Source: a virus
Direction: 5' to 3' (one strand)
DNA: 64,000 nt
IMG/VR virus record: IMGVR_UViG_3300010354_000075
Location: 1 to 64,000 of that record
In this document: in pieces, positions 1 through 64,000 of the stretch
Numbering within the stretch: the first letter of the stretch is position 1
Layout of the letters: every line of letters begins with the position of its first letter
Translations under genes and position numbers: made by a program
Notes under the pieces: model-generated
Databases searched by the model: none
What the model saw: the letters and a program-made list of their open reading frames with translations, nothing else
Told to the model about the DNA's origin: nothing

Positions 1-188
1 ACCATAAAACAGGATTTCATGGATATCCTACACCTATACAATGTCCGAGTCATTTAAGCAGAAATACACTTAGACTATTTTACTATGTGAGTAATAGTCA
101 ATACTTAGAAGACGATCCTCCACATCGAAGTTTATATTGGTACAATACAGACACAAATACTGCACATGATAACCGAGCTCATAAATAA
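1..188 (+). CDS. 2OG-Fe(II) oxygenase, C-terminal fragment (cut by window edge)
   Basis: An open frame enters the window in frame 3 and stops with TAA at 186-188, so only the last ~61 residues are visible. The translation contains FHGYPTPIQCP followed by SRNTLRLFYYVS. This matches the end of the prolyl-hydroxylase-like 2-oxoglutarate/Fe(II) oxygenases common in marine phages. There the His of the HG-P-P--CP motif is the distal iron ligand and the Arg before the LFYY strand binds 2-oxoglutarate. The upstream HxD half of the active site lies outside the window. The gene overlaps the start of the next CDS by 23 nt, so the two are probably co-translated. The substrate is unknown; in this context it could hydroxylate a protein side chain or act in sugar biosynthesis. 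Confidence 0.72.
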   Translation, partial: HKTGFHGYPTPIQCPSHLSRNTLRLFYYVSNSQYLEDDPPHRSLYWYNTDTNTAHDNRAHK

Positions 189-813
189 AGGTTATATAAT
201 TAGCGATCCATGGGATGCTGTAACACTGTTTGAAGAACGTCTAGCCGATTATGGAGGTAGTAAATATGCTGTATGTGTAGACAGTTGTAGTCATGGTTTA
301 TTTCTCTGCATGAAATACTTTGAATTACAAAATCAAATTATAGAAATTCCTAAACATACTTACGCTAGTCCTCCTATGCAGATCATTCATTCAGGGAATT
401 ATATTAGATTCAAAAATATAGAATGGAGCGGATATTATTATCTAGGTCACACAAGAATAATAGATGCTGCTACTAGATTTTTTCGCAGCATGTATATACC
501 AGGTAGTTACTTTTGTATAAGTTTTCATCACAGAAAAACTCTTAAAATTGGAAGAGGGGGTGTTATTCTTACCGATGATGAAGATTTTGTTAAATGGGCT
601 CGACCTATGATATACGACGGTCGAAATAAAAATATAAGATACGAAAACGATAGCCTCAAGTGTATCGGGTATCACATGTATATGACTCCTGAAGAAGCCG
701 CTAAAGGATTACTATTGTTAGAAAATATTTCAGATGTAAATCCAGATACTGGCAGTAATAAAACATATAAAGATCTAAGTTTAGAACCAATTTTTCAATC
801 TTATATAAGATGA
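166..813 (+). CDS. short DegT/DnrJ/EryC1-type PLP aminotransferase
   Basis: A 215-residue protein related to PLP-dependent sugar aminotransferases of the DegT/DnrJ/EryC1/StrS family, which transfer an amino group to keto-sugar nucleotides. Visible hallmarks are RIIDAATR (D100, matching the family's Asp that contacts the PLP pyridine nitrogen) and SFHHRKTLKIGRGG, where K124 matches the lysine that forms the Schiff base. Family members are usually 360-400 residues. This one lacks much of the C-terminal domain yet ends cleanly in an ATGA overlap with the next gene, so it is a compact version or a degraded one. It may act on a sugar destined for a surface glycan or virion modification. The start at 166 overlaps the preceding oxygenase frame; no strong ribosome-binding site is visible. 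Confidence 0.75.
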   Translation: MITELINKGYIISDPWDAVTLFEERLADYGGSKYAVCVDSCSHGLFLCMKYFELQNQIIEIPKHTYASPPMQIIHSGNYIRFKNIEWSGYYYLGHTRIIDAATRFFRSMYIPGSYFCISFHHRKTLKIGRGGVILTDDEDFVKWARPMIYDGRNKNIRYENDSLKCIGYHMYMTPEEAAKGLLLLENISDVNPDTGSNKTYKDLSLEPIFQSYIR

Positions 814-2168
814 AACAGTATATTTTTTTAGTAGAAGATATTGTAGATAATAGACCTATAACTTTAACAGAAAAGTTATATCAGTCATTAATGTCAACTA
901 ATAGAAAAGAATTTATAGTTGTTCCAAATTTTGACGAAACAATAACTCTGTTAAATTCTGATTTATATAAGACTATAAAATTCATAAAGGTCAAAGAGTT
1001 TATATCAAATATAGGTATAGATAAAATTTCAGAAGATTTCGAAGTATACTATTTTATAAACACTGTACATTCTTTACAATCATTTCATTTTTCGAACTTA
1101 TTAGCACTAGATATCGAAGTTATAAATTTTCTTAAAAAACATAATATTCCTGTTATAATCGATAGTTCTATGGAAATAACACATCCCTTTGATTTCTGGG
1201 CCACTGGGGTATTTACAAAATTCTTTAATAAAGGATTAGACATTACAGGATCTGAAAAATTTCAAAGAGGTGTGGAATCTTTAAATTTCATTGTTGTACA
1301 TCCCATGTATAGACCTCTAGCACAAGTTAATAATTATTATGTAAAAAATGATAAAATAAAAAATGTAATGTTTCCTACAGCATTCTTTGATCTTCGTCCT
1401 AAACTATTACCTAAAATTGTAGAAAACAGAGATGACTTATTCCTTTCTATCAAAGAAAAAAAGCTTCAAGAAAATACAACACAATGGATAGCATATTCCT
1501 ATACTCAACGATTAAATCGTATGTTATTTTTTATGAGAGTACACTTAGAATCGTTGAATCTAATAGGAAGATATAGTCTTTTACTTCCACAAAAAAAAGA
1601 ATTTATAAAATGTTATAAAACCATTTACAAAGAAATTCCTTGGGTAACTGAAGAATTAATAAATGTGTTAGATAATATTAAAATCTTAGATCCGATAGAG
1701 GATCCAATATATGAAAATGATTGTAAACCAATGCATCTAATACTTCCTCGAAAAAAATGCCAAGATATATGGTATAACGTAGTATTAGAAACATTTGATC
1801 ATAGAATAGATGAAAGAGAAGATTTGGATCAACATACTATGCTCACAGAGAAAACAGCTAAAGCGATCGTAGAAGGTTTGCCGTTTTTACATTTTGGGGG
1901 CAAAGATAACATTAAAATTTTAAAACATTTTGGATTTGAGCTATATCCAAATCTTAATTTTGAAGCTGATAAAAATTTATATAAAAATTTAAATCAAGTT
2001 ATAGATAAGATGAAATGGTTAGACAGTTTATCTTTAAATGATAAAAATAAACTTAATGACGAATGGAAGGAAATAATTATGTACAATTACGACCACTATA
2101 GTCAGTTAAATGCTGGTAAACTTTATATTCAAGCGTTAAAAACTGATCCTGTTTCTATTTTTCAATAA
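810..2168 (+). CDS. glycosyltransferase-like protein of marine viruses
   Basis: A 452-residue soluble protein with no signal peptide or membrane segment. It is not a confident match to a named family. The region around residues 345-390, with MLTEKTAKAIVEGLPFLHFG followed by KHFGFELYP, resembles the 'TEKT-(x)n-PF--(F/Y)G---L--LGF-T' signature of glycosyltransferase-like proteins found widely in marine phages and giant viruses beside polysaccharide genes. In those proteins the motif is thought to form the nucleotide-sugar side of a GT-B fold. The start overlaps the aminotransferase stop by 4 nt (ATGA), consistent with a joint role in sugar transfer. Its 3' end overlaps convergently by 14 nt with the minus-strand radical-SAM gene, leaving no room for a terminator. 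The exact reaction is unknown. Confidence 0.5.
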   Translation: MKQYIFLVEDIVDNRPITLTEKLYQSLMSTNRKEFIVVPNFDETITLLNSDLYKTIKFIKVKEFISNIGIDKISEDFEVYYFINTVHSLQSFHFSNLLALDIEVINFLKKHNIPVIIDSSMEITHPFDFWATGVFTKFFNKGLDITGSEKFQRGVESLNFIVVHPMYRPLAQVNNYYVKNDKIKNVMFPTAFFDLRPKLLPKIVENRDDLFLSIKEKKLQENTTQWIAYSYTQRLNRMLFFMRVHLESLNLIGRYSLLLPQKKEFIKCYKTIYKEIPWVTEELINVLDNIKILDPIEDPIYENDCKPMHLILPRKKCQDIWYNVVLETFDHRIDEREDLDQHTMLTEKTAKAIVEGLPFLHFGGKDNIKILKHFGFELYPNLNFEADKNLYKNLNQVIDKMKWLDSLSLNDKNKLNDEWKEIIMYNYDHYSQLNAGKLYIQALKTDPVSIFQ

Positions 2169-3327
2169 AAGTCTGATCTCCTGGCCATAAAGGTAGTTTA
2201 GTTCCTGCGGCACGTTTAGGTATTTTGCTATCAGCACTACTTACACAGCTAGGGCTTATACAAGGTTTAGGACCATCAAATAATTTAAATCCTGTTTCTA
2301 TATTTCCTAATGGCACATCAGAACAACTGTAACTTCTTTTTATACTACCATCTGGTTCTCTTATAATAATGCTACGATACCCGCTTGAACATTCCCATCC
2401 CTTAAATTTATTAAAATTAAAAGCATTAAACCTTTCAGCTTGGTCCATATACCAAACTTTTTGTGCTTTATCTATAAATTCAACTTGAAAATGCTGAGGT
2501 ATACTAGAATTTTCATCTTTATAAATTGGATCTGGTGTGGTGTAAAATTTTGGTTCAGGACGCCTAACTATATTGAACAACTTTGCTCTATTCTCAGTAA
2601 AGGCTCGTTGAGGCATTCCATTATGTAATCTCTCCAGCATTTCAGGTGTATATCCATCCACTACAAAACTCGCAGTAGGATCACTCTGAGGCTTTAAAGT
2701 AACATTAATTCCTTGTTCATGAAAAAATAAAGCATTATCGTAATCTCTATCAAACCACTCAGGCACCATGACCATATTAATAGTAACTTGTACATCATGT
2801 GCTTGACATAATATTAATTTGTCAGCAAATTCTTGCATTTTTTCTTTAGTATTAACATGTTCTGTGTGTAAACTAGCTGTTATACTTGCTCTATGAAATT
2901 TATTAACTGCTGGACAATACTTAGTTTCAAACCAGACCATTGGTCTACTCATGTTACTAGTCATGTGTACACTGGTATAATTTGTATTTTTTACATCGTT
3001 ATTAAGATGGTTAAGTATGTCAATATATCCCGGATGAAATGTTGGCTCTCCTCCGCTAAGACTAAAATGAAAACTATTAAAATTTCGTTCTCTTGCTTGT
3101 CTTTTTATTTCATCTATTGTTTTGAGACATAACTCTGTTGGTCTATGATCCTTAGAATCACTTCTAGCATACGGCCAACAATAACTGCATCGATAATTAC
3201 AATATCTACCTAGCAGCCAACTTACAGTAAAGATGTCTTTATATAACATTGTGCGTTGGCCTACCCTTATGATGTCTTCATAAGGTATTTCAGTAAAATC
3301 ATAAGTACTAGTTTTTAAATTACTCAT
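2155..3327 (-). CDS. radical SAM enzyme 1 (CNYRCSYC type)
   Basis: A 390-residue radical S-adenosylmethionine protein. The [4Fe-4S]-binding CxxxCxxC motif is C43-C47-C50 (RYCNYRCSYC) and the SAM-binding GGEP motif is at 92-95 (SLSGGEP). Six or more further cysteines lie near the C-terminus (ECSSGY, SYSCSDV, PCISPSC), suggesting a SPASM/twitch-like auxiliary Fe-S site. It is closest in style to the 397-residue gene at 6017-7210; both begin with a 'V(S/T)W-LGR-CNY-CSYC' block. It is the last gene of the minus-strand modification operon and overlaps its upstream neighbour by 8 nt. Radical SAM enzymes start radical chemistry on peptides, sugars, nucleosides or RNA; nothing here fixes the substrate. 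Confidence 0.88.
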   Translation of the reverse strand: MSNLKTSTYDFTEIPYEDIIRVGQRTMLYKDIFTVSWLLGRYCNYRCSYCWPYARSDSKDHRPTELCLKTIDEIKRQARERNFNSFHFSLSGGEPTFHPGYIDILNHLNNDVKNTNYTSVHMTSNMSRPMVWFETKYCPAVNKFHRASITASLHTEHVNTKEKMQEFADKLILCQAHDVQVTINMVMVPEWFDRDYDNALFFHEQGINVTLKPQSDPTASFVVDGYTPEMLERLHNGMPQRAFTENRAKLFNIVRRPEPKFYTTPDPIYKDENSSIPQHFQVEFIDKAQKVWYMDQAERFNAFNFNKFKGWECSSGYRSIIIREPDGSIKRSYSCSDVPLGNIETGFKLFDGPKPCISPSCVSSADSKIPKRAAGTKLPLWPGDQTFIEK

Positions 3328-4438
3328 AATATTCTTTTAGCATCTCGTACAGTTCAGGGTTATAATCTTTCCAATGCTCATTTCTAACAGCATTTAGTCT
3401 ACTATCCATTTCATTAAACTTAGCAAAATTACCTGGCATAGTAATATGTTCGTATACCACACCCCTAAAATCTTTTATTTCCTGATGTTCTAGTTTGTTT
3501 ATTCTCTGCATAATCTTGTCTTTAACATCGACAGGTAAATTACAAGGTCTAATCCAATTAGGACCATCTACCATAACATATTGAAAATGAACATTAGGAT
3601 ATTCTTCCTTTACATGCTCTAGAAGTTTTTCTATATGATTTATGTTATAAATGCTAATAACAGAATGGACCATCACAACTTCAAAATTATTAGAATACCA
3701 CCGTAAATTTTTATCTACTTCGGTCCAATTACTTCCCTTACGTAAAAAATTATTTAAATTTCCGTAAGCATCAATACTACAGGAAATTTTTACCTGCTTA
3801 CATCTTCTAAATAATTTCATTAATTCAACATTAGGTCTCGTAGTTACATTTGTAGCAACGAAAATTGATAGTTGCGGCAAATGACATCGATTTAAAATAG
3901 AAATAAATTTTTCTTGTTCTAGCATAGGCTCGCCGCCGATAAGTTTCAAGAACTCCAGCTTAGTCACATCTATTTTTGATAGAGGATCTACATTTTCTAT
4001 TATACCTCGATTTATAGGAATTCCTAATTCTTTAGCATCAGGATACCAATTAGTGCTTAAATCAGGACCGCACATTCTACATCTGTTATTACAAACATTA
4101 CTTAAAGCTAAATCAATATGAACTAATTCTGATTTTTCAGGAATCTCAAATGATTTGCCTAATTTATTGTACATACCTTGAAGCATGTCCAAACGCATAC
4201 TTTTACCTGAATTCTTTTCGTTTTGATAACACTGAACACATCCATCAACTGGTTTTCCTTCTGCTATGTCGCTTCTTATTCCTTGTAAAAAAGGATGATT
4301 TAATACATCATCAGTTTTTAGATTAAATTCTTCAGGAGTACTTTCATGTCTAAAATAACAACAAGGATATACTCTGCCATTAGGTCTAATAGCTATGTGA
4401 TACCAAGGCAAAGGACACAACACATCTTCTTTATTCAT
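3320..4438 (-). CDS. radical SAM enzyme 2 (CPLPW-first type)
   Basis: A radical SAM protein with an N-terminal cysteine block ahead of the core: LCPLPWYHIAIRPNGRVYPC, then a CVQC pair, then the CxxxCxxC cluster motif NVCNNRCRMCGPD at about residues 116-123, and a GGEP motif (KLIGGEPM). Having the SPASM-like 'CP-PW---RP-G-V-PCC' block before the radical-SAM barrel is typical of a radical SAM family common in marine phages; three other genes here share it. I place the start at the ATG at 4438, where a GGGTGG ribosome-binding site precedes it, rather than at the upstream ATG at 4453. That start overlaps the SDR-like gene by 8 nt. The substrate is unknown. Confidence 0.87.
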   Translation of the reverse strand: MNKEDVLCPLPWYHIAIRPNGRVYPCCYFRHESTPEEFNLKTDDVLNHPFLQGIRSDIAEGKPVDGCVQCYQNEKNSGKSMRLDMLQGMYNKLGKSFEIPEKSELVHIDLALSNVCNNRCRMCGPDLSTNWYPDAKELGIPINRGIIENVDPLSKIDVTKLEFLKLIGGEPMLEQEKFISILNRCHLPQLSIFVATNVTTRPNVELMKLFRRCKQVKISCSIDAYGNLNNFLRKGSNWTEVDKNLRWYSNNFEVVMVHSVISIYNINHIEKLLEHVKEEYPNVHFQYVMVDGPNWIRPCNLPVDVKDKIMQRINKLEHQEIKDFRGVVYEHITMPGNFAKFNEMDSRLNAVRNEHWKDYNPELYEMLKEYYE

Positions 4439-4994
4439 TATACCACCCTTCATCTTGCATAGGATCTATACTAAGTTCATTAATATTAATATGTCTAGGT
4501 TGTGATAAAACCCATTGAATATATTCTGCTGCTGCTTTGATATTCATTGTACGTCTAGAAGGATGTTTTAATTGATTATTACTCAAAGTACCAAAACTTA
4601 CATAACTTACTTTAGGGCCTTTATCCCATACACCTGCTATTCCTAAAGTGTTTGAATAATCTCTTAGTGCCTTCTTCTCAGCATTATATAACCAAGGCTT
4701 ACCGTTTTTAACTCTATCTGTAGTACTACCAACATTTATAATATGAATCGAGTGATTAGCATTAACACAAGCTTTATATATAGAATCTAATAATACAGTT
4801 TGATTAAATTTCCATAAAGCACTAGAATTAATAAAGACATCATACTCAGTAATCATTTCTGCTAATTTATTTTGCGCTGATTGCAAGGTCAAATCAAACC
4901 CAGTATATCTACTGGCAAAAAATGCATCTGGATAAAATTTGTACAATTCTGCTGCTAACCCAGAGTTCTTATTTCCTGTTATCAAAATTTTCAT
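4431..4994 (-). CDS. SDR-like NAD(P)-binding protein
   Basis: A ~187-residue protein resembling a short-chain dehydrogenase/reductase. It opens with a beta strand and glycine turn, MKILITGNKNSGLA, as in Rossmann-fold nucleotide-binding proteins. FINSSALW fits the position of the NAG strand, and YNAEKKAL gives a YxxxK catalytic pair after the IINVGSTT strand. It is shorter than typical SDRs (~250). The ATG at 4994 begins MKILITG; an in-frame TTG nine bases upstream is less likely. The gene sits inside the radical-SAM operon, overlapping the SPASM-like gene by 26 nt and the next radical-SAM gene by 8 nt. It could reduce or oxidise an intermediate of the same pathway; the substrate is not evident. 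Confidence 0.65.
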   Translation of the reverse strand: MKILITGNKNSGLAAELYKFYPDAFFASRYTGFDLTLQSAQNKLAEMITEYDVFINSSALWKFNQTVLLDSIYKACVNANHSIHIINVGSTTDRVKNGKPWLYNAEKKALRDYSNTLGIAGVWDKGPKVSYVSFGTLSNNQLKHPSRRTMNIKAAAEYIQWVLSQPRHININELSIDPMQDEGWYNE

Positions 4995-5340
4995 TTCTAT
5001 CAATCTTATCCATTCTTACTAATTTAACTACATCCCTACCAGGCATTGTTTTTTCTTCTATCCCAATACCACAAGCACTTTGACATTTCTTAGGAGCCTT
5101 ACCATTATTAAAGTTATCTAAATTTAATATAGTTAACATAGTTCTTTTTATTGTTTCAAAATCATGAACTTTTAAATCATTCCAATCCTCAGGCAAGTTT
5201 TTAAATCTTTTATCATCCCATGGATTCAATTCGTAATATCCATGATAAAAACAGCATGGGTAAACTTTAAGATTCACTGACACATCAAATTCGGCCCATT
5301 TATTCTTGTTGTAATCATAAGAGGAACATCGTACTTTCAT
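4969..5340 (-). CDS. stand-alone SPASM-like cysteine domain
   Basis: A 123-residue protein that looks like the detached C-terminal auxiliary-cluster domain of a radical SAM enzyme. It has VRCSSYD, then NLKVYPCCFY, then a CQSACG cluster. The same order occurs at the ends of the full-length radical SAM genes at 12963-14027 (ITCKL, MWPCCFL, CIRTC) and 14024-15196 (IKCKV, VQPCCWT, CAKTCG). The start ATG overlaps the stop of the 227-residue radical SAM core by 4 nt, so the two proteins are probably made together and act as one enzyme. A frameshift that split a once-fused gene is equally possible. SPASM-type domains bind extra Fe-S clusters that help position the substrate or pass electrons. Confidence 0.72.
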   Translation of the reverse strand: MKVRCSSYDYNKNKWAEFDVSVNLKVYPCCFYHGYYELNPWDDKRFKNLPEDWNDLKVHDFETIKRTMLTILNLDNFNNGKAPKKCQSACGIGIEEKTMPGRDVVKLVRMDKIDRNENFDNRK

Positions 5341-6020
5341 AAATTATTAATCCAAAAATCGTCAAGATGTATAATCTTATTAGTTTTTTCAAATCGTCTA
5401 ACTATTTTTTTTACTCTCTTTACTTCCTTTTCATGTATTCTATTAATACCGTGATAATTTGGTCGTAAATTAAATCTCAATGACAAGGGTATGTTGTTAT
5501 CAATAGCTATGGTTATCACATCAGTTAACTCAAAAAGATTATGTTCAAATATTGTGTAATCCCAGTGAGCTTTTCCTACAGACGATAATAATAACATGTT
5601 TTTAAATGCTAGTTCAGTATCTACATTTATTCTATACTTATTGTTTACTTCCTGTGTAAGACCATCTATACCAAATCTAACAATAACATTAGGGCCTTCA
5701 TTTGTAAGATAATCAAAAAATTCAGTTCTGCGTAAACCGCCATTGGTGTAAACGCTTACTTCTTTAAAAATTTTAGATGCTACTTCTACAAAATCTTTTA
5801 TTTTAGGGTGCATTAAAGGGTCGCCGAACTCTCCGCAAAAGTAACAAATCTTCTTTAAAAAATAAGACGAATTTCTTTCTATAATAGTTTTCCAATTATC
5901 AAAATTCATATGTACAAGACTAAGGTTTTTTTCTAACTGTAAATAATTATCTGAATCAAATCTTTTACAAGTAGGACACTTAGCATTACAATAATTGGTT
6001 ATATTAAAATCAATAATCAT
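5337..6020 (-). CDS. radical SAM enzyme 3, core domain only
   Basis: A 227-residue radical SAM core. The cluster motif is right at the N-terminus: C11-C15-C18 in NYCNAKCPTCKR. CGEFGDPLMHP occupies the place of the GGEP motif, as in the related CNAACP proteins at 12963 and 14024. The protein stops just where those relatives continue into a cysteine-rich SPASM-like tail. Here that tail is encoded by the next gene, overlapping by 4 nt (ATGA). It overlaps the upstream radical-SAM gene by 4 nt as well. It is likely a two-subunit version of the longer enzymes, or a broken one. Confidence 0.82.
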   Translation of the reverse strand: MIIDFNITNYCNAKCPTCKRFDSDNYLQLEKNLSLVHMNFDNWKTIIERNSSYFLKKICYFCGEFGDPLMHPKIKDFVEVASKIFKEVSVYTNGGLRRTEFFDYLTNEGPNVIVRFGIDGLTQEVNNKYRINVDTELAFKNMLLLSSVGKAHWDYTIFEHNLFELTDVITIAIDNNIPLSLRFNLRPNYHGINRIHEKEVKRVKKIVRRFEKTNKIIHLDDFWINNL

Positions 6021-7210
6021 ACAATATTTTTAAGCACGGTGGTATTAAAATGATTAGAAATTACCTTAAAATAATTATCTTTGAATTTACTTTTTGGAGC
6101 ACAAAGACCGCAGCCACAAGTATGTTTTGGACAAACTATAGTGGGCATCGTATTATTTTTTAAATTATACTCTAACTGTTCTAAAATCTTGTCACTTTCG
6201 CTTAATTTACCAATAGGGCCGCGAGTTTGGCCGAACTGTGCTTGACAAGTTTGATGATGAAATACACTGTCTGTTTGTTGTTCTATGTGCATAAAAAACC
6301 AATTTACACTACAATACCAGTCTTTAAATTCTCTTAAATCTACAAATTTACTTTTTTTACTTTCTCCCTGATTACTTAAACACATTGTTCTACTACCGCA
6401 ACAAGGACGTCCTATAGTTAATCCTAATTTTTTTTGCGGTGTGGAATTATCTTCAGTAGCAGCACTAGTTCCAAAATCCACATTCTGTCTGACTTCTTCT
6501 AAACTAGGGTTATTAACCTTGTCAGTATTAGTTTTCCAATAGTCCTTCATCCAAACAAGCTGCTTTTCAGTATATTGATGCGCAAAATTACTGCGACTAT
6601 CTGGCTCTTCACCTATAACACGGGGAACATACTTAATACCCTTGCTATCAAAATAAGCACACAGGTCCTGACACTCTTCGAAGTATCCGGCATGAAACAT
6701 AACATTTATGCTTATAGTGCAATTTCTGCTTGGCCCATACTTACTAAATTGCTCAATTCTTTCAACAACTTGTTTCTTAAGTTTTTCATCTGCTTCAGTA
6801 TGATAACTAATTGTTATATGATCCAGATGTTCCATTACGGCGTCAGCCATTTTACTACTCATAGCTCCATTGCTTGTTAATGCAAATCCAGCTCTCCATT
6901 TAGTTTGATATTTTTCTTGATATTCATTTTTTAAATATTGAATAAATGGAATAAAATTAGGATTCACTGTAGGTTCTCCTCCAGTAAAACTAATACTAGT
7001 TTCTTTAAAATATCTATGATTCATATACAAGTCTATATACTTGTATAAAAAATCTACATTACCTTTAAGTGTATCTAAACTAGCATGTGGACTAAAATTA
7101 TCGTGCCTGTGACTTGGACAATAACTACAATCATAATTACATCTACGTCCTAAATCCCATGTTACTTGGAAAACATTACCATCTAATAAATCGACTGTGT
7201 CAAAACTCAT
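6017..7210 (-). CDS. radical SAM enzyme 4 (CNYDCSYC type)
   Basis: A 397-residue radical SAM protein with the cluster motif C24-C28-C31 (GRRCNYDCSYC) and a GGEP motif in ISFTGGEPTVNP. A dense cysteine cluster near the C-terminus (IVCPKHTCGCGLCAPKSK), together with RPCCGSRT and the YCSV and QTCQAQ blocks, suggests one or two auxiliary Fe-S or zinc sites. It shares the N-terminal 'V(T/S)W-LGR-CNY-CSYC' block with the gene at 2155-3327, so the pair are probably paralogues. It overlaps the PP-loop ATPase upstream by 4 nt, and the two may act on the same substrate. The reaction is unknown. Confidence 0.87.
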   Translation of the reverse strand: MSFDTVDLLDGNVFQVTWDLGRRCNYDCSYCPSHRHDNFSPHASLDTLKGNVDFLYKYIDLYMNHRYFKETSISFTGGEPTVNPNFIPFIQYLKNEYQEKYQTKWRAGFALTSNGAMSSKMADAVMEHLDHITISYHTEADEKLKKQVVERIEQFSKYGPSRNCTISINVMFHAGYFEECQDLCAYFDSKGIKYVPRVIGEEPDSRSNFAHQYTEKQLVWMKDYWKTNTDKVNNPSLEEVRQNVDFGTSAATEDNSTPQKKLGLTIGRPCCGSRTMCLSNQGESKKSKFVDLREFKDWYCSVNWFFMHIEQQTDSVFHHQTCQAQFGQTRGPIGKLSESDKILEQLEYNLKNNTMPTIVCPKHTCGCGLCAPKSKFKDNYFKVISNHFNTTVLKNIV

Positions 7211-8094
7211 AATTGTCTATCTTCTAAAAAATAAAATTTATTTTTAAACGCCCATGCTCTTTCTGAACAATGAAAACACTCTTTTAATTTATTACATCCG
7301 CCTTTAGCAACAGAACAACTTTGTGTCATATTTAAAAGATCTACAATTTTAAAATTGTAATACTGTGCTATTATCCAACTTTTTTCTATACGTTCAAATG
7401 GACTAACTGAAATAAAATTTGGTAGATGTGGAGATCTATATATTGTAGGAACATGTTCATCTAAATTTTTAATTTCGTTTCTAAAAGCTGGCGGTCCTGC
7501 TATTTCATCAGTGTTTACAGGATTAGTAGTTGTTCCATCATATATAGCACTTAGATTATATTTTTTGCTTGCCCAATCTGTGAAATAATGAAAATATACA
7601 ACATCGGCAGTAGCATTCGCAGATATTAGAAACTTAATTTGTTCTGAATTTACATCATATAGTTGAACATCTTTAACAGAAATTTGTTCAAATACTGGGG
7701 GTAAAAATCCTACTATAGAAGGTTGTACTATATCAGGAAAGCAAGTCTGTATATAATTAAGAATATCATGTCTAGCTGTTTCACTAAAATTATCTAAATC
7801 ATAAAATCTTATTACAGATATAGGAAAGATTTTAGTTTTTAAATTAAGTGTTTTAATAAATTTAGCTAGAAGATATAAAAGTAATGTACTATCGGTACCT
7901 CCACTGAAATTAATTCCTATAGATAAATGTCTATTGTCAAAATATATAGGAAGTCCATTAGCTATAAAATAATTAAAAAATTTTCCTTTTTCAATATTGT
8001 TGTTTATCCAGTTTTGTAATTTTACAAAATAATGATCTGATGGAAAAGTATTGATATCATAATTATCAAACCCTATAGTACCTAATTTAGTCAT
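7207..8094 (-). CDS. PP-loop ATPase, QueC-like (second copy)
   Basis: A 295-residue PP-loop pyrophosphatase. SGGTDS at 64-69 (IGINFSGGTDST) is the ATP-binding loop that adenylates a carbonyl or carboxyl group before attack by an amine or sulfur. Near the C-terminus, C260, C267, C273 and C276 (QSCSVAKGGC then ECFHCSERAWAF) form a probable zinc site of the kind seen in QueC (7-cyano-7-deazaguanine synthase). The rest of the queuosine pathway is absent from the window, so the substrate is probably different. A paralogue lies at 9383-10240. It is flanked on both sides by overlapping radical-SAM genes. Its start overlaps the frame-restored end of the upstream gene by 8 nt. Confidence 0.82.
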   Translation of the reverse strand: MTKLGTIGFDNYDINTFPSDHYFVKLQNWINNNIEKGKFFNYFIANGLPIYFDNRHLSIGINFSGGTDSTLLLYLLAKFIKTLNLKTKIFPISVIRFYDLDNFSETARHDILNYIQTCFPDIVQPSIVGFLPPVFEQISVKDVQLYDVNSEQIKFLISANATADVVYFHYFTDWASKKYNLSAIYDGTTTNPVNTDEIAGPPAFRNEIKNLDEHVPTIYRSPHLPNFISVSPFERIEKSWIIAQYYNFKIVDLLNMTQSCSVAKGGCNKLKECFHCSERAWAFKNKFYFLEDRQL

Positions 8095-9390
8095 CGATAA
8101 AATCCATAAATTTTGGTTCTACAGAAAAAATATTTTCTTGACGAATGCTATCTAATTGTTTTGTATATTTTACAAACTCATTCCAATATTGATCATAATA
8201 ACTTTCGCTATTCATATAATTAATAACACCATTAACGATATCAGTAGCTTGGGAGATAATATCAGGATATTAACTTTTATCCATCCTAAAAAATCATAAT
8301 ATTGATTTGTGATTTCTTTTTTGTAAGTGTCGGGTAATACCCTAACATTTAAGTGTTTAGGATGATGAGCAACATGATGAGTGATTATAGGACGCCTATT
8401 TGTACTGTTAATTTTTTTAAACCCACTATCTTTCAATTTCCACTTCATAAAATCAATCATATGATTGACATTGTAAGCGGTTACAGTAAATGCTAACCAC
8501 GCTATAATATTACTAGGAAGATTGTCGACCTTATATAAGTTATCTAAAGTTTTCTCCCATTTAGCTGGAAATCTTTGATACTCTTGAATTTTACCCATTC
8601 CATCGACACTAGCACCAATACGTACTTGTTTAAAACTTTCCCACAATTTGGTTACACGAGTAGGAAGGGTGCTCATATTAGTATTATACTCGATTATAAT
8701 ATTTTTAGCAACATCTTGTTCAATACATCTTTCCAAAAAATCATAATGACGTTCTATTAACATAGGCTCTCCGCCGGCAAAATAAACATGTTGAATATTA
8801 TGCGCATTTGATTCTAACTGTTGCCAAAAAGGTTCGTAATTAGGCCAGTCAAATTCTGTAGAGTAATAACCTTTATCATTTTTAAATATAGTTACTTCAC
8901 CCGAAGTGTCTTTAAATTTATTAGATCCGGTTAAATTAATCCAATCATCATACCATGCGCTACTATCGGTAGGACCGCACATACGGCACTTCAAATTACA
9001 AAAATTACCAAATCTTAAATCATAATAAATCACAGGTACATCAGAAATCGACCCATCCTCAGAAGTTTTAGATCTTGCTTCGTCTATGGTAAATTTCCAC
9101 TGTTGATTTTCATAAGTTCTACGACTAACAAGACCATTCGCTTCTTCTTGTTTACAACGTCCACATTCGTCACTCCATATGCCATTTAACATATTAAGAC
9201 GAATTGATTTCATTATTTCAGCATTTCTACTCTCTTCTAACACATCCCGACCAGCATTATATGCCGCACCATCGACTTTTCTAATTACGCCCTGATTTTT
9301 AGTCACGTTAGCTTGACAGCAAACACGTATATCGCCATTGGCTCTTACTGCTTGAAATATCCAAGGAATAGGACAGAAGGTATCAGACAT
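8087..9390 (-). CDS. radical SAM enzyme 5 (CPIPW-first type), frameshifted near its 3' end
   Basis: The N-terminal block TFCPIPWIFQAVRANGD with RVCC, then CGRC, then the cluster motif NFCNLKCRMCGPTDSSAW (about residues 132-139) and FAGGEPM define a radical SAM enzyme closely similar to the 468-residue gene at 11567. The uninterrupted frame ends at 8212 with a low-complexity tail (VNILILSPKLLISLMVLLII) unlike the relative. Moving by -1 near 8265-8267 gives VNIPDIISQATDIVNG and continues to a TAA at 8087-8089. This fills the otherwise empty 8095-8211 gap and recreates an 8-nt overlap with the next gene. I therefore annotate one gene with a single missing base (or a sequencing error). If the shift is real, the protein loses ~60 natural C-terminal residues. 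Confidence 0.82.
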
Positions 9391-10240
9391 TTCTTAACTC
9401 ATTAACTATATTTTCAACAACACTTTCTGCCCACTCTCTTTCTTTACACCACCAACAGTGACCACATTTTGGCAATATATCAACCGTGTGCTCAACTGGA
9501 TCATATTCTTGTAGACTAGAAACTACTTCTTTAATTTTAGGATCATTAATATCACCTTCACAACTACGTGTGATATTATACAAATCAAGTTTTTCAAAAA
9601 GATGATATTGTGCTAAAATATAAGATTTATCCACAAATCTAAAAGGATGACAAATAGTGTATCCTTCTTTTTGAATTATTAAATCCTTTAAAATTCCTTC
9701 ACTAGCTGGTTTTTCTCTATTTTTCATTCCGCCTACCCAACTACTGCCTTCTGGATTAGCACTAGTAGCATTATACACTACATCTAATTTTTCTTTATGT
9801 ATAATATAATTGTTAAAACTACCTACACATATTTGATCGCCACTACGGGGTCTACCGTCTTCATCCTGAGTAATTGGGCCTAGTACTCCCCATTCTAATT
9901 CTGGAGGAATAAAATTTGTATGTCTAACAAAATGTATACTAGGATAATAATCTTTAACAAATTTTTCATAAACATCTAATGCTATAGGACCCTGCCAAGG
10001 TCTAGTGTTGTAACATCTTACGTGACTTATCACATGAATTACACATCTTAATCTATTTCTGGTTATGATATTACAAAGTAAAGTTAAAAGACAACTGCTG
10101 TCTGCTCCTCCACTTAGATTAATTCCTATTTTTCTCCAACTAGGATTAAAAGGAATATCCAACCCATTAAACCTAAAAAGTTCTATACCACTGTCTGACT
10201 CTAATTGCTCATATATAAGATTGTTATCCTTAAATTTCAT
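9383..10240 (-). CDS. PP-loop ATPase, QueC-like (first copy)
   Basis: A 285-residue PP-loop ATPase with the nucleotide loop SGGADS at 43-48 (IGINLSGGADSS). The C-terminal cysteines C226 (TRSCEG) and C259, C262, C265 (CGHCWWCKERE) make a probable zinc site in the QueC arrangement (SC ... CGxCxxCxxR). QueC-type enzymes use ATP to convert a carboxylate to an amide or nitrile; asparagine-synthetase-type PP-loop domains are a more distant alternative. The start ATG overlaps the upstream radical-SAM stop (CTATGA) and is preceded by an AAGGA ribosome-binding site. It has diverged well from the copy at 7207-8094, so the two may handle different substrates or successive steps. Confidence 0.83.
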   Translation of the reverse strand: MKFKDNNLIYEQLESDSGIELFRFNGLDIPFNPSWRKIGINLSGGADSSCLLTLLCNIITRNRLRCVIHVISHVRCYNTRPWQGPIALDVYEKFVKDYYPSIHFVRHTNFIPPELEWGVLGPITQDEDGRPRSGDQICVGSFNNYIIHKEKLDVVYNATSANPEGSSWVGGMKNREKPASEGILKDLIIQKEGYTICHPFRFVDKSYILAQYHLFEKLDLYNITRSCEGDINDPKIKEVVSSLQEYDPVEHTVDILPKCGHCWWCKEREWAESVVENIVNELRNV

Positions 10241-11574
10241 AGCATTTCCTTTCTTAGGATTTTATAATCATAAAATTTATAATTAACATAATGATCGTTA
10301 AAATTTTGTTGCCATAGTTCATCTGTTTTTCTTACATACACCAAAAAGGCTTCCCAATGCTTATATAAAGGTTTATGATTAATCACATAATCTTCAATTC
10401 CTTTTAATGCTCTATAAGCACTCTCGATGTCTTGAAAAATCTGTTTTCCCTTGCGCCAAGTCCTCATTTTTTGACTTTCTTCAAAATTATCTAAACGTTC
10501 TTGTTTTACTCTGTCAATTAATTCGTAAGTTTTTTTAATATCTTGAAGGACATAATCTTTATAATCAAACATTAATATAGCTGGATTTAAGTAGTCAGGT
10601 GTATAAACAATGGAACTATCTATCCAGTCAATATCCAAACTTAAGAAGCTGGCAAAAATATTTTCTAAATCCATCATCTGATACACACTTGTTGTACACA
10701 CAACATTTAAATCTACATTTTTTAATGTATTAGCCAATTTAAATCTTCTTATATTATCTTTCAAAACATCCCAGTCGCCTGTTCTAAAGTAACTGTATAT
10801 ATTTGTTCCAGCATCAATACTCATCATAATCGTAACATATCTAAATGGCTCTAACGATTTTGATAATTCTTCTGGATCAAATTTAGCGTTAAAATTAGTA
10901 TGAAAACTAATATGTAATTTATCAGCATGAGGATGCTTGGCTAGTGCTTTTAAACAAGGAATAAATTGTTTTTGATAAAGAACTTCGCCGCCGGTAAAAT
11001 CAACTTTCTGAAGATTAGGAAAATTTTCATTTAAATCATCCACGATACTATGCATATCTTCAATACTCATATCTATACTGAGAGTATCATTAAATCCTGC
11101 TCTATGCATAGTTTTTGTAAGTTGAATAAGTCTATGATTCCAATCATCTTTATCAGGTTCGTAGTGTTTTAATTTTGCCATCCACCCGCTACTGAATACT
11201 TCGCTACAATGTAAACATGCCATATTACAAGCATTACTGAATCTAAATTCCACATGGTTAAGACCCTTAAAATCTATCATGCCTGATAAATCATCGAAAT
11301 ATGTTTCGTCGGCTGGATAATCCATACGCATACTGTGTCCAGCATTTGCGTCTTCTACATTTTTACAAAGATGGCATCCTGGACTCCATTTACCGGACAT
11401 CATATCTAATCTATGTTTTCTAAATCCCTCTGAGTTGATTATTTCAGAGGGTTTAATTACTTGTGTACCTTCCATAATATGGAGTTTATCACTTTGTTGT
11501 GGACATGATGTAGCGAATCCATTTTTGTAATTAAGGCCACCTAACGTGTACCAACAAGCAATCTTCTTAGCCAT
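10237..11574 (-). CDS. radical SAM enzyme 6 (atypical N-terminal cysteines)
   Basis: A 445-residue protein with the cluster motif SNACNMACLHCSEVFSSGW at about residues 117-124 and a GG-E motif in VDFTGGEVLYQ. The N-terminal half carries cysteines (IACWYTLGGLNY, TSCPQQ) and a CHLC pair (SPGCHLCKN). It thus follows the same 'auxiliary domain first' plan as the CP(L/I)PW group, but with an altered first block. The C-terminal ~100 residues are charged and helical, without cysteines. It overlaps the PP-loop ATPase by 4 nt and the upstream radical-SAM gene by 8 nt, implying coupled translation. The substrate is unknown; a PP-loop-activated intermediate is an attractive guess. Confidence 0.83.
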   Translation of the reverse strand: MAKKIACWYTLGGLNYKNGFATSCPQQSDKLHIMEGTQVIKPSEIINSEGFRKHRLDMMSGKWSPGCHLCKNVEDANAGHSMRMDYPADETYFDDLSGMIDFKGLNHVEFRFSNACNMACLHCSEVFSSGWMAKLKHYEPDKDDWNHRLIQLTKTMHRAGFNDTLSIDMSIEDMHSIVDDLNENFPNLQKVDFTGGEVLYQKQFIPCLKALAKHPHADKLHISFHTNFNAKFDPEELSKSLEPFRYVTIMMSIDAGTNIYSYFRTGDWDVLKDNIRRFKLANTLKNVDLNVVCTTSVYQMMDLENIFASFLSLDIDWIDSSIVYTPDYLNPAILMFDYKDYVLQDIKKTYELIDRVKQERLDNFEESQKMRTWRKGKQIFQDIESAYRALKGIEDYVINHKPLYKHWEAFLVYVRKTDELWQQNFNDHYVNYKFYDYKILRKEML

Positions 11575-12973
11575 TAAAAATATCCTTCATTTCAGGAAAA
11601 GTATTATAAAAATCTAGTCCTCGTTGATTATCAATTAAATCAATATATTCTTTTAGTTCGGGCAATCTAACACTCCAGTCCTCACTTTCCATAAATTGTA
11701 ACATACCTTCTAATCTATCCAATCCATAACTAGCGTTTCTCCACATCTCATATGTTACGTAATGCTTTTTAGCTTCTGGAACTCCTTTTTGCCAATTAGC
11801 TTCCCACCATGGATAAAATTCTTCATATTTTTGTCTACATTTTTCTTTAAACCATTTAGGTAAAACTTTAACATTTAAGTGTGGAGGATGATATACAAAA
11901 TGATAATTAATTCCTCCTGCTCCTAAAGGCCACATATTGACTTTCTTAAAATTTTGACTAAGCTTCCATTTTAAGAAATCGGGCAAATAATAAACATTAA
12001 GAGCCTGAACAGCACAAGCGATAGTAACCTCTACATTAGGAGAAGTTGCTTTATCTAATATATGAAAGACTTCATGAGTACGTTCCCATTCACTAGGATA
12101 TCTAATATAACTATTCATTTCTCCTATACTATCTACACTATAATGAAAACGAACTAACTTAAATTCTTTCCATAATTTGAATAAATCGTCCCTCCACTCT
12201 ACACCGTTACTATTATATCGTAACTCTAAATTTTTAGCGTGGCCTTGTCTAATAGCTTCTTCCAGAATTTCATAATGTTCCTCTATTATTAAACTCTCTC
12301 CGCCCGCAAAATACAATTGTTGCATATTAGGAATTTGTTCATTAAATTGTTTCCAAAAAGTCGGATTATTTTTGTGCCAATTATAACTACTACCATTAAT
12401 ACTGCCTTTGTTAGACCACTGTGCTGTTTCTTTTAAACTTTTGTTTTGAATTTGCGGATATATAGCTTGCCAATCTTTGATCCACCCCGAACTATCATGC
12501 GGACTACACATAACACAAGCTAGTTGACATTTAGTTCCGAATCGCAAATCAATATAACTAAGTTGCGGAGGTACACTTCCGTCTTCATCTGTGTTGGATA
12601 AAAGTTGTTCGAGATCGACACGTTGTCGCCAGTATTCAGTTTCCCACATACGTTTACTGTTATGCCCTGCTTCTTCCTCTCTATAACATTTTGTACAACT
12701 AGGAGGTTCTTCTCCGGCTAACATTTTTAATCTTACATTTTTCATGTAAGTACTATTCCAGCTACTTAAAAAGTCACTTACGTTTAAATTATTTGGTTTG
12801 CCCTCATCTGTTTTAAGAACACCAACCATACCTCCATGTAACTTATCATTTGTTGGACCAACACTACTAGCATTGGCGGTACAACACACACGCATACTGC
12901 CATCCGGTCGTGTGCTTAAATGTACCCACGGAAGAATACAAAAAGTTTTACTTGGTAAATTTTTAATTGACAT
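11567..12973 (-). CDS. radical SAM enzyme 7 (CILPW-first type)
   Basis: A 468-residue radical SAM protein and the best intact representative of the 'cysteine block first' group here. It has TFCILPWVHLSTRPDGS with RVCC, then CTKCYREEEAGHNSKR, then the cluster motif TKCQLACVMCSPHDSSGW (about 149-156) and YFAGGESLI in the GGEP position. A ~70-residue C-terminal extension of charged helices follows VVYHPPHLNVKVLP. The frameshifted gene at 8087-9390 aligns with it over its whole length, which makes it a useful template for judging that frameshift. It overlaps both neighbours (8 and 11 nt). The reaction is unknown. Confidence 0.87.
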   Translation of the reverse strand: MSIKNLPSKTFCILPWVHLSTRPDGSMRVCCTANASSVGPTNDKLHGGMVGVLKTDEGKPNNLNVSDFLSSWNSTYMKNVRLKMLAGEEPPSCTKCYREEEAGHNSKRMWETEYWRQRVDLEQLLSNTDEDGSVPPQLSYIDLRFGTKCQLACVMCSPHDSSGWIKDWQAIYPQIQNKSLKETAQWSNKGSINGSSYNWHKNNPTFWKQFNEQIPNMQQLYFAGGESLIIEEHYEILEEAIRQGHAKNLELRYNSNGVEWRDDLFKLWKEFKLVRFHYSVDSIGEMNSYIRYPSEWERTHEVFHILDKATSPNVEVTIACAVQALNVYYLPDFLKWKLSQNFKKVNMWPLGAGGINYHFVYHPPHLNVKVLPKWFKEKCRQKYEEFYPWWEANWQKGVPEAKKHYVTYEMWRNASYGLDRLEGMLQFMESEDWSVRLPELKEYIDLIDNQRGLDFYNTFPEMKDIFNG

Positions 12974-14027
12974 AATTAATTTCGTTTTGATATGCTTTAT
13001 TATAGGCGCAGGTTCTAATACATCTAACTAGATGTTTAGCATGAGCCGGATTCCAACTTTCAGAAAGTATACGGTCAAACCATGGGTGTTCTAAGACCTC
13101 ATCAATAGAATGACATTTTAAACTGTTCCATCCTTCTGAATACTCACTTAATTTTTCTACAATACTTTCTTTATTTTTAAACATACTATCCCATAAAAAA
13201 CAGCAAGGCCACATTGTTTGATTGCTGGCTATAAAAATTTCTCCTTCATGAACTAACTTACAAGTAATTGAATCTAAAATCTGTTGTTGTTTATCAACTA
13301 TAGGAATCATAAACATTCCTTTATTATATGTTGAAATAAACTTATCTAAGTCTTTTACTAAATCTTTTTTACTATGTTCCTTAGTTCCAGTAGTAGTAAT
13401 CACTACTTGTTCTTTACTTTTATCTTTTTTTCTAATTTCTGCTATCCAATTATGATAGCTGTTTCTCATACCTGTTCTTGTAGCAAATTTAAATCCTAAT
13501 CTCTCAGCATGTTGTTTAGCTGCAGACATCTCATGTTCATTATGATCAAATACAATATAAATCCAAGATGCTGAACCTTGGGCTTGAGAATAAGCTGTCA
13601 TGTTTTTTTCAATTACGTGAAATAAAGTGTTAACACGATATATATGATTCGTCTCTTTATGTCCATCTACGCAAAAACTTACATCGACTAAATTAGTGTC
13701 TTTACTTAATTTTCCTAATCTACTCCACCAACTAGTCGATAAAAGTCCTCCATTTGTACTAATCTGACAATATCCTTTATTACTCACGAGATATTCTATC
13801 ATCTCGTAACATTCTTTGTTTGCTATTGGATCACCTAATACACCACAAAATTTAAACTCTTTTCCCTGAATATATTTCTGAGTAGGAAAAATTCTTTTTA
13901 AATCCTCTAGTCCAAAACTGTTAATTTCTAAAATGTCTGGATTCTGTGTTCGAGCACATCCTGGACAGGCAGCATTACAATTACTAGTAATTTCTAATTC
14001 TACTTTTTTAATACTATCTATATTCAT
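12963..14027 (-). CDS. radical SAM/SPASM enzyme 8 (CNAACPGC type)
   Basis: A 354-residue radical SAM enzyme with the cluster motif C17-C21-C24 (TSNCNAACPGCARTQ) and CGVLGDP in the GGEP position. It ends in a SPASM-like tail: ITCKLVHEG, TMWPCCFLW and CIRTCAYNK. The N-terminal strand 'VELEITSNCNAACPGC' is characteristic of SPASM-type radical SAM proteins that modify peptides or sugars. It is a clear paralogue of the next gene upstream (14024-15196) and of the split pair at 4969-6020. Starts and stops overlap (ATGA upstream, 11 nt downstream). No precursor peptide is obvious beside it. Confidence 0.88.
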   Translation of the reverse strand: MNIDSIKKVELEITSNCNAACPGCARTQNPDILEINSFGLEDLKRIFPTQKYIQGKEFKFCGVLGDPIANKECYEMIEYLVSNKGYCQISTNGGLLSTSWWSRLGKLSKDTNLVDVSFCVDGHKETNHIYRVNTLFHVIEKNMTAYSQAQGSASWIYIVFDHNEHEMSAAKQHAERLGFKFATRTGMRNSYHNWIAEIRKKDKSKEQVVITTTGTKEHSKKDLVKDLDKFISTYNKGMFMIPIVDKQQQILDSITCKLVHEGEIFIASNQTMWPCCFLWDSMFKNKESIVEKLSEYSEGWNSLKCHSIDEVLEHPWFDRILSESWNPAHAKHLVRCIRTCAYNKAYQNEINYVN

Positions 14028-15196
14028 TTAAATTGATCACTAAAAGCATCATATTTAGCTCCGCACGTTTTAGCACAGACAGCTAATTTACCATCGGCAC
14101 AACTAGGCAACTCCCACCTATTTGGTATAACTTCTGTAAAGTATTTTCCTTCGATTATATCTTCCAAGTTGTGTAATTTAGCATTTAAACTGTCTTTACC
14201 TACTTCATTAATTGCTTGCCAAATTTGTCCACCTAACGGTTTCCAGTACCAAACATACATTTGTCCTGCTGTCCAACAACAGGGCTGTACTATTCCTTCG
14301 GCGCTTATATATACAGACTTTTCTTCACTGACCTTACACTTTATTTCGACTGAGTCCCAATACTTTTCCATTTCTTTTTTCTTACTAGCGTCAAAAGTAA
14401 AAGTTTGTCTTCCTAATATTTTTTCAGCATCTTTTACTGTACTTGGTATAAATTTAACCTCGTGAATATTTTCACTAGCAATTTTACTAAGTTCTTGTAA
14501 ACTGCTATTTCTATATTTTGAATTACGAGGAGACTGAAGTAATGTTGTAGTAATACCTTTACGATTAGCGGCTTGATGTAACTCTTTTGTTGTGCCGCTA
14601 ACATTACTGAAAAATCTAGCACTTTTTTTATACTGAAATTTCTCAAAACCCATTTTTTTACTTAGTTCTTCTGCTTGTTCAACTTGATGTTCATTATGAG
14701 CAAAAACAATAAAATCCCAACGAGCATTGCCACCTGCTTGAATAAATGCTTGAGCATTTTCCATAATTTTTGACCAAACTGTATTTTGTCTGTATAAATG
14801 ATTAGTGTCCTCTAACCCATCAATACTAAACACTACATAACTATTTTTTCCTAAAACTTTTGCTAAATTAGTCCACCAATCTGGTTTTTTAGCACTTCCA
14901 TTTGTGTACATACTTAAATTCATTTTGGAATTGTTAATTCTAAAATATTCAAAAACTTCCAAAGTATCTTTTGCCGCAATAGGGTCTCCGTAATTACCGC
15001 ACATGTACATACGTTTTAATTGAGAAATAAACTCTGGTTTAAAAATCTTTTTACAATCATCTAAACTTAGTTCTGTTCCTGGTAGTTGAGGGTTGTCCTC
15101 TCCTCCGTTAATGTTTCTAGCACACATAGGACAAGCAGCATTACAGCTATCTGTCATTTCTAGATGAACTGTTTGTATTTCATTATATCTATACAT
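14024..15196 (-). CDS. radical SAM/SPASM enzyme 9 (CNAACPMC type)
   Basis: A 390-residue radical SAM enzyme with the cluster motif C18-C22-C25 (TDSCNAACPMCARN) and CGNYGDPI in the GGEP position. The C-terminal SPASM-like cysteines are IKCKV, GIVQPCCWT and CADGKLAVCAKTCG. It is the first gene of the uninterrupted radical-SAM run and is separated by only 14 nt from the small gene upstream. It shares its domain order with the 354-residue gene that follows; the extra ~40 residues are mainly in the middle linker. The family chemistry is generation of a 5'-deoxyadenosyl radical from SAM; the target here is unknown. Confidence 0.88.
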   Translation of the reverse strand: MYRYNEIQTVHLEMTDSCNAACPMCARNINGGEDNPQLPGTELSLDDCKKIFKPEFISQLKRMYMCGNYGDPIAAKDTLEVFEYFRINNSKMNLSMYTNGSAKKPDWWTNLAKVLGKNSYVVFSIDGLEDTNHLYRQNTVWSKIMENAQAFIQAGGNARWDFIVFAHNEHQVEQAEELSKKMGFEKFQYKKSARFFSNVSGTTKELHQAANRKGITTTLLQSPRNSKYRNSSLQELSKIASENIHEVKFIPSTVKDAEKILGRQTFTFDASKKKEMEKYWDSVEIKCKVSEEKSVYISAEGIVQPCCWTAGQMYVWYWKPLGGQIWQAINEVGKDSLNAKLHNLEDIIEGKYFTEVIPNRWELPSCADGKLAVCAKTCGAKYDAFSDQFK

Positions 15197-15210
15197 TAAT
15201 GTTTTCCAAA

Positions 15211-15438
15211 TTAATTATCTATGACAAAGTTAATATCGATACCTGGACCTGCTTTACTAGGCAAATCACCGTATTGATCAATGTACCACTGAATTACTGC
15301 TTTATACCAGTTTTGACTATCATGATAAGCTTTTTGATTGAATTTATAAATGTTATCATTTGTAGCATCCATAGTAGCTACAGCTCTAGCACATTCTTTT
15401 TGTAACGTTCGTAAATCAAACTGATCTAAGTCAATCAT
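15211..15438 (-). CDS. small protein of unknown function
   Basis: A 75-residue acidic protein (MIDLDQFDLRTLQKEC at the start). It is predicted to be mostly helical up to about residue 55, with a short tail rich in glycine and proline (PSKAGPGIDINF). I do not recognise a family. The start overlaps the methyltransferase-like gene by 4 nt (ATGG/TGA arrangement near 15435) and the stop lies 14 nt before the first radical-SAM/SPASM gene. Its size and place beside a SPASM enzyme make it a possible substrate or chaperone, but no leader-core layout or repeated modifiable motif is visible, so that is speculation. Confidence 0.55.
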   Translation of the reverse strand: MIDLDQFDLRTLQKECARAVATMDATNDNIYKFNQKAYHDSQNWYKAVIQWYIDQYGDLPSKAGPGIDINFVIDN

Positions 15439-16289
15439 GGATATCCTATAAGCATTACACGTTTATATCCTTTTAATTGTAGTTCTCCCTCAAATAAAAT
15501 TTCTTCCATAGGATATTTTTTCTTCATGTGATCTATGCTATGAACGCAATTAACATGCTCCTCTACATCAAACAAATTATTACTTTGTATCACAACTAAA
15601 GGGTTAGTTTCAAAATTCTTAAATCTTATATCATCGTACCATTTTTGGTCCATGTGTTCAGCTGAAGTATTAATGATTAAATCAGGCATAAATGTTTCAC
15701 TAAAATGCTTTGCTTCTATGTTTTTAAAATTTTCAACATTTAGAACATATCCGGCTTTATGTAACACTAAATTGTTTATATCAGCACAGATAGCTTTTAC
15801 TCTATAATCTTCTATAAAATGTAAATTAAAAATATCGTCACTAATAAGACAGGCAACTTTGTCCATATCTACTATACGCACTTTTCCAAACTTTAAATCT
15901 CTAAAGTACTGTAATAATTGTCCATACCATCCTGCTAACAAAAGAACTTTTTTATGTTCTTTTTTTATCTTTCCTAATTCTTCTGCTAGCCAGATTTTAC
16001 TTTGTACTTGCCCTCTACTAAAAGCATCTTGTAAATGTTTTGCATTATGATCTTCTCTATAATACTTGTGGAATACAGTAAAAATGTTATTATGAGTAAA
16101 TTTTCTTAACAGACTTACAAACTCCACTATATCTGCTTCATCTGTAGATTTTATCATAGGATTATTTGCGTATAATAATTTCAAGATGAAATCAGTATAA
16201 TTACTACTAGTTTCGTCTCCCTGAAATTTAAAAAATTCTTGTAATCCATGTAACCAAGATATAGTGCTCTTATCCAGTTCTTCCATCAT
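15435..16289 (-). CDS. SAM-dependent methyltransferase-like protein
   Basis: A 284-residue protein whose middle has a Rossmann-like layout. VLLLAGWYGQL is the first strand with its glycine loop, KVRIVDMDK is the second strand ending in an acidic residue, and LIINTSAEHM is the fourth-strand position. This order fits a class I SAM-dependent methyltransferase, although the glycine loop is not the textbook GxGxG. An N-terminal helical region of ~100 residues precedes it. I choose the ATG at 16289, which has AAAGGA five bases upstream, over the TTG at 16301. It overlaps both neighbours. It probably methylates an intermediate in the same pathway as the adjoining transferases and radical-SAM enzymes. 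Confidence 0.55.
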   Translation of the reverse strand: MMEELDKSTISWLHGLQEFFKFQGDETSSNYTDFILKLLYANNPMIKSTDEADIVEFVSLLRKFTHNNIFTVFHKYYREDHNAKHLQDAFSRGQVQSKIWLAEELGKIKKEHKKVLLLAGWYGQLLQYFRDLKFGKVRIVDMDKVACLISDDIFNLHFIEDYRVKAICADINNLVLHKAGYVLNVENFKNIEAKHFSETFMPDLIINTSAEHMDQKWYDDIRFKNFETNPLVVIQSNNLFDVEEHVNCVHSIDHMKKKYPMEEILFEGELQLKGYKRVMLIGYP

Positions 16290-16959
16290 ACATCCTTTCA
16301 AAATATTGCTTCAACCACCCAAAATCATTTATTTTCGCTAGTTCAGTAAGATTACCTTGATTAAATTTACCAAACTCTTCTCCATGTCTAGCACCATCTA
16401 ATGCATATTGTCCAAATGGTCTGTCTATACCTTTGATTTTCCAAGCTAATAATCTTTCTTCTGTTTCATCTGTTTTCTGTCTATCAATGACTTTGCTTGA
16501 CAATTTACAGCATTCTCTAAATGCACTTCTCCAAGTGCTATATGGATCTGTATTAAACGCAGTGATATTACTTACTTCCGGCATTGGTTTAAAATGTTTA
16601 CTTATACTGGTAGTCATATCAGGCTTACTGGTATCCATATTAATAGTTGCTAATCTTGGCAACAGTTTTACTCCACCATATCCATATTCTAAATCGTTTA
16701 CAGGATTACGACTTCTCCAAACATGAACAAATTTTGTTTGATCTGTGGTATAACTAAAGTCAAAACTTTCTAAAATTTCAGCATCGCCGTCTACTACCCA
16801 AAACATATTAGTAAAACATTTTCTAGCTGCTGCTATATGAGCATTATGTATGCCCCTTACTCTATGAATACGTTTTGCCCAATAAAATCTTTTCGACAAG
16901 TTCTCCCAATTCTTTTCAGCGTTAGGTTCTTTATAACTTATGAAAACAATATCATACAT
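16270..16959 (-). CDS. glycosyltransferase-like protein with DGD motif (shorter paralogue)
   Basis: A 229-residue protein paralogous to the next gene upstream. Both share 'ISY-EPNAE-NW', the 'W-KR-H-V-G---AH-AAA' block, a nucleotide-sugar-type VVDGDAEI motif, 'W-(S/A)RNP-N-L-YGYGGVK' and 'WR(S/A)(A/G)FRE--K'. A DxD-like DGD after a hydrophobic strand is how GT-A glycosyltransferases bind the metal and nucleotide sugar. This family occurs in marine phages beside tail-fibre genes, but I cannot give it a formal name. It has no signal peptide or membrane segment. It overlaps the paralogue by one base and the methyltransferase-like gene by 20 nt. Confidence 0.55.
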   Translation of the reverse strand: MYDIVFISYKEPNAEKNWENLSKRFYWAKRIHRVRGIHNAHIAAARKCFTNMFWVVDGDAEILESFDFSYTTDQTKFVHVWRSRNPVNDLEYGYGGVKLLPRLATINMDTSKPDMTTSISKHFKPMPEVSNITAFNTDPYSTWRSAFRECCKLSSKVIDRQKTDETEERLLAWKIKGIDRPFGQYALDGARHGEEFGKFNQGNLTELAKINDFGWLKQYFERMYDGRTG

Positions 16960-17867
16960 CAGGATACCACCAAATTATTTTTCATTCTCGGAGGATTTAT
17001 GTATACTGTTTTAAAAAATATACTTTGATTTGGTAAGAAAGGATGAGGGCACGGAATTTTTAATTGAGATTCTATTTCGATTCCTAAATTTGTTATATCT
17101 GTTTCTATAGTAATGTCAGACACAGTTTCTTCATACAGATTATTAAGATACTTAAAATCTCTGACATTTGTAAAATCCCAGTCTGTACAATTTGTTTTAT
17201 AACATCCTTGTCTTGCTCCTAGCATAGCATAAAATCCGTTAGGTACATCCGCTCCTATAGTCATCCATATAAGTAGTCTATGTAAATTTTTCCAATGTAC
17301 CTGTCTATCAAAAGGTCTGTCCTTAGTAGGTTTAGATCCTTCTAACAAACTCATTTTTACACCTTCTCTAAATCCTGCTCGCCATGCTTGATGCGGGCTA
17401 CCATTATTATATACGTCACTCATACATCTGTCCATTTGTATATAATTAATGTCCCAACAAAAATCAACTTGTGTTTTAGCATTATCTGATTCAGCGTTTT
17501 CATGAGTTCGCATGTTTAATATTAAGTCTGTAGGCCAGCATTTAACTCCGCCATTACCGTAAATTAAACCATTAATAATATTTCTTGCTCCCCAACTTAT
17601 TACACAATTAGTGTTAGCATCATCATAGAATTCAATTTCTTGATTAATTAAATCAGGTCTAACAATATTATCACCATCTACAATAACCACTCGCTCAGTT
17701 TCTGCTAATCTAGCACAAGCTTTATGTGCGCTATCACTACCATCGACTCCATGAACTCTTTTAGCCCAAGGGATTTTAGTTAAAAGATCAGCATAATTTT
17801 GTTCCGCATTTGGTTCATCATAGCTTAAATAAATTACATCACAATCAGCAACTTTTATTTTATACAT
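16959..17867 (-). CDS. glycosyltransferase-like protein with DGD motif (longer paralogue)
   Basis: A 302-residue protein that begins VIYLSYDEPNAEQNYADL and carries VVIVDGDNIV, a GT-A-like acidic motif after a hydrophobic strand. NGLIYGNGGVKCWP and QAWRAGFREG follow. The same landmarks, in the same order, occur in the 229-residue neighbour, so the two arose by duplication. It has an extra C-terminal region of ~60 residues (TIETDITNLGIEI onward). It probably transfers a sugar to a protein or lipid-linked acceptor; a direct role in decorating the tail fibres encoded upstream is an inference from position. It overlaps the upstream gene by 8 nt. Confidence 0.55.
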   Translation of the reverse strand: MYKIKVADCDVIYLSYDEPNAEQNYADLLTKIPWAKRVHGVDGSDSAHKACARLAETERVVIVDGDNIVRPDLINQEIEFYDDANTNCVISWGARNIINGLIYGNGGVKCWPTDLILNMRTHENAESDNAKTQVDFCWDINYIQMDRCMSDVYNNGSPHQAWRAGFREGVKMSLLEGSKPTKDRPFDRQVHWKNLHRLLIWMTIGADVPNGFYAMLGARQGCYKTNCTDWDFTNVRDFKYLNNLYEETVSDITIETDITNLGIEIESQLKIPCPHPFLPNQSIFFKTVYINPPRMKNNLVVS

Positions 17868-18372
17868 AAATTAATCCATATGACTTATACGATATATTTG
17901 CTAAAACTAAAATTTCATTAACTTTATATTCTAAACTGTCTATAAAAGAAACAGTAAATACTTTTTTAGCAGGTATATCAATCTTTCTAATTAAAAAATT
18001 TAGATTATCGTTTTTACAAATATAAAAGGTAAAATTAAATAATTCCTTCGAGTTTACTATTATATCCCAACTATTAGTTTTAAGATTATGAGTTATAGTA
18101 ACTTGTTCTTTTCCGTTACTTTTATCTACAATAAAAAAATCTTTATATACTAAATTTGTTGGTTCTGTAGATAATTTAATTTGTTTTGTTCCGGAACTAA
18201 GACTAGAAATTTTAAATTTTGTAAAATCTTTAGATCCGTTAAGAAAATCTGTTATTTCAGATTCGTCTGTTTCAAGATAAGTACCTTCTGTTTTTTTTTC
18301 GTTAGTTACAGAAGTAATATTTCCATCGTTATCATAATATACAAAAAATTTAGATCCCACAATTTTCCTCAA
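17860..18372 (-). CDS. unknown beta-rich protein
   Basis: A 170-residue protein I do not recognise. It has no membrane segment, signal peptide or cysteine cluster (one Cys). The composition is rich in Lys, Ser, Thr and Ile with short alternating strands (for example FFIVDKSNGKEQVTITHNL), which suggests a small beta-sandwich. It overlaps the glycosyltransferase-like genes on both sides (23 nt upstream, 8 nt downstream), so it is translated with them. It may be a small structural or accessory protein. Confidence 0.55.
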   Translation of the reverse strand: MRKIVGSKFFVYYDNDGNITSVTNEKKTEGTYLETDESEITDFLNGSKDFTKFKISSLSSGTKQIKLSTEPTNLVYKDFFIVDKSNGKEQVTITHNLKTNSWDIIVNSKELFNFTFYICKNDNLNFLIRKIDIPAKKVFTVSFIDSLEYKVNEILVLANISYKSYGLIYV

Positions 18373-19186
18373 CGATTTGAAATATATTTTGATTTAAAAA
18401 ATTATCTTCAGTATAATGAAAAACACCATGCTGTAAACAATTGTTAATCCTTAATTCTAATTTAGAATTAAGATGAACATTCACAGCAGATTGCCAAGAA
18501 GAAGGAACAGGATACCAATTTTGTAACGCAGGTTTCATATGAATAAAATTTAAAGGATTAGCACTGGCAAATTCGTACTCAGCATTCATAATTTTTGTAG
18601 CTATAGCTGACGAAACATCCATACTACAAAATTTTTGTGTATTGTTTAATGTATGTTCGTTATAAAAAAGTCTCCAGTTTTTAACTATTATCTCTAACCA
18701 TTTATAAAATTCAAACGCACGTCTAGTTTTTTTAAAAAAATGTAATCCAAAATAAACATTTGGCAAATCATTATCTATAAATGTTTTTCGATATGTAGTA
18801 TCTTTTATTAAATTATTTTTGTAGTTAAACACCTTACTGGTCAATGCCACATTTTTAGTTTCCAAATGCTTCCACCAATGATCTGTCGATGATAAAACTA
18901 ACATGTCTGTATCATACACGATAGTTTCGTCAAAGGGACTTATGTGTATAAGCTTCCATCGATTTTCAATTTTCCAATCACTATTAGCAGCATCGTCAGT
19001 CCATGGAATCGTTTCGACTTTATCAAAAGCTTTTAAATATTTTAACGGAACAACATCATTTGTTACTAAACATGTTTTATTAAATTTGTTAAATTTCTTA
19101 ATAGTAAGCGCAGCTATATAAGCTTGAGTAACATAATCGACTCCAGAATTCTGAGCAAAAAATAAATGTCCGCGATTACTCATCAT
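18350..19186 (-). CDS. GT8-like glycosyltransferase with DTD motif
   Basis: A 278-residue protein with GT-A features. It has an N-terminal strand followed by YVTQAYIAALTIKKFN, a TCLVTND strand, then the metal-binding DxD motif IVYDTDMLVL at about residue 90. This strand order resembles GT8-type (glycogenin/LgtC-like) transferases, which move a hexose from a nucleotide sugar with retention. It is a diverged paralogue of the 278-residue neighbour upstream, with which it overlaps by 11 nt. An AAGGG stretch precedes the ATG at 19186. It may build a glycan on virion fibres or on the host surface; the acceptor is unknown. Confidence 0.6.
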   Translation of the reverse strand: MMSNRGHLFFAQNSGVDYVTQAYIAALTIKKFNKFNKTCLVTNDVVPLKYLKAFDKVETIPWTDDAANSDWKIENRWKLIHISPFDETIVYDTDMLVLSSTDHWWKHLETKNVALTSKVFNYKNNLIKDTTYRKTFIDNDLPNVYFGLHFFKKTRRAFEFYKWLEIIVKNWRLFYNEHTLNNTQKFCSMDVSSAIATKIMNAEYEFASANPLNFIHMKPALQNWYPVPSSWQSAVNVHLNSKLELRINNCLQHGVFHYTEDNFLNQNIFQIVEENCGI

Positions 19187-20012
19187 ACGCCCTTAATAAA
19201 CTAAATTTATTCATAACATGTACATCTAAATTATCAATTTTTACTCCAGTAAATTCCCCTAGACAATTTTCCTTTTCAACTAAAAATGATAAAGAATTTT
19301 CTTTAATTTTTAACAAAATGTCTTTATCAAGTGTATAATACATTTTTCCTACAATCTTTCCATCAAACAAGTTTATATCAGTTCCATTTAGAATATGAAT
19401 AGCTATACTAAAAGCGTAATCATTTCTAAATTTTGTATCTCCTATCTGATAAATCAATCTATAATAATCCCAATTATTTCTAATATGATCAACTAGATTA
19501 AAAAATACTAAATTAGACTTACTCTTAGTAAAATAAAACACTGTAGCCCAATAAAAAGGAATAGAATACTGATTAATCTGAGTAAATTCAGAAATATTTC
19601 TCCAGCCTGCTAAATCAAATGAATCCTTAAAACATAAAAAATCATGATTAGTATCAAAAACATGAAGCAAAAAATCCGAATTTACTACGTAATCTACATC
19701 TAAAACTAAAGTTTGGTCATAAGGACTTAAATCATAAGCAGTAGCTCTGTTTGAATTCTTCCATACATACCTTTCAGAAAAATTATGACCATCACTAAAT
19801 TTTTTTGTCTGTAACGTTTCATCTTTGCTTTTTACAATTTTATCAAACAAATCTAAACTAGTTTTATAATTCTCATTCAGATATTCTTCACTGTCGGTAA
19901 TGATAGTAACAGGAAGATTATAATAATATTTTAGACGTTCAGTTAACTTTACAGCTAACTTAACATAATCCATTTTTGAATTCATGGCGAATAATAATAT
20001 GCCTTTAGTCAT
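19176..20012 (-). CDS. GT8-like glycosyltransferase with DVD motif
   Basis: A 278-residue protein of the same layout as the gene downstream. It has GILLFAMNSKMDYVKLAVKL, then PVTIITDSEEYL, then the DxD motif TLVLDVDYVV at about residue 104. The DVD lies after a hydrophobic strand, as expected for the Mn2+/nucleotide-sugar site of GT-A enzymes. The rest is rich in aromatic residues, typical of AT-rich phage genes, without a membrane anchor. It overlaps the upstream 116-residue gene by 4 nt (ATGA). It is likely a hexosyltransferase in the glycan-modification block; the exact sugar and acceptor cannot be read from the sequence. Confidence 0.6.
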   Translation of the reverse strand: MTKGILLFAMNSKMDYVKLAVKLTERLKYYYNLPVTIITDSEEYLNENYKTSLDLFDKIVKSKDETLQTKKFSDGHNFSERYVWKNSNRATAYDLSPYDQTLVLDVDYVVNSDFLLHVFDTNHDFLCFKDSFDLAGWRNISEFTQINQYSIPFYWATVFYFTKSKSNLVFFNLVDHIRNNWDYYRLIYQIGDTKFRNDYAFSIAIHILNGTDINLFDGKIVGKMYYTLDKDILLKIKENSLSFLVEKENCLGEFTGVKIDNLDVHVMNKFSLLRAYDE

Positions 20013-20359
20013 AAATCTAAAATATTTTTAATATTCCTATTAGTTTTAAGTTTTTCAAATTTAGAATAATAAGCATTATTTGCCTGAAAATGCTTATCTA
20101 GCAAAGACTCTAGAAATTTTTCTATATCCAAAATTAATATAGGTGTTTGATTAATATCTAATACAACCAACTGCTTTTCTTTGGTTAATTCTTTTAACGT
20201 TTTTACATAGACGATAGTTTCATTATTTGCCTTAAAAATTCCTCCTGATTCAAAATACATTAAATTTTGATCATATTCTTCTTTAAGCACTCGCTTTTGA
20301 TTAGCAATAGTAACCATCAAATTACTAATTTCGAAAGCTTTTTCAATATTTTGATCCAC
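20009..20359 (-). CDS. unknown helical protein, first gene of the modification block
   Basis: A 116-residue protein starting at GTG, supported by a GGAG ribosome-binding site five bases upstream (20364-20367). It has an N-terminal helix (IEKAFEISNLMVTIANQKRV) that could form a coiled coil, a middle beta stretch (KQLVVLDINQTPILILDIE), and a charged C-terminal helix. I do not recognise a family. It begins a run of overlapping genes that continues through the glycosyltransferase-like and radical-SAM genes, and is separated from the fibre genes by a 61-nt AT-rich gap containing an inverted repeat. Confidence 0.6.
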   Translation of the reverse strand: MDQNIEKAFEISNLMVTIANQKRVLKEEYDQNLMYFESGGIFKANNETIVYVKTLKELTKEKQLVVLDINQTPILILDIEKFLESLLDKHFQANNAYYSKFEKLKTNRNIKNILDL

Positions 20360-20367
20360 AATTACTC

Positions 20368-20396
20368 CACAATTATAATCTTATACTATAATTATG
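20368..20396 (-). promoter_or_regulatory. AT-rich hairpin just upstream of the 116-residue gene
   Basis: A 10-bp inverted repeat (arms 20368-20377 and 20387-20396, one G-U pair, 9-nt loop) lies immediately before the GGAG site of the GTG-started gene. On the minus strand there is also TTATCA-N17-TATAGT, a weak sigma-70-like arrangement overlapping it. It could be a leader hairpin, an mRNA processing site, or part of a promoter for the modification block. There is no T-run, so a terminator is unlikely. Confidence 0.3.
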
Positions 20397-20420
20397 CGAG
20401 TTTCGTGTGATAAGTTTGAA

Positions 20421-21386
20421 TTATGAACCTGTGAAAGTACTAGAAACTGTTGGACCGGTAACAGATACATTAGAACCAGATGGTCTAAAAATTGTAACCA
20501 AACTGGCTGTTGTACCTGTAACTGATTCATCAACTCTATTAGGATAAGGATCAAATGGCGTGGTGTCGTCGCCGATATCAGCGTCAACAAAGTTAATAGT
20601 TAAAAGAACTTGAGTAGGATTAGGGGAAGCGTTTACTCTTGCCTGAATTTGGTAATAGTTTTCCGCGTAATTACCTGAAGGACCATTTTTTATATAAATT
20701 TGTTGATTAGTAGTAGTCAGATCGTAAAATCCAATAGCACTTCCTGTTCCCCTTTGGTCTGACGGTGATGTATCAAAAGTTCCTGCTAGTGTATCTGTAA
20801 GTGTATGATTCATGTACATAGTACCCTGCCCGTTCAAGGTAGAATTATTTCCTAACATATTACTCCAGGCAGTGTCTTTTGTATGAGCTGCTGTTCCAGA
20901 TCTATAAGCTCTAATTCTTATTTCACCGCCTGCGTTAAAGAAATATCTAGCATTATTAGCATTACTGAAGTCAATAGTTACAGAATGTACTAAGCTTACA
21001 CTCCAGTTTGTGGATCTAGTAGATGTTCCTCCTGCTGGTGCTTCTACTGTACCTTGATTACTTGCTACGGTTCTTTTATTTGTTGTAATTGTATCCGCTA
21101 AAAGGTTCGCTTGATTCCATACAGCATAAGTTATCTTTGCTGCTGATGATATAGTATCTAAACTGCCGGATGGATCAACACCGGTCTGATGATATCTTGC
21201 TCTAATTAAATCAGATCTTAGATTATTCCAAACTGCTACTGAAATATCTGCGTTAACACTTTGTGCTGAACTTGACAAGTCGGCTTGCCCGTACCCGTCT
21301 GTGTTTTGTCCCATAACAGCGTTCATTTTATTATAAACTATGTTATAATCATTTGCCTGTATTTTACTACTAACAGCTATTGTCAT
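20421..21386 (-). CDS. virion structural protein, paralogue A
   Basis: A 321-residue protein, paralogous to the 304-residue gene next to it. Shared landmarks are an N-terminal 'Y--(V/L)---(M/V)N-VMG----GYGQ' block, 'WNNLR(S/T)D---AR-HQTGV', TTNKR/TTNQR followed by 'ASN', 'ARYFFNAGG-IR', and a C-terminal immunoglobulin-like segment ending in a 'V-E-VTGT--S-VTIFRPSG-NV-VT-P' stretch. This layout is common in marine T4-like phages, where such proteins sit among tail-fibre genes. It is probably a fibre-associated or baseplate-decorating protein. Function is inferred from position; no enzymatic motif is visible. Confidence 0.68.
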   Translation of the reverse strand: MTIAVSSKIQANDYNIVYNKMNAVMGQNTDGYGQADLSSSAQSVNADISVAVWNNLRSDLIRARYHQTGVDPSGSLDTISSAAKITYAVWNQANLLADTITTNKRTVASNQGTVEAPAGGTSTRSTNWSVSLVHSVTIDFSNANNARYFFNAGGEIRIRAYRSGTAAHTKDTAWSNMLGNNSTLNGQGTMYMNHTLTDTLAGTFDTSPSDQRGTGSAIGFYDLTTTNQQIYIKNGPSGNYAENYYQIQARVNASPNPTQVLLTINFVDADIGDDTTPFDPYPNRVDESVTGTTASLVTIFRPSGSNVSVTGPTVSSTFTGS

Positions 21387-21394
21387 ATAAATTC

Positions 21395-22309
21395 CTATAC
21401 AATATTGTTAGTGCCTGTACCTTGTAATACAGGTGCTGTAACAGATACATTTGCTCCTGAAGGTCTAAAAATTGTTACTGTGCTGTTTAAAGTTCCTGTT
21501 ACTGTCTCATCTACTTTAGGACCAAAAGGTGGGGGAGGAGCAGGATATGGTCTATTACCAAGATCATCATCTCTAAATTCTATTCGTAGGATAACATTAA
21601 TCGGATCAGTAGCATTATTTACACTAGCTTGAATGTTATAGTCGTTTTCTGTATAGGCATATACACTAGAACCTTTAAAATATACCTGCTGTGGTGTAGT
21701 AGTTAAATTATAAAAACCTTTTGTACTACCTGTTCCGCTGCCGCCAGCTAAAAAATTTGTAGAATTATAATCCATTCTGATTGTTCCCATACTACTTAAT
21801 AAGTTAGTCCAATCAGTGTCTTTACTACTAGATGCCGCACCTGTTCTTGATGCTGTGAATCTTATTTGTCCGCCAGCGTTGAAAAAATATCTAGCTCTCA
21901 GAGAATTAGCAAACGCTAAGGTAATACTATGGGCAATTACTCCGTTCCAAGCTAAGGATCTAGTAGCTACAGACATAGTTTCTATTGTAGCTTGATTACT
22001 AGCACAAACTCGTTGATTTGTTGTTATTAATGTACAAAAATTATCATATTGAGTAATTAATGACGAAGTAATTGGTGTTGTTGTAGTAACTTGAGTAAGA
22101 TTAGCTGCTTCGCTGACTCCGGTTTGATGTTGTCTAGCTTTTAGCATGTCAGTTCTAAGATTATTCCACATTGTGTTTGTAAATGTTTGACCAGACTGAA
22201 CAGCAGTGCTTAATAAATCTTGGCCGTAACCGGTAGATCCTTTACCCATAACTAGATTCACTCTATCACGCAAATTATTGTAAATCGAAGCGGTTACACT
22301 TACTGACAT
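21395..22309 (-). CDS. virion structural protein, paralogue B
   Basis: A 304-residue paralogue of the 321-residue gene that follows it. It has the same order of blocks (VMGKGSTGYGQ, WNNLRTDMLKARQHQTGV, RARYFFNAGGQIR, and a TIFRPSGANVSVTAP ending). Only 8 nt separate the two, so they are a tandem duplication expressed together. The C-terminal repeat could be an immunoglobulin-like fold used for surface binding. Proline-rich spacing (YPAPPPPFGP) precedes that segment. It is assigned as a structural protein from its place between tail fibres; there is no direct biochemical clue. Confidence 0.68.
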   Translation of the reverse strand: MSVSVTASIYNNLRDRVNLVMGKGSTGYGQDLLSTAVQSGQTFTNTMWNNLRTDMLKARQHQTGVSEAANLTQVTTTTPITSSLITQYDNFCTLITTNQRVCASNQATIETMSVATRSLAWNGVIAHSITLAFANSLRARYFFNAGGQIRFTASRTGAASSSKDTDWTNLLSSMGTIRMDYNSTNFLAGGSGTGSTKGFYNLTTTPQQVYFKGSSVYAYTENDYNIQASVNNATDPINVILRIEFRDDDLGNRPYPAPPPPFGPKVDETVTGTLNSTVTIFRPSGANVSVTAPVLQGTGTNNIV

Positions 22310-22321
22310 ATTATTATTCCA

Positions 22322-23803
22322 TTAAAGTACTAAACACTCAACTACTTTAGTGTCGACATCTGAATTAGTTTCTAAGGCCACAGCAAACACATCACTATTA
22401 TTGCTATATGCAGCTTGAGCTGTTCCGTCCGGGCCTGCTACTAATTTTTGCCCTTTAATTACTGAACCTGAAACTTTTACTGGAACTCGACCCTTTAAAG
22501 CAATAGCTGTACCGCCTTCTAATCCAGAATTCATCAAATATGCTGGATTGGCACTAACCACTCCTATGGCTAATTGACCTACATTACAAGCAGTGACTTC
22601 TTTTTCACCGCCAATAACTACAACTGTTCCTACTTCGTACTCTTTATCAGCTAGATAGTTTTCTGCTAAGTCGGCGAAATAAGCACTTGTAGCAGTTCCT
22701 TGAAATAAGATGGCTGTTAAATTGCCTGAAGAATCTCTAGCTGCTACTGTATTTGGTCCAGCTGCTATAGAAGCCGATCTATATGTTCCGCCAACATTTA
22801 AAGTATTAGATTGTGTTGCTGTACCATTGAAAGTGACAGCAAATACGGTGTTATACTTTAATGCGCTTGAACCAATATTTGATACGCTATCGCTTCCTGG
22901 CAATACATTATTTCCAACCAAAGTCAAAGGTGTTTTGATACCAGAACTTTGAGTCTGAAATTTAATTGTATCAGAAAGATTATTTTTTAGAATTGGGGTA
23001 ACACCGTCAACATCTATTAAGATACTTAAATCGTCACTTGCTCCAACATTTAATCCAGCATCTACAAATTTAGCCACAGCAGTAAATTGTGCTGTCGAAG
23101 CTTTCACATATTCTGTAGCAGATTCTCCGTTTAATTTTAAAGCATTACTGGCTGTTCCCCAAAATCTATGGTCAGAACTAGTAATACCGGAATCACCGGT
23201 ATTCGCCATAGTAATACCTTTTTTAATTTTATTAAATCCTAATGCTGCTAGTTCAACATGATGTGCGTCAAAACTAGTGTCTAATACGAACTCATCATCA
23301 GCATTAACTATAAAAACAACATCTCCGTCTGCGATACCCTCTATAACACCATGAGATACATTACCTAAATCTCTTAAACCTCTGGATTTCATCCCAGTGA
23401 AGGCGAATCCTGCTACACCTTGTGGACCAATTAAAATAAATTCTGTTCCATTCTTATTAGCATACAGCTGATCATTGGCACTATCCCACCAAAAATCCCC
23501 AGTAGTTAATCCTGCTGGAGCAGAGGCAGATACTTCAGCTCCTCCACTAGTACGCCATCTAGTAGAATCATAAAATTTTAATTTTTTAGTGCCGCTGTCA
23601 AACCATATTTGACCGCTAATTGGTCTAGGAGGAGCAGTAGTTCCTGAAAAACTTTCTAAAAGATGTAGAAAATTTTCATTCTGAACTTCCCCATATCCGG
23701 CATAGTTCTTGCCGATAAGCTTAATATCGGTTGTGGTATCGATTGTACCATCTTCAATAACTGTTAATGTTGTACCATTAAATCTATCAATGCTATATGG
23801 CAT
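22322..23803 (-). CDS. tail fibre-like protein 1 (shared N-terminal module)
   Basis: A 493-residue fibre-like protein. Residues 1-200 share a module with the two following fibre genes: 'GKNYAGYGE--NENFLHLLE', 'P-SGQIWFDS--KKLKFYD', 'GDFWWDSANDQLY' and 'IGPQG'. The middle is repetitive beta structure with NTVAARDSSGNL, as in marine phage fibres. The C-terminal ~120 residues (ADLAENYLADKEYEVGT to the end) resemble a common fibre-tip domain rich in glycine and valine strands. The shared N-terminus probably attaches to the baseplate while the divergent tip contacts the host. A late-type promoter box lies 22 nt upstream of the ATG. Confidence 0.75.
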   Translation of the reverse strand: MPYSIDRFNGTTLTVIEDGTIDTTTDIKLIGKNYAGYGEVQNENFLHLLESFSGTTAPPRPISGQIWFDSGTKKLKFYDSTRWRTSGGAEVSASAPAGLTTGDFWWDSANDQLYANKNGTEFILIGPQGVAGFAFTGMKSRGLRDLGNVSHGVIEGIADGDVVFIVNADDEFVLDTSFDAHHVELAALGFNKIKKGITMANTGDSGITSSDHRFWGTASNALKLNGESATEYVKASTAQFTAVAKFVDAGLNVGASDDLSILIDVDGVTPILKNNLSDTIKFQTQSSGIKTPLTLVGNNVLPGSDSVSNIGSSALKYNTVFAVTFNGTATQSNTLNVGGTYRSASIAAGPNTVAARDSSGNLTAILFQGTATSAYFADLAENYLADKEYEVGTVVVIGGEKEVTACNVGQLAIGVVSANPAYLMNSGLEGGTAIALKGRVPVKVSGSVIKGQKLVAGPDGTAQAAYSNNSDVFAVALETNSDVDTKVVECLVL

Positions 23804-23825
23804 TTAATTACCCCTTAATCCTATA

Positions 23826-23831
23826 TATTTA
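23826..23831 (-). promoter_or_regulatory. T4-type late promoter box (TAAATA) upstream of fibre gene 1
   Basis: On the minus strand CAAATAAATATATAG lies in the 34-nt gap between two fibre genes, with TAAATA 22 nt before the ATG. The distance matches that of the three bipartite promoters (19-21 nt). The upstream TACGCAC box seen at those sites is missing here, so this would be a simpler, T4-like late promoter. Confidence 0.5.
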
Positions 23832-23837
23832 TTTGTT

Positions 23838-25694
23838 TTACGGCGTTGTTACTGGTCCACTTATATTAGATTGCCATACCCAAACTCCTGAAGAAATTTG
23901 AAATTGCTTCGTAACTCGTGTTGTTTGAACAGTGGCATTTCCTAAATCAATCGTAGGGTTAGTGTCAAAATCCTGAAGCACAGGTTCATTTGGCTTCGCT
24001 CCTACATTTGCTGTATTATCAACGGCAATATAATGCTTTATAAAATCCCCTGAAGTAACTGGATATGTAGTCGATGTAAAACTCACACTAGGATACGTAA
24101 TTACTTGATATGTACAATGTACCCTGGCTACTGTTCCCTCTCCAAAATCAGGATAAGGTGCTATTTCATCTAATACTAACGCTATATCTCCGTCTGATAA
24201 CCCAGTACAATCCATGCTTAAGGCTAACGGCTTAGTTTGTACTTGAGTTTCTAAAGTAGTTAGATTCACAGCATCATTAGGACTTACTGGATTAGATAAA
24301 TTAGTAATTCTGGAACTAGAGACACTTACATTAGCTGCTCCGTCCGGACTTAAAACTAAATCCTGCGCACTACTAGCTAATGTACTAATTGTATTACCAT
24401 TTAAGTTTATATCATCGACAGTTAAAAAAGTTAAACCACTTAATGTAGTAATACCAGGTGCTGATGTAATACTAGCACCAAGAGATGTACCATCGATAAC
24501 TTTTACACCATTAATTCTATATTCTCTACCAGAAGATAAATCCCAATGCTCAGAACTTCTCCACGCACTTGTAGCACTGCTCCACGTAATACTGTGATCA
24601 GTAGTTCCTTTTAAAACTATACCACCTTGATCAGCATAGCTATCTGACGGTGTACTGTCAGATGCTTTAGCTAATTCAATAATATGATCTTCTATAGATA
24701 AATTGCTGCTATCTATTGTAGTTGTTGCTCCCTCTACTAGTAAATTTCCAGTTATTCTTACATCACCGCCTACATCAAGAGTATAAGCCGGTGTGCTTTG
24801 AAATATACCTAAAGTACTAGAAGCAGCATTAATTGTAATAGCATCAACTAATCCACTAGGCTGTTTTACACTAACTCTAAAATTTTGATTAGTGATGTTA
24901 GATTTTATTTGGAAATTAACTCCGTCTGCTATAACTTCGTTATTTCCAAACGGACCTACAATTAAAGGTAACGTATTTGTTATCTGTACAGTACCTGTAG
25001 TACCTGTAGACTGATTAGTCCTCATAAAAAAGTTAGGACTGATAACATTACCTACGTCATCTATAAGATTATTAGCTCTTACAGCAGTAACATTAAATTT
25101 TAATCCGCTGAGCGAACTAGCATTAAACCCTGGCCCAATGGCGCCGCTGAATCCTGGTATTGTATTTTTAGGAAAGAATTGTAAAACTTCTTTACTCCAT
25201 ATACCTATAAGCGTAGAGCCTACCCATTGCTTAACAATAGTTCTTGGAATATTATTACTATCAAAGATAGTTTCTACAGTTTCCCCGCTTATACCCTGAC
25301 TATTTTTATATATAGGACCAGCTAATTGTAAATCTTCACCATCATAAAAATATAATTGATTTTCTGCGCTATCGATCCACAAATCGCCTTGAACAAATGA
25401 TAAAGGTGCTTCCCCTGTAACTATAGGACCGCTACCTAATCTAAATCCGCTTCCATCATATGCTTTTAATCTATTTTCAGCAGTATCAAACCATAATTGT
25501 CCTCGTACAGGATTACTAGGCTGACTTTCTGACGCAAAATTTTCTAATAACTTAACAAAGTTTTCGTTAATGTACTCACCATAACCGGCTACATTTTTAC
25601 CAATTAAGGTTAAATCAGTAGCAGTTTGATCAATGGCACTATCAACTATCTCTGTTAATAAGGTTCCATCTGTTTTATTAATTTGATATGACAT
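23838..25694 (-). CDS. tail fibre-like protein 2 (shared N-terminal module)
   Basis: A 618-residue fibre-like protein with the same N-terminal module as its neighbours (GKNVAGYGEYINENFVKLLE, VRGQLWFDTAENRLKAYD, GDLWIDSAENQLYFYDG). A long beta-rich middle follows, including DVGGDVRITGNLLVEGATTT, a left-handed repeat type frequent in phage fibres. The C-terminal region does not resemble those of the other two fibres, so recognition tips have been exchanged on a common base. There is no collar domain or catalytic motif. It probably forms a trimeric fibre or a fibre-associated adhesin. Confidence 0.75.
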   Translation of the reverse strand: MSYQINKTDGTLLTEIVDSAIDQTATDLTLIGKNVAGYGEYINENFVKLLENFASESQPSNPVRGQLWFDTAENRLKAYDGSGFRLGSGPIVTGEAPLSFVQGDLWIDSAENQLYFYDGEDLQLAGPIYKNSQGISGETVETIFDSNNIPRTIVKQWVGSTLIGIWSKEVLQFFPKNTIPGFSGAIGPGFNASSLSGLKFNVTAVRANNLIDDVGNVISPNFFMRTNQSTGTTGTVQITNTLPLIVGPFGNNEVIADGVNFQIKSNITNQNFRVSVKQPSGLVDAITINAASSTLGIFQSTPAYTLDVGGDVRITGNLLVEGATTTIDSSNLSIEDHIIELAKASDSTPSDSYADQGGIVLKGTTDHSITWSSATSAWRSSEHWDLSSGREYRINGVKVIDGTSLGASITSAPGITTLSGLTFLTVDDINLNGNTISTLASSAQDLVLSPDGAANVSVSSSRITNLSNPVSPNDAVNLTTLETQVQTKPLALSMDCTGLSDGDIALVLDEIAPYPDFGEGTVARVHCTYQVITYPSVSFTSTTYPVTSGDFIKHYIAVDNTANVGAKPNEPVLQDFDTNPTIDLGNATVQTTRVTKQFQISSGVWVWQSNISGPVTTP

Positions 25695-25704
25695 TGATTA
25701 TTCC

Positions 25705-27837
25705 TTATACATATGTACCGGTGAATATAATATAGTTTATAGTAAGGTATGGATTCATTTTGTTAACAGGCTGGCCTAATGTTGCGTTATCTACACCACC
25801 ACTATTTGTTAAGTATTGACCGTTAGCAGGAGCGTCTGGTCCATTTGTAGTATGAGGAACAGCATCAACATCTGTAATTGGATCAGGCGAATTCCTAGTG
25901 GCATAATATTGATTGCCTTTAGTACCTGATGCTGTTGTTCCACGCAAATCGTGTTTGTGATCTGGAAGTTGTGTCACACTTAATGTGACTTCTTCCTGCC
26001 CGCTGCCGGCACCAATGTTATCTGCTGTGATATCTGTTACTCTATTAGCTGTAGTTCCTGGATTACCGTCTTTGTCTATAATAGAGCTAACGAACGAACC
26101 GCCAGATGTAGGAACTAAAGTTCCATTATTCATATTATCGGCACCAAGAGCAAAACGTCCCCTTAAATCAGGCACTCTAAATGTAGATGCTCCGACTAAC
26201 GGAGCTGCTCCGTTATAAGTTGTTCCAATAGCAGCAAATAATACTGGATAAGATGAAATTAATTGCTCACTACCATCGCAAAGTAAAAATCCGTTAGGAG
26301 CAGTAGCACCAGCAAAAGGTAGTATAACCCCAGCAGGCATTACACCAGCATTGGCTAAAAAGTTAGATTTAGTAATTTTTCTTAAGCCAATGCTTGGTAA
26401 ATTAATTAATAATTGTACATTAGATGACGATGTTTCTACCGCTGTCTTAGCATTGATTAAATCAGCTGTAATTGTTGTGCTAAAAAACGCTTCTCCGTTA
26501 GCTTGTTGGCCGTTAAAATTTATTTCGTTACTACTTACATCACCTTGTAATTTAAATTTAGTAGCACTAGCCAATCTACTAGCAGTTCCTGATACACTAC
26601 CTGCTAATTGTCCAGAAAAACTTCCAAAAAATGTATCAGCGAAAACTTCTCTACTGTGAATTGTTTTATATCTGCTAGTACTAGATCCTAAATCAAAAGT
26701 ATTTGTAGTTGTAGGAATAATGCTATTAGAATTAATTTGTCCGGTAACAGTGGCACCTGTACCTACATATAAACTTTTAGCTATACTCACGCCGCCGGCA
26801 GTTTTTATACTACCAGTATTCAAATCTACAGCATTTGTAGTTCCTGTTACTATAAGTTGATCGTTAGTTTGAATATTTCCAGCAACATCTAATGTAGCAG
26901 TAGGGTTAGTTTTATTAATACCAACGTTAGTGCCTGTTAAACTTATAACATCTTTAGCCGTACCGTTTTGATTAGTTCTTAAAAATATGCTAGAGCCTTC
27001 TGTCTTATTATAAAGAATAGTAGCACCACTGCTATCAATAGTAAGACTCGTAGCTAAGTCTGAACCAATCGTCAATCCCAAATCAGTTCGTAAGCTCAAG
27101 CTATTATTTGATGTACTAGGTTTATCTGATCTTAAAAAATTAACAGAACTAACTACTTCCCCTGATACAACTAAAGCGTCGGCTTTTTCTGCTGTACCCC
27201 ATAATTTATTAACTGTGCTTGTAGCGCCAGCATCGTCAATAGAAGTAATATTAATTCCTTTTTTGACTAAACTGAACCCAGGAATAGTTACCTTTGGAGT
27301 AAATTCATCTTTACTAATAATAATGATAACTCTGTTTGCTACATAAAAATTTATAAGAAGGTGTGTTGAATTTGTAGTATCAAATACAGTCTCAATTTTA
27401 GGTCCTGTTAATGTGCCTTCGCTGAATTGTGGTCCGACTAATACCCAATTAGAACCTGAGAATAGATATAACTGCTGATTAGTTGTATCTGTCCACAAAT
27501 CTCCTTTCACAGCATTTAAAGGAGCACTGCCCGATTTTACTACATTGCCTGCTGGTACCCAAGTAGTGCCATCCCATAATTTTAGTTGTGGTTGCCTATT
27601 TTCTTCTATAACATCTGCTTCTGAATCATACCATAACTGACCTACGACTGGATTTGTTGGAGCATTCGCACTCGCAAAATTTTCTAACATATGTAAAAAA
27701 TTTTCAGCAATAACTTTGCTGTATCCAGTATAATTCTTTCCTACAAATCCTATACTTTTTTCAATGTTTACTGTTTGGTCTTCTACTGTGATAGTTCCAT
27801 AGTTTGGTTTATCTGTATGATCAATTTGATATGCCAT
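25705..27837 (-). CDS. tail fibre-like protein 3 with tail-collar domain
   Basis: A 710-residue fibre. Residues 1-200 carry the shared attachment module (GKNYTGYSKVIAENFLHMLE, VVGQLWYDSEADV, GDLWTDTTNQQLYLFSG). The middle contains repeats of NAVDLNTGSIKTAGGVSIAK type. Residues ~498-570 form a phage tail-collar domain (PAGVILPFAGATAPNGFLLC then FRVPDLRGRFALGADN), as in T4 gp12 short fibres and many phage tips. The region after it is glycine/serine-rich with DHKHDLRG, where a histidine pair could bind a metal in the manner of T4 gp12. It overlaps the next gene upstream by one base. It is likely a receptor-binding fibre. Confidence 0.82.
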   Translation of the reverse strand: MAYQIDHTDKPNYGTITVEDQTVNIEKSIGFVGKNYTGYSKVIAENFLHMLENFASANAPTNPVVGQLWYDSEADVIEENRQPQLKLWDGTTWVPAGNVVKSGSAPLNAVKGDLWTDTTNQQLYLFSGSNWVLVGPQFSEGTLTGPKIETVFDTTNSTHLLINFYVANRVIIIISKDEFTPKVTIPGFSLVKKGINITSIDDAGATSTVNKLWGTAEKADALVVSGEVVSSVNFLRSDKPSTSNNSLSLRTDLGLTIGSDLATSLTIDSSGATILYNKTEGSSIFLRTNQNGTAKDVISLTGTNVGINKTNPTATLDVAGNIQTNDQLIVTGTTNAVDLNTGSIKTAGGVSIAKSLYVGTGATVTGQINSNSIIPTTTNTFDLGSSTSRYKTIHSREVFADTFFGSFSGQLAGSVSGTASRLASATKFKLQGDVSSNEINFNGQQANGEAFFSTTITADLINAKTAVETSSSNVQLLINLPSIGLRKITKSNFLANAGVMPAGVILPFAGATAPNGFLLCDGSEQLISSYPVLFAAIGTTYNGAAPLVGASTFRVPDLRGRFALGADNMNNGTLVPTSGGSFVSSIIDKDGNPGTTANRVTDITADNIGAGSGQEEVTLSVTQLPDHKHDLRGTTASGTKGNQYYATRNSPDPITDVDAVPHTTNGPDAPANGQYLTNSGGVDNATLGQPVNKMNPYLTINYIIFTGTYV

Positions 27838-28448
27838 TATTGAACCTCACTTAAACCTGTTAGACTCTGTATTCTCACAGTATAATCGATTTGAATCAAT
27901 CTGTTTAAACTTTTCTGAACTGGATGGAAAATCACATGTGTTAATAGTCTACTAGTTCCTGTAGTGCTATAACTTTTTAATCCAAGTTCATCAAATACAT
28001 AATCGCTTTTGTTATCACTCGTATTATCGAATGCTTCTTGCCCTGTAGGCTCGCCGTAATCTAAAAGGCAGGTTACAAAAACATCTGTATAATTAACACC
28101 TGTGATATGTCTAGTCTCTATTTTATTACGAATCGGATCAACATTACTTACGCTACGATCATCTACAACCTTATGGTATGTTTGATTATATAAAGCAGCA
28201 TTGGTTCCTGTACTATTAGGTGTTAGGTAAGTGATTATGCCAGTAGGATCAACAGTAGTGCCTCCATTACCAAAAACCATTTCATAAATAAACCCTTGCC
28301 CTGAATTCGAAATAGACTCAGCAAGAGCTATACTCATATTTTCATAATGAATAGCATTACGCTTATTAATGAATATTTCTTGTGTAGTAGGGTCATAAAT
28401 TTTAATATGCCCTTCGATATGTATTCCTGATAAATCTCTACCTTGCAT
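27837..28448 (-). CDS. conserved virion structural protein (baseplate/fibre region)
   Basis: A 203-residue protein starting MQGRDLSGIHIEGHIKIYD. It contains KRNAIHYENMSIALAESISN and a glycine-rich MVFGNGGTTVDPTGIITYL stretch. I know similar sequences from marine T4-like phages between the baseplate and fibre genes, but no confirmed function. It is soluble, beta-rich and has one Cys. It begins a transcription unit of its own: a bipartite promoter lies 20 nt before the ATG. It may link fibres to the baseplate. Confidence 0.6.
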   Translation of the reverse strand: MQGRDLSGIHIEGHIKIYDPTTQEIFINKRNAIHYENMSIALAESISNSGQGFIYEMVFGNGGTTVDPTGIITYLTPNSTGTNAALYNQTYHKVVDDRSVSNVDPIRNKIETRHITGVNYTDVFVTCLLDYGEPTGQEAFDNTSDNKSDYVFDELGLKSYSTTGTSRLLTHVIFHPVQKSLNRLIQIDYTVRIQSLTGLSEVQ

Positions 28449-28468
28449 AAGTTTTCTCTTTATTTGAA

Positions 28469-28495
28469 TATTTACCTAAAAGTATAAAGTGCGTA
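28469..28495 (-). promoter_or_regulatory. bipartite phage promoter TACGCAC-N14-TAAATA (203-residue structural gene)
   Basis: Minus strand: TACGCAC at 28495-28489, 14 nt spacer, TAAATA at 28474-28469, then 20 nt to the ATG. The same two boxes with exactly the same spacing occur upstream of gp6 and gp48. TAAATA matches the core of the T4 late promoter (TATAAATA); TACGCAC sits where a -35 element would be. See the separate finding. Confidence 0.7.
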
Positions 28496-28497
28496 TT

Positions 28498-28806
28498 TTA
28501 CTTAGGAAACTGATCTTTAATTGCTTGAATTTGTGCTTTCCAAGCATCGTAACCACCATGAAACATTAAATCTAACTGTTCTTCAATACTAGGATAAGCT
28601 TCTGCTCGTTGTCTTTGATAATCTTTTCTATCATATTCAGCTTGTAATCTTTGTAATTCAGCGTCAACTTCTTGTAAAGTTGGCTTAGGCACATTTTCGC
28701 TATACCACTCTATGGTACTATAATCATCACCCCACATACTGAATTCAGCATTTGGTCTTAAAGATTTTATAGCATCAGTAATTCTAATTCCGTTTTCTTC
28801 TATCAT
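28498..28806 (-). CDS. XkdW/tail-fibre assembly-like protein
   Basis: A 102-residue protein with the ending YPSIEEQLDLMFHGGYDAWK and a final IQAIKDQFPK. This matches the C-terminal signature of XkdW-type and related small proteins encoded next to phage fibre genes ('YPS--EQLD-L-H-G-D-WK--I--VK--(Y/F)P'). The first half includes IRITDAIKSLRPNAEF. Such proteins are thought to help fibre folding or assembly. It lies just downstream of the 962-residue collar fibre, its likely client, and carries a predicted helix of charged residues (LQEVDAELQRLQAEYDRKD). Confidence 0.72.
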   Translation of the reverse strand: MIEENGIRITDAIKSLRPNAEFSMWGDDYSTIEWYSENVPKPTLQEVDAELQRLQAEYDRKDYQRQRAEAYPSIEEQLDLMFHGGYDAWKAQIQAIKDQFPK

Positions 28807-28817
28807 AAATTGTCCTA

Positions 28818-31706
28818 TTATGGTCTAAATTCTGTGACAATAAGATTACTATAGTTTGGCATATCAACAATTCTCCTAGAATTAATAGTCATGTCATAAG
28901 AACGATTGGCCCAGAAAGCACAGGCATATACTCTATAGGTAATGTATTGCCCGACTTCAGGAGCTACAGGATCTATATAGTTAAAATTAATTCTACGTAC
29001 AAGATGATCTATTGCTTCATTTATACTATAATGAATAAAATTAATATTTGGTAGGGCAGGCCCAAAACCTCCGCCGTATCCTTGACTATTTCCTGCGGTA
29101 GTATTCTGAGTATTTACTGTAGGTACAAATGGACCTCCGTTTATGGATTTTCTTATTTGCCAATGAGTTACATAAGTTGCTGATGCTGCTACATCTACAT
29201 TAACCATAAATCTACTATCTAAACTTAATGGATATATAGTTACTTCTAAAAAATTGCCGGACGGGGCTGCTAATGCCACAGGCGAAGATGAATTTATATA
29301 CTGATAAGCTCTAGCATTATAGCCGCCTTGGTCCCAAGTATTAATACCCCCATTCCACTCTGGTCTACCATATCCAATAGTTTTAGTTTTTATCTGTCTA
29401 ACTTCACTGTTAGCTAAAAAATTAATTCTATCATCTACATAATTTTTAGTAGCTGCTTGTAATGCCGATGTTGGTTTAGCATGTAAGAATAGGGAACCAG
29501 ATAAAGATCCTCCAGTTAACGGTAATTTAGTATTATCTATAGTAGATACTGAATTAAATTTAGCGTCTACATAAGCTTTATTAGCGGCATGATTGGCATT
29601 AGATGGATTACTGTGTAATGTTAAAAATCCGCTCATTGTTCCGCCAGTAGTTGGCAAGAATGTGCTAGTATTAACTGTACTGGAAATAGTACTAAATGGA
29701 CCAGATGTTGTTATAGAAATACCTGCGCCGGCTTGTAATGTGCCGCCGCCTGATCCATCATCACTAGCTTTGATAATATAGTACACACCAATAAATGGAG
29801 GAAGATTGGCATCTGTAGCACTGCTACCTGTTGATCCAATAGAAATTGATGTATTAACAGTACCACTAGGTACACCAGAGCTAACAGAATTTATAGATCC
29901 TGACGGAGTCCCTGCCGACGCCGAAATAATATTAATACCAACTGTGGATCGTTGAGTTTGTAGTATAGTTGGCTGAGGATTGTTTGAATTGGCACTATCG
30001 TTATAAGATGCGCTGTCTCCATCAGAATTTCCAGATTCTAAAATATAATGTGTATGTCCAGGGTCAGAATAGGCATGATCATGAGCAGGTAAAGTATTTC
30101 CAGTGAAAGTGTGACTATGATTAGGAAGAACATTTCCTATAAAAGTAGAACTAGCACTAGCACTATGTGTATGACCAGGAACAGTGGCGTCTTTACTGCC
30201 TCCCGTAGTGTTGGCTTCATATAATCCTCCTGCTCCAACTGGGAACCTATTAATTAAATTAGGAACATTAAAGAAGTCGCCGCTACCTCCATAAGAATAA
30301 CCTATTCTTGAAAACAGTGTAGGATACAATAATTTGCTAATGCTTTGCCCATTACACAATAACCAATTAGCCGGAGGTGTAGCACTACCCCACATTTTAA
30401 TACTGCCTGCTAGTTCGTCTACTCTTGCTGGACTAGCAGGTAATTGAATGTCCTGCGATCCGTCAAAGTCTACTCCGTTAATTTTTCTTGGAAATAATAA
30501 AGTAGTTGCTGTTAAAGAATTACCTGTAACGTTACCTGTAACATTACCTGTAACATTACCTACAAAATTAGCAGCAACCACAGTAGTTGCTTGAAAATCT
30601 CCAGCATTATCTCTAGCTACAACAGTATTAGGAGTAGCTGCGGAGGTAGCATTTACACTCCACGTACTAGCAGCACTACCGTCGTAATTTACAGACCCGC
30701 CTGTTAAAAATGCTCCCCTTGATAATGCGAAAGGACTTACAGAGGTTATATTGATGTCTTGTGTACCATTAAATGATTGTCCGTTAATTAATCTACTAGT
30801 TTGTAGTTGAGTAGCTGTAGAAGCATTGCCTGTGACATTACCTGTGACATTACCTATAAAGTTATTAGCACTAATATTACCTATACTATCTCTAGCCGCA
30901 ATAGTATCAGTAATAGCACTTGTACTAGCAGGCAAATAATCAATTCCTACTAACAAACTATTTGCTTCTAAACTATTTGAAGCAGTGCCTGTAACATTTC
31001 CAACAAAATTAGTAGCGTATACTTTATTCCACTTTAAACTAGGAGCTCCTAAATTCATCGGTTGACCGCTGAAATCAGGAACTAATGCTGGTGCTGTTTC
31101 GTCACCTATGCCAGTGGTCATACTTCTAGCTAATAGTCTTATATCAGCAAGATTTCCTGCCATACTAGTGTCGCGAACGCTTAATACAAGAACTCCGTTA
31201 ACATCATCTTTAATTGTAGGTGTGTTACTGTTTTCTACATAAATTTTTAAATCGGTGTCATTGCCAATTGTGATGCCAGCATCATTAAACTGACTTGTTG
31301 AAACTGGTATAACACTCAAAATTCCGTTACTTATAGTTAAACCATTTCCTACTTTAATTCCGCCTAATACTGTAGGACTAGCAGTAGGAAGGGTAAAAGA
31401 ATTACTTAAAATTCCGTCATCACTGATAGATAGTCCACTACCAATAATCACTCCTCCTATCTGAGTATCTGTAGCTGGAGGCAAAGTATAGTTTTGAAAT
31501 TGTGGAACACTTATAGTGCCGGTGTCGTCTATAGATATTCCTGTGCCAATTTTTACAACACCTAAAAGATTCGTTGAAGCTATAGTATTAATGGATGTTT
31601 TGAGATCTAAAAAACTTATTTTTTTAGTAGTTAGTCCGTCACTGATAGGAAAAACGTTCCCGTCATTAGGACTAGTTATTTTTACTAAATCTGATATTTT
31701 TGCCAT
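28818..31706 (-). CDS. large tail fibre with tail-collar domain and VTG repeats
   Basis: A 962-residue fibre. The N-terminus (MAKISDLVKITSPNDGNVFP) is followed by glycine/valine beta repeats (NNFIGNVTGNVTGNASTATQ and a second NFVGNVTGNVTGN block) typical of marine phage fibres. A tail-collar domain occupies ~430-495 (GSIKMWGSATPPANWLLCNG then FNVPNLINRFPVGAGG). Histidine-rich stretches follow (PGHTHSASASSTF, PNHSHTFTGN, PAHDHAYSDPGHTHY). They resemble the metal-binding HxH motifs of T4 gp12, where such pairs coordinate a zinc or iron ion in the fibre trimer. The ~150-residue C-terminal domain (AYQYINSSSPVAL to the end) may be the receptor-binding tip. It is followed by an XkdW-like assembly protein. 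Confidence 0.83.
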   Translation of the reverse strand: MAKISDLVKITSPNDGNVFPISDGLTTKKISFLDLKTSINTIASTNLLGVVKIGTGISIDDTGTISVPQFQNYTLPPATDTQIGGVIIGSGLSISDDGILSNSFTLPTASPTVLGGIKVGNGLTISNGILSVIPVSTSQFNDAGITIGNDTDLKIYVENSNTPTIKDDVNGVLVLSVRDTSMAGNLADIRLLARSMTTGIGDETAPALVPDFSGQPMNLGAPSLKWNKVYATNFVGNVTGTASNSLEANSLLVGIDYLPASTSAITDTIAARDSIGNISANNFIGNVTGNVTGNASTATQLQTSRLINGQSFNGTQDINITSVSPFALSRGAFLTGGSVNYDGSAASTWSVNATSAATPNTVVARDNAGDFQATTVVAANFVGNVTGNVTGNVTGNSLTATTLLFPRKINGVDFDGSQDIQLPASPARVDELAGSIKMWGSATPPANWLLCNGQSISKLLYPTLFSRIGYSYGGSGDFFNVPNLINRFPVGAGGLYEANTTGGSKDATVPGHTHSASASSTFIGNVLPNHSHTFTGNTLPAHDHAYSDPGHTHYILESGNSDGDSASYNDSANSNNPQPTILQTQRSTVGINIISASAGTPSGSINSVSSGVPSGTVNTSISIGSTGSSATDANLPPFIGVYYIIKASDDGSGGGTLQAGAGISITTSGPFSTISSTVNTSTFLPTTGGTMSGFLTLHSNPSNANHAANKAYVDAKFNSVSTIDNTKLPLTGGSLSGSLFLHAKPTSALQAATKNYVDDRINFLANSEVRQIKTKTIGYGRPEWNGGINTWDQGGYNARAYQYINSSSPVALAAPSGNFLEVTIYPLSLDSRFMVNVDVAASATYVTHWQIRKSINGGPFVPTVNTQNTTAGNSQGYGGGFGPALPNINFIHYSINEAIDHLVRRINFNYIDPVAPEVGQYITYRVYACAFWANRSYDMTINSRRIVDMPNYSNLIVTEFRP
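30520..30567. repeat. 12-bp tandem repeat inside the collar-fibre gene
   Basis: Almost four copies of TTACCTGTAACR/A (30520-30531, 30532-30543, 30544-30555, and a diverged 30556-30567). On the coding strand they give the repeated NVTG peptide. A shorter block of the same type lies near 30830-30855. Copy number can change by slippage without altering the reading frame. Confidence 0.7.
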
Positions 31707-34700
31707 TTAATCGAGCTCCAGAGGTTCTTCGCCGTCTACAGTTATAGATTCGCCAGTATCTGTTAATAATACATATTGATATTTATCAGCAAAGTATTGT
31801 GGCCAAACTGCCTCGGTATTTTTAAGGAAATTAGCTACAGGATTGTCAGAATCTGATAAACTAACTGTAGTAAATCCTGAACTTGCTCCGATGCCAGTAT
31901 ATGTATATCCTAAAATACTAGCAGAACTATCATCAGAAATATCTGTTACTGTGATTACTATATCATTTTCTGGCGTAGTACCCCCTAAACGAGAACCTAA
32001 TATAATTAACACATCGCCTACAGAATAGTTTATGCCCCCTCTACGCAGAGTTAGTGTGTAAGTTGGGCCGTTTTTAATTACATCAAACACTGCTCCGCCA
32101 CTGCCAGCCTGGATATTTCTGAATACCTTAGCAGGCGGAGCAGAATCTTCCCAAACTCTGCCCACTTTCTTTATCACTGTAATCTTAACATTTTCGGCTA
32201 CTTCATTAGTTAATCTAACTTGTTCCGTACCATCAACACTAAATTCTGCTTCATACTGATTGTCTCCTTCTGGACTATCTGGGTATTGATTAGTTTCATC
32301 GAATAAACTATAAGGATTTTTCTTTAAACGATATCCACCTACAAATACTTCAATTTCATCGCTTCTACCGTAAGTAGAAGGTATAGTATCTGTGTACCAA
32401 TCTACATCTACCTTAGTAGGAGCATAACTTAATCTAATATTTTTAGTACTACCATCGCCTATACTAGATTCGACTATAAACTCGTCGTTGTATGGTATCG
32501 TTTCTGTTGGTCCAATATCCAACACCACAGATGTAACTCTATGTATTGCCGGACTACCTGTACCTAATGTTGCTCTGCGTAATTGTCCTAAAACATTACC
32601 GTTTTTAGTTAGATACTCGATTCGTTCTCCATTTATTTCTACAATACCTGGCAAATTCAATGCTCTATTAGGTTCAGTTAGCATGGATCCATTTTCTACT
32701 TCTATAGTTAAATCACGCTGTTTAAGATCTTTAACTAATCGTGTAGATTTGTTTTTGCTAATTCTCTTATAATGTGTTCTATTCAACATATCCTTAAACT
32801 GCATAAATCCGAAGCTGTTTGTAACGTTCTTGTCCCCGAATAAAATAACATCAATTACATCAGAATCTTCGAACGCATCTTTAAATTTAATTGTTCTATG
32901 ATCGTCATCTAGATAATAATCCACACTGTGAACTAAAAGCTCTCTATTTTTAGCTACCCAGATATAATCATCACTTTGTGCTAATCTAAACAATCTTAAA
33001 CTACCACCTTTTATACTATGATATTGATAGTAAGAAGCACTACCTGGAACTAATGTAGAACTTATACTAAAATATTCTCTAGTTCTAACAATATTCTGTA
33101 CTGAATGATTAAAGAACGTAATAACATCAACATTTCCAGATGGTGCTGTATCAAAAATAATGTTATTACCGCTAATTGTATAATCAGTGTCTTCAAATCT
33201 AGTTAAAGTTAAAATACCTTGATCTACATATACAAAGTCTCTAATTTCAATAGTCAAATTAGTATTATTAATAACATAATCTAATGAAGATAACAATTCG
33301 CCATCAATATACACTTTAATAGTGCTAGGATCTAAACTAAATGGCAGAGTTTTAAAATCTGCTATTTCATATACATATTCGTTATCACTCATTCTCCAAT
33401 ATATAGATTCAGCTGGTCTTAACAAATTACCATTAGCAATAACTAAAATATAATTTTCGTATGGTTTAGAATTATCTGTTGGCACAGTTCCTAAACTGAA
33501 CGAAGTAGTAGACCCATCGGCAGCAATAGGAGTCGAATTAATTAACGACAATGATGTATTAGCATCGGCTGTCATGATGTAATTAATAATAGCATCCTGC
33601 TCTGGAGGGTCTGGAAATCTTATACCTACAAACCCAGTAGTTTCATATGATTCATCTGTTCTAAACAATTCGTAGATAACAGGTTGATTATTCACTAATA
33701 CTACAGATCCTAGTCTGTCTATACTTTGTTCAAATACATCATCAGTATATAATTGCGGCCATGGAGCATTAGTAATATAATCACTAGTACTACCATCTGC
33801 TACAAAGAAGTTGGAATCTAAAAGATTATCTGAAGCCACACCAAAACATGTTACATTTAATATCTTCTTATTAGCAGGAGCTACTGTTAATATTATTTTT
33901 CGTGATTGCCAATCTAATGTGTAGTCTGTTCCTAATTTTAAGATTTGGTTATCTAAGTTTACAAATACTCCATTTTCCCCATTAGGAAATTGTGAAATAT
34001 CAAACTGGTCCAATACACCATCACAGATATAATTTTTAGAAATTATTCTTGACGATCCAGAAACTGGTAAACGGAAAACTTTGATATTCAATGTATCAGT
34101 AATATGTCCAGGAACTATTTCCTCTGGAGCATGACTAGTTTCAGGAGTTATAAATCTGCCGCCACCTTCTACTAATATATCGTCTGGGGCAAATCCTGTA
34201 GCAGTTGTATAACTTAAATTACCGCCTTGTAATTGTGTATCAAAATTCTTTGGATCAGGATTAATACTACCATCACTTGTGCTCTTACGGAAGATTATTT
34301 TATCCCCAGCATTGATATCCAAAGGAACTATGCTAGTTAAATTAGGTAACTCTATTGTTTTACTTAATCCATCACCTGTCCACGTTTGCATTACTCTGCC
34401 TTCAGGAGCACTTGTTCTACCGTTAGGTTGAACTGTAATACCGTCATAACTATCATAATACTCGTCATCTATTCTTACACCGTTTACATAAACATTAATC
34501 TGTTCACCGGCTGTAGGAACATAAGGCAAATCAAACACATATGTACTGTCGCTTACCGAAACAATATAGTCAGTAAATCCTACATCGTATCCGTCCCACC
34601 CTTCACTGAACCAAGGTTGACTGTCCCAACCACCGCCAAGACTTAGTCCTAAACCACTAACAATTACACCACCATAATCTATACCTGTCATTAACTGGGC

Positions 34701-37700
34701 CAAATCTTTACCTAATTGGCCAGTTTGAGGATTATAATAAAAGTTAATTCGATCGGCAGCATTTAGATGTTCAAAATTCTTATCGTAAGTTATTTGTACT
34801 TGATCGCCAATAGCCGGTGCTGTTTCTAAAGTAAGAACTCCGTAATAACTGGTAAATCCTTTCGTAGTAGATTTTTTAATTGAAAGAGAATAATTGTCTC
34901 TTAATATTTCATTGTCATTTATTTTAACTAAAGTATTTCCTATAGTTAAAACAGGACTAAATCTTAAAGCAAATTGTTTTCTACTACCTGTTCCGACAAA
35001 TGTTTCGACTTGTGTTAATTCAGTAACAAAATAATTTCTTGAATTTCTATCAAACTTAATCAAGGTTTTATTAGATCTTACCACATTATTTTTCAATACA
35101 GCATATGCTTTAGCATGATAATTTTCAACAGTCGAATCTAATCCGCCTTCGAATACAACTCTAGGAGCAGTTAGATACCCAGAACCCTCTGTTCTTAAAA
35201 CTATTCTGGAAACTTTACCATTAGTAATATATGCTCTAGCAGTAGCTTGTACTGCGTTACTGTTATATAAATTGTAAAATTTAGGAGGTGTTCCTTTGCC
35301 GTTAGACGCATCATTTCTGTCTTGAGGAGCACTATCGCCAAAATATGTTGGGCCTATAACATACGGATAAACTGGCGTACCTGCGCTGTTAGTAGTAACA
35401 AAATAAGCGTAGGTACCGTTAGGGTAATCTGGTGTTATACAATATCTACCGTTGTGTTTATCTAATGTACCATCTCCAGAATATTCATAATCCTGAATGA
35501 ACATTCCCATAGGATATGTAGTTAAATCTTGTAAAAATCCAGTACGATAAGATGAATTTTTTAACCCGTAACTACTGGTCATTCTATCAACTCCGCTATT
35601 AGGATCAGTAGCTACATTATACCCATTAGGACCGTAGATAGGATACCCGTCTAAAGCAAATCCTAAAATTTTACTATGTCCATCGGCGTGTTCTAAACCA
35701 TTTCTCAGATAAGGTATTTCTAAAGCATCTATCTTATCGACATCGGCTAAATCGTTACCGATACCAGATAACCACGCATCCAAAAAGCTAGAATCCCTAT
35801 ACGAATATTGTCCATCTTCAGTAACTAATCCTCCGGCCCTATCATGTCCAAAATTTAATTCTAAAATTTCACTAGTAGAATATGCGGCATTATAATTGTA
35901 ATCTGTTTGTGAATCGTATCCTTCTGGTGTAGCTGTACCTGCGCTAGGATTAAAGATAGCAACTCCATTCAACCAATATCCTATTATACCTTCAGGAATT
36001 TCTGCGTGGGGTCCGGCAGCATAACTACCTCCCCTTAAAGGAATTACCTGGTTATAACTTTGATCAACAGCCACATTATTTGCTTCTTGAGTACCATGAC
36101 TATGATATGGCAATCCTGTAGCAGTAATTTTTAAGGTTCCTTCTTGTAACAACCATACACTGTTAGGACCATCAAAATTTGATTTTAGTTCGTTGGTCGA
36201 CGTTACTAATCCGTAGTCGTCTACAATTTTAACTGTAGGAGGATCGATATACCCTTTACCTCCATCAAATAATTCAATTGTTTGAATAGAATAAGCAGCA
36301 TTATCGTACCAATGTTTCCATGGATATTCTAACAATTGGAAGGCAGAGGAACCTAAAGCATAATTTTCATTTAGTACAACTGTTAACGGATGAACTTTAA
36401 AATCTTCGTTAATTATTGGTGGTAAATCAAAATCAGTTACAGATAGAGCAGCGTTATCTAGTCTAGTATATCCACTAACATATTCTCTAACTTTAGTTCT
36501 AAAAGGTTTTACCTCATTAATATAACTTTCAAAGTCTTGTAAATTATCACTGTTGTAATTTACTTTTTGCTTTAATTCCCCAGCATTATGTGTAGCTTTT
36601 ACAAAGCTAGTTTTCATTATCCAATCCAAGAATGGCTGTTCTGATAATGCATATCTCATGCTCGAGAAAAATAGCTTCAAATAATCTGCTCTTAAATTAT
36701 CAATTAAAATTTTGTTTTTAATAGTATCCAATATTATACTCAACTCAGCACTTGGAACACTATCATACTGTCCGGCATCATATAATAACGCATCAAATCC
36801 TTGCTCTTTACCTTTAAAATTATAAAGATTATCTAAAAACTTTATCGTGCCATTTTGTCTGCCTATAACTTTAAAGTTTTGTGTAAAGTCTGTAGTAATG
36901 ATGTCATTTATTTTTAAAAATAATGTCCACCCTCCAGTTCCTACATTGCTTACTTTAATAATTTGACCGATAAAAGATTCTAACGAAGCCAGTTCATTGG
37001 TATTAGCTACTACATGATTAAATTTAGTGAATTGATCATATCCAGTATCGTACCAGTCAATATAACTCCAATAAGTTGTTACATTATAACTTTGTGCTTT
37101 TTGTTTAGTCCAATCTCTGTTTGCTCTATTATAGTGATAGATGGCCCATTTATCATAGCTCTCACTATCGCTTAACACTAATACACTATAAGGTCTAACA
37201 TTTATAAAAGTATCTGCTTTGTAACCAAATCCAGGATTTACGATGTCTACAGTATCTACTCCGCCTGTAGCATTTAAATTAATTTTTATTTCGGCATTTC
37301 TTCCCTTACCAGTAATAATAGATGTAGGAGAATTAATATACCCTTTACCCCTTTGTACTATTTGAACTTCTGTTAATTTTCCATCAACTATTACTGGTGT
37401 TAGTTTAATCTGCTCTAACTGGCTAGTTCCTACAAATCTAAATTCAGGATATGTATCAATAGCAATATCCCATTGTCCACTTACAGCACTTGGAGGTTCT
37501 TCTAATTTAGTTAGAGGTGTTAAATCAAACTCGTCAACAATTAAATTATTCTTTAATATAGAATTTACACGTTCGATAAATTGCTTCAACGCTTCGATTC
37601 TATTAATGAACATACTTTGTCTTGGTCTATTTTCAATACCAAATCTTTGTTTTATAGGAAGTTTAAGATCAGGTACAGTACGTCCATTTTTATCTACGCC

Positions 37701-40700
37701 TTGTAAGCTATCTATCCATTTTTGTTCAATCTCATAAGGTAAAATAGTATTTGGATGTTCGCTAATAATTTTCCATTGAGAATGAGAATTATTTTCTTTA
37801 TTTTCAACTGTCCAATATTGTACACTTAATACAACATCTTTGTCTTTTAGATAGCTATCTACATTAACAAGACCAAAACTGTCTGGCGATAACAATACCA
37901 AGCATGGATATCCAAAACTTCTAGGATCTGCTATTAATCTAGAGATAGCTTCCGCAGCTAACATTCTGCCTTCCTTATTAGGAACTATTGTAGTATTTTT
38001 TACCCAATAGTAATAAGTGTTAACAAATGTTTTGCTTACAGTATCGTATTTTTTCTTAATACTATATACACTATCACCATACTTGGATTTTCCGCTTAAA
38101 CCTTGAATTAATCCTTTTTCGGTATCGGCAATCTTATCTCGTTCTGACGGAAGTAGTTTGGATTCTACCCACTCATAGATATCAATACTGCCGGTTTCAT
38201 ATAAGGTATTCCAGTTTGTTGATCTGTAAACAATCTCTCCGCCTTGATTTTCTATAAATTTTGCTTTTGTTAAATCCCACCATAACATACCAGTATAGGT
38301 ATTAGTCCATGCCATGCCATCGTCGACAGTTACTAGTTCGTTACCGACTGAATAAGTAGCCGGATCATAATAAGTTTTAAATTTAATTTCTTGATCAGCT
38401 ATGCCTGGTATTTTTCCTTGAATAGGATCAATAACATCAAGATACTTAACTAATAAATTTTCTCGTCTATTATATAAAAACGCTTTTTTAATTTGATAGA
38501 CATTAGGTCTAGCTCTTTCGTAGTGTACAACACTCCAGCTAAATTTTCCTGAAGGTTTTCTATAAGCATATACTATTCCAGCATCTGGAAAATCCTGATT
38601 TTCTTCTCTAGGAGCAGATACTAAAATATTATTTGATCCTACTGCTATGCTCTTTCCATATCCATCAGATGCTTCATTAATCGAACTAGTAGTTAATGAC
38701 TCTCCAAATACATAGTTCGAATTGTATTTGTCGAATACATCTACTCTACCTGTTAAGAACTGTAAATCTACTATTCTCAGCGTAGAATTATCAAATTGTG
38801 TAGTCGAGTTATCGAACGTTGTTTCATTTTTGATATCACTATTGACACTATGTACAACTAAAGTATCAGCGTCATTCATAAATTCTACATAATGACCAAA
38901 TTTATGATTATTACCCGGATCAATACTAACTAGTGTTTGATATGGTGACCAAGATCCTGAATATGCTTCGAATATTTTTACAGATCCTTGTGCGTTATAG
39001 GTATCTGTATATAATGTAGAAGACACAGCGAGATGGCTTCCTGAATCACTTATAGAAACACTTTCGCCAAATCTTTGCTCTAAGTTTAGATTTAGATTCT
39101 GAGCTCCTAAAGAGTCTACAAGTACATAAGCATTGCCATTATATTCATAGGTAAAAATTTTACCTGTGTTATTAAATTGTGCTGTAGTTAATAATCTCCA
39201 ATCATTGGTGTTAAAGGTTCCTGCTACAGAACTATCAAAAGTTTTCTTGTAGCTGTAATAACCAGCAGGATCTACGCCGCCGCCATAATAAACTACATCA
39301 TTAACATCATATTTTTCTGTTGATCTAAATTTTCCTCTATAATTATTGTAAGTATTTTGATCCGCATAAGGAGCACTAATTACAATTTTAGTTCCGTCGC
39401 CACTCATGGCTATATCATACCCGAACAAGTCTCCAGGGTTAACTGATTCAACATTTTGATCTTTAACAGGCGATACTATAGCTAGTGTTACAATGCCGCC
39501 ACCGACATATTTGTATAAAGGATCTTCCAACCCTCCTAGGTATGGAGGAGATGGTAAAAATCTTGGGAACGGACAAACTATAACAGTTTGTGTAGTAGAA
39601 GAACTATAAACTAACCAGTCTCCATTATATACATTAGGATTACAATTTCTAATTTCTATATATTGCCCTGCTGTAAATGGGGCACTTGGTCTGGTCGCAT
39701 ATGTAATTGTTGCTCTTCTAAACTTTACAGTTCCTGTGGTAGCTGGAAAATTAGGTGTAATATTTGTGATGACTATCGGTGTAACATCTGCCACATTAGA
39801 AACTACTTCCTGAGGAAAATATCCTAAAATGTTTGTTTCTTCTAAAATTTGCCAACCGCTAGCATTTGTTTCAAAAGTATTAGGATCTTGGAGAGTTATA
39901 CATTCGTATAGTTCATAGTTATAAAAAACAACATCCCCTGGATAGTATTGTCTAGAAGGACTGAATATACCTGTGTATGATCTACGATAATCCATATGCC
40001 AATTAGACTGACTACTGTCCTCTTCTAATTCAGCATATCTAAACATATAGACTCTGCCCTGATTATCATTATATCCGGGGCTAGTTATAGACAATACATA
40101 TTCATTTCCGTTTTGAGCAAATACCATCTTAGAGCCAAATAATTCTCCTGCTGTTGGATTAGGGCTTACAAATGACTGAAATAAATTGTACGATCCGCCT
40201 GGAGTTCTAGCATAAAGATTTACATATCCCTGATTTAGATTAGAATTATTTGGTTTATATTCTTCGGTAGTAACAAGATATGCTGGCGCCCAGTCTTGAG
40301 AAAATATATCAATAGATGATAAATCGTTTGACACAGCACTACGTCTAGCACTAAAATGTGTATTCCTTACCTGTACAATATCTCCGAAGGCATATGAATT
40401 ACTATTATAAAAATCACCTTTCCAGTTCGATCTAATATTAGAAGCAGTAGGTGCTGCTATAGCCATCCACTTGCCGTCTGCGCTAAATGCTACTTCTGCT
40501 CCAAAGCCTAGATTGTCAGTACTAGCTAATTTTAAGTTAGGTGTTATCAGTTGTTGTTGTAACCAAACATCATACGTATCCGACACTGGGCCTTTTTCAT
40601 AAATGTAAACTTCATTATTAGCAGTAGATACAGCTAGAATATTACCGTTCTTATTAATTGCTACTTTTGTTCCAAATTTTACTTCTAGTAATGGTTCTTT

Positions 40701-43700
40701 ATTTTCTAATATAAATCTATTATAAATTTTTTCATTAGAATATACAGTATAAGGAATTGCGCCATTATAAGATAAATTTTTACTTCCTACATCTGCCCAT
40801 AACAGTTCTTTATTTTTAATATAAGGAGGTAAAATTTCATTCGCATTATCAATATTATCTACTCTACTGGAAATAAACTTGTAAGTTAAAATTTCAGAAC
40901 TATCAACAAATGGTGGCTTCCAATCTTTAATAACTTTTTCGATGGTAATTTTTCTGGATTGAACAGAACTAACTATATGGAATCCTTTAATTTTTTCGGA
41001 ATGTATAATTCCGATAATATCTCCTTTTTCAATGTTAGGAAATATATCACATTGTAATGTAATAATTCCATCGCTATATTCTACATCCTCGATAGAAAAT
41101 GTATTTTTTGTAAATCTATATACATTCCAGTCCCTATTTTCAAACGCTGTCCATACATAATCCCCTTCTTGAAAATCATCAATATCTAAATTAATAATTT
41201 CATTAAGAGTATCTACATTTACTTTAACATCCTCATATCTTACATAACCTGGAGATCTTAAAAAACGTTTTGTTCCTAAGGTTGGCCAAGGGGAATTCTT
41301 ATATCCTAAAGGTTTTAGATAAACATCCCCAAGTGCGATTCTATAAATTAAATCTGTGTTGATATTTTCAACAGTGTTTACTAGTTGTATAGGCTGTGGG
41401 TTTAATTTAAATTTAGATTCGTCTAATTTAAATTCAATTTCTTCGAACACAGCACTAGCACCATATTCTCCAACTCTTACAGCCCATTCTTCATTAAATG
41501 TAAGACTTTCTTGATTATCGGCACTTAGAACGTCAAAAAGCTTGCTCAAAACATTTTGAGTGCCTTTTTCTATTATCATACCTTGATAGAACTTATATTG
41601 ACTTACATCGTCCTTTATAATATTTTCTAAGTACTGTCTATTTTGATAACCAATAAGATGCTGTGCTAATCTTTGTTGCTCGCTGTCAAAGTTATCGGTA
41701 TCTAAATCATAAAAATCTGTAAATTGTTCAGACCTATAATCCCAGTTAGGAATAAGTGTAGGTACAGGTTTTTCTCTTAGTAGTACCCACTCATCTGATT
41801 TAAAATTTTCTCCGCCGACTACAAATTGTTTAGCACTGTAAAAATACTCTTTATGCTTTACAATATCTCCGAGATTATAATCAGTCCAAGGAGTAAAATC
41901 ATTAATAAACGCTTTGTCAAAAATAAATCCTGGGATATCAAATCCGCCATTCCAATCAGTTGTCTTATAACCAATTACTTTAACTCGTTCCTGCCTATAT
42001 CCTGGTTCTTGATCATATATAACATCATTAAACAACGTTGTATTATCTAATAATAACACATGTTCTTTTTGTACAAGATAGAATGTTCCTCCATAGATAC
42101 CATATGCTGTATTTTCTGGAATTATTGAAAACTCATTTCCCGACCTGAATGTGCTTACAAATTCTGCTCCTAGTAATTGACCGTCTACTCTAAAAACTTT
42201 ATATCCGTAAAACGGATTTCGTATATCATCTACTACAGCTAAATCATTTCTGATGATTAGTTTTACTGCTGCTGGGCTTAAAGATAGCGCAGACCCTTCG
42301 CCCCAATTTTGTGTAGTCCAGAACAAAAATTCATTTACGCTAGTTTCCCAATTAGTTACAGCTTTAATTGTAGGATTATACTGGTCAAAAACAAATCCCT
42401 GTTCTTCTAAGTAAGCACCGTATCCTTGTAGAAAATCTACAACCTCCTGAATAGTTTTTAGTCTGGTTCCGTAAGATAAAAATAACTCTTGGTTCTTTAC
42501 AAAACTTTTTCTTAATATAGCTTCAGCACCACCTATCATTGGTAAGCCAGGTAATTTAGTAAACAATGTTTCATCAAAATTATCTCCAGATTGATGAGTG
42601 ACATTTGTTCTGTAATATCTATTGCTATATAAAACTACTTTACCTGCTACATAAGTTTTATTTGTGTCCCAACTTGTAAAACTTTCTGATATTCCTCCTA
42701 TTCTTATTACTCTATCATTTTGTCTGAATGGATAGTAGGTAAAGAAGGGTTCGTCAAAATTATAACCTCTTAATTCATAACCGTCAGAAAACTTGCTAAT
42801 CACAACTCCACTATACACTAGTTTCTTAATTGGACTAGACACATTTAAGAATATATTGAAATTATCTTCTGGTACAAAAACTCCTCCTGAACTTGTAGGA
42901 TTCTTACTATCTAATAAAATTTTAAATTTATTCTTGCTAGTAAATCCTCCTAGTTTATGAGAAATTTTATTTGTTAAATGCTGTAAATCCTGTTTATATT
43001 CGTCAATTTTAAAAGTTACATCCGATGTAGCAAAATCAATGATATAATTTACCAATCCTGATGTAAAGACACGAGTTGTATCATTTACTGTTGAAGGTAA
43101 AACTATATCAGATAATCTTATTCTCAAACTAGTTGGACTGTAAACTAATTGTCCGGTGGCACTTCTAATCTGTCTATTTCTATCAAAACATACAGACAAT
43201 GTTTGAGCAGGGTGTAATAAAAGAATAGTTTTAATTAAAGCAAAAGGATAATAGCTACTTCTGCGCCATGCTGTTTCAACAGGACCTTGATCTCCAAATG
43301 AATAGAATCCTTCCGATGTAGACGGTAACGGTCCGGTAACAAAATTTGATTCTAATGGGTTACGTAAATTTCCTAACTCGTCTGTAGGAGAAGTATTCCT
43401 TAAAATAGGTCTAATAAATTTATCATGTACTTTGGGAGGTTTTCCAGGTTCTCTTATTATACCTTGACTCAGATCGTCCCATAGTAAAAAGTTATCAGAT
43501 GTATATGGAGCAGGACCATAAACTTCCTGCCACCACGTAGGTTCGATACTGAATCCCAAACACTGCCACGGAGTAATGTGTGGACTATCTGTATCAAATA
43601 TCCAATTATATATACCACGCCAAAACGCCTGACTATCTGAACCGTCAGGATAGTAGTTTCCTCGATAATTAAAGGTAAACGGTTCTAGTCTATCCCAGTA

Positions 43701-46700
43701 AGTTTGTTTAGTAAAATCTTCTTTAATTAAGCTTGTCCATTGGAAAAAACTAGGACTTAACACTCGGTCAAATTCTTCTTTAGAATACGCAGTTTTTCTA
43801 TTGTAACCTGGAATATAATTCCAAATATCAAATATTGCCGGATCGTATTTTTGTTTGATATTATTATAAATTCTTAATTCTAGTTCTAATAAGAGATCAT
43901 CTCTATAATCGCCGTAGCACAATGTTATGCTTCCGTCATGACCTTGAATAACTTCCTTAGGTTCTAAGTAGGTGTCATCTAAAAATTTTCTTGGTTTAAA
44001 TTTAGGATATAACCCTAACTTTGTAGGTGTCGGTGGACAGAAACTGCCGTCAGTAGAATCGTATTCATATACTTCGATGATATCGTCATCATTAAGTTCG
44101 CCTATAATATTAAAGAAAACATCGTCGTTACCAAAAACATAATCAACTCCTTCGATTAATTGAATACCATTTCTATAAACATAGACAGCTTGATTACTAA
44201 GTCTATCTAAATTAAATGTTCTTGATATTGAAAATATTCTTTGAAATCTTCCATCCTCGACAAGATATTCTAATCTAGTATATCCGCTGTACCCGAACAT
44301 ATCTGAAAAATAATAAGAATGGGTACTAGGTTTATCTTTAAACATAGTTTCAAGAATTAAATCTACGTGTCTACGAGCATCCATGTCGACACCTAAATTT
44401 TCTGCTACAGTTAAAAATGTACGTTTAAATGTAGCATAATCTTCTTGTGCTTCGGTAATAGATTTTACAACGTTGATATCTAACTTAGCCAAATGATATA
44501 ATGACAAATTTAACGGGCAACTATGTTGAACTATTCTAGATCCAAATTCTGTTAAATTGCCTAGATCGCGTAGATTACCATTACCTGGGTAAGTACCTAC
44601 AAAATCAGATATGTTATCGACTACAGAACTAACATGATCAACAACTTCTCCTAATGTAAAAGATTCTAAATTTTTATTAAGAGGGTTGTTTTGAAGATTA
44701 ATAGGTATTTCATAAAAACCATTATTGTTTTTAGATTGTTTAGCATAACATTTTAAAGTAACTATATCAGACAATGTAACATCATTATCTAACACAACTA
44801 TAAATCTTACTACACCTCTTTCTACTGTAAATTTTTCTCTATTAAGACGTTTACCATTAACGTACACTCTAACTTCTAAATCAGATAGATCATCTGTGTT
44901 ATCATACACATCAACAGGAAAATTATTAACTAATCCTGATTCTTTGAAAATTCTTACTATTGGTTGAACATTTTTAATTTCTGATTTTTTCCACCCGTTA
45001 ACATAATTCCATGTGTCTAAACCAGTAATCTTTTTAAGAAATCCTATATCAGTTCTTTTACTATTAATCGAATTTCCATTTTTATAATTAAAAGACTCTT
45101 GTAATAAATTAAAATTAAAAACTATATCGCCGACATTATTAATATTTTTGTAAGAAAGAGGAAATCCTAAAATTTTATCTTTGGATCCATTTCCCTGTTT
45201 GTAGCTAAAGATTTGATTACCATTAAAAGTAGACCCGTCATACGCAGTAACATCGCCATAACTATTGCCATCATGATCAAATACATCAAAGAAAATAGGC
45301 TGGTTAACTCTAGATTTAGATTGCGCCAATTTCCAATTCGATCCATCATACCAATACATAGAACCTTTGCTTGTATTACCGCCTCTTACTAATACTGTTT
45401 CATAAAGCAAAGGTGTAGTATCTGGTTCTTCTACTAAATTAATTTGTTTACGTTTGCCAAGAAAAACTTCAAATTTATGAGTATTAGCTCCCCTATTTAG
45501 GATGTCGACCTGCCTTGTTAATGCGCTATCAAAAAATAATTTAATTTGTGTAGCACTTACTACAAAAACATAGTATTGTTGTCTGTTGCTTAACCCACCG
45601 ATATCATTATTACCGTTGTTTAAATATGTAACTTGAACGCCGGTATTTAAAAAATGTTCCGAAGCAAATGTTATAACATCCGAATTAGGATTTACTGTAG
45701 CATCAGCTACGAATTCTATTTGTCTTTGAGGAACAATTATTTCAATAAAATTTACTTTAAAAATTTTTCCTTTAACTAGTATATCCGGATCGGCTGTAAA
45801 TAATACTCTCATATTAGGAGTAAGACTTACTCCATCGACATTGTATCCCGTACTACCTTCTATAATTGAAAAAACATCTGTAGTAAATGTATCAATCAAA
45901 TCAATATCTTTTTTGGCCTGATGACCAAAATTATACAATTTAATATCAGCTTCATATTCTATAATTGGTCTTACAGCTCTTAATGACTGATCAACATCTG
46001 GAATTTTTCCGTTAAGTTCTGCTGAAACTTTAATAACATCTTCATGGAACCATCTATTATATCTACTCCATGGGTTTCTATCTTTAGATCCACGAGCCAT
46101 TACAATATAATCATTATCTCTAGGATAAGCACTGGCTACACTGAAAGGATCGTTATCGAATCCTGTATCATCAAATAATAATTCTGATTCTTGAGTATAT
46201 GTACTAATAATTTCCAAAGCTGATTCTGGTATTAAAGTGATAGAAGTTCCCACACCGTCTACATACCAATTTCCATCTTTATATTCAGCCGGAGTAATAT
46301 TACCCTCAAAATTAAGTTTCATTCCGTTAGAAAGTTTAACTCCCGAAGTTAAAGTATAATCTTTCTTTCCTAGAATATCTTTATCTACATCTAAAAATGT
46401 ATTTTCTTCAATGTCTAATATTTGTATTACGCCACCGGCTGTAGGATCTTTTTCATTAACAAAATAAAGTAAATCTGGAGCATCTTTTCTTACTTTAAAA
46501 GTTATCACTCCTTGCTCTACAGCAAATTTTGATACACCTTTTTTGTATCTGTCAGTATCTCCGCCGACTCTTGACAATTTAAAACTAAAAGGATTACCCG
46601 GACTATTAATACTAAAGTTATAAGTCTGCCCTCTGAAAAGTCGTATAGTAGGATTTCTAGTCAGTCCGTTAGGCGAAAATACATAAGCGAAATTATCCTC

Positions 46701-47231
46701 TTCATCTACTAGATCAACTTTGTATGTACTTTCAATTTCAAGTTGCTGTCCAAATACTTTTATAACGTCGGGACCGTATGCTAACCAATAATAATTTTGG
46801 AAATTAACGAACTTGTCCCAATTAATATGCGGATCCCAACTATAAAATTCTTGTTTGTTTAATCTTTCATGATTGGCTACATCACCGCCCAATACACTTA
46901 TTTGATTAATATAGTCGATATAATCTTTAAAAAATGTTACATTCTCAAACTTGTCCTGAATAACAGCAGCAGGTTCTAATTGATAATTTTTGCGAGATTC
47001 CTCTTTAGACTCTATATAAATGTCGTCGGACTTAGCAGATTTGGCATTTTGTTGGCCAATGTATCCATTAAGTTTTTTTACTTTACCAGGTTGCGTAAGT
47101 TGGTCTAAAGTAGCCTGTAAGAACTTTTTATTACTATCTGTTCTATAGGTTCTAGGAAGTAAATTAGCAGTTCTTCTTGGTTCGTTACCGCCAGTAGGTA
47201 ACCCAAATTCGTCTTGATCGTTATTGGCCAT
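31707..47231 (-). CDS. giant multidomain tail/baseplate structural protein (5174 residues)
   Basis: A single 15.5-kb frame encoding 5174 residues, almost a quarter of the window. The N-terminus (RTYRTDSNKKFLQATLDQL, then SWDPHINWDKFVNFQNYYWL) is a block I know from marine T4-like phages directly downstream of gp6, so it may replace T4 gp7 and neighbouring wedge proteins. Visible modules: (a) carbohydrate-binding-like motifs of W/Y--GD-V-----Y type near residues 1524, 1780, 2277, 2427 and 2640 (for example WTDYNLGDIVKHKEYFYSAK); (b) seven FG-GAP-like repeats near 2187, 2244, 2366, 2610, 2725, 2785 and 2862 (FGAEVAFSADGKW, GYDIAMSGDGTKI, FGESVSISDSGSH), fitting one seven-bladed beta-propeller; (c) a YHYH domain, about 3700-3990 (LPYHSHGTQ, GFALDGYPIYGPNGY); (d) repeated small beta modules, ~4080-5000, of 'DGSTTSFSL ... 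VNGV' type. There is no signal peptide. It is likely a long wedge or fibre protein that binds surface sugars. Confidence 0.75.
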   Translation of the reverse strand: MANNDQDEFGLPTGGNEPRRTANLLPRTYRTDSNKKFLQATLDQLTQPGKVKKLNGYIGQQNAKSAKSDDIYIESKEESRKNYQLEPAAVIQDKFENVTFFKDYIDYINQISVLGGDVANHERLNKQEFYSWDPHINWDKFVNFQNYYWLAYGPDVIKVFGQQLEIESTYKVDLVDEEDNFAYVFSPNGLTRNPTIRLFRGQTYNFSINSPGNPFSFKLSRVGGDTDRYKKGVSKFAVEQGVITFKVRKDAPDLLYFVNEKDPTAGGVIQILDIEENTFLDVDKDILGKKDYTLTSGVKLSNGMKLNFEGNITPAEYKDGNWYVDGVGTSITLIPESALEIISTYTQESELLFDDTGFDNDPFSVASAYPRDNDYIVMARGSKDRNPWSRYNRWFHEDVIKVSAELNGKIPDVDQSLRAVRPIIEYEADIKLYNFGHQAKKDIDLIDTFTTDVFSIIEGSTGYNVDGVSLTPNMRVLFTADPDILVKGKIFKVNFIEIIVPQRQIEFVADATVNPNSDVITFASEHFLNTGVQVTYLNNGNNDIGGLSNRQQYYVFVVSATQIKLFFDSALTRQVDILNRGANTHKFEVFLGKRKQINLVEEPDTTPLLYETVLVRGGNTSKGSMYWYDGSNWKLAQSKSRVNQPIFFDVFDHDGNSYGDVTAYDGSTFNGNQIFSYKQGNGSKDKILGFPLSYKNINNVGDIVFNFNLLQESFNYKNGNSINSKRTDIGFLKKITGLDTWNYVNGWKKSEIKNVQPIVRIFKESGLVNNFPVDVYDNTDDLSDLEVRVYVNGKRLNREKFTVERGVVRFIVVLDNDVTLSDIVTLKCYAKQSKNNNGFYEIPINLQNNPLNKNLESFTLGEVVDHVSSVVDNISDFVGTYPGNGNLRDLGNLTEFGSRIVQHSCPLNLSLYHLAKLDINVVKSITEAQEDYATFKRTFLTVAENLGVDMDARRHVDLILETMFKDKPSTHSYYFSDMFGYSGYTRLEYLVEDGRFQRIFSISRTFNLDRLSNQAVYVYRNGIQLIEGVDYVFGNDDVFFNIIGELNDDDIIEVYEYDSTDGSFCPPTPTKLGLYPKFKPRKFLDDTYLEPKEVIQGHDGSITLCYGDYRDDLLLELELRIYNNIKQKYDPAIFDIWNYIPGYNRKTAYSKEEFDRVLSPSFFQWTSLIKEDFTKQTYWDRLEPFTFNYRGNYYPDGSDSQAFWRGIYNWIFDTDSPHITPWQCLGFSIEPTWWQEVYGPAPYTSDNFLLWDDLSQGIIREPGKPPKVHDKFIRPILRNTSPTDELGNLRNPLESNFVTGPLPSTSEGFYSFGDQGPVETAWRRSSYYPFALIKTILLLHPAQTLSVCFDRNRQIRSATGQLVYSPTSLRIRLSDIVLPSTVNDTTRVFTSGLVNYIIDFATSDVTFKIDEYKQDLQHLTNKISHKLGGFTSKNKFKILLDSKNPTSSGGVFVPEDNFNIFLNVSSPIKKLVYSGVVISKFSDGYELRGYNFDEPFFTYYPFRQNDRVIRIGGISESFTSWDTNKTYVAGKVVLYSNRYYRTNVTHQSGDNFDETLFTKLPGLPMIGGAEAILRKSFVKNQELFLSYGTRLKTIQEVVDFLQGYGAYLEEQGFVFDQYNPTIKAVTNWETSVNEFLFWTTQNWGEGSALSLSPAAVKLIIRNDLAVVDDIRNPFYGYKVFRVDGQLLGAEFVSTFRSGNEFSIIPENTAYGIYGGTFYLVQKEHVLLLDNTTLFNDVIYDQEPGYRQERVKVIGYKTTDWNGGFDIPGFIFDKAFINDFTPWTDYNLGDIVKHKEYFYSAKQFVVGGENFKSDEWVLLREKPVPTLIPNWDYRSEQFTDFYDLDTDNFDSEQQRLAQHLIGYQNRQYLENIIKDDVSQYKFYQGMIIEKGTQNVLSKLFDVLSADNQESLTFNEEWAVRVGEYGASAVFEEIEFKLDESKFKLNPQPIQLVNTVENINTDLIYRIALGDVYLKPLGYKNSPWPTLGTKRFLRSPGYVRYEDVKVNVDTLNEIINLDIDDFQEGDYVWTAFENRDWNVYRFTKNTFSIEDVEYSDGIITLQCDIFPNIEKGDIIGIIHSEKIKGFHIVSSVQSRKITIEKVIKDWKPPFVDSSEILTYKFISSRVDNIDNANEILPPYIKNKELLWADVGSKNLSYNGAIPYTVYSNEKIYNRFILENKEPLLEVKFGTKVAINKNGNILAVSTANNEVYIYEKGPVSDTYDVWLQQQLITPNLKLASTDNLGFGAEVAFSADGKWMAIAAPTASNIRSNWKGDFYNSNSYAFGDIVQVRNTHFSARRSAVSNDLSSIDIFSQDWAPAYLVTTEEYKPNNSNLNQGYVNLYARTPGGSYNLFQSFVSPNPTAGELFGSKMVFAQNGNEYVLSITSPGYNDNQGRVYMFRYAELEEDSSQSNWHMDYRRSYTGIFSPSRQYYPGDVVFYNYELYECITLQDPNTFETNASGWQILEETNILGYFPQEVVSNVADVTPIVITNITPNFPATTGTVKFRRATITYATRPSAPFTAGQYIEIRNCNPNVYNGDWLVYSSSTTQTVIVCPFPRFLPSPPYLGGLEDPLYKYVGGGIVTLAIVSPVKDQNVESVNPGDLFGYDIAMSGDGTKIVISAPYADQNTYNNYRGKFRSTEKYDVNDVVYYGGGVDPAGYYSYKKTFDSSVAGTFNTNDWRLLTTAQFNNTGKIFTYEYNGNAYVLVDSLGAQNLNLNLEQRFGESVSISDSGSHLAVSSTLYTDTYNAQGSVKIFEAYSGSWSPYQTLVSIDPGNNHKFGHYVEFMNDADTLVVHSVNSDIKNETTFDNSTTQFDNSTLRIVDLQFLTGRVDVFDKYNSNYVFGESLTTSSINEASDGYGKSIAVGSNNILVSAPREENQDFPDAGIVYAYRKPSGKFSWSVVHYERARPNVYQIKKAFLYNRRENLLVKYLDVIDPIQGKIPGIADQEIKFKTYYDPATYSVGNELVTVDDGMAWTNTYTGMLWWDLTKAKFIENQGGEIVYRSTNWNTLYETGSIDIYEWVESKLLPSERDKIADTEKGLIQGLSGKSKYGDSVYSIKKKYDTVSKTFVNTYYYWVKNTTIVPNKEGRMLAAEAISRLIADPRSFGYPCLVLLSPDSFGLVNVDSYLKDKDVVLSVQYWTVENKENNSHSQWKIISEHPNTILPYEIEQKWIDSLQGVDKNGRTVPDLKLPIKQRFGIENRPRQSMFINRIEALKQFIERVNSILKNNLIVDEFDLTPLTKLEEPPSAVSGQWDIAIDTYPEFRFVGTSQLEQIKLTPVIVDGKLTEVQIVQRGKGYINSPTSIITGKGRNAEIKINLNATGGVDTVDIVNPGFGYKADTFINVRPYSVLVLSDSESYDKWAIYHYNRANRDWTKQKAQSYNVTTYWSYIDWYDTGYDQFTKFNHVVANTNELASLESFIGQIIKVSNVGTGGWTLFLKINDIITTDFTQNFKVIGRQNGTIKFLDNLYNFKGKEQGFDALLYDAGQYDSVPSAELSIILDTIKNKILIDNLRADYLKLFFSSMRYALSEQPFLDWIMKTSFVKATHNAGELKQKVNYNSDNLQDFESYINEVKPFRTKVREYVSGYTRLDNAALSVTDFDLPPIINEDFKVHPLTVVLNENYALGSSAFQLLEYPWKHWYDNAAYSIQTIELFDGGKGYIDPPTVKIVDDYGLVTSTNELKSNFDGPNSVWLLQEGTLKITATGLPYHSHGTQEANNVAVDQSYNQVIPLRGGSYAAGPHAEIPEGIIGYWLNGVAIFNPSAGTATPEGYDSQTDYNYNAAYSTSEILELNFGHDRAGGLVTEDGQYSYRDSSFLDAWLSGIGNDLADVDKIDALEIPYLRNGLEHADGHSKILGFALDGYPIYGPNGYNVATDPNSGVDRMTSSYGLKNSSYRTGFLQDLTTYPMGMFIQDYEYSGDGTLDKHNGRYCITPDYPNGTYAYFVTTNSAGTPVYPYVIGPTYFGDSAPQDRNDASNGKGTPPKFYNLYNSNAVQATARAYITNGKVSRIVLRTEGSGYLTAPRVVFEGGLDSTVENYHAKAYAVLKNNVVRSNKTLIKFDRNSRNYFVTELTQVETFVGTGSRKQFALRFSPVLTIGNTLVKINDNEILRDNYSLSIKKSTTKGFTSYYGVLTLETAPAIGDQVQITYDKNFEHLNAADRINFYYNPQTGQLGKDLAQLMTGIDYGGVIVSGLGLSLGGGWDSQPWFSEGWDGYDVGFTDYIVSVSDSTYVFDLPYVPTAGEQINVYVNGVRIDDEYYDSYDGITVQPNGRTSAPEGRVMQTWTGDGLSKTIELPNLTSIVPLDINAGDKIIFRKSTSDGSINPDPKNFDTQLQGGNLSYTTATGFAPDDILVEGGGRFITPETSHAPEEIVPGHITDTLNIKVFRLPVSGSSRIISKNYICDGVLDQFDISQFPNGENGVFVNLDNQILKLGTDYTLDWQSRKIILTVAPANKKILNVTCFGVASDNLLDSNFFVADGSTSDYITNAPWPQLYTDDVFEQSIDRLGSVVLVNNQPVIYELFRTDESYETTGFVGIRFPDPPEQDAIINYIMTADANTSLSLINSTPIAADGSTTSFSLGTVPTDNSKPYENYILVIANGNLLRPAESIYWRMSDNEYVYEIADFKTLPFSLDPSTIKVYIDGELLSSLDYVINNTNLTIEIRDFVYVDQGILTLTRFEDTDYTISGNNIIFDTAPSGNVDVITFFNHSVQNIVRTREYFSISSTLVPGSASYYQYHSIKGGSLRLFRLAQSDDYIWVAKNRELLVHSVDYYLDDDHRTIKFKDAFEDSDVIDVILFGDKNVTNSFGFMQFKDMLNRTHYKRISKNKSTRLVKDLKQRDLTIEVENGSMLTEPNRALNLPGIVEINGERIEYLTKNGNVLGQLRRATLGTGSPAIHRVTSVVLDIGPTETIPYNDEFIVESSIGDGSTKNIRLSYAPTKVDVDWYTDTIPSTYGRSDEIEVFVGGYRLKKNPYSLFDETNQYPDSPEGDNQYEAEFSVDGTEQVRLTNEVAENVKITVIKKVGRVWEDSAPPAKVFRNIQAGSGGAVFDVIKNGPTYTLTLRRGGINYSVGDVLIILGSRLGGTTPENDIVITVTDISDDSSASILGYTYTGIGASSGFTTVSLSDSDNPVANFLKNTEAVWPQYFADKYQYVLLTDTGESITVDGEEPLELD

Positions 47232-50200
47232 TAGTCTTCAATTCCTGCGCTAGTTATAATTTGTTGTCCTGTTGCTGTGTTACTTGCTACGATAGCTCCG
47301 CTAGCTTTTAACTTACTAGCAGTAACCGCAGTAATAACTTCGATATCATTTACTGTTGCTCCATTTACAAAGATTTGATCTTTTTCGCATTTAATTTCAT
47401 ATAAAGCGCCAAACGTCAATCTTGTTTCTTTAGGAACAATAACAAAATTAACCACATATGGACTTAATCTGTTCATCACATAAGTAGCTAACTCTGTAAA
47501 ATAAAATGTTTCTCCAAACTCCCAATTTTCAATACTGAAAAATTCGTTTATAGCCGATAATGCGCTAGATTTTACATCATTATCGCTTATTACTAATTCT
47601 GAATTTTTAACAATTTTAAATGTAGCTTGTACATCTAATGTAGCTTTTTCTCCAAATAACACTTTATACTTTACTGGATGATAAACTATTTCATCACTTA
47701 TAGATTTTATTTTGTTTAGTTCTGTACTCATTAAACTAAACAAAGTATCTTGACTAGGAGGATAAGGTTCGCTATCTAAAGCATTGTTCAACCATTGTCT
47801 AAAATTTTGATCGTATTGTTTTGTTAACACATAAATGTCAATTAAATTTGTAATACCAGGATCAATTCTAGACTCATAATCAGCATTGTGTATATACTGA
47901 AATTTAATATTAGGTCTACCAACAAACACTTTATAATCTATAGAAGGCTCAAAACTAGCACTTGCTAAGGTAAATTTGTAAACTGTGTCAGTTTCTTCTG
48001 AATAAACATATTGTCCATCAGCCAACACACCTAAATTAGAAAGAATACCTAAAGAGCTGACTATTATAACTTTTTGATCTGTATTATCAACATATCTGTA
48101 ATCTTCTTGCCCTGCTGAAATCTCATACTTTTCTAAAATTATTTTTTTAGTAGTTGGGGAAACAGTAGGAGCAACTATTTCTTCAAATAAAATAGGATTA
48201 TCAACTACACCGTCATCGTCTAAATCACTAAAGGTTACCTGTATTTTTTTAGTATCTACATAACCATCTAACCCTTTAAATTCTTCTGTAATTTCCCAAT
48301 CTCTACTTATGGTAAAAGGAACTAAACTATCTGGCTGTGTATTGATGTTTAAAATTCTAATTTTATCTTTTACTATTGTATTATTTCTAGTATCGTAGAT
48401 TTTATCGCTAGCATCAAAATAAAAACGAATCTGTTTCTCGCTTTCGAATACATAACGTAATAATCTAGATTTTACTGTATAAAATTCAGTATCGGTTGTA
48501 AAAAGTAACAACCAGCTAGAGTCTAATTGCTGATTACTGTTATCGCCTTGTTTACCTAGGCTAAATCTATCGTTTATGTTTAGATTAACTTCAAAAACAA
48601 TTTTCCAAGTTTTAGATTGAATATCATATCTTAGTCCGAACGGCTTGTTCGCAAAAATCAAATCAATCATTGTGGACACTGTATTGTTTTCTAATGTAGT
48701 ACGCCAAGCTGGAATAATCTGATTTACTATAGCATTTTGTGGAATAATATCATTAAATGTCACAGGACCGGATCCGTCAGCAAAGATCCCATCGCCACCT
48801 GCTGTACCGTCACCCGAAACGTTAATGACTTTACACCATAAACTTGTAACAGCATTATCCACATTTGCTGTACCACGTACCAACTTATTATCATTACTTT
48901 TATCGAAGTAATAACCTGTCGGAGGAACAAACTGTATTAAAGCGCCTGGTGACAAGTATCTTAATAGTGTACTTGTATATGTTCCTAATTTATATGGTAC
49001 TGGCTCGGTGTCATAGGATATACTAGGATTTCTAATATCACTAATATATCCTGTACATTGATTTGTATCAACTGTTCTACTGTACCATGAAACAGACAAC
49101 GAATCAGTTACTACAGTAAAAAAATTACCGTAATAAAAATCTCTTAATGTAGAAGATTTTAAAGTGTCTATAACTTGATTATAAATGATTGCTTCTATAT
49201 CTGTTCTATTCTGATAGCTAAATTTAAAACTTTCAGTAAATTCCTCTTTATATAAGATTCCATCATCAGCGAATAAATTTGTTTTACTAAATTTTCCTGT
49301 TGGGTCTACTAAATCAAAATATCTGCTTATACCGCTAGCACTTCTATTCACTGCCTTAATTTTTATAACTTGCTGATTGACACTTAACGGACTGATATTA
49401 TAATCCTCTGCTGTAATCATTCTATTCTGAGTATAATAAGTAGCAGGAGCCTTTGACTTAATACTGTCATTACTCTCTGATTCGGAACTATTATCTACAC
49501 TTGATTGTAAACTTACGTTGATTGTCAGAGTTTCAAATTGTCCATTATTACTAATATAAGGAACAGCAATACTAATATTTCTGATATCTTTGGGATTTAT
49601 AGTGTAGCTTATACCATTACTTGTTCTATAATATACTCTAAATGTTCCTCTAGGAATATTACCAAATGTACCATCACTGAATAACAGACTGGCTCTATCA
49701 CCTGCTCGTGTCACTACACTATAAATGTTCCTTACTGATTTTTTAAGACTATTATAGATTATATTATTACCTTCAAGACTAGGAACTTTTTGCCAATATT
49801 CATTTTCTAACCCATTCTGATCTAAACGATACAACCAAATATCAGTATCATTAATGTTTACCGCATCAATATCGATGCTTTCACTTGTACTTGGTTGTAA
49901 AATATCAAATGTTCCTTGAGCTAAAATTCCCTGTCTAAAATGTAGGAAAAATCCGGTATTAATACTGGCATTGCCTTTGCCGTCATTTCTAAAAATAAAT
50001 GCTAATCTATTTCCAATAGCAGGTGGTTCTTCGTAAATGTCTTGAGAATTTTTAAAAACAGTTGAAACTATTTCAAAGGGCATGTTTCTGCCGTCTACTG
50101 ACTTGGTAAAACTGTAAACTGGAGCATCAGTGTTAGCACTCTGAAATCTATATTGTTCTGTTGGAATACCGTATATTACTGCTTTGTCGTCTGGATTACC

Positions 50201-50710
50201 AAATTGACGGCTAGAAGGTAACGCAGCATTAATGACCTTTATAAATTGATCGTACCAATTAGCATTAGATGGATCGTTCCATAAAATAATTTGTCCGGAA
50301 AGATTACGACCATTGGAATCTATAACTGTTTGAGTAGTGCTTACACTACTAAACTTTAATAATCCACTACCTGCTATGTTTCTTTTAGGATTATAGCTTA
50401 GTAATCTAGCTAATCTAAGAACACTTTCTCTACGTTCTGCTAACTCTAGAAAGTTGTCCCTAGCATTTAAATCAGTTCTAAAACTGATACTTTGACCCAA
50501 AAATGCTATTAAATCAATTAATGCCAAATACTCAGAACTTTCAATATAATCGTTGAAATCTTCTGGATAATTTTCCCTAATGTAATTAATCATTACACGT
50601 CGCAGATTTTCAAAATCATAACTTTGAAAATCGGCATTACGGAAAGTTTGGTAAATTCTTTTCCAGTCTTCGGCTATTAATAATCTATTTTGTCTATCGG
50701 TTGCTGACAT
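47231..50710 (-). CDS. gp6: baseplate wedge protein gp6
   Basis: A 1159-residue homologue of T4 gp6, the ring-forming wedge protein of the inner baseplate (660 residues in T4). The N-terminal region (RRVMINYIRENYPEDFNDYI, YLALIDLIAFLGQSISFRTD, NARDNFLELAERRESVLRLA) is diagnostic of gp6/baseplate_J-like proteins in T4-like phages. The middle (~200-800) is extended with beta-rich insertions. The C-terminal ~250 residues (LNKIKSISDEIVYHPVKYKV) carry the second conserved block. It sits between gp25 and the giant structural protein, as expected for a wedge operon. A bipartite promoter lies 21 nt before the ATG, so it begins a transcript. Confidence 0.9.
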   Translation of the reverse strand: MSATDRQNRLLIAEDWKRIYQTFRNADFQSYDFENLRRVMINYIRENYPEDFNDYIESSEYLALIDLIAFLGQSISFRTDLNARDNFLELAERRESVLRLARLLSYNPKRNIAGSGLLKFSSVSTTQTVIDSNGRNLSGQIILWNDPSNANWYDQFIKVINAALPSSRQFGNPDDKAVIYGIPTEQYRFQSANTDAPVYSFTKSVDGRNMPFEIVSTVFKNSQDIYEEPPAIGNRLAFIFRNDGKGNASINTGFFLHFRQGILAQGTFDILQPSTSESIDIDAVNINDTDIWLYRLDQNGLENEYWQKVPSLEGNNIIYNSLKKSVRNIYSVVTRAGDRASLLFSDGTFGNIPRGTFRVYYRTSNGISYTINPKDIRNISIAVPYISNNGQFETLTINVSLQSSVDNSSESESNDSIKSKAPATYYTQNRMITAEDYNISPLSVNQQVIKIKAVNRSASGISRYFDLVDPTGKFSKTNLFADDGILYKEEFTESFKFSYQNRTDIEAIIYNQVIDTLKSSTLRDFYYGNFFTVVTDSLSVSWYSRTVDTNQCTGYISDIRNPSISYDTEPVPYKLGTYTSTLLRYLSPGALIQFVPPTGYYFDKSNDNKLVRGTANVDNAVTSLWCKVINVSGDGTAGGDGIFADGSGPVTFNDIIPQNAIVNQIIPAWRTTLENNTVSTMIDLIFANKPFGLRYDIQSKTWKIVFEVNLNINDRFSLGKQGDNSNQQLDSSWLLLFTTDTEFYTVKSRLLRYVFESEKQIRFYFDASDKIYDTRNNTIVKDKIRILNINTQPDSLVPFTISRDWEITEEFKGLDGYVDTKKIQVTFSDLDDDGVVDNPILFEEIVAPTVSPTTKKIILEKYEISAGQEDYRYVDNTDQKVIIVSSLGILSNLGVLADGQYVYSEETDTVYKFTLASASFEPSIDYKVFVGRPNIKFQYIHNADYESRIDPGITNLIDIYVLTKQYDQNFRQWLNNALDSEPYPPSQDTLFSLMSTELNKIKSISDEIVYHPVKYKVLFGEKATLDVQATFKIVKNSELVISDNDVKSSALSAINEFFSIENWEFGETFYFTELATYVMNRLSPYVVNFVIVPKETRLTFGALYEIKCEKDQIFVNGATVNDIEVITAVTASKLKASGAIVASNTATGQQIITSAGIED

Positions 50711-50731
50711 ACGCTATTCCCAATTATACAA

Positions 50732-50758
50732 TATTTAGCGTATTTTGAAATGTGCGTA
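50732..50758 (-). promoter_or_regulatory. bipartite phage promoter TACGCAC-N14-TAAATA (gp6)
   Basis: Minus strand: TACGCAC at 50758-50752, a 14-nt spacer, TAAATA at 50737-50732, then 21 nt to the gp6 ATG at 50710. The gene-free interval is only 50 nt and this element fills most of it. It is identical in both boxes and spacing to those at 28469-28495 and 56772-56798. Confidence 0.72.
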
Positions 50759-50760
50759 CT

Positions 50761-51201
50761 TTATATTATTGAATTATCTTGATCAAATTTTAGTTGTAAG
50801 GTTTCTGCGATATTGTAAGGCAAATATGTTAAGCGGCATTCTACTTGTATACCGCTTTCGTAACTAGTAACAATGATTTGCTCTGGGACAACACGGGGAT
50901 CATAATTTATAATCGTTTCTACATTTTTCTGTATCAACGTTTTTATTTCTTCTGTTAAAGGTTCGAACAAACAATCCCAAATAATAGTTCCAAATTCAGG
51001 ATTTTCTAATCGTTCGCCCTGCCTTATATGAAAATGATTTAATAAATCTTGTTTAATAAGAGCCAGATCGTATAAAGCAAAACTGTTAGCATCTGAACTA
51101 ATCGTGCTGAATCCTTTATAGGTTTTAGTTCCTGGTAACTTTTGTCCTTTAAGGTCTCCCTTAACTACAATTTTATCGTATAAACGTGAATTAGCACTCA
51201 T
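50761..51201 (-). CDS. gp25: baseplate wedge protein gp25
   Basis: A 146-residue homologue of T4 gp25 (132 residues), the wedge protein that holds the sheath-initiating handle shared by contractile tails and type VI secretion (TssE). The GPW/gp25 signature is clear: HIRQGERLENPEFGTIIWD at about 57-75, followed by CLFEPLTEE. C-terminal strands (VECRLTYLPYNIAETLQLKF) complete the fold. It follows gp5 after 11 nt and lies just before the gp6 promoter. No strong ribosome-binding site is seen; a CTAATAAATA sequence overlaps the gp5 stop five bases before the ATG. Confidence 0.92.
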   Translation of the reverse strand: MSANSRLYDKIVVKGDLKGQKLPGTKTYKGFSTISSDANSFALYDLALIKQDLLNHFHIRQGERLENPEFGTIIWDCLFEPLTEEIKTLIQKNVETIINYDPRVVPEQIIVTSYESGIQVECRLTYLPYNIAETLQLKFDQDNSII

Positions 51202-51212
51202 AGTAATATTTA

Positions 51213-52895
51213 TTAGTCACTTTGTAGCTTTCTGAACGGATCTACCGCAGCACTGTATGTTTTCCAGCCGCTAGCAGGTGTTAACATGGTTACTGAAAAT
51301 TCTGATTGATCTTTGAGCTGTTCCTCGTCCGTATCTTCATATCTTCCTTCGATATCTCTGTCGGTTAATTCTGGTTTCACTTTAAGGGGATCAAGATTCT
51401 CGTGATGCGGATACGGTTCATGAGTAATTATTCTTCGCATGATAGAAGGTTCTAATGGTAGTTCATCTTGATCAGGCAGTGTATGTAATTTTAGTCTTTG
51501 TGGTAACTCTGCTTCTTTAGCTTTTGCTGCTGTTGAAGCAGCAGGTCCATTCATATGAATCAGTGCCGCAGTTTCAATATGATTGCCTCCGCTTTTAATT
51601 TCTGTAGTTTTTCCTGCTGTAAACCAATTATGCCCTGTGGTATTAAAATCTGTATCTTTTAAAACTGTAACTTTATGATTTTCATCAAACAGTTTTTCTA
51701 CATCCTTTTTAACATGTTGTTTATAAGTCAACTCATAAGTTTTATCCACTTCTTGTTTAACGTGAATTTTTTGTTTACCATCTACAATTAAAATTTGATC
51801 CATCATTACATGTGTATGTAATTCACTACCAACTTTAATATTCATGTTTCTTACACACTCAAAATTTATATCTCTGTCGGCAAAGAAATTAAGATCTTGT
51901 TTGGTATGTATGCTAATACTATCCTCAGCAAAAACATCAATTTTTCCATCACTAGTTAATTCTATCCACGCAGTACCTTTACTATTTCCTATATAAATTA
52001 AATCTTCAGAATTATGTAATAAAATTTGATGCCCTGTTCTTGTACGTAATCTTATACATTCATTATGGGGTATAGTATTGTCACCATCAGTTTCACCGTT
52101 CAATAAATTACTGTATTCTGGAGGACCGTCTGAAGCAGGAGTTTTTCTAATAAATTTGTCATTGCCGTCGTCCATAACAAATGTAGACCCGCCTAATCTA
52201 CTTACAAAGGCGCCGTCAATTAAGTGTTCAGCTTTACCTATCTTGCCACGCTTTCCATTTTTATCAACTGGACCTGGTGTACTAATACCAAACACAGCAC
52301 TTGGGATTTCTCTTCTTGCTGAGCTAGTTGTGATACCCCTAGTATCATCTAAAATTAATCCTTGCTTAACTAAAAATTCTGTTATAGGATGTTGAGGTTT
52401 AGGTCTTTTTGTAGGATCTCCTGTATTTTCGTTGGCTACTTTATTATACTCGGCAACTGGTACTCTTTCGCTATCTTCTGTTTTGGTATCACCTACTACA
52501 AATTCCGTGGCGGCTAAGCCTGGGACCATGAAATTCATACCCTCGTCTTGTACACAACCTATCCAATAACCTTTACGGGGATCGCCGCCAATAAAAATTA
52601 CTACTACTAAGGTTCCTACATCTGGAGGAACAAACCACATACCATAACTTTTTTGTGTATTTTGAAAATCGTCTGTGTCAGTTACATGTTCCGCGCCAGT
52701 AACACCATAGAAAGGATTAAGATATTTTACAGTAGTTAATTGCCCATCTGAATTTACATCCCCTGTGACCTCCCTTAGAATCTGAACTTCTAATCCGCCC
52801 ATATAGGTTGGATCGAGATGGCTTACAACTTTAGCCAAAAAAGGACCAGGGTCTACTGGTGTACTACCTGCTTGTGGTCTGCTTTCAATAGCCAT
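51213..52895 (-). CDS. gp5: baseplate hub/spike protein gp5, without a visible lysozyme domain
   Basis: A 560-residue homologue of T4 gp5 (575 residues), the central spike under the tail tube. The N-terminal OB-fold block is present: PFLAKVVSHLDPTYMGGLEV, then PPDVGTLVVVIFIGGDPRKG and YWIGCVQDE. The C-terminal part is a gp5/VgrG-type beta-helix (RLRTRTGHQILLHNSEDLIY, SISIHTKQDLNFFADRDINF). In T4 a lysozyme domain lies between these at ~171-345. Here that stretch (RPKPQHPITEFLVKQGLIL and beyond) shows no E-D-T lysozyme motif, so this is a spike without the enzyme, as in many marine relatives. It overlaps the hub gene upstream by one base. Confidence 0.85.
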   Translation of the reverse strand: MAIESRPQAGSTPVDPGPFLAKVVSHLDPTYMGGLEVQILREVTGDVNSDGQLTTVKYLNPFYGVTGAEHVTDTDDFQNTQKSYGMWFVPPDVGTLVVVIFIGGDPRKGYWIGCVQDEGMNFMVPGLAATEFVVGDTKTEDSERVPVAEYNKVANENTGDPTKRPKPQHPITEFLVKQGLILDDTRGITTSSARREIPSAVFGISTPGPVDKNGKRGKIGKAEHLIDGAFVSRLGGSTFVMDDGNDKFIRKTPASDGPPEYSNLLNGETDGDNTIPHNECIRLRTRTGHQILLHNSEDLIYIGNSKGTAWIELTSDGKIDVFAEDSISIHTKQDLNFFADRDINFECVRNMNIKVGSELHTHVMMDQILIVDGKQKIHVKQEVDKTYELTYKQHVKKDVEKLFDENHKVTVLKDTDFNTTGHNWFTAGKTTEIKSGGNHIETAALIHMNGPAASTAAKAKEAELPQRLKLHTLPDQDELPLEPSIMRRIITHEPYPHHENLDPLKVKPELTDRDIEGRYEDTDEEQLKDQSEFSVTMLTPASGWKTYSAAVDPFRKLQSD

Positions 52896-55414
52896 TACGC
52901 TGTAAATCCTCCAGAATTAATTACGCCTGGTAATCCAGTATTAGGCGGAGAAGTATTAACATTATTGTTTTGAACACTTCCACCAGTAATAGCACTAATT
53001 ATGCTGCTATTAGTTTTCTGTACAAAATCTGTACCTTCATTTTTTTGTCCTATTAAGGAGCCAGCTGGTTTTTCTTTAAGTTTTACATCTTGTCCAGGCA
53101 ATCTTACAAGATGTAAAGTTTGAGTAAATTTATTTCTAACTATCGAACTATCAACACTAAGCACTCTAAATAAACCGCTAAATTGTGCTACTGGTTCTGT
53201 GTCTCTAAAATCCCATGAACCTTTTTCTAAATCAATATCTATTGGTGTTCTAAAATTAACTTCTACAACTACTTCACCATTTTGATAGTTAATAGAACCA
53301 TCGCTAGTAATATTATCGTATCCATTTACTTCTTTAGCACTATAATTTCCCATGCCACTATCAGCAATATAATACGGATCGCCTAATATCTCTAAATCTA
53401 AATTAATCATGTCAGCTTGAGCTGTGATAACATCATGAAACTGTCTAGCTACTACTGTGGCCTTATCGTCAAACGCAGAAGCTCCGCCTTTGTTAGCTGT
53501 TTTAGATTTTATAACATCATTCCTAACTTGTGTAGGATTTTCAGGTTGAGCATTGCTGCCGCCTGCTAACCCTTTTTGAAAGGTAGCAGCAGCATTTTGT
53601 AAACCACCAGACGGAGTAGATCCAACAGTTTGGTCTCTGGCTTCTGTATCAGTGGATTGTCCTGTTTGATCTTTTAAACGATCGCCTTCGGTGCTAGTAC
53701 CAGAAAACAAAGCTGTGTAAAATCCTGCTTTGAAATCAATATTAAAATTTAAAATTTCTGTGTTTTGTCCTGTATAGATATAGTTGTATTCTTTTACTGC
53801 CTGTTTTTTTAATTGATCATAACCTTTGGCTTTAGAATCTGGCGGCATAAATCTTGAACTATTAACTTGATAAGGAACTACTCTGAACACTATACACTTA
53901 GGTTTAGTTCCTGTTTTTCCATCTTCTTGCGGAATATTATAAGCCTGTGTTTCTATCCTAAACCAAACTATATTACCTGTAGGTGTTAATTGCGCTTCGT
54001 TTAAAGCATTTCTGCCGTAGTCACTGTTTAAAATAACATTAGTAATCACATCGGTAATAAGAGCACCTTGCTGAAAATGGAACTTAGAATTATTCAAATC
54101 TATAGTAACAGATCCTATTTTTACTATTCCCTTCTCTTTATCATAACTATCAGCATCTTTAGCAAATGGTGTTTCTCCCTTAATTTTTTCGCTAAAACCT
54201 AACAATGATTGTCCTATAATGTTTACAGCAGATTTGTCAATTCCTTGAACTTTAGTAGAATTAGCACCTTGACTAACACCTAATTTTCCGTAAAAAGCAG
54301 CAGCACTTCCAACATTAGGAGTAGCAGTCGCTGTCTTTTCCGAAAGTTCATTACTAGTCACAGTTTTGTTTGATCCAGGATCTGACGCTGTATCCTTAGG
54401 AAATAAAATCAAAATTTCATCTGGTACTTCAACTTTTCCTGCTTTTTTTGCTTCTTGTAAACGCTTGTTTAATACTGCTTGTAAACTATTTGCTCCAGTC
54501 TGTAATAAATTTTGAATAGTATAAGGGCCACCTTTATCACATTCTATACCTACATCGCTCTTAATTTCGTTAAAAGTTTTTGACATACCTTGTTCATTCC
54601 AAGGATATGCTTCTACATTATATTCACACCCTTTGCCTGTAACAGTCATGCCTAGTTCTCTTATTTTAAGAGGTATTTGTCTTACTACCACAGGATTTTC
54701 TTTATCTATATCTGTCCAACCTCTCCATTCTATGGTTAACAACAATGGTACTTGTGTATAATTTTCATGTCCGGCTTCTAAAGCACCTACTTGTAAAGAT
54801 TGAAAAAATAAACCCATGCTATAAGGTTCTGTTACAGTGAAAGTTATATTAGAAGCATTAGTGACACCTGTAGCTTCATTTAATCCCATAATAGTTGTTA
54901 ACTTAAAATTATCAAGGAAAAAATTATAAGATCCAAATGCTGTCTTAATTAATCCTTCAGGAGAAATATTATTTGCTGATTTTAAAATAATAGGACCAAG
55001 CTGTCCTTTTTTGTATGTTAAATCTGGAAAATTAATTGCTTCGTCACTTAACACACTTAAAGTAAAAAGCGCATTAACTGATACGTATTGACTTAACTGA
55101 TTTGGTAGAGGAGGTTTAAAATTAGGAGGAGGAGCAACTTTAGTCTGCCCTTGATCCACTTGTGCTGCTACAGCAATATCTTGTTGACTTTGTGCTACAC
55201 TATTAAAAGTCGCTGAACTAAAATCTAATCCCGGAATACTAAAAGAAGAAAGATCTGGTAACAGTCCTCCGCCTACAACTGCTTTTTTTAATTCATCTAA
55301 CGCAGGGCCTACAGCAGAACCTCCGTTTTTTTGTACTATACCTGTAACTGTTTTTGATATTTTTTCTGAAGCAGATGTAGCTCCAGCTTTAAATTCTTTA
55401 GCAAAATCTACCAT
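52895..55414 (-). CDS. large baseplate hub protein, gp27-like
   Basis: An 839-residue protein between gp53 and gp5, the expected place for the hub that joins the spike to the tail tube (T4 gp27, 391 residues). Features that fit a hub fold are LLTIEWRGWTDID, VRQIPLKIRELGMTVTG, ILNFNIDFKAGFYTALFSG, and DMINLDLEILGDPYYIADS; 'L-ILGDP-W/Y' is a common hub signature. The first 100 residues are alanine/glycine/proline-rich and flexible. Long internal linkers (Thr/Gln/Gly) account for the extra length. It overlaps gp5 by one base. Assignment to gp27 is by position and these weak motifs. Confidence 0.6.
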   Translation of the reverse strand: MVDFAKEFKAGATSASEKISKTVTGIVQKNGGSAVGPALDELKKAVVGGGLLPDLSSFSIPGLDFSSATFNSVAQSQQDIAVAAQVDQGQTKVAPPPNFKPPLPNQLSQYVSVNALFTLSVLSDEAINFPDLTYKKGQLGPIILKSANNISPEGLIKTAFGSYNFFLDNFKLTTIMGLNEATGVTNASNITFTVTEPYSMGLFFQSLQVGALEAGHENYTQVPLLLTIEWRGWTDIDKENPVVVRQIPLKIRELGMTVTGKGCEYNVEAYPWNEQGMSKTFNEIKSDVGIECDKGGPYTIQNLLQTGANSLQAVLNKRLQEAKKAGKVEVPDEILILFPKDTASDPGSNKTVTSNELSEKTATATPNVGSAAAFYGKLGVSQGANSTKVQGIDKSAVNIIGQSLLGFSEKIKGETPFAKDADSYDKEKGIVKIGSVTIDLNNSKFHFQQGALITDVITNVILNSDYGRNALNEAQLTPTGNIVWFRIETQAYNIPQEDGKTGTKPKCIVFRVVPYQVNSSRFMPPDSKAKGYDQLKKQAVKEYNYIYTGQNTEILNFNIDFKAGFYTALFSGTSTEGDRLKDQTGQSTDTEARDQTVGSTPSGGLQNAAATFQKGLAGGSNAQPENPTQVRNDVIKSKTANKGGASAFDDKATVVARQFHDVITAQADMINLDLEILGDPYYIADSGMGNYSAKEVNGYDNITSDGSINYQNGEVVVEVNFRTPIDIDLEKGSWDFRDTEPVAQFSGLFRVLSVDSSIVRNKFTQTLHLVRLPGQDVKLKEKPAGSLIGQKNEGTDFVQKTNSSIISAITGGSVQNNNVNTSPPNTGLPGVINSGGFTA

Positions 55415-55415
55415 A

Positions 55416-55715
55416 TTATAATCCTAGTATCTGTTTTAGACTGTTGCCTTTAGGTATGTATATTTTTGTTCCCGCAACGAAGTCATAGATAGGATCTTGT
55501 ATAGTATCTAAATTTCTTTGTGTAAAGACCCACCATAGCTTAGGATCTCCATACAGGTCAAATGCTAACAAATCGGGTCTGTATGTATATTGAGGTTCGA
55601 TAGTATAAAGAAAATCGTCAGCTTCAGAACTAACTGGTCTAATTCTTAATACAGTTAGATAATTATTTTCAATTGGTGTGTCTTTCCAAGGACTCGAAGG
55701 TTTATAGGCCGCCAT
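55416..55715 (-). CDS. gp53: baseplate wedge protein gp53
   Basis: A 99-residue protein matching the LysM-like core of T4 gp53 (196 residues), which clamps neighbouring wedges together. Diagnostic stretch: YRPDLLAFDLYGDPKLWWV, then RNLDTIQDPIYDFVAGTKIY and IPKGNSLKQ. The T4 C-terminal half is missing, as is usual in marine relatives. Its ATG overlaps the upstream gp48 stop by one base and its stop is two bases before the hub gene, so all are co-translated. Confidence 0.88.
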   Translation of the reverse strand: MAAYKPSSPWKDTPIENNYLTVLRIRPVSSEADDFLYTIEPQYTYRPDLLAFDLYGDPKLWWVFTQRNLDTIQDPIYDFVAGTKIYIPKGNSLKQILGL

Positions 55716-56752
55716 TATTGATATCCTATCTTATTATCTACATAAGCACCTTGAACAAACGCTTGTAAACTAAACTGTCGTATTGCCTGTCTACTATAAA
55801 TTGGTTGTAATGTAATTGTAAAACTACTTTTAACAGGCACATGACTGTCTCCCTTCATAGCCTGAGTTTGAGAAGATTGTGCTGGAGATCCTGCTTTATT
55901 TTTACTATCTAATCCGCTAATAAATGCTCCGGCATTTTGTAATCCGCCCGCTTGTAAAGCTGCTCCTGCTAGACTTAAAAATCCGCCTGACTGTGCCACT
56001 GGAGCTGCTGCTGTTGGGCCTGCTGGACGTCCTACATCTTTTCTCATACTTGTCGAAATATAATTTGTATCGGCACCTAGATCGACTGTAAAACTATTAA
56101 CTACTACAGGAATATTTTTAAAAACAAAATCTCCGTATCCATTTAAATATACTATCACAGGAGGATTGCCTTGTTCTGCTCCGGTATCAAATCCTGTAAA
56201 CATTTTGGTAACGGATCTAAAATAATGTACAGCAGCCAACCAGTATTGTGCTTGAACAGCATCTTCTACAAAAAAAGGAGCTGTGATTTGAATTCTGTCA
56301 ACTTTACTATTTTGATAAGTAATAAATTGAAAATTTTGATGAACGATACTTTGCTCATCGTACGCGGCACTACTTGATATACTGATTGCGGGAGTGTAAG
56401 GAAAAATCATTCCTCCGGCATTGATTAGTGGTTGTAAAACATAACTGTTTTTAAACACTCCGACATTGGGCAAACTTAATCGTACACGCCAGTCCTTGTC
56501 TACTTCAGTGCCGCCCCAAGTGGCTCCGGTGTTACCTAATGGATTAGATGTATTACCGCCAACTGGTAGATTTAAACTTCTTAAACTTGATAGCAATTTA
56601 CCAGGATCAGACAGGTTATTCAGTGCCCCAGATAGTTTACCTGCTGTACCTAACGCGGAACCTAAATTGTTTGGATTAGATCCTATTCCTCCAGTAAGAT
56701 TTTTAACCACTGTAGATGCGGTAGATGAAAATGTATCAAATAAATTAGGCAT
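55715..56752 (-). CDS. gp48: baseplate-tail tube junction protein gp48/gp54 family
   Basis: A 345-residue protein of the gp48/gp54 type, which caps the baseplate hub and starts tail-tube growth (T4 gp48, 364 residues; gp54, 320). The central region DWRVRLSLPNVGVFKNSYVL, then GGMIFPYTPAISISSSAAYD and HYFRSVTKMFTGFDTG, followed by GYGDFVFKNIPVVVNSFTVD, is the tube-like beta-barrel fold. The first ~70 residues are Gly/Asn/Ser-rich and flexible. It is the first gene of the long minus-strand structural operon; its bipartite promoter lies 19 nt upstream. I favour gp48 from its place next to gp53; gp54 is the alternative. Confidence 0.78.
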   Translation of the reverse strand: MPNLFDTFSSTASTVVKNLTGGIGSNPNNLGSALGTAGKLSGALNNLSDPGKLLSSLRSLNLPVGGNTSNPLGNTGATWGGTEVDKDWRVRLSLPNVGVFKNSYVLQPLINAGGMIFPYTPAISISSSAAYDEQSIVHQNFQFITYQNSKVDRIQITAPFFVEDAVQAQYWLAAVHYFRSVTKMFTGFDTGAEQGNPPVIVYLNGYGDFVFKNIPVVVNSFTVDLGADTNYISTSMRKDVGRPAGPTAAAPVAQSGGFLSLAGAALQAGGLQNAGAFISGLDSKNKAGSPAQSSQTQAMKGDSHVPVKSSFTITLQPIYSRQAIRQFSLQAFVQGAYVDNKIGYQ

Positions 56753-56771
56753 TTTGGTTTCCTTTATTCAT

Positions 56772-56798
56772 TATTTAGTTGACAAAATAAAGTGCGTA
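56772..56798 (-). promoter_or_regulatory. bipartite phage promoter TACGCAC-N14-TAAATA (gp48 operon)
   Basis: Minus strand: TACGCAC at 56798-56792, 14 nt, TAAATA at 56777-56772, then 19 nt to the gp48 ATG. It is the third copy with identical spacing. On the opposite strand the same bases are covered by the sigma-70-like promoter of gp55: its -35 hexamer falls inside this 14-nt spacer and the TACGCAC box falls inside its own 17-nt spacer. The two promoters therefore cannot be occupied at once. Confidence 0.74.
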
Positions 56799-56807
56799 GT
56801 TTACAAT
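56779..56807 (+). promoter_or_regulatory. sigma-70-type promoter of gp55 operon
   Basis: TTGACA at 56779-56784, a 17-nt spacer and TACAAT at 56802-56807: a consensus -35 box, ideal spacing and a one-mismatch -10 box. The start of transcription would fall about 56814, just before the GAGGTG ribosome-binding site (56816-56821) of gp55. It would be read by unmodified host RNA polymerase, which suits a gene that must be expressed before late transcription. Confidence 0.72.
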
Positions 56808-56824
56808 TTAACAACGAGGTGCAA

Positions 56825-57646
56825 ATGAAAGTTAATTACTTAAACAACAAAGACTTACTAGAAGAAATACACAAATCAAAAAACACTTATTGCTCATTTA
56901 CCAAACCAGAATATCATCGCTATGATGTTATTTTGCCTAATATTGACAAAATTAATATAAGAACTATAGCCGATGCTAAACGTGCTCATGCCAAACGACT
57001 CAGTGTACAAGCTTATGAAGCACGTAAGCAAGCTGGAGAAAAAGTCAAATTAGCTGAATGCGAAGTGGACTATAAAAAGATTCCTAAATCGGATTTAATT
57101 TTCCGAATAATGACTTTTGATCATATACCATTAAACACTACACGAAAAAAGAATCCAAAAACTACAGCAGATGGACGCGACAAAGTTAACTTTCCTCCAT
57201 TCCAACATTATAAATTTAATGAAGATGATGTATTAGTTTGTGTAGGCAAAAGTCATTGGCGAGGGTCTGTAGACAAAGGAAAATTTAGTAAAGATCACGG
57301 TCAAATTACTAACACTCTAGCTAAAATGTATATTAAACTTTGTGAAAGATATGCTACTAGAGGTAATGTTAGAGGTTATACCTATAACGACGAAATGCGT
57401 GGACAGGCTATTTTACAATTAACACAAATTGGATTACAATTCGATGAATCAAAATCAGACAATCCTTTTGCGTACTTTACTGCTGCTGTAACTAATAGTT
57501 TTGTACGCATTATCAATATTGAAAAACGCAATCAAGTAATAAGAGACGACTTGCTAGAAATGAATGGCATGAATCCAAGTTATAGTAGAACTGGGCAAGG
57601 AGAATATGTGGCGGCACTTAGACGAAACGAAGGGTATGACGAATGA
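56825..57646 (+). CDS. gp55: late-transcription sigma factor gp55
   Basis: A 273-residue homologue of T4 gp55 (185 residues), the phage sigma factor that directs host RNA polymerase to late promoters with the sliding clamp and co-activator. The conserved sigma-2-like part is at ~184-240: YTYNDEMRGQAILQLTQIGL, then DNPFAYFTAAVTNSFVRIIN and EKRNQVIRDDLLE. The N-terminal ~150 residues, including KRAHAKRLSVQAYEARKQAG, are longer than in T4 and could hold additional DNA or polymerase contacts. I choose the ATG at 56825, preceded by GAGGTG, over an in-frame GTG at 56792. It is transcribed from a sigma-70-type promoter and overlaps the next gene by 4 nt. Confidence 0.9.
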   Translation: MKVNYLNNKDLLEEIHKSKNTYCSFTKPEYHRYDVILPNIDKINIRTIADAKRAHAKRLSVQAYEARKQAGEKVKLAECEVDYKKIPKSDLIFRIMTFDHIPLNTTRKKNPKTTADGRDKVNFPPFQHYKFNEDDVLVCVGKSHWRGSVDKGKFSKDHGQITNTLAKMYIKLCERYATRGNVRGYTYNDEMRGQAILQLTQIGLQFDESKSDNPFAYFTAAVTNSFVRIINIEKRNQVIRDDLLEMNGMNPSYSRTGQGEYVAALRRNEGYDE

Positions 57647-57801
57647 TAACATATGTAACAGTGAAGGTAGGCGAAGGACACTATTTGAAACTTGTATTCA
57701 CTAGAATGACTGAAGATGACAACTGGATTTGTCAAATGGAGAATACCCTAATGTCAGAAGTACAGCAAATTATAGGAAAGGACATTTATGGGCCTTTTTA
57801 A
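57643..57801 (+). CDS. small unknown protein between gp55 and gp47
   Basis: A 52-residue frame (MITYVTVKVGEGHYLKLVF at the start, DIYGPF at the end). The ATG is in an ATGA overlap with the gp55 stop and the stop overlaps the gp47 start by 14 nt. This tiling is strong support for a translated gene. The sequence alternates hydrophobic and polar residues in the first half (likely two beta strands) and ends in a helix. No family is recognised. Confidence 0.62.
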   Translation: MITYVTVKVGEGHYLKLVFTRMTEDDNWICQMENTLMSEVQQIIGKDIYGPF

Positions 57802-58798
57802 AAAAGTAGCCTGCTTAACTGACATTCACTTCGGTTTAAAATCTAATAGTCAAACACACAATCAAGACTGTGAAGACTTTGTTGACTGGTATATTGCTAA
57901 GGCAAAGGAGGAAGGATGTGATACTGGAATTTTTCTCGGTGATTGGCATCATAATCGTAATAGTCTTAATATTACTACTATGGATTTCTCTCTCAGAGCT
58001 TTGGAGAAACTTGGTAGTAGCTTTGATCAGTTTTTCTTTTTTCCTGGCAATCATGATCTATATTATAAAGATAAACGAGATATACACTCAGTGGAGTTTG
58101 GAAAATATATTCCAGGAGTCACAGTCGTACATCATCCCACGACCATAGACGACGTAACATTATGTCCTTGGTTAATTGGAGATGAATGGAAAGCTATTTC
58201 AAAACAAAAAGGTCAATATATATTTGGGCATTTTGAACTGCCTAGCTTTTATATGAATGCTATGGTTCAAATGCCTGATCATGGAGAGATACAACTTAAT
58301 CATTTTGCCAATTACGAGCTAGGATTCAGCGGTCACTTTCACAAAAGACAACAACGCGGTAATATGGTATACATTGGTAATTGTTTCCCGCACAACTATT
58401 CAGACAATTGGGATAACGATCGAGGAATGATGATTTTAGAATGGGGTAAAAAACCAGAATATCACACTTGGCCCGGACAACCTACTTACAGAACTACTAA
58501 ACTTAGCGAGTTGATTGATCGCGCTAATGATATTATACTACCTAAAACACATCTTCGTGTGAGCTTAGATATAGATATTAGCTACGAAGAAGCAAATTTT
58601 ATTAAAGAAAAATTTATGGGCGATTATCCTATTAGAGAACTAACACTTGTTCCAGAAAAAAAGGAAGTAGAGATAATCAGCAATATTGAAATACAAGAAT
58701 TTGAAAGTGTAGACCAAATTGTAACGAATCAGCTGGTCAATATAGATAGCGATACCTACGATAAAAAAGTTCTACTGTCAATTTATAACAATTTATGA
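57788..58798 (+). CDS. gp47: recombination endonuclease subunit gp47 (Mre11/SbcD-like)
   Basis: A 336-residue homologue of T4 gp47 (339 residues), the nuclease half of the gp46/47 complex. The complex resects DNA ends for recombination-dependent replication and helps degrade host DNA. The five metallophosphoesterase motifs are visible: DIHFG (D12, H14), GDWHHNRN (~52), GNHDLYY (~88), GHFELPS (~148) and GHFHKRQ (~180). They hold two metal ions, as in Mre11. It overlaps gp46 by 4 nt (ATGA), the standard arrangement for the pair in T4-like phages. Confidence 0.92.
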   Translation: MGLFKKVACLTDIHFGLKSNSQTHNQDCEDFVDWYIAKAKEEGCDTGIFLGDWHHNRNSLNITTMDFSLRALEKLGSSFDQFFFFPGNHDLYYKDKRDIHSVEFGKYIPGVTVVHHPTTIDDVTLCPWLIGDEWKAISKQKGQYIFGHFELPSFYMNAMVQMPDHGEIQLNHFANYELGFSGHFHKRQQRGNMVYIGNCFPHNYSDNWDNDRGMMILEWGKKPEYHTWPGQPTYRTTKLSELIDRANDIILPKTHLRVSLDIDISYEEANFIKEKFMGDYPIRELTLVPEKKEVEIISNIEIQEFESVDQIVTNQLVNIDSDTYDKKVLLSIYNNL

Positions 58799-60573
58799 TA
58801 AGATTAAAAACACTAACAGTTAAAAATTTTATGAGTGTGGGTAACCAGACTCAAGCTGTAGATTTTACTAGAGAACATTTAACACTTGTACTAGGCGAAA
58901 ACTTAGATATGGGTGGCGACGACAATGGCAGTCGCAACGGTACTGGTAAAACTACTATTGTAAATGCCCTTAGTTATGGATTATTTGGACAAGCTCTGAC
59001 AAATATTAAAAAAGATAATCTAATCAACAAAATTAATAATAAAAATATGTTGGTTACATTAGCGTTTGAAAAAGATGGGCAGGATTATCGTATCGAACGA
59101 GGTCGTAAACCCAACATATTAAAGTTCTATGTTAATGATATAGAGCAGGAAAACAACGAAACCGATGATAGTCAAGGCGATGTTAGAGAAACACAAAAGG
59201 ATCTAGCAGATATACTTGGTATGAGTCACGATATGTTCAAACACATAGTGGCTCTTAACACGTATACTGAGCCATTTCTCAGTATGCGAGCGAATGAGCA
59301 ACGTGAGATTATTGAACAACTGCTAGGTATAACTTTATTAAGTGAAAAAGCCGAGACTCTTAAAGAACTGATACGCATATCTAAGGATCAGATCCAACAA
59401 GAATCTGCTAATATCGAAGCAGCAAAGAAGTCTAACGAGAAAATACAACAAAGTATCGATGGTTTAGAAATTAAAAAAAGTGCTTGGTATAATCAACAAG
59501 AACAAGATTGTCTCAAACTAGCCGAAAAGATCATAGAACTACAAAGTGTTGATATAGAAAAAGAACTAGAGCAACATGCTAAACTAAAAACCTATGACGA
59601 ACTAAGCGCAAAGATTAAAGCTCTACACAAACAAAAGGCTACACTTGAAACCAGTGTAATGCAGGCCGACAAAACAGTAAACAAATATAAAAAAGAATTA
59701 GAAAAGCTAGCAGATAACAAATGTCCTGCTTGTGAACAAGGCTTACATACAGATAAACATGAAGAAATGATTACTGTGGCTAAGAAAAATCTAGATGATT
59801 CCTATATATTTTTACAAGGAGTCAGCGATAGCTATGCTACTGTGATACAAGAACTAGAAGACATCGGTGATATTAATGGCAGACCTACTACTTTCTACGA
59901 TAGTCTGGAAGAAGCATTAAGACATCAAAACAATTTAGCTAGTCTAGAAGACGCCTTAGGTAAACGACAACAAGAAATAGATCCTTACACTGAGCAAATT
60001 GAAGAACTTAAAAATACAGCACTTCAAGAAATTAGTTGGGACACTGTAAATGAATTATCTGCTGTTAAGGATCATCAGGAATTCTTATTAAAACTATTAA
60101 CAAATAAAGATAGCTTTATTAGAAAGAAAATTATTGATCAAAATTTAAGCTATTTAAATAGCAGACTAACTTACTATCTCGATAAAATGGGCTTGCCACA
60201 TCAAGTTACATTCTTAAACGACTTAAATGTAGAAATTACACAGCTGGGTCAAGACTTAGATTTTGATAATTTAAGTCGAGGCGAGCGTAATCGATTAATA
60301 CTTGGGTTAAGTTGGAGTTTTAGAGATGTATGGGAAAGCTTGTACCAAAATATCAATCTATTATTTGTAGATGAGCTTATAGATAACGGGTTAGATGCTA
60401 GCGGTGTGGAGAATGCTCTTAGTGTTTTAAAGAAAATGGCACGAGAACGTAGTAAAAATATCTATTTGATTAGCCATAAAGATGAACTTATCGGTCGTGT
60501 AAACAACGTCCTTAAGGTAATTAAGGAAAATGGGTTCACTAGTTATAGTACAGACTTAGATATCACTGATTAA
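58795..60573 (+). CDS. gp46: recombination endonuclease subunit gp46 (Rad50/SbcC-like ATPase)
   Basis: A 592-residue homologue of T4 gp46 (560 residues), the ATPase half of the resection complex. The Walker A motif is GSRNGTGKTT at 45-54. A long coiled coil (~190-440) is interrupted by the zinc-hook KCPACEQG at ~309, where two molecules dimerise. The ABC signature LSRGERNRL is near 492 and Walker B LLFVDELIDNGLD near 523. The order is typical Rad50. Its stop overlaps the next ATG (TAATG). Confidence 0.92.
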   Translation: MIRLKTLTVKNFMSVGNQTQAVDFTREHLTLVLGENLDMGGDDNGSRNGTGKTTIVNALSYGLFGQALTNIKKDNLINKINNKNMLVTLAFEKDGQDYRIERGRKPNILKFYVNDIEQENNETDDSQGDVRETQKDLADILGMSHDMFKHIVALNTYTEPFLSMRANEQREIIEQLLGITLLSEKAETLKELIRISKDQIQQESANIEAAKKSNEKIQQSIDGLEIKKSAWYNQQEQDCLKLAEKIIELQSVDIEKELEQHAKLKTYDELSAKIKALHKQKATLETSVMQADKTVNKYKKELEKLADNKCPACEQGLHTDKHEEMITVAKKNLDDSYIFLQGVSDSYATVIQELEDIGDINGRPTTFYDSLEEALRHQNNLASLEDALGKRQQEIDPYTEQIEELKNTALQEISWDTVNELSAVKDHQEFLLKLLTNKDSFIRKKIIDQNLSYLNSRLTYYLDKMGLPHQVTFLNDLNVEITQLGQDLDFDNLSRGERNRLILGLSWSFRDVWESLYQNINLLFVDELIDNGLDASGVENALSVLKKMARERSKNIYLISHKDELIGRVNNVLKVIKENGFTSYSTDLDITD

Positions 60574-60863
60574 TGGACACGCACGAACAACTAGTACACT
60601 TGTTTAGACAATATTTTGAAGCTAATCAAGAATGGGAAAGAAAACAAACACACACATCTGGTATAAAATGTAGAAACCTATTGGCAGAAATGCGAATATT
60701 GGCACGTAAACGTAGGGCAGAAATAATGAAAGTAAGGCACGAAAAACCTAGTCAATCAAGTCCAGGCTACTTTGAATCAAATCGACGTAAGGCAGAATTA
60801 AAAAAGACTAAACAAGTTGATGTCGTGGTACCACCAGAATCAACTGATAACAGAACTTCCTGA
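60573..60863 (+). CDS. small basic protein after gp46
   Basis: A 96-residue basic, helical protein (LFRQYFEANQEWERKQTHTS, then EMRILARKRRAEIMKVRHEK). Long amphipathic helices rich in Lys and Arg suggest nucleic-acid or protein binding. The tail (VVVPPESTDNRTS) overlaps the GIY-YIG gene by 44 nt. It is found in a replication/recombination block, so a DNA-related role is plausible. No named family is recognised. Confidence 0.6.
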   Translation: MDTHEQLVHLFRQYFEANQEWERKQTHTSGIKCRNLLAEMRILARKRRAEIMKVRHEKPSQSSPGYFESNRRKAELKKTKQVDVVVPPESTDNRTS

Positions 60864-61248
60864 AGATTGTATTGGATTTGTATATTGTATAACCAATATT
60901 ACGACCGGACGAATGTATATAGGCAAAAAACTGGCAAAATTTAGTAAAACCACATATAAAGTAGTAAAATTAAAAAACGGCACAAAGAAAAAGAAACGAA
61001 TTAAGTCAAAAATAGACTCAGACTGGCAAACATACTACGGCTCCAACGACGAACTCAACAGAGATGTAACACAATTAGGCACAGACAAATTTCACAGAGA
61101 GATACTTTATTACTGCAAAAGTAAGGCAGAGTGTAGTTACATCGAGGCAAAAGAACAATTCACAAGACGAGTACTGGAATCTAATGAATACTACAATGGT
61201 CAGATCAGTGTTCGTGTCCATGGCTCACACATCAAAGGCAAATTATGA
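60820..61248 (+). CDS. GIY-YIG nuclease-like protein
   Basis: A ~142-residue protein with the GIY-YIG fold at the front: IGFVYCITNITTGRMYIGKK supplies the GIY and YIG strands (as FVY and YIG). It is followed by 'WQTYYGSNDELNRDV' and a conserved glutamate in SYIEAKEQF, the usual catalytic Glu position. Free-standing GIY-YIG proteins (Seg type) are common in T4-like phages and can act as homing or repair nucleases. The basic stretch KNGTKKKKRIKSK suits DNA binding. The ATG at 60820 is preferred to a TTG at 60817. Confidence 0.8.
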   Translation: MSWYHQNQLITELPEDCIGFVYCITNITTGRMYIGKKLAKFSKTTYKVVKLKNGTKKKKRIKSKIDSDWQTYYGSNDELNRDVTQLGTDKFHREILYYCKSKAECSYIEAKEQFTRRVLESNEYYNGQISVRVHGSHIKGKL

Positions 61249-61430
61249 AAATCACAGCTACAAATAAAAACGAATACGCATTAACTAAAATGCCCTGGGG
61301 CAAATATAAAGGCAGATTTATGAAGGAAATACCAGATGATTATATCATCTGGGCAGTAAAAAACTGGAAAGACGAAGCTACAGCACACATGTTTGTAGTG
61401 GAAATGGCCAGAAGAAACATACAAATTTAA
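61245..61430 (+). CDS. DUF3820-like small protein
   Basis: A 61-residue protein with the core MPWGKYKGRFMKEIPDDYII followed by WAVKNW. It fits the 'MP-GK(Y/H)KG--(L/I/M)-(E/D)-P-DYL-W' signature of the DUF3820 family, a small domain found in phages and bacteria and sometimes named a putative quorum-sensing-regulated virulence factor on thin evidence. The start overlaps the GIY-YIG stop (ATGA). The function is unknown; it may bind nucleic acids. It is the last gene before the structured non-coding region. Confidence 0.72.
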   Translation: MKITATNKNEYALTKMPWGKYKGRFMKEIPDDYIIWAVKNWKDEATAHMFVVEMARRNIQI

Positions 61431-61627
61431 CAGTAATAGCTAGCGCAGGCTTATATCGTGCGCCTATGACAAGGGGTTTAACTACGCCTGGACAGAAGTC
61501 TCATCGCTGTAATGAGCACTCAGCAACTACCCTGAAAGAGGATGATGATCAGATATGCCTTCCCATACAACTGATTTTGCTGTTTAAGATTTCTATCAAA
61601 GGCTAAAAGAAGGGAGAAAACCCCTAC

Positions 61628-61659
61628 GTTAACAAAGATGATAGCGTATTTTTGTTAAC
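61628..61659 (+). other. 9-bp perfect hairpin in candidate RNA
   Basis: GTTAACAAA (61628-61636) and TTTGTTAAC (61651-61659) pair perfectly around the 14-nt loop GATGATAGCGTATT. The long loop is large enough to pair with another segment. No T-tract follows, so a terminator is unlikely. Confidence 0.6.
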
Positions 61660-61757
61660 CGCCGTCGTAATAAAGACGTGGCTCGAGGTACCGGACGACC
61701 GCCTCTGTAATGCCATAACGCTGTGTGACATTGTGCAACTCGGATAATGTTATTTTT

Positions 61758-61775
61758 TAGCCCGGAAACGGGCTA
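61758..61775 (+). other. 7-bp hairpin with GAAA tetraloop
   Basis: TAGCCCG-GAAA-CGGGCTA. GNRA loops on GC stems are typical of folded RNAs that dock into receptors. A T-run precedes the stem, but neither strand has one after it, so it is not an intrinsic terminator. Confidence 0.65.
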
Positions 61776-61880
61776 AGTGTGACTGAACAATCTGGATAAT
61801 ATCTAAGTGCTTCGCACTGATTATAACTAAAAAAATGCTCGAGCATAAGCGAAGAGCAGATGAACGCAGTTCATCTCTAA

Positions 61881-61886
61881 TAAATA
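61881..61886 (+). promoter_or_regulatory. late-box-like TAAATA immediately before the head-protein gene
   Basis: CTAATAAATA ends six bases before the ATG at 61893, directly after a 7-bp hairpin. gp25 shows the same layout (CTAATAAATA, then five bases and ATG). If either is a promoter, the transcript would be nearly leaderless. It may equally be chance in AT-rich DNA. Confidence 0.3.
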
Positions 61887-61892
61887 CATATT

Positions 61893-63065
61893 ATGAAAGT
61901 TCTTGATATTATTCTAGAAAAAACACCTAGCTCTCCTACTAGTCCTAGTACTCCTTCTAGTCCTACACCTAAAGCACCTTTTAGAAAAAGACCTAAAAAA
62001 CCTCCAGTAGTACCAGCTTCTCCTCCGAGTACAACACCGAAGCCAGGTTCTGGTGTTCCTAAACGTGCTAGTTCTGAAATGAAACTACTAGACTGGTTTA
62101 CTAAGAGAGCCAAAGCTAGTAAAACTAGGATGGATCGAGCAGAGAAAGTTTATAATGGAAGATTCGCTACTAGATTAAAATGGCTTTTTAGATTAGTAGG
62201 TCTCACTACAGCAGTATACGAATTATATGCTACATTAGATGAATTAGAAGAGTGGTATACTACAGGAAAACCTTTACCTAAAAGCGATGGTACTAGTGCT
62301 CCTATGACCAAAGCAGGATACGAGCAGCTTAGAGAATTAGCATTTGGAACATTTCAGATACAAGTGTTGATTCCTATAGTTACACCGTGGATATTAAGAT
62401 TTGTTAAAGGTGTTTTATTAGTTAATTGGATTAAACGAATTGGAGCATTTGCTAGTGCTCCGGTTACAGCAGGTGTCAGTGTTGCTGCTATGCTGGCTAC
62501 TGAAGCAGGTGTAGCTGCTTTTCAAGCATGGTTAGGCAGTAGTGCCGGACGTGACTGGATTATTAACAGTATCTTTATGGAACCAATTAGACTATTTGGT
62601 AAATTTGGAGACACTGCTGCTAATGCTCTAAGTAAAGCATTTACTGGCAAGACCAGTTATGAAAAAGCAGACGAGAAGAGAGATAAAATTGTTGGACCTT
62701 CAGGGCAAGGAGGCCAAGAATCTGATAGAGCACTTCCTCCACCGGCTTCTGATTACAGAGATTCTTCTATTAGATATACCAGAGGAAAAGATGTGTATGT
62801 AGGCGGAGTTCCTGTTACCGATGCTGATGGATATTTAGATCCAAGAGCACTAGATAACATAGGTGTTATATCAGCAAGAAACCAGGCACAAAAAAGAGGA
62901 CAAAAAGATCCGCTCTCAGGAATTCCGCAACGACCAGGAAAGCCACCAATAGAATTGTATGAGCCTGACAAGGAAGTTGTTCCTGCTGGCGGAGATCGCA
63001 GAGGATCTACTAAAGATACTCAAGCAGCTTGGGAAAAGAAAAATCAAAAGCCAACGGCTGCTTAA
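61893..63065 (+). CDS. candidate internal head/injected protein
   Basis: A 390-residue protein with a distinct layout. The N-terminal amphipathic helix MKVLDIILEKT resembles the capsid-targeting peptide of T4 internal proteins (MKTYQEFIAEA-type). A Pro/Ser/Thr-rich linker follows (~12-60). Helical basic segments come next, and then a hydrophobic stretch at ~150-220 (FQIQVLIPIVTPWILRFVKG and APVTAGVSVAAMLATEAGVA) that could insert in a membrane. The charged, Gly/Pro-rich C-terminal ~150 residues are probably disordered. This suits a protein packed in the head and ejected with the DNA, but that is inference. It ends in a 4-nt convergent overlap with the gp51-like gene. Confidence 0.5.
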   Translation: MKVLDIILEKTPSSPTSPSTPSSPTPKAPFRKRPKKPPVVPASPPSTTPKPGSGVPKRASSEMKLLDWFTKRAKASKTRMDRAEKVYNGRFATRLKWLFRLVGLTTAVYELYATLDELEEWYTTGKPLPKSDGTSAPMTKAGYEQLRELAFGTFQIQVLIPIVTPWILRFVKGVLLVNWIKRIGAFASAPVTAGVSVAAMLATEAGVAAFQAWLGSSAGRDWIINSIFMEPIRLFGKFGDTAANALSKAFTGKTSYEKADEKRDKIVGPSGQGGQESDRALPPPASDYRDSSIRYTRGKDVYVGGVPVTDADGYLDPRALDNIGVISARNQAQKRGQKDPLSGIPQRPGKPPIELYEPDKEVVPAGGDRRGSTKDTQAAWEKKNQKPTAA

Positions 63066-63283
63066 AGCAAGGGCATTCCACTTTTCTTAGTCAATTCAAT
63101 GTTTTCTTTGATAATAACAGAGATAATGCTTCTATCTTCAAAGCTATAGTTATGAAAAAGATCTTGACTAGTAACACCGCCGCGCATATACCAAGCTAGT
63201 CTAAATATTTCTTCTTTGATTCCCCGCGCTTGATCGTCTAATGTTTTTAGATAATCCTCTATATCAGAGTTAGGCAAGGACAA
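63062..63283 (-). CDS. gp51: small baseplate hub assembly protein, gp51-like
   Basis: A 73-residue helical protein: MSLPNSDIEDYLKTLDDQAR, then LAWYMRGGVTSQDLFHNYSF and VIIKENIELTKKSGMPLL. The 'MRG(G/S)(V/L)------------(I)IKENIE-TKKSG-P' pattern is what I know from small proteins next to gp26 in marine T4-like phages, annotated as gp51, the hub assembly catalyst. T4 gp51 is much longer (249), so homology over the full length cannot be claimed. It follows gp26 after 5 nt, matching the T4 gene order 26-51. Confidence 0.6.
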   Translation of the reverse strand: MSLPNSDIEDYLKTLDDQARGIKEEIFRLAWYMRGGVTSQDLFHNYSFEDRSIISVIIKENIELTKKSGMPLL

Positions 63284-63288
63284 TAAGG

Positions 63289-64000
63289 TTAGGCGAAAAA
63301 ACTTGATTGATCCAATAAAATTTCTAAACTAGATTTATGATTACAACTGCCGCAAACTGTTGGCTGCGGGGGTATCTGCCACTGATCTTTATTATTTTCG
63401 ATCTTTTCTTTAAGTGTTGAAAATAGATCTCTTTCACTGTTCTTTAACCAATCTGAAATAAGCTGCTTGTCTACTATGGTCTCGTCTGTAAGTTGAACTG
63501 ATTCTATACTGCTTAAGAAAAAATCTAACTGTAAATCTGCTAGATCTTTATATATTTCATCTAAAGTTTTTTGTTGATCTTCGACGGACAGATCAGCTAT
63601 CTGCATTAATTTCTTTTGTAGCTTAAAGTTTTCCATACTATAATGGGAAGTTTCGCTGTAGTTCAGTGGCCTTATTTTTAAAGATATATCATTATTCAAT
63701 TTAATTTGATTTTCAAACTTCAAAGTAGATAAGTGATCTAATATCTTTGGTAATTGAATGTCGTAATTGTTATCTGATCCACAATTTTCACACTCTTTTT
63801 CTAAATTAAGAGTTTCGCCGTATGTGGCTATTCTGATTGCTATAATAATAGAATCAATATCTATGCTAGGTATTTTTCCAGCTTTTTTGATATATGGAAC
63901 ACAGCTTTCTATTACACGAATAGTTGCTTCTCCGCTGAACAAAGCATCAGGAGTTTTAAAAATAATCTCATCCATTCCGCTCATAGCAAACACAGGTACA
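63289..64000 (-). CDS. gp26: baseplate hub protein gp26 (5' end outside window)
   Basis: At least 234 residues of a T4 gp26 homologue (208 in T4), a baseplate hub assembly component. Diagnostic parts are GMDEIIFKTPDALFSGEATI, then IESCVPYIKKAGKIPSIDID and AIRIATYGETL. Two zinc-ribbon-like pairs, CENCGSDN and CGSCNHKSS, are spaced far apart, as in marine homologues. The reading frame stays open to the window edge, and relatives have more residues upstream of 'F--(S/P)GMDEL', so the true start probably lies beyond 64000; an in-window GTG at 63993 or ATG at 63984 is less likely. Confidence 0.82.
   Translation of the reverse strand, partial: VPVFAMSGMDEIIFKTPDALFSGEATIRVIESCVPYIKKAGKIPSIDIDSIIIAIRIATYGETLNLEKECENCGSDNNYDIQLPKILDHLSTLKFENQIKLNNDISLKIRPLNYSETSHYSMENFKLQKKLMQIADLSVEDQQKTLDEIYKDLADLQLDFFLSSIESVQLTDETIVDKQLISDWLKNSERDLFSTLKEKIENNKDQWQIPPQPTVCGSCNHKSSLEILLDQSSFFA

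Follow-up and report, generated by a model that had tools for sequence, protein, structure and literature searches.

At A2b/A3 in phage phi29, early and late promoters overlap in opposite directions, and a switch favors one of the two. That switch works through the regulators p4 and p6 with one polymerase holoenzyme. Late promoters of phage T4 have a TATAAATA box with no sequence conservation at −35, and the function of a −35 element falls to the sliding clamp (PMC2988020, PMC7892883). For CBB, a jumbo T4-like phage with a gp55-like sigma factor, the available part of the published account reports an ATAAATA motif before structural genes and a TGAAACG-type promoter ahead of gp55, and that part describes neither an upstream late box nor an overlap (PMC5259590). 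The locus considered here has a predicted early promoter and a predicted late promoter that face in opposite directions and are interlocked, an arrangement that spans a large group of environmental T4-like phages. With a probability of about 60%, these are two real promoters that act as a mutually exclusive switch between gp55 and a baseplate operon, with feedback by gp55. At the level of sequence, comparison with relatives establishes the anatomy of the site, its conservation, its specificity and the status of both elements as genuine promoters, the last of these as a preliminary description of this DNA had proposed.

The window, the whole stretch of 64,000 nucleotides that was analyzed, is part of a 67,305-bp IMG/VR virus record; a nucleotide search of phage records gave no match. 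The minus strand carries a T4-like baseplate region and the plus strand a replication/recombination block. The gene for a 273-aa late sigma factor of the gp55 family (56825..57646, plus strand; C-terminal half similar to T4 gp55) and the gene for a virion structural protein (55715..56752, minus strand; phrog_12050) diverge from a 72-bp gap. The structural gene is the first of the baseplate operon, which continues on the minus strand over 51213..55715 with, from PHROG and Pfam searches, a gp53-like gene (55416-55715), a gene for an 839-aa structural protein and a gene for a gp5-like hub/lysozyme (51213-52895). The name “gp48” used earlier for this first gene is positional only: it adjoins gp53, its product matches a PHROG family of virion structural proteins, and no Pfam or PDB profile matches it. 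Its homologue in phage PA5oct was detected by mass spectrometry, according to the record annotation. On the plus strand, the rest of the early operon (57643..60573) consists of overlapping reading frames, with a 52-aa ORF 5′ of a gp47-like gene (57788-58798), followed by a gp46-like gene (58795-60573). A SegE-type GIY-YIG endonuclease gene (60817-61248) lies directly 3′ of the gp46/gp47 block, and a 5174-aa ORF occupies 31707-47231 of the minus strand, inside the tail region.

The two promoters share a 36-bp core (56772..56807, both strands) of the type TATTTA-G/T-TTGAC-N9-(box)-NN-TTATAAT. On the plus strand, a sigma70-type promoter (56779..56807) reads toward gp55, with TTGACA at 56779-56784, a 17-bp spacer and TACAAT at 56802-56807. 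On the minus strand, a late promoter (56772..56798) reads toward the baseplate operon, with TACGCAC at 56798-56792, a 14-bp spacer and TAAATA at 56777-56772. These boxes, spacings and directions are to the base those of the preliminary description, and its claim that each spacer encloses a box of the opposing promoter, TTGACA in the late one and TACGCAC in the early one, holds at exact coordinates. The late −10 box is just outside the early −35 box, and the late upstream box starts within the early spacer and reaches into the early −10 box. Predicted start sites are at ~56814 for the early promoter and ~56765 for the late promoter, so that the predicted 5′ leader of gp55 is ~11 nt long and that of the structural gene ~13 nt; both contain a purine-rich ribosome-binding stretch. 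Among relatives, the length of the core is invariant and both flanks vary.

The late element recurs alone. The 67-kb record contains three exact matches to its pattern, all on the minus strand and none on the plus strand, and each lies 19-21 nt before a minus-strand start codon (28448, 50710 and 56752); the reversed pattern, used as a control, does not occur in the record. The second site (50732..50758, minus strand) precedes a gp6-like baseplate wedge gene (47231-50710) and has no opposing early promoter, and the third (28469..28495, minus strand) precedes a gene at 27837-28448 and has no opposing TTGAC. A 34-column matrix was built from 30 regions upstream of gp6-like gene homologues in other phages; the training loci were retrieved only through similarity of their gp55 proteins, and none came from this record. 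Across both strands of the 67-kb record (~134,500 positions), this matrix ranks the site in the gp55 gap first, with 29.4 bits; the two remaining exact sites come next (24.1 and 23.5 bits), and the score then falls to 10.0. In 50 simulated 67-kb sequences, the mean maximum was 11.6 bits and the highest 21.0. A chance late motif is thus ruled out by the combination of a cross-gene matrix and simulations. A scan of all of IMG/VR for AMTACGCA-N14-ATAAATA found 45 matches before a gp6-like gene, 26 before the structural gene and 19 without a recognized gene. TTGAC was present at the interlock position in none of 108 gp6-like late sites, a set that is partly pattern-selected, which indicates that the late element is also found where there is no early promoter. 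Judged from these sequences, the late motif defines a promoter class of its own, and a TAAATA-type box precedes late genes as expected of a late −10 element. An operator or chance pattern on the minus strand, rather than a promoter, is highly improbable: the same element with the same spacing stands alone before other late genes (at 28448, at 50710 and in the 108 gp6-like upstream regions), at a promoter-like distance from start codons. Moreover, TATTTA lies outside the early promoter, and so its invariance is best explained by a minus-strand promoter. Late-type TAAATA boxes also occur as a second divergent pair facing each other on both strands (ATGCGCATATAAATA / TCCGATAAATATA; L102:16113-16172, equal to 64113-64172 of record G000), just beyond the window. 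The minus-strand gene of that pair encodes a baseplate hub protein (phrog_150), and similar paired boxes are found in G001, G002, G003, G008, G010 and G011.

The early element resembles a sigma70 promoter closely, with TTGACA and a TATAAT-type box 17 bp apart before an early gene. It matches the consensus at 11 of 12 positions and is the best sigma70 match in the 50-64 kb interval, and no second strong promoter directed at gp55 lies in the 72-bp gap. We infer its early timing solely from the identities of gp55, gp47 and gp46. TGCGTA and TATTTA were considered as ordinary parts of early promoters and rejected, because ~42 other TTGAC-N15-19-TATAAT promoters in non-coding DNA of 11 related contigs have unrelated spacers and no TATTTA in register. 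In those contigs, TATTTA and TGCRTA-like boxes stand in the interlock register at gp55 promoters only. Likewise, among 93 sigma70-like promoters of the 11 contigs, the exact offset is confined to gp55 promoters (in 11 of 11 contigs), and looser overlaps occur at a few non-gp55 promoters. In IMG/VR, the composite pattern has at least 100 distinct contexts; among the matches listed, 92 lie before a gp55 homologue and 8 at contig ends, and none lies elsewhere.

How well is the interlock conserved? The core is kept in 78 of 78 relatives, a count that covers only loci retrieved by their gp55 protein (71-88% identity). Across 70 distinct sequences, TATTTA and TTGA are present at 100% and each base of TATAAT at 96-100%, and flanking positions carry less than 1 bit each. 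The early spacer is 17 bp in 89 of 89 interlocked loci, and the early −10 box lies 7 to 32 nt from the gp55 start, depending on the locus, with a core of constant length. The expectation that relatives keep the overlap stands for close relatives but fails for distant ones. At gp55 identities of at least 75%, the exact offset is found in 58 of 59 loci (the remaining one is 1 bp shorter); at 65-75% it is found in 31 of 47, with five other overlaps; below 65% it is found in none. Many distant relatives have the same divergent genes with the early −10 box 45-104 bp from the late −10 box. For example, at this locus of a distant relative (L369) the late promoter is good (ATTAACTACGCACATAATAATTTCAATAAATA) and the early promoter stands apart from it, further downstream, so that the late element is present there with no interlock. 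On these comparisons, the interlock is a lineage trait, stable within its clade, and not a general property of gp55. It falls approximately into one group on the gp55 tree (OVL_30), a FastTree-only tree with several long branches on which statements about clades are coarse.

Other lineages have other arrangements, with overlap offsets of 13, 23, 29 and 33-34. In the sister clade, an extended −10 (TGTGCTATTAT) is 23 bp from TATTTA. Members of this clade (L385, L394, L433, L442 and L522) have a different interlock, TATTTATT..TTGACAAAATGTGCTATTAT, upstream of gp55, apparently with an extended −10. In phages 121Q, Hallingskeid and XbC2, the −10 is 33-34 bp from the late box; in Agrobacterium phage Atu_ph07, TATTTAGTTGACA is kept without a clear −10; and in PA5oct the two promoters abut. 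The median score of the late matrix is −0.6 bits at loci with separated promoters versus 23.9 at interlocked loci. The matrix does not transfer to distant clades, so the specificity for the upstream box differs between lineages.

Could the overlap be a passive product of genome compactness? Two promoters, each of them required, may by chance have become interlocked once in a 70-90 bp gap, with cross-talk of no regulatory importance. Once they are interlocked, any insertion or deletion breaks one of the spacers, so the geometry would be frozen without any switch, and fixed geometry by itself is not proof of selection for one. The single group on the gp55 tree, the separate promoters of distant relatives and the tight packing of all genes here are what passive overlap would give. 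Against this, none of the other promoters in the 11 contigs has the exact interlock, and different overlaps recur in other lineages, though compactness may account for these as well. Passive compactness could alone explain the overlap and is a serious rival, credible if short of probable.

What would a switch between gp55 and the baseplate operon do? Early in infection, host sigma70-polymerase would read the near-consensus plus-strand promoter and produce gp55 together with gp47 and gp46. gp55 loaded on host polymerase would then recognize the minus-strand promoter. With a single polymerase at the site, the output would be the late sigma factor or baseplate proteins but not both at once. Accumulating gp55 would lead to occlusion of the promoter of its own gene, providing negative feedback; until then, sigma70-polymerase would keep the baseplate operon silent. 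On textbook footprints, in which RNA polymerase extends from about −55 to +20, and with starts at 56814 and 56765, the predicted footprints of the two promoters share ~62 bp. Given the known size of RNA polymerase, this shared footprint makes mutual exclusion of the two holoenzymes likely and, together with the shared bases, supports the earlier proposal that two bound polymerases could not coexist. Since gp55 has no other strong promoter in the gap and gp47 and gp46 follow in overlapping frames, occlusion would lower expression of the whole early block.

That the gp55-polymerase wins the competition and lowers gp55 in vivo is something we infer; it is plausible that this enzyme shuts off the gene for its own sigma factor. 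The gp55-polymerase may not win, because the early promoter is near consensus. The competition would also be inessential in the family as a whole, since the promoters of distant relatives are far apart, and an anti-sigma protein could instead shut off early transcription. In another reading, the main effect runs in reverse: as long as the host sigma factor is active, sigma70-polymerase represses the baseplate operon, and feedback by gp55 is negligible. The 11 of 12 consensus positions of the early promoter, near-perfect across relatives, favor this reading, but the late promoter is likewise the best fit to its own consensus in the genome, and we consider it unlikely that repression by sigma70-polymerase is the main effect. 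If the mutually exclusive switch with gp55 feedback is real, it would be a very compact autoregulatory circuit in which a sigma factor limits itself by occupying a promoter on the opposite strand, without an extra repressor and in a widespread environmental phage group.

The protein itself differs from the T4 case. gp55 matches phrog_12791 (E 1.9e-77) and, over residues 145-256, phrog_234; residues 144-235 match PDB 7d7c_F by profile (E 1.9e-9), which is also the top fold match. It is thus homologous to T4 gp55 in the sigma region 2-like part, whereas its domain build is not that of T4 gp55, which has no large N-terminal domain. Residues 1-150 form an extra N-terminal domain in the predicted structure (mean pLDDT 92.6), and this domain of ~150 aa has no fold match in PDB. 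The DNA that encodes it (56825-57290) specifies a product that is strongly conserved in the clade. According to a survey of jumbo phages, this group has gp33 orthologues that contain a helix-turn-helix (PMC7824862), so the reader of the upstream box could be either the extra gp55 domain or a protein like gp33. Pfam and PHROG searches of ten related records, with weak controls and unproven sensitivity, found no match to the T4 gp45 clamp family. The conserved late upstream box and the extra gp55 domain are unexpected features, and bipartite late promoters together with an extended gp55 suggest a mode of late-promoter recognition unlike that of textbook T4. In a more detailed proposal, the gp55-gp47-gp46 operon is silenced by the gp55-polymerase itself, as this enzyme fires the interlocked baseplate promoter. 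That promoter would be bipartite, and its upstream box would be contacted by a domain without such a role in T4, either the N-terminal domain of gp55 or one in a gp33-like partner. This conserved, self-limiting switch is tentative and, taken as a whole, somewhat unlikely.

No description of the interlocked arrangement was found in the open-access literature, a scope that most subscription papers fall outside. The locus is like T4 in having a phage sigma factor of the gp55 family, a TAAATA −10 box that precedes the start by about one helical turn, and late structural genes behind it. It differs in its upstream box, ATWAAMTACGCAC, which is conserved ~15 bp upstream of TAAATA. In the logo of the 108 partly pattern-selected gp6-like sites, this box extends from −28 to −13 relative to TAAATA, and its most conserved position reaches 1.8 bits; among the 30 unbiased late sites, TACGCA is exact in 8 and TACNCA in 17. 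These late promoters, unlike those of T4, therefore show sequence conservation at −35. In T4, gene 55 is internal to an early operon and follows 55.1-55.6, whereas here gp55 is beside a divergent late gene. Phage 121Q also has gp55 with a divergent neighbor, but there TATTTA is 33 bp from an extended −10 TATAAT. The kind of arrangement is already known, and the variant here is an interlocked early/late pair at gp55. Compared with phi29, two holoenzymes would compete directly at this site, one of them carrying the product of the early promoter.
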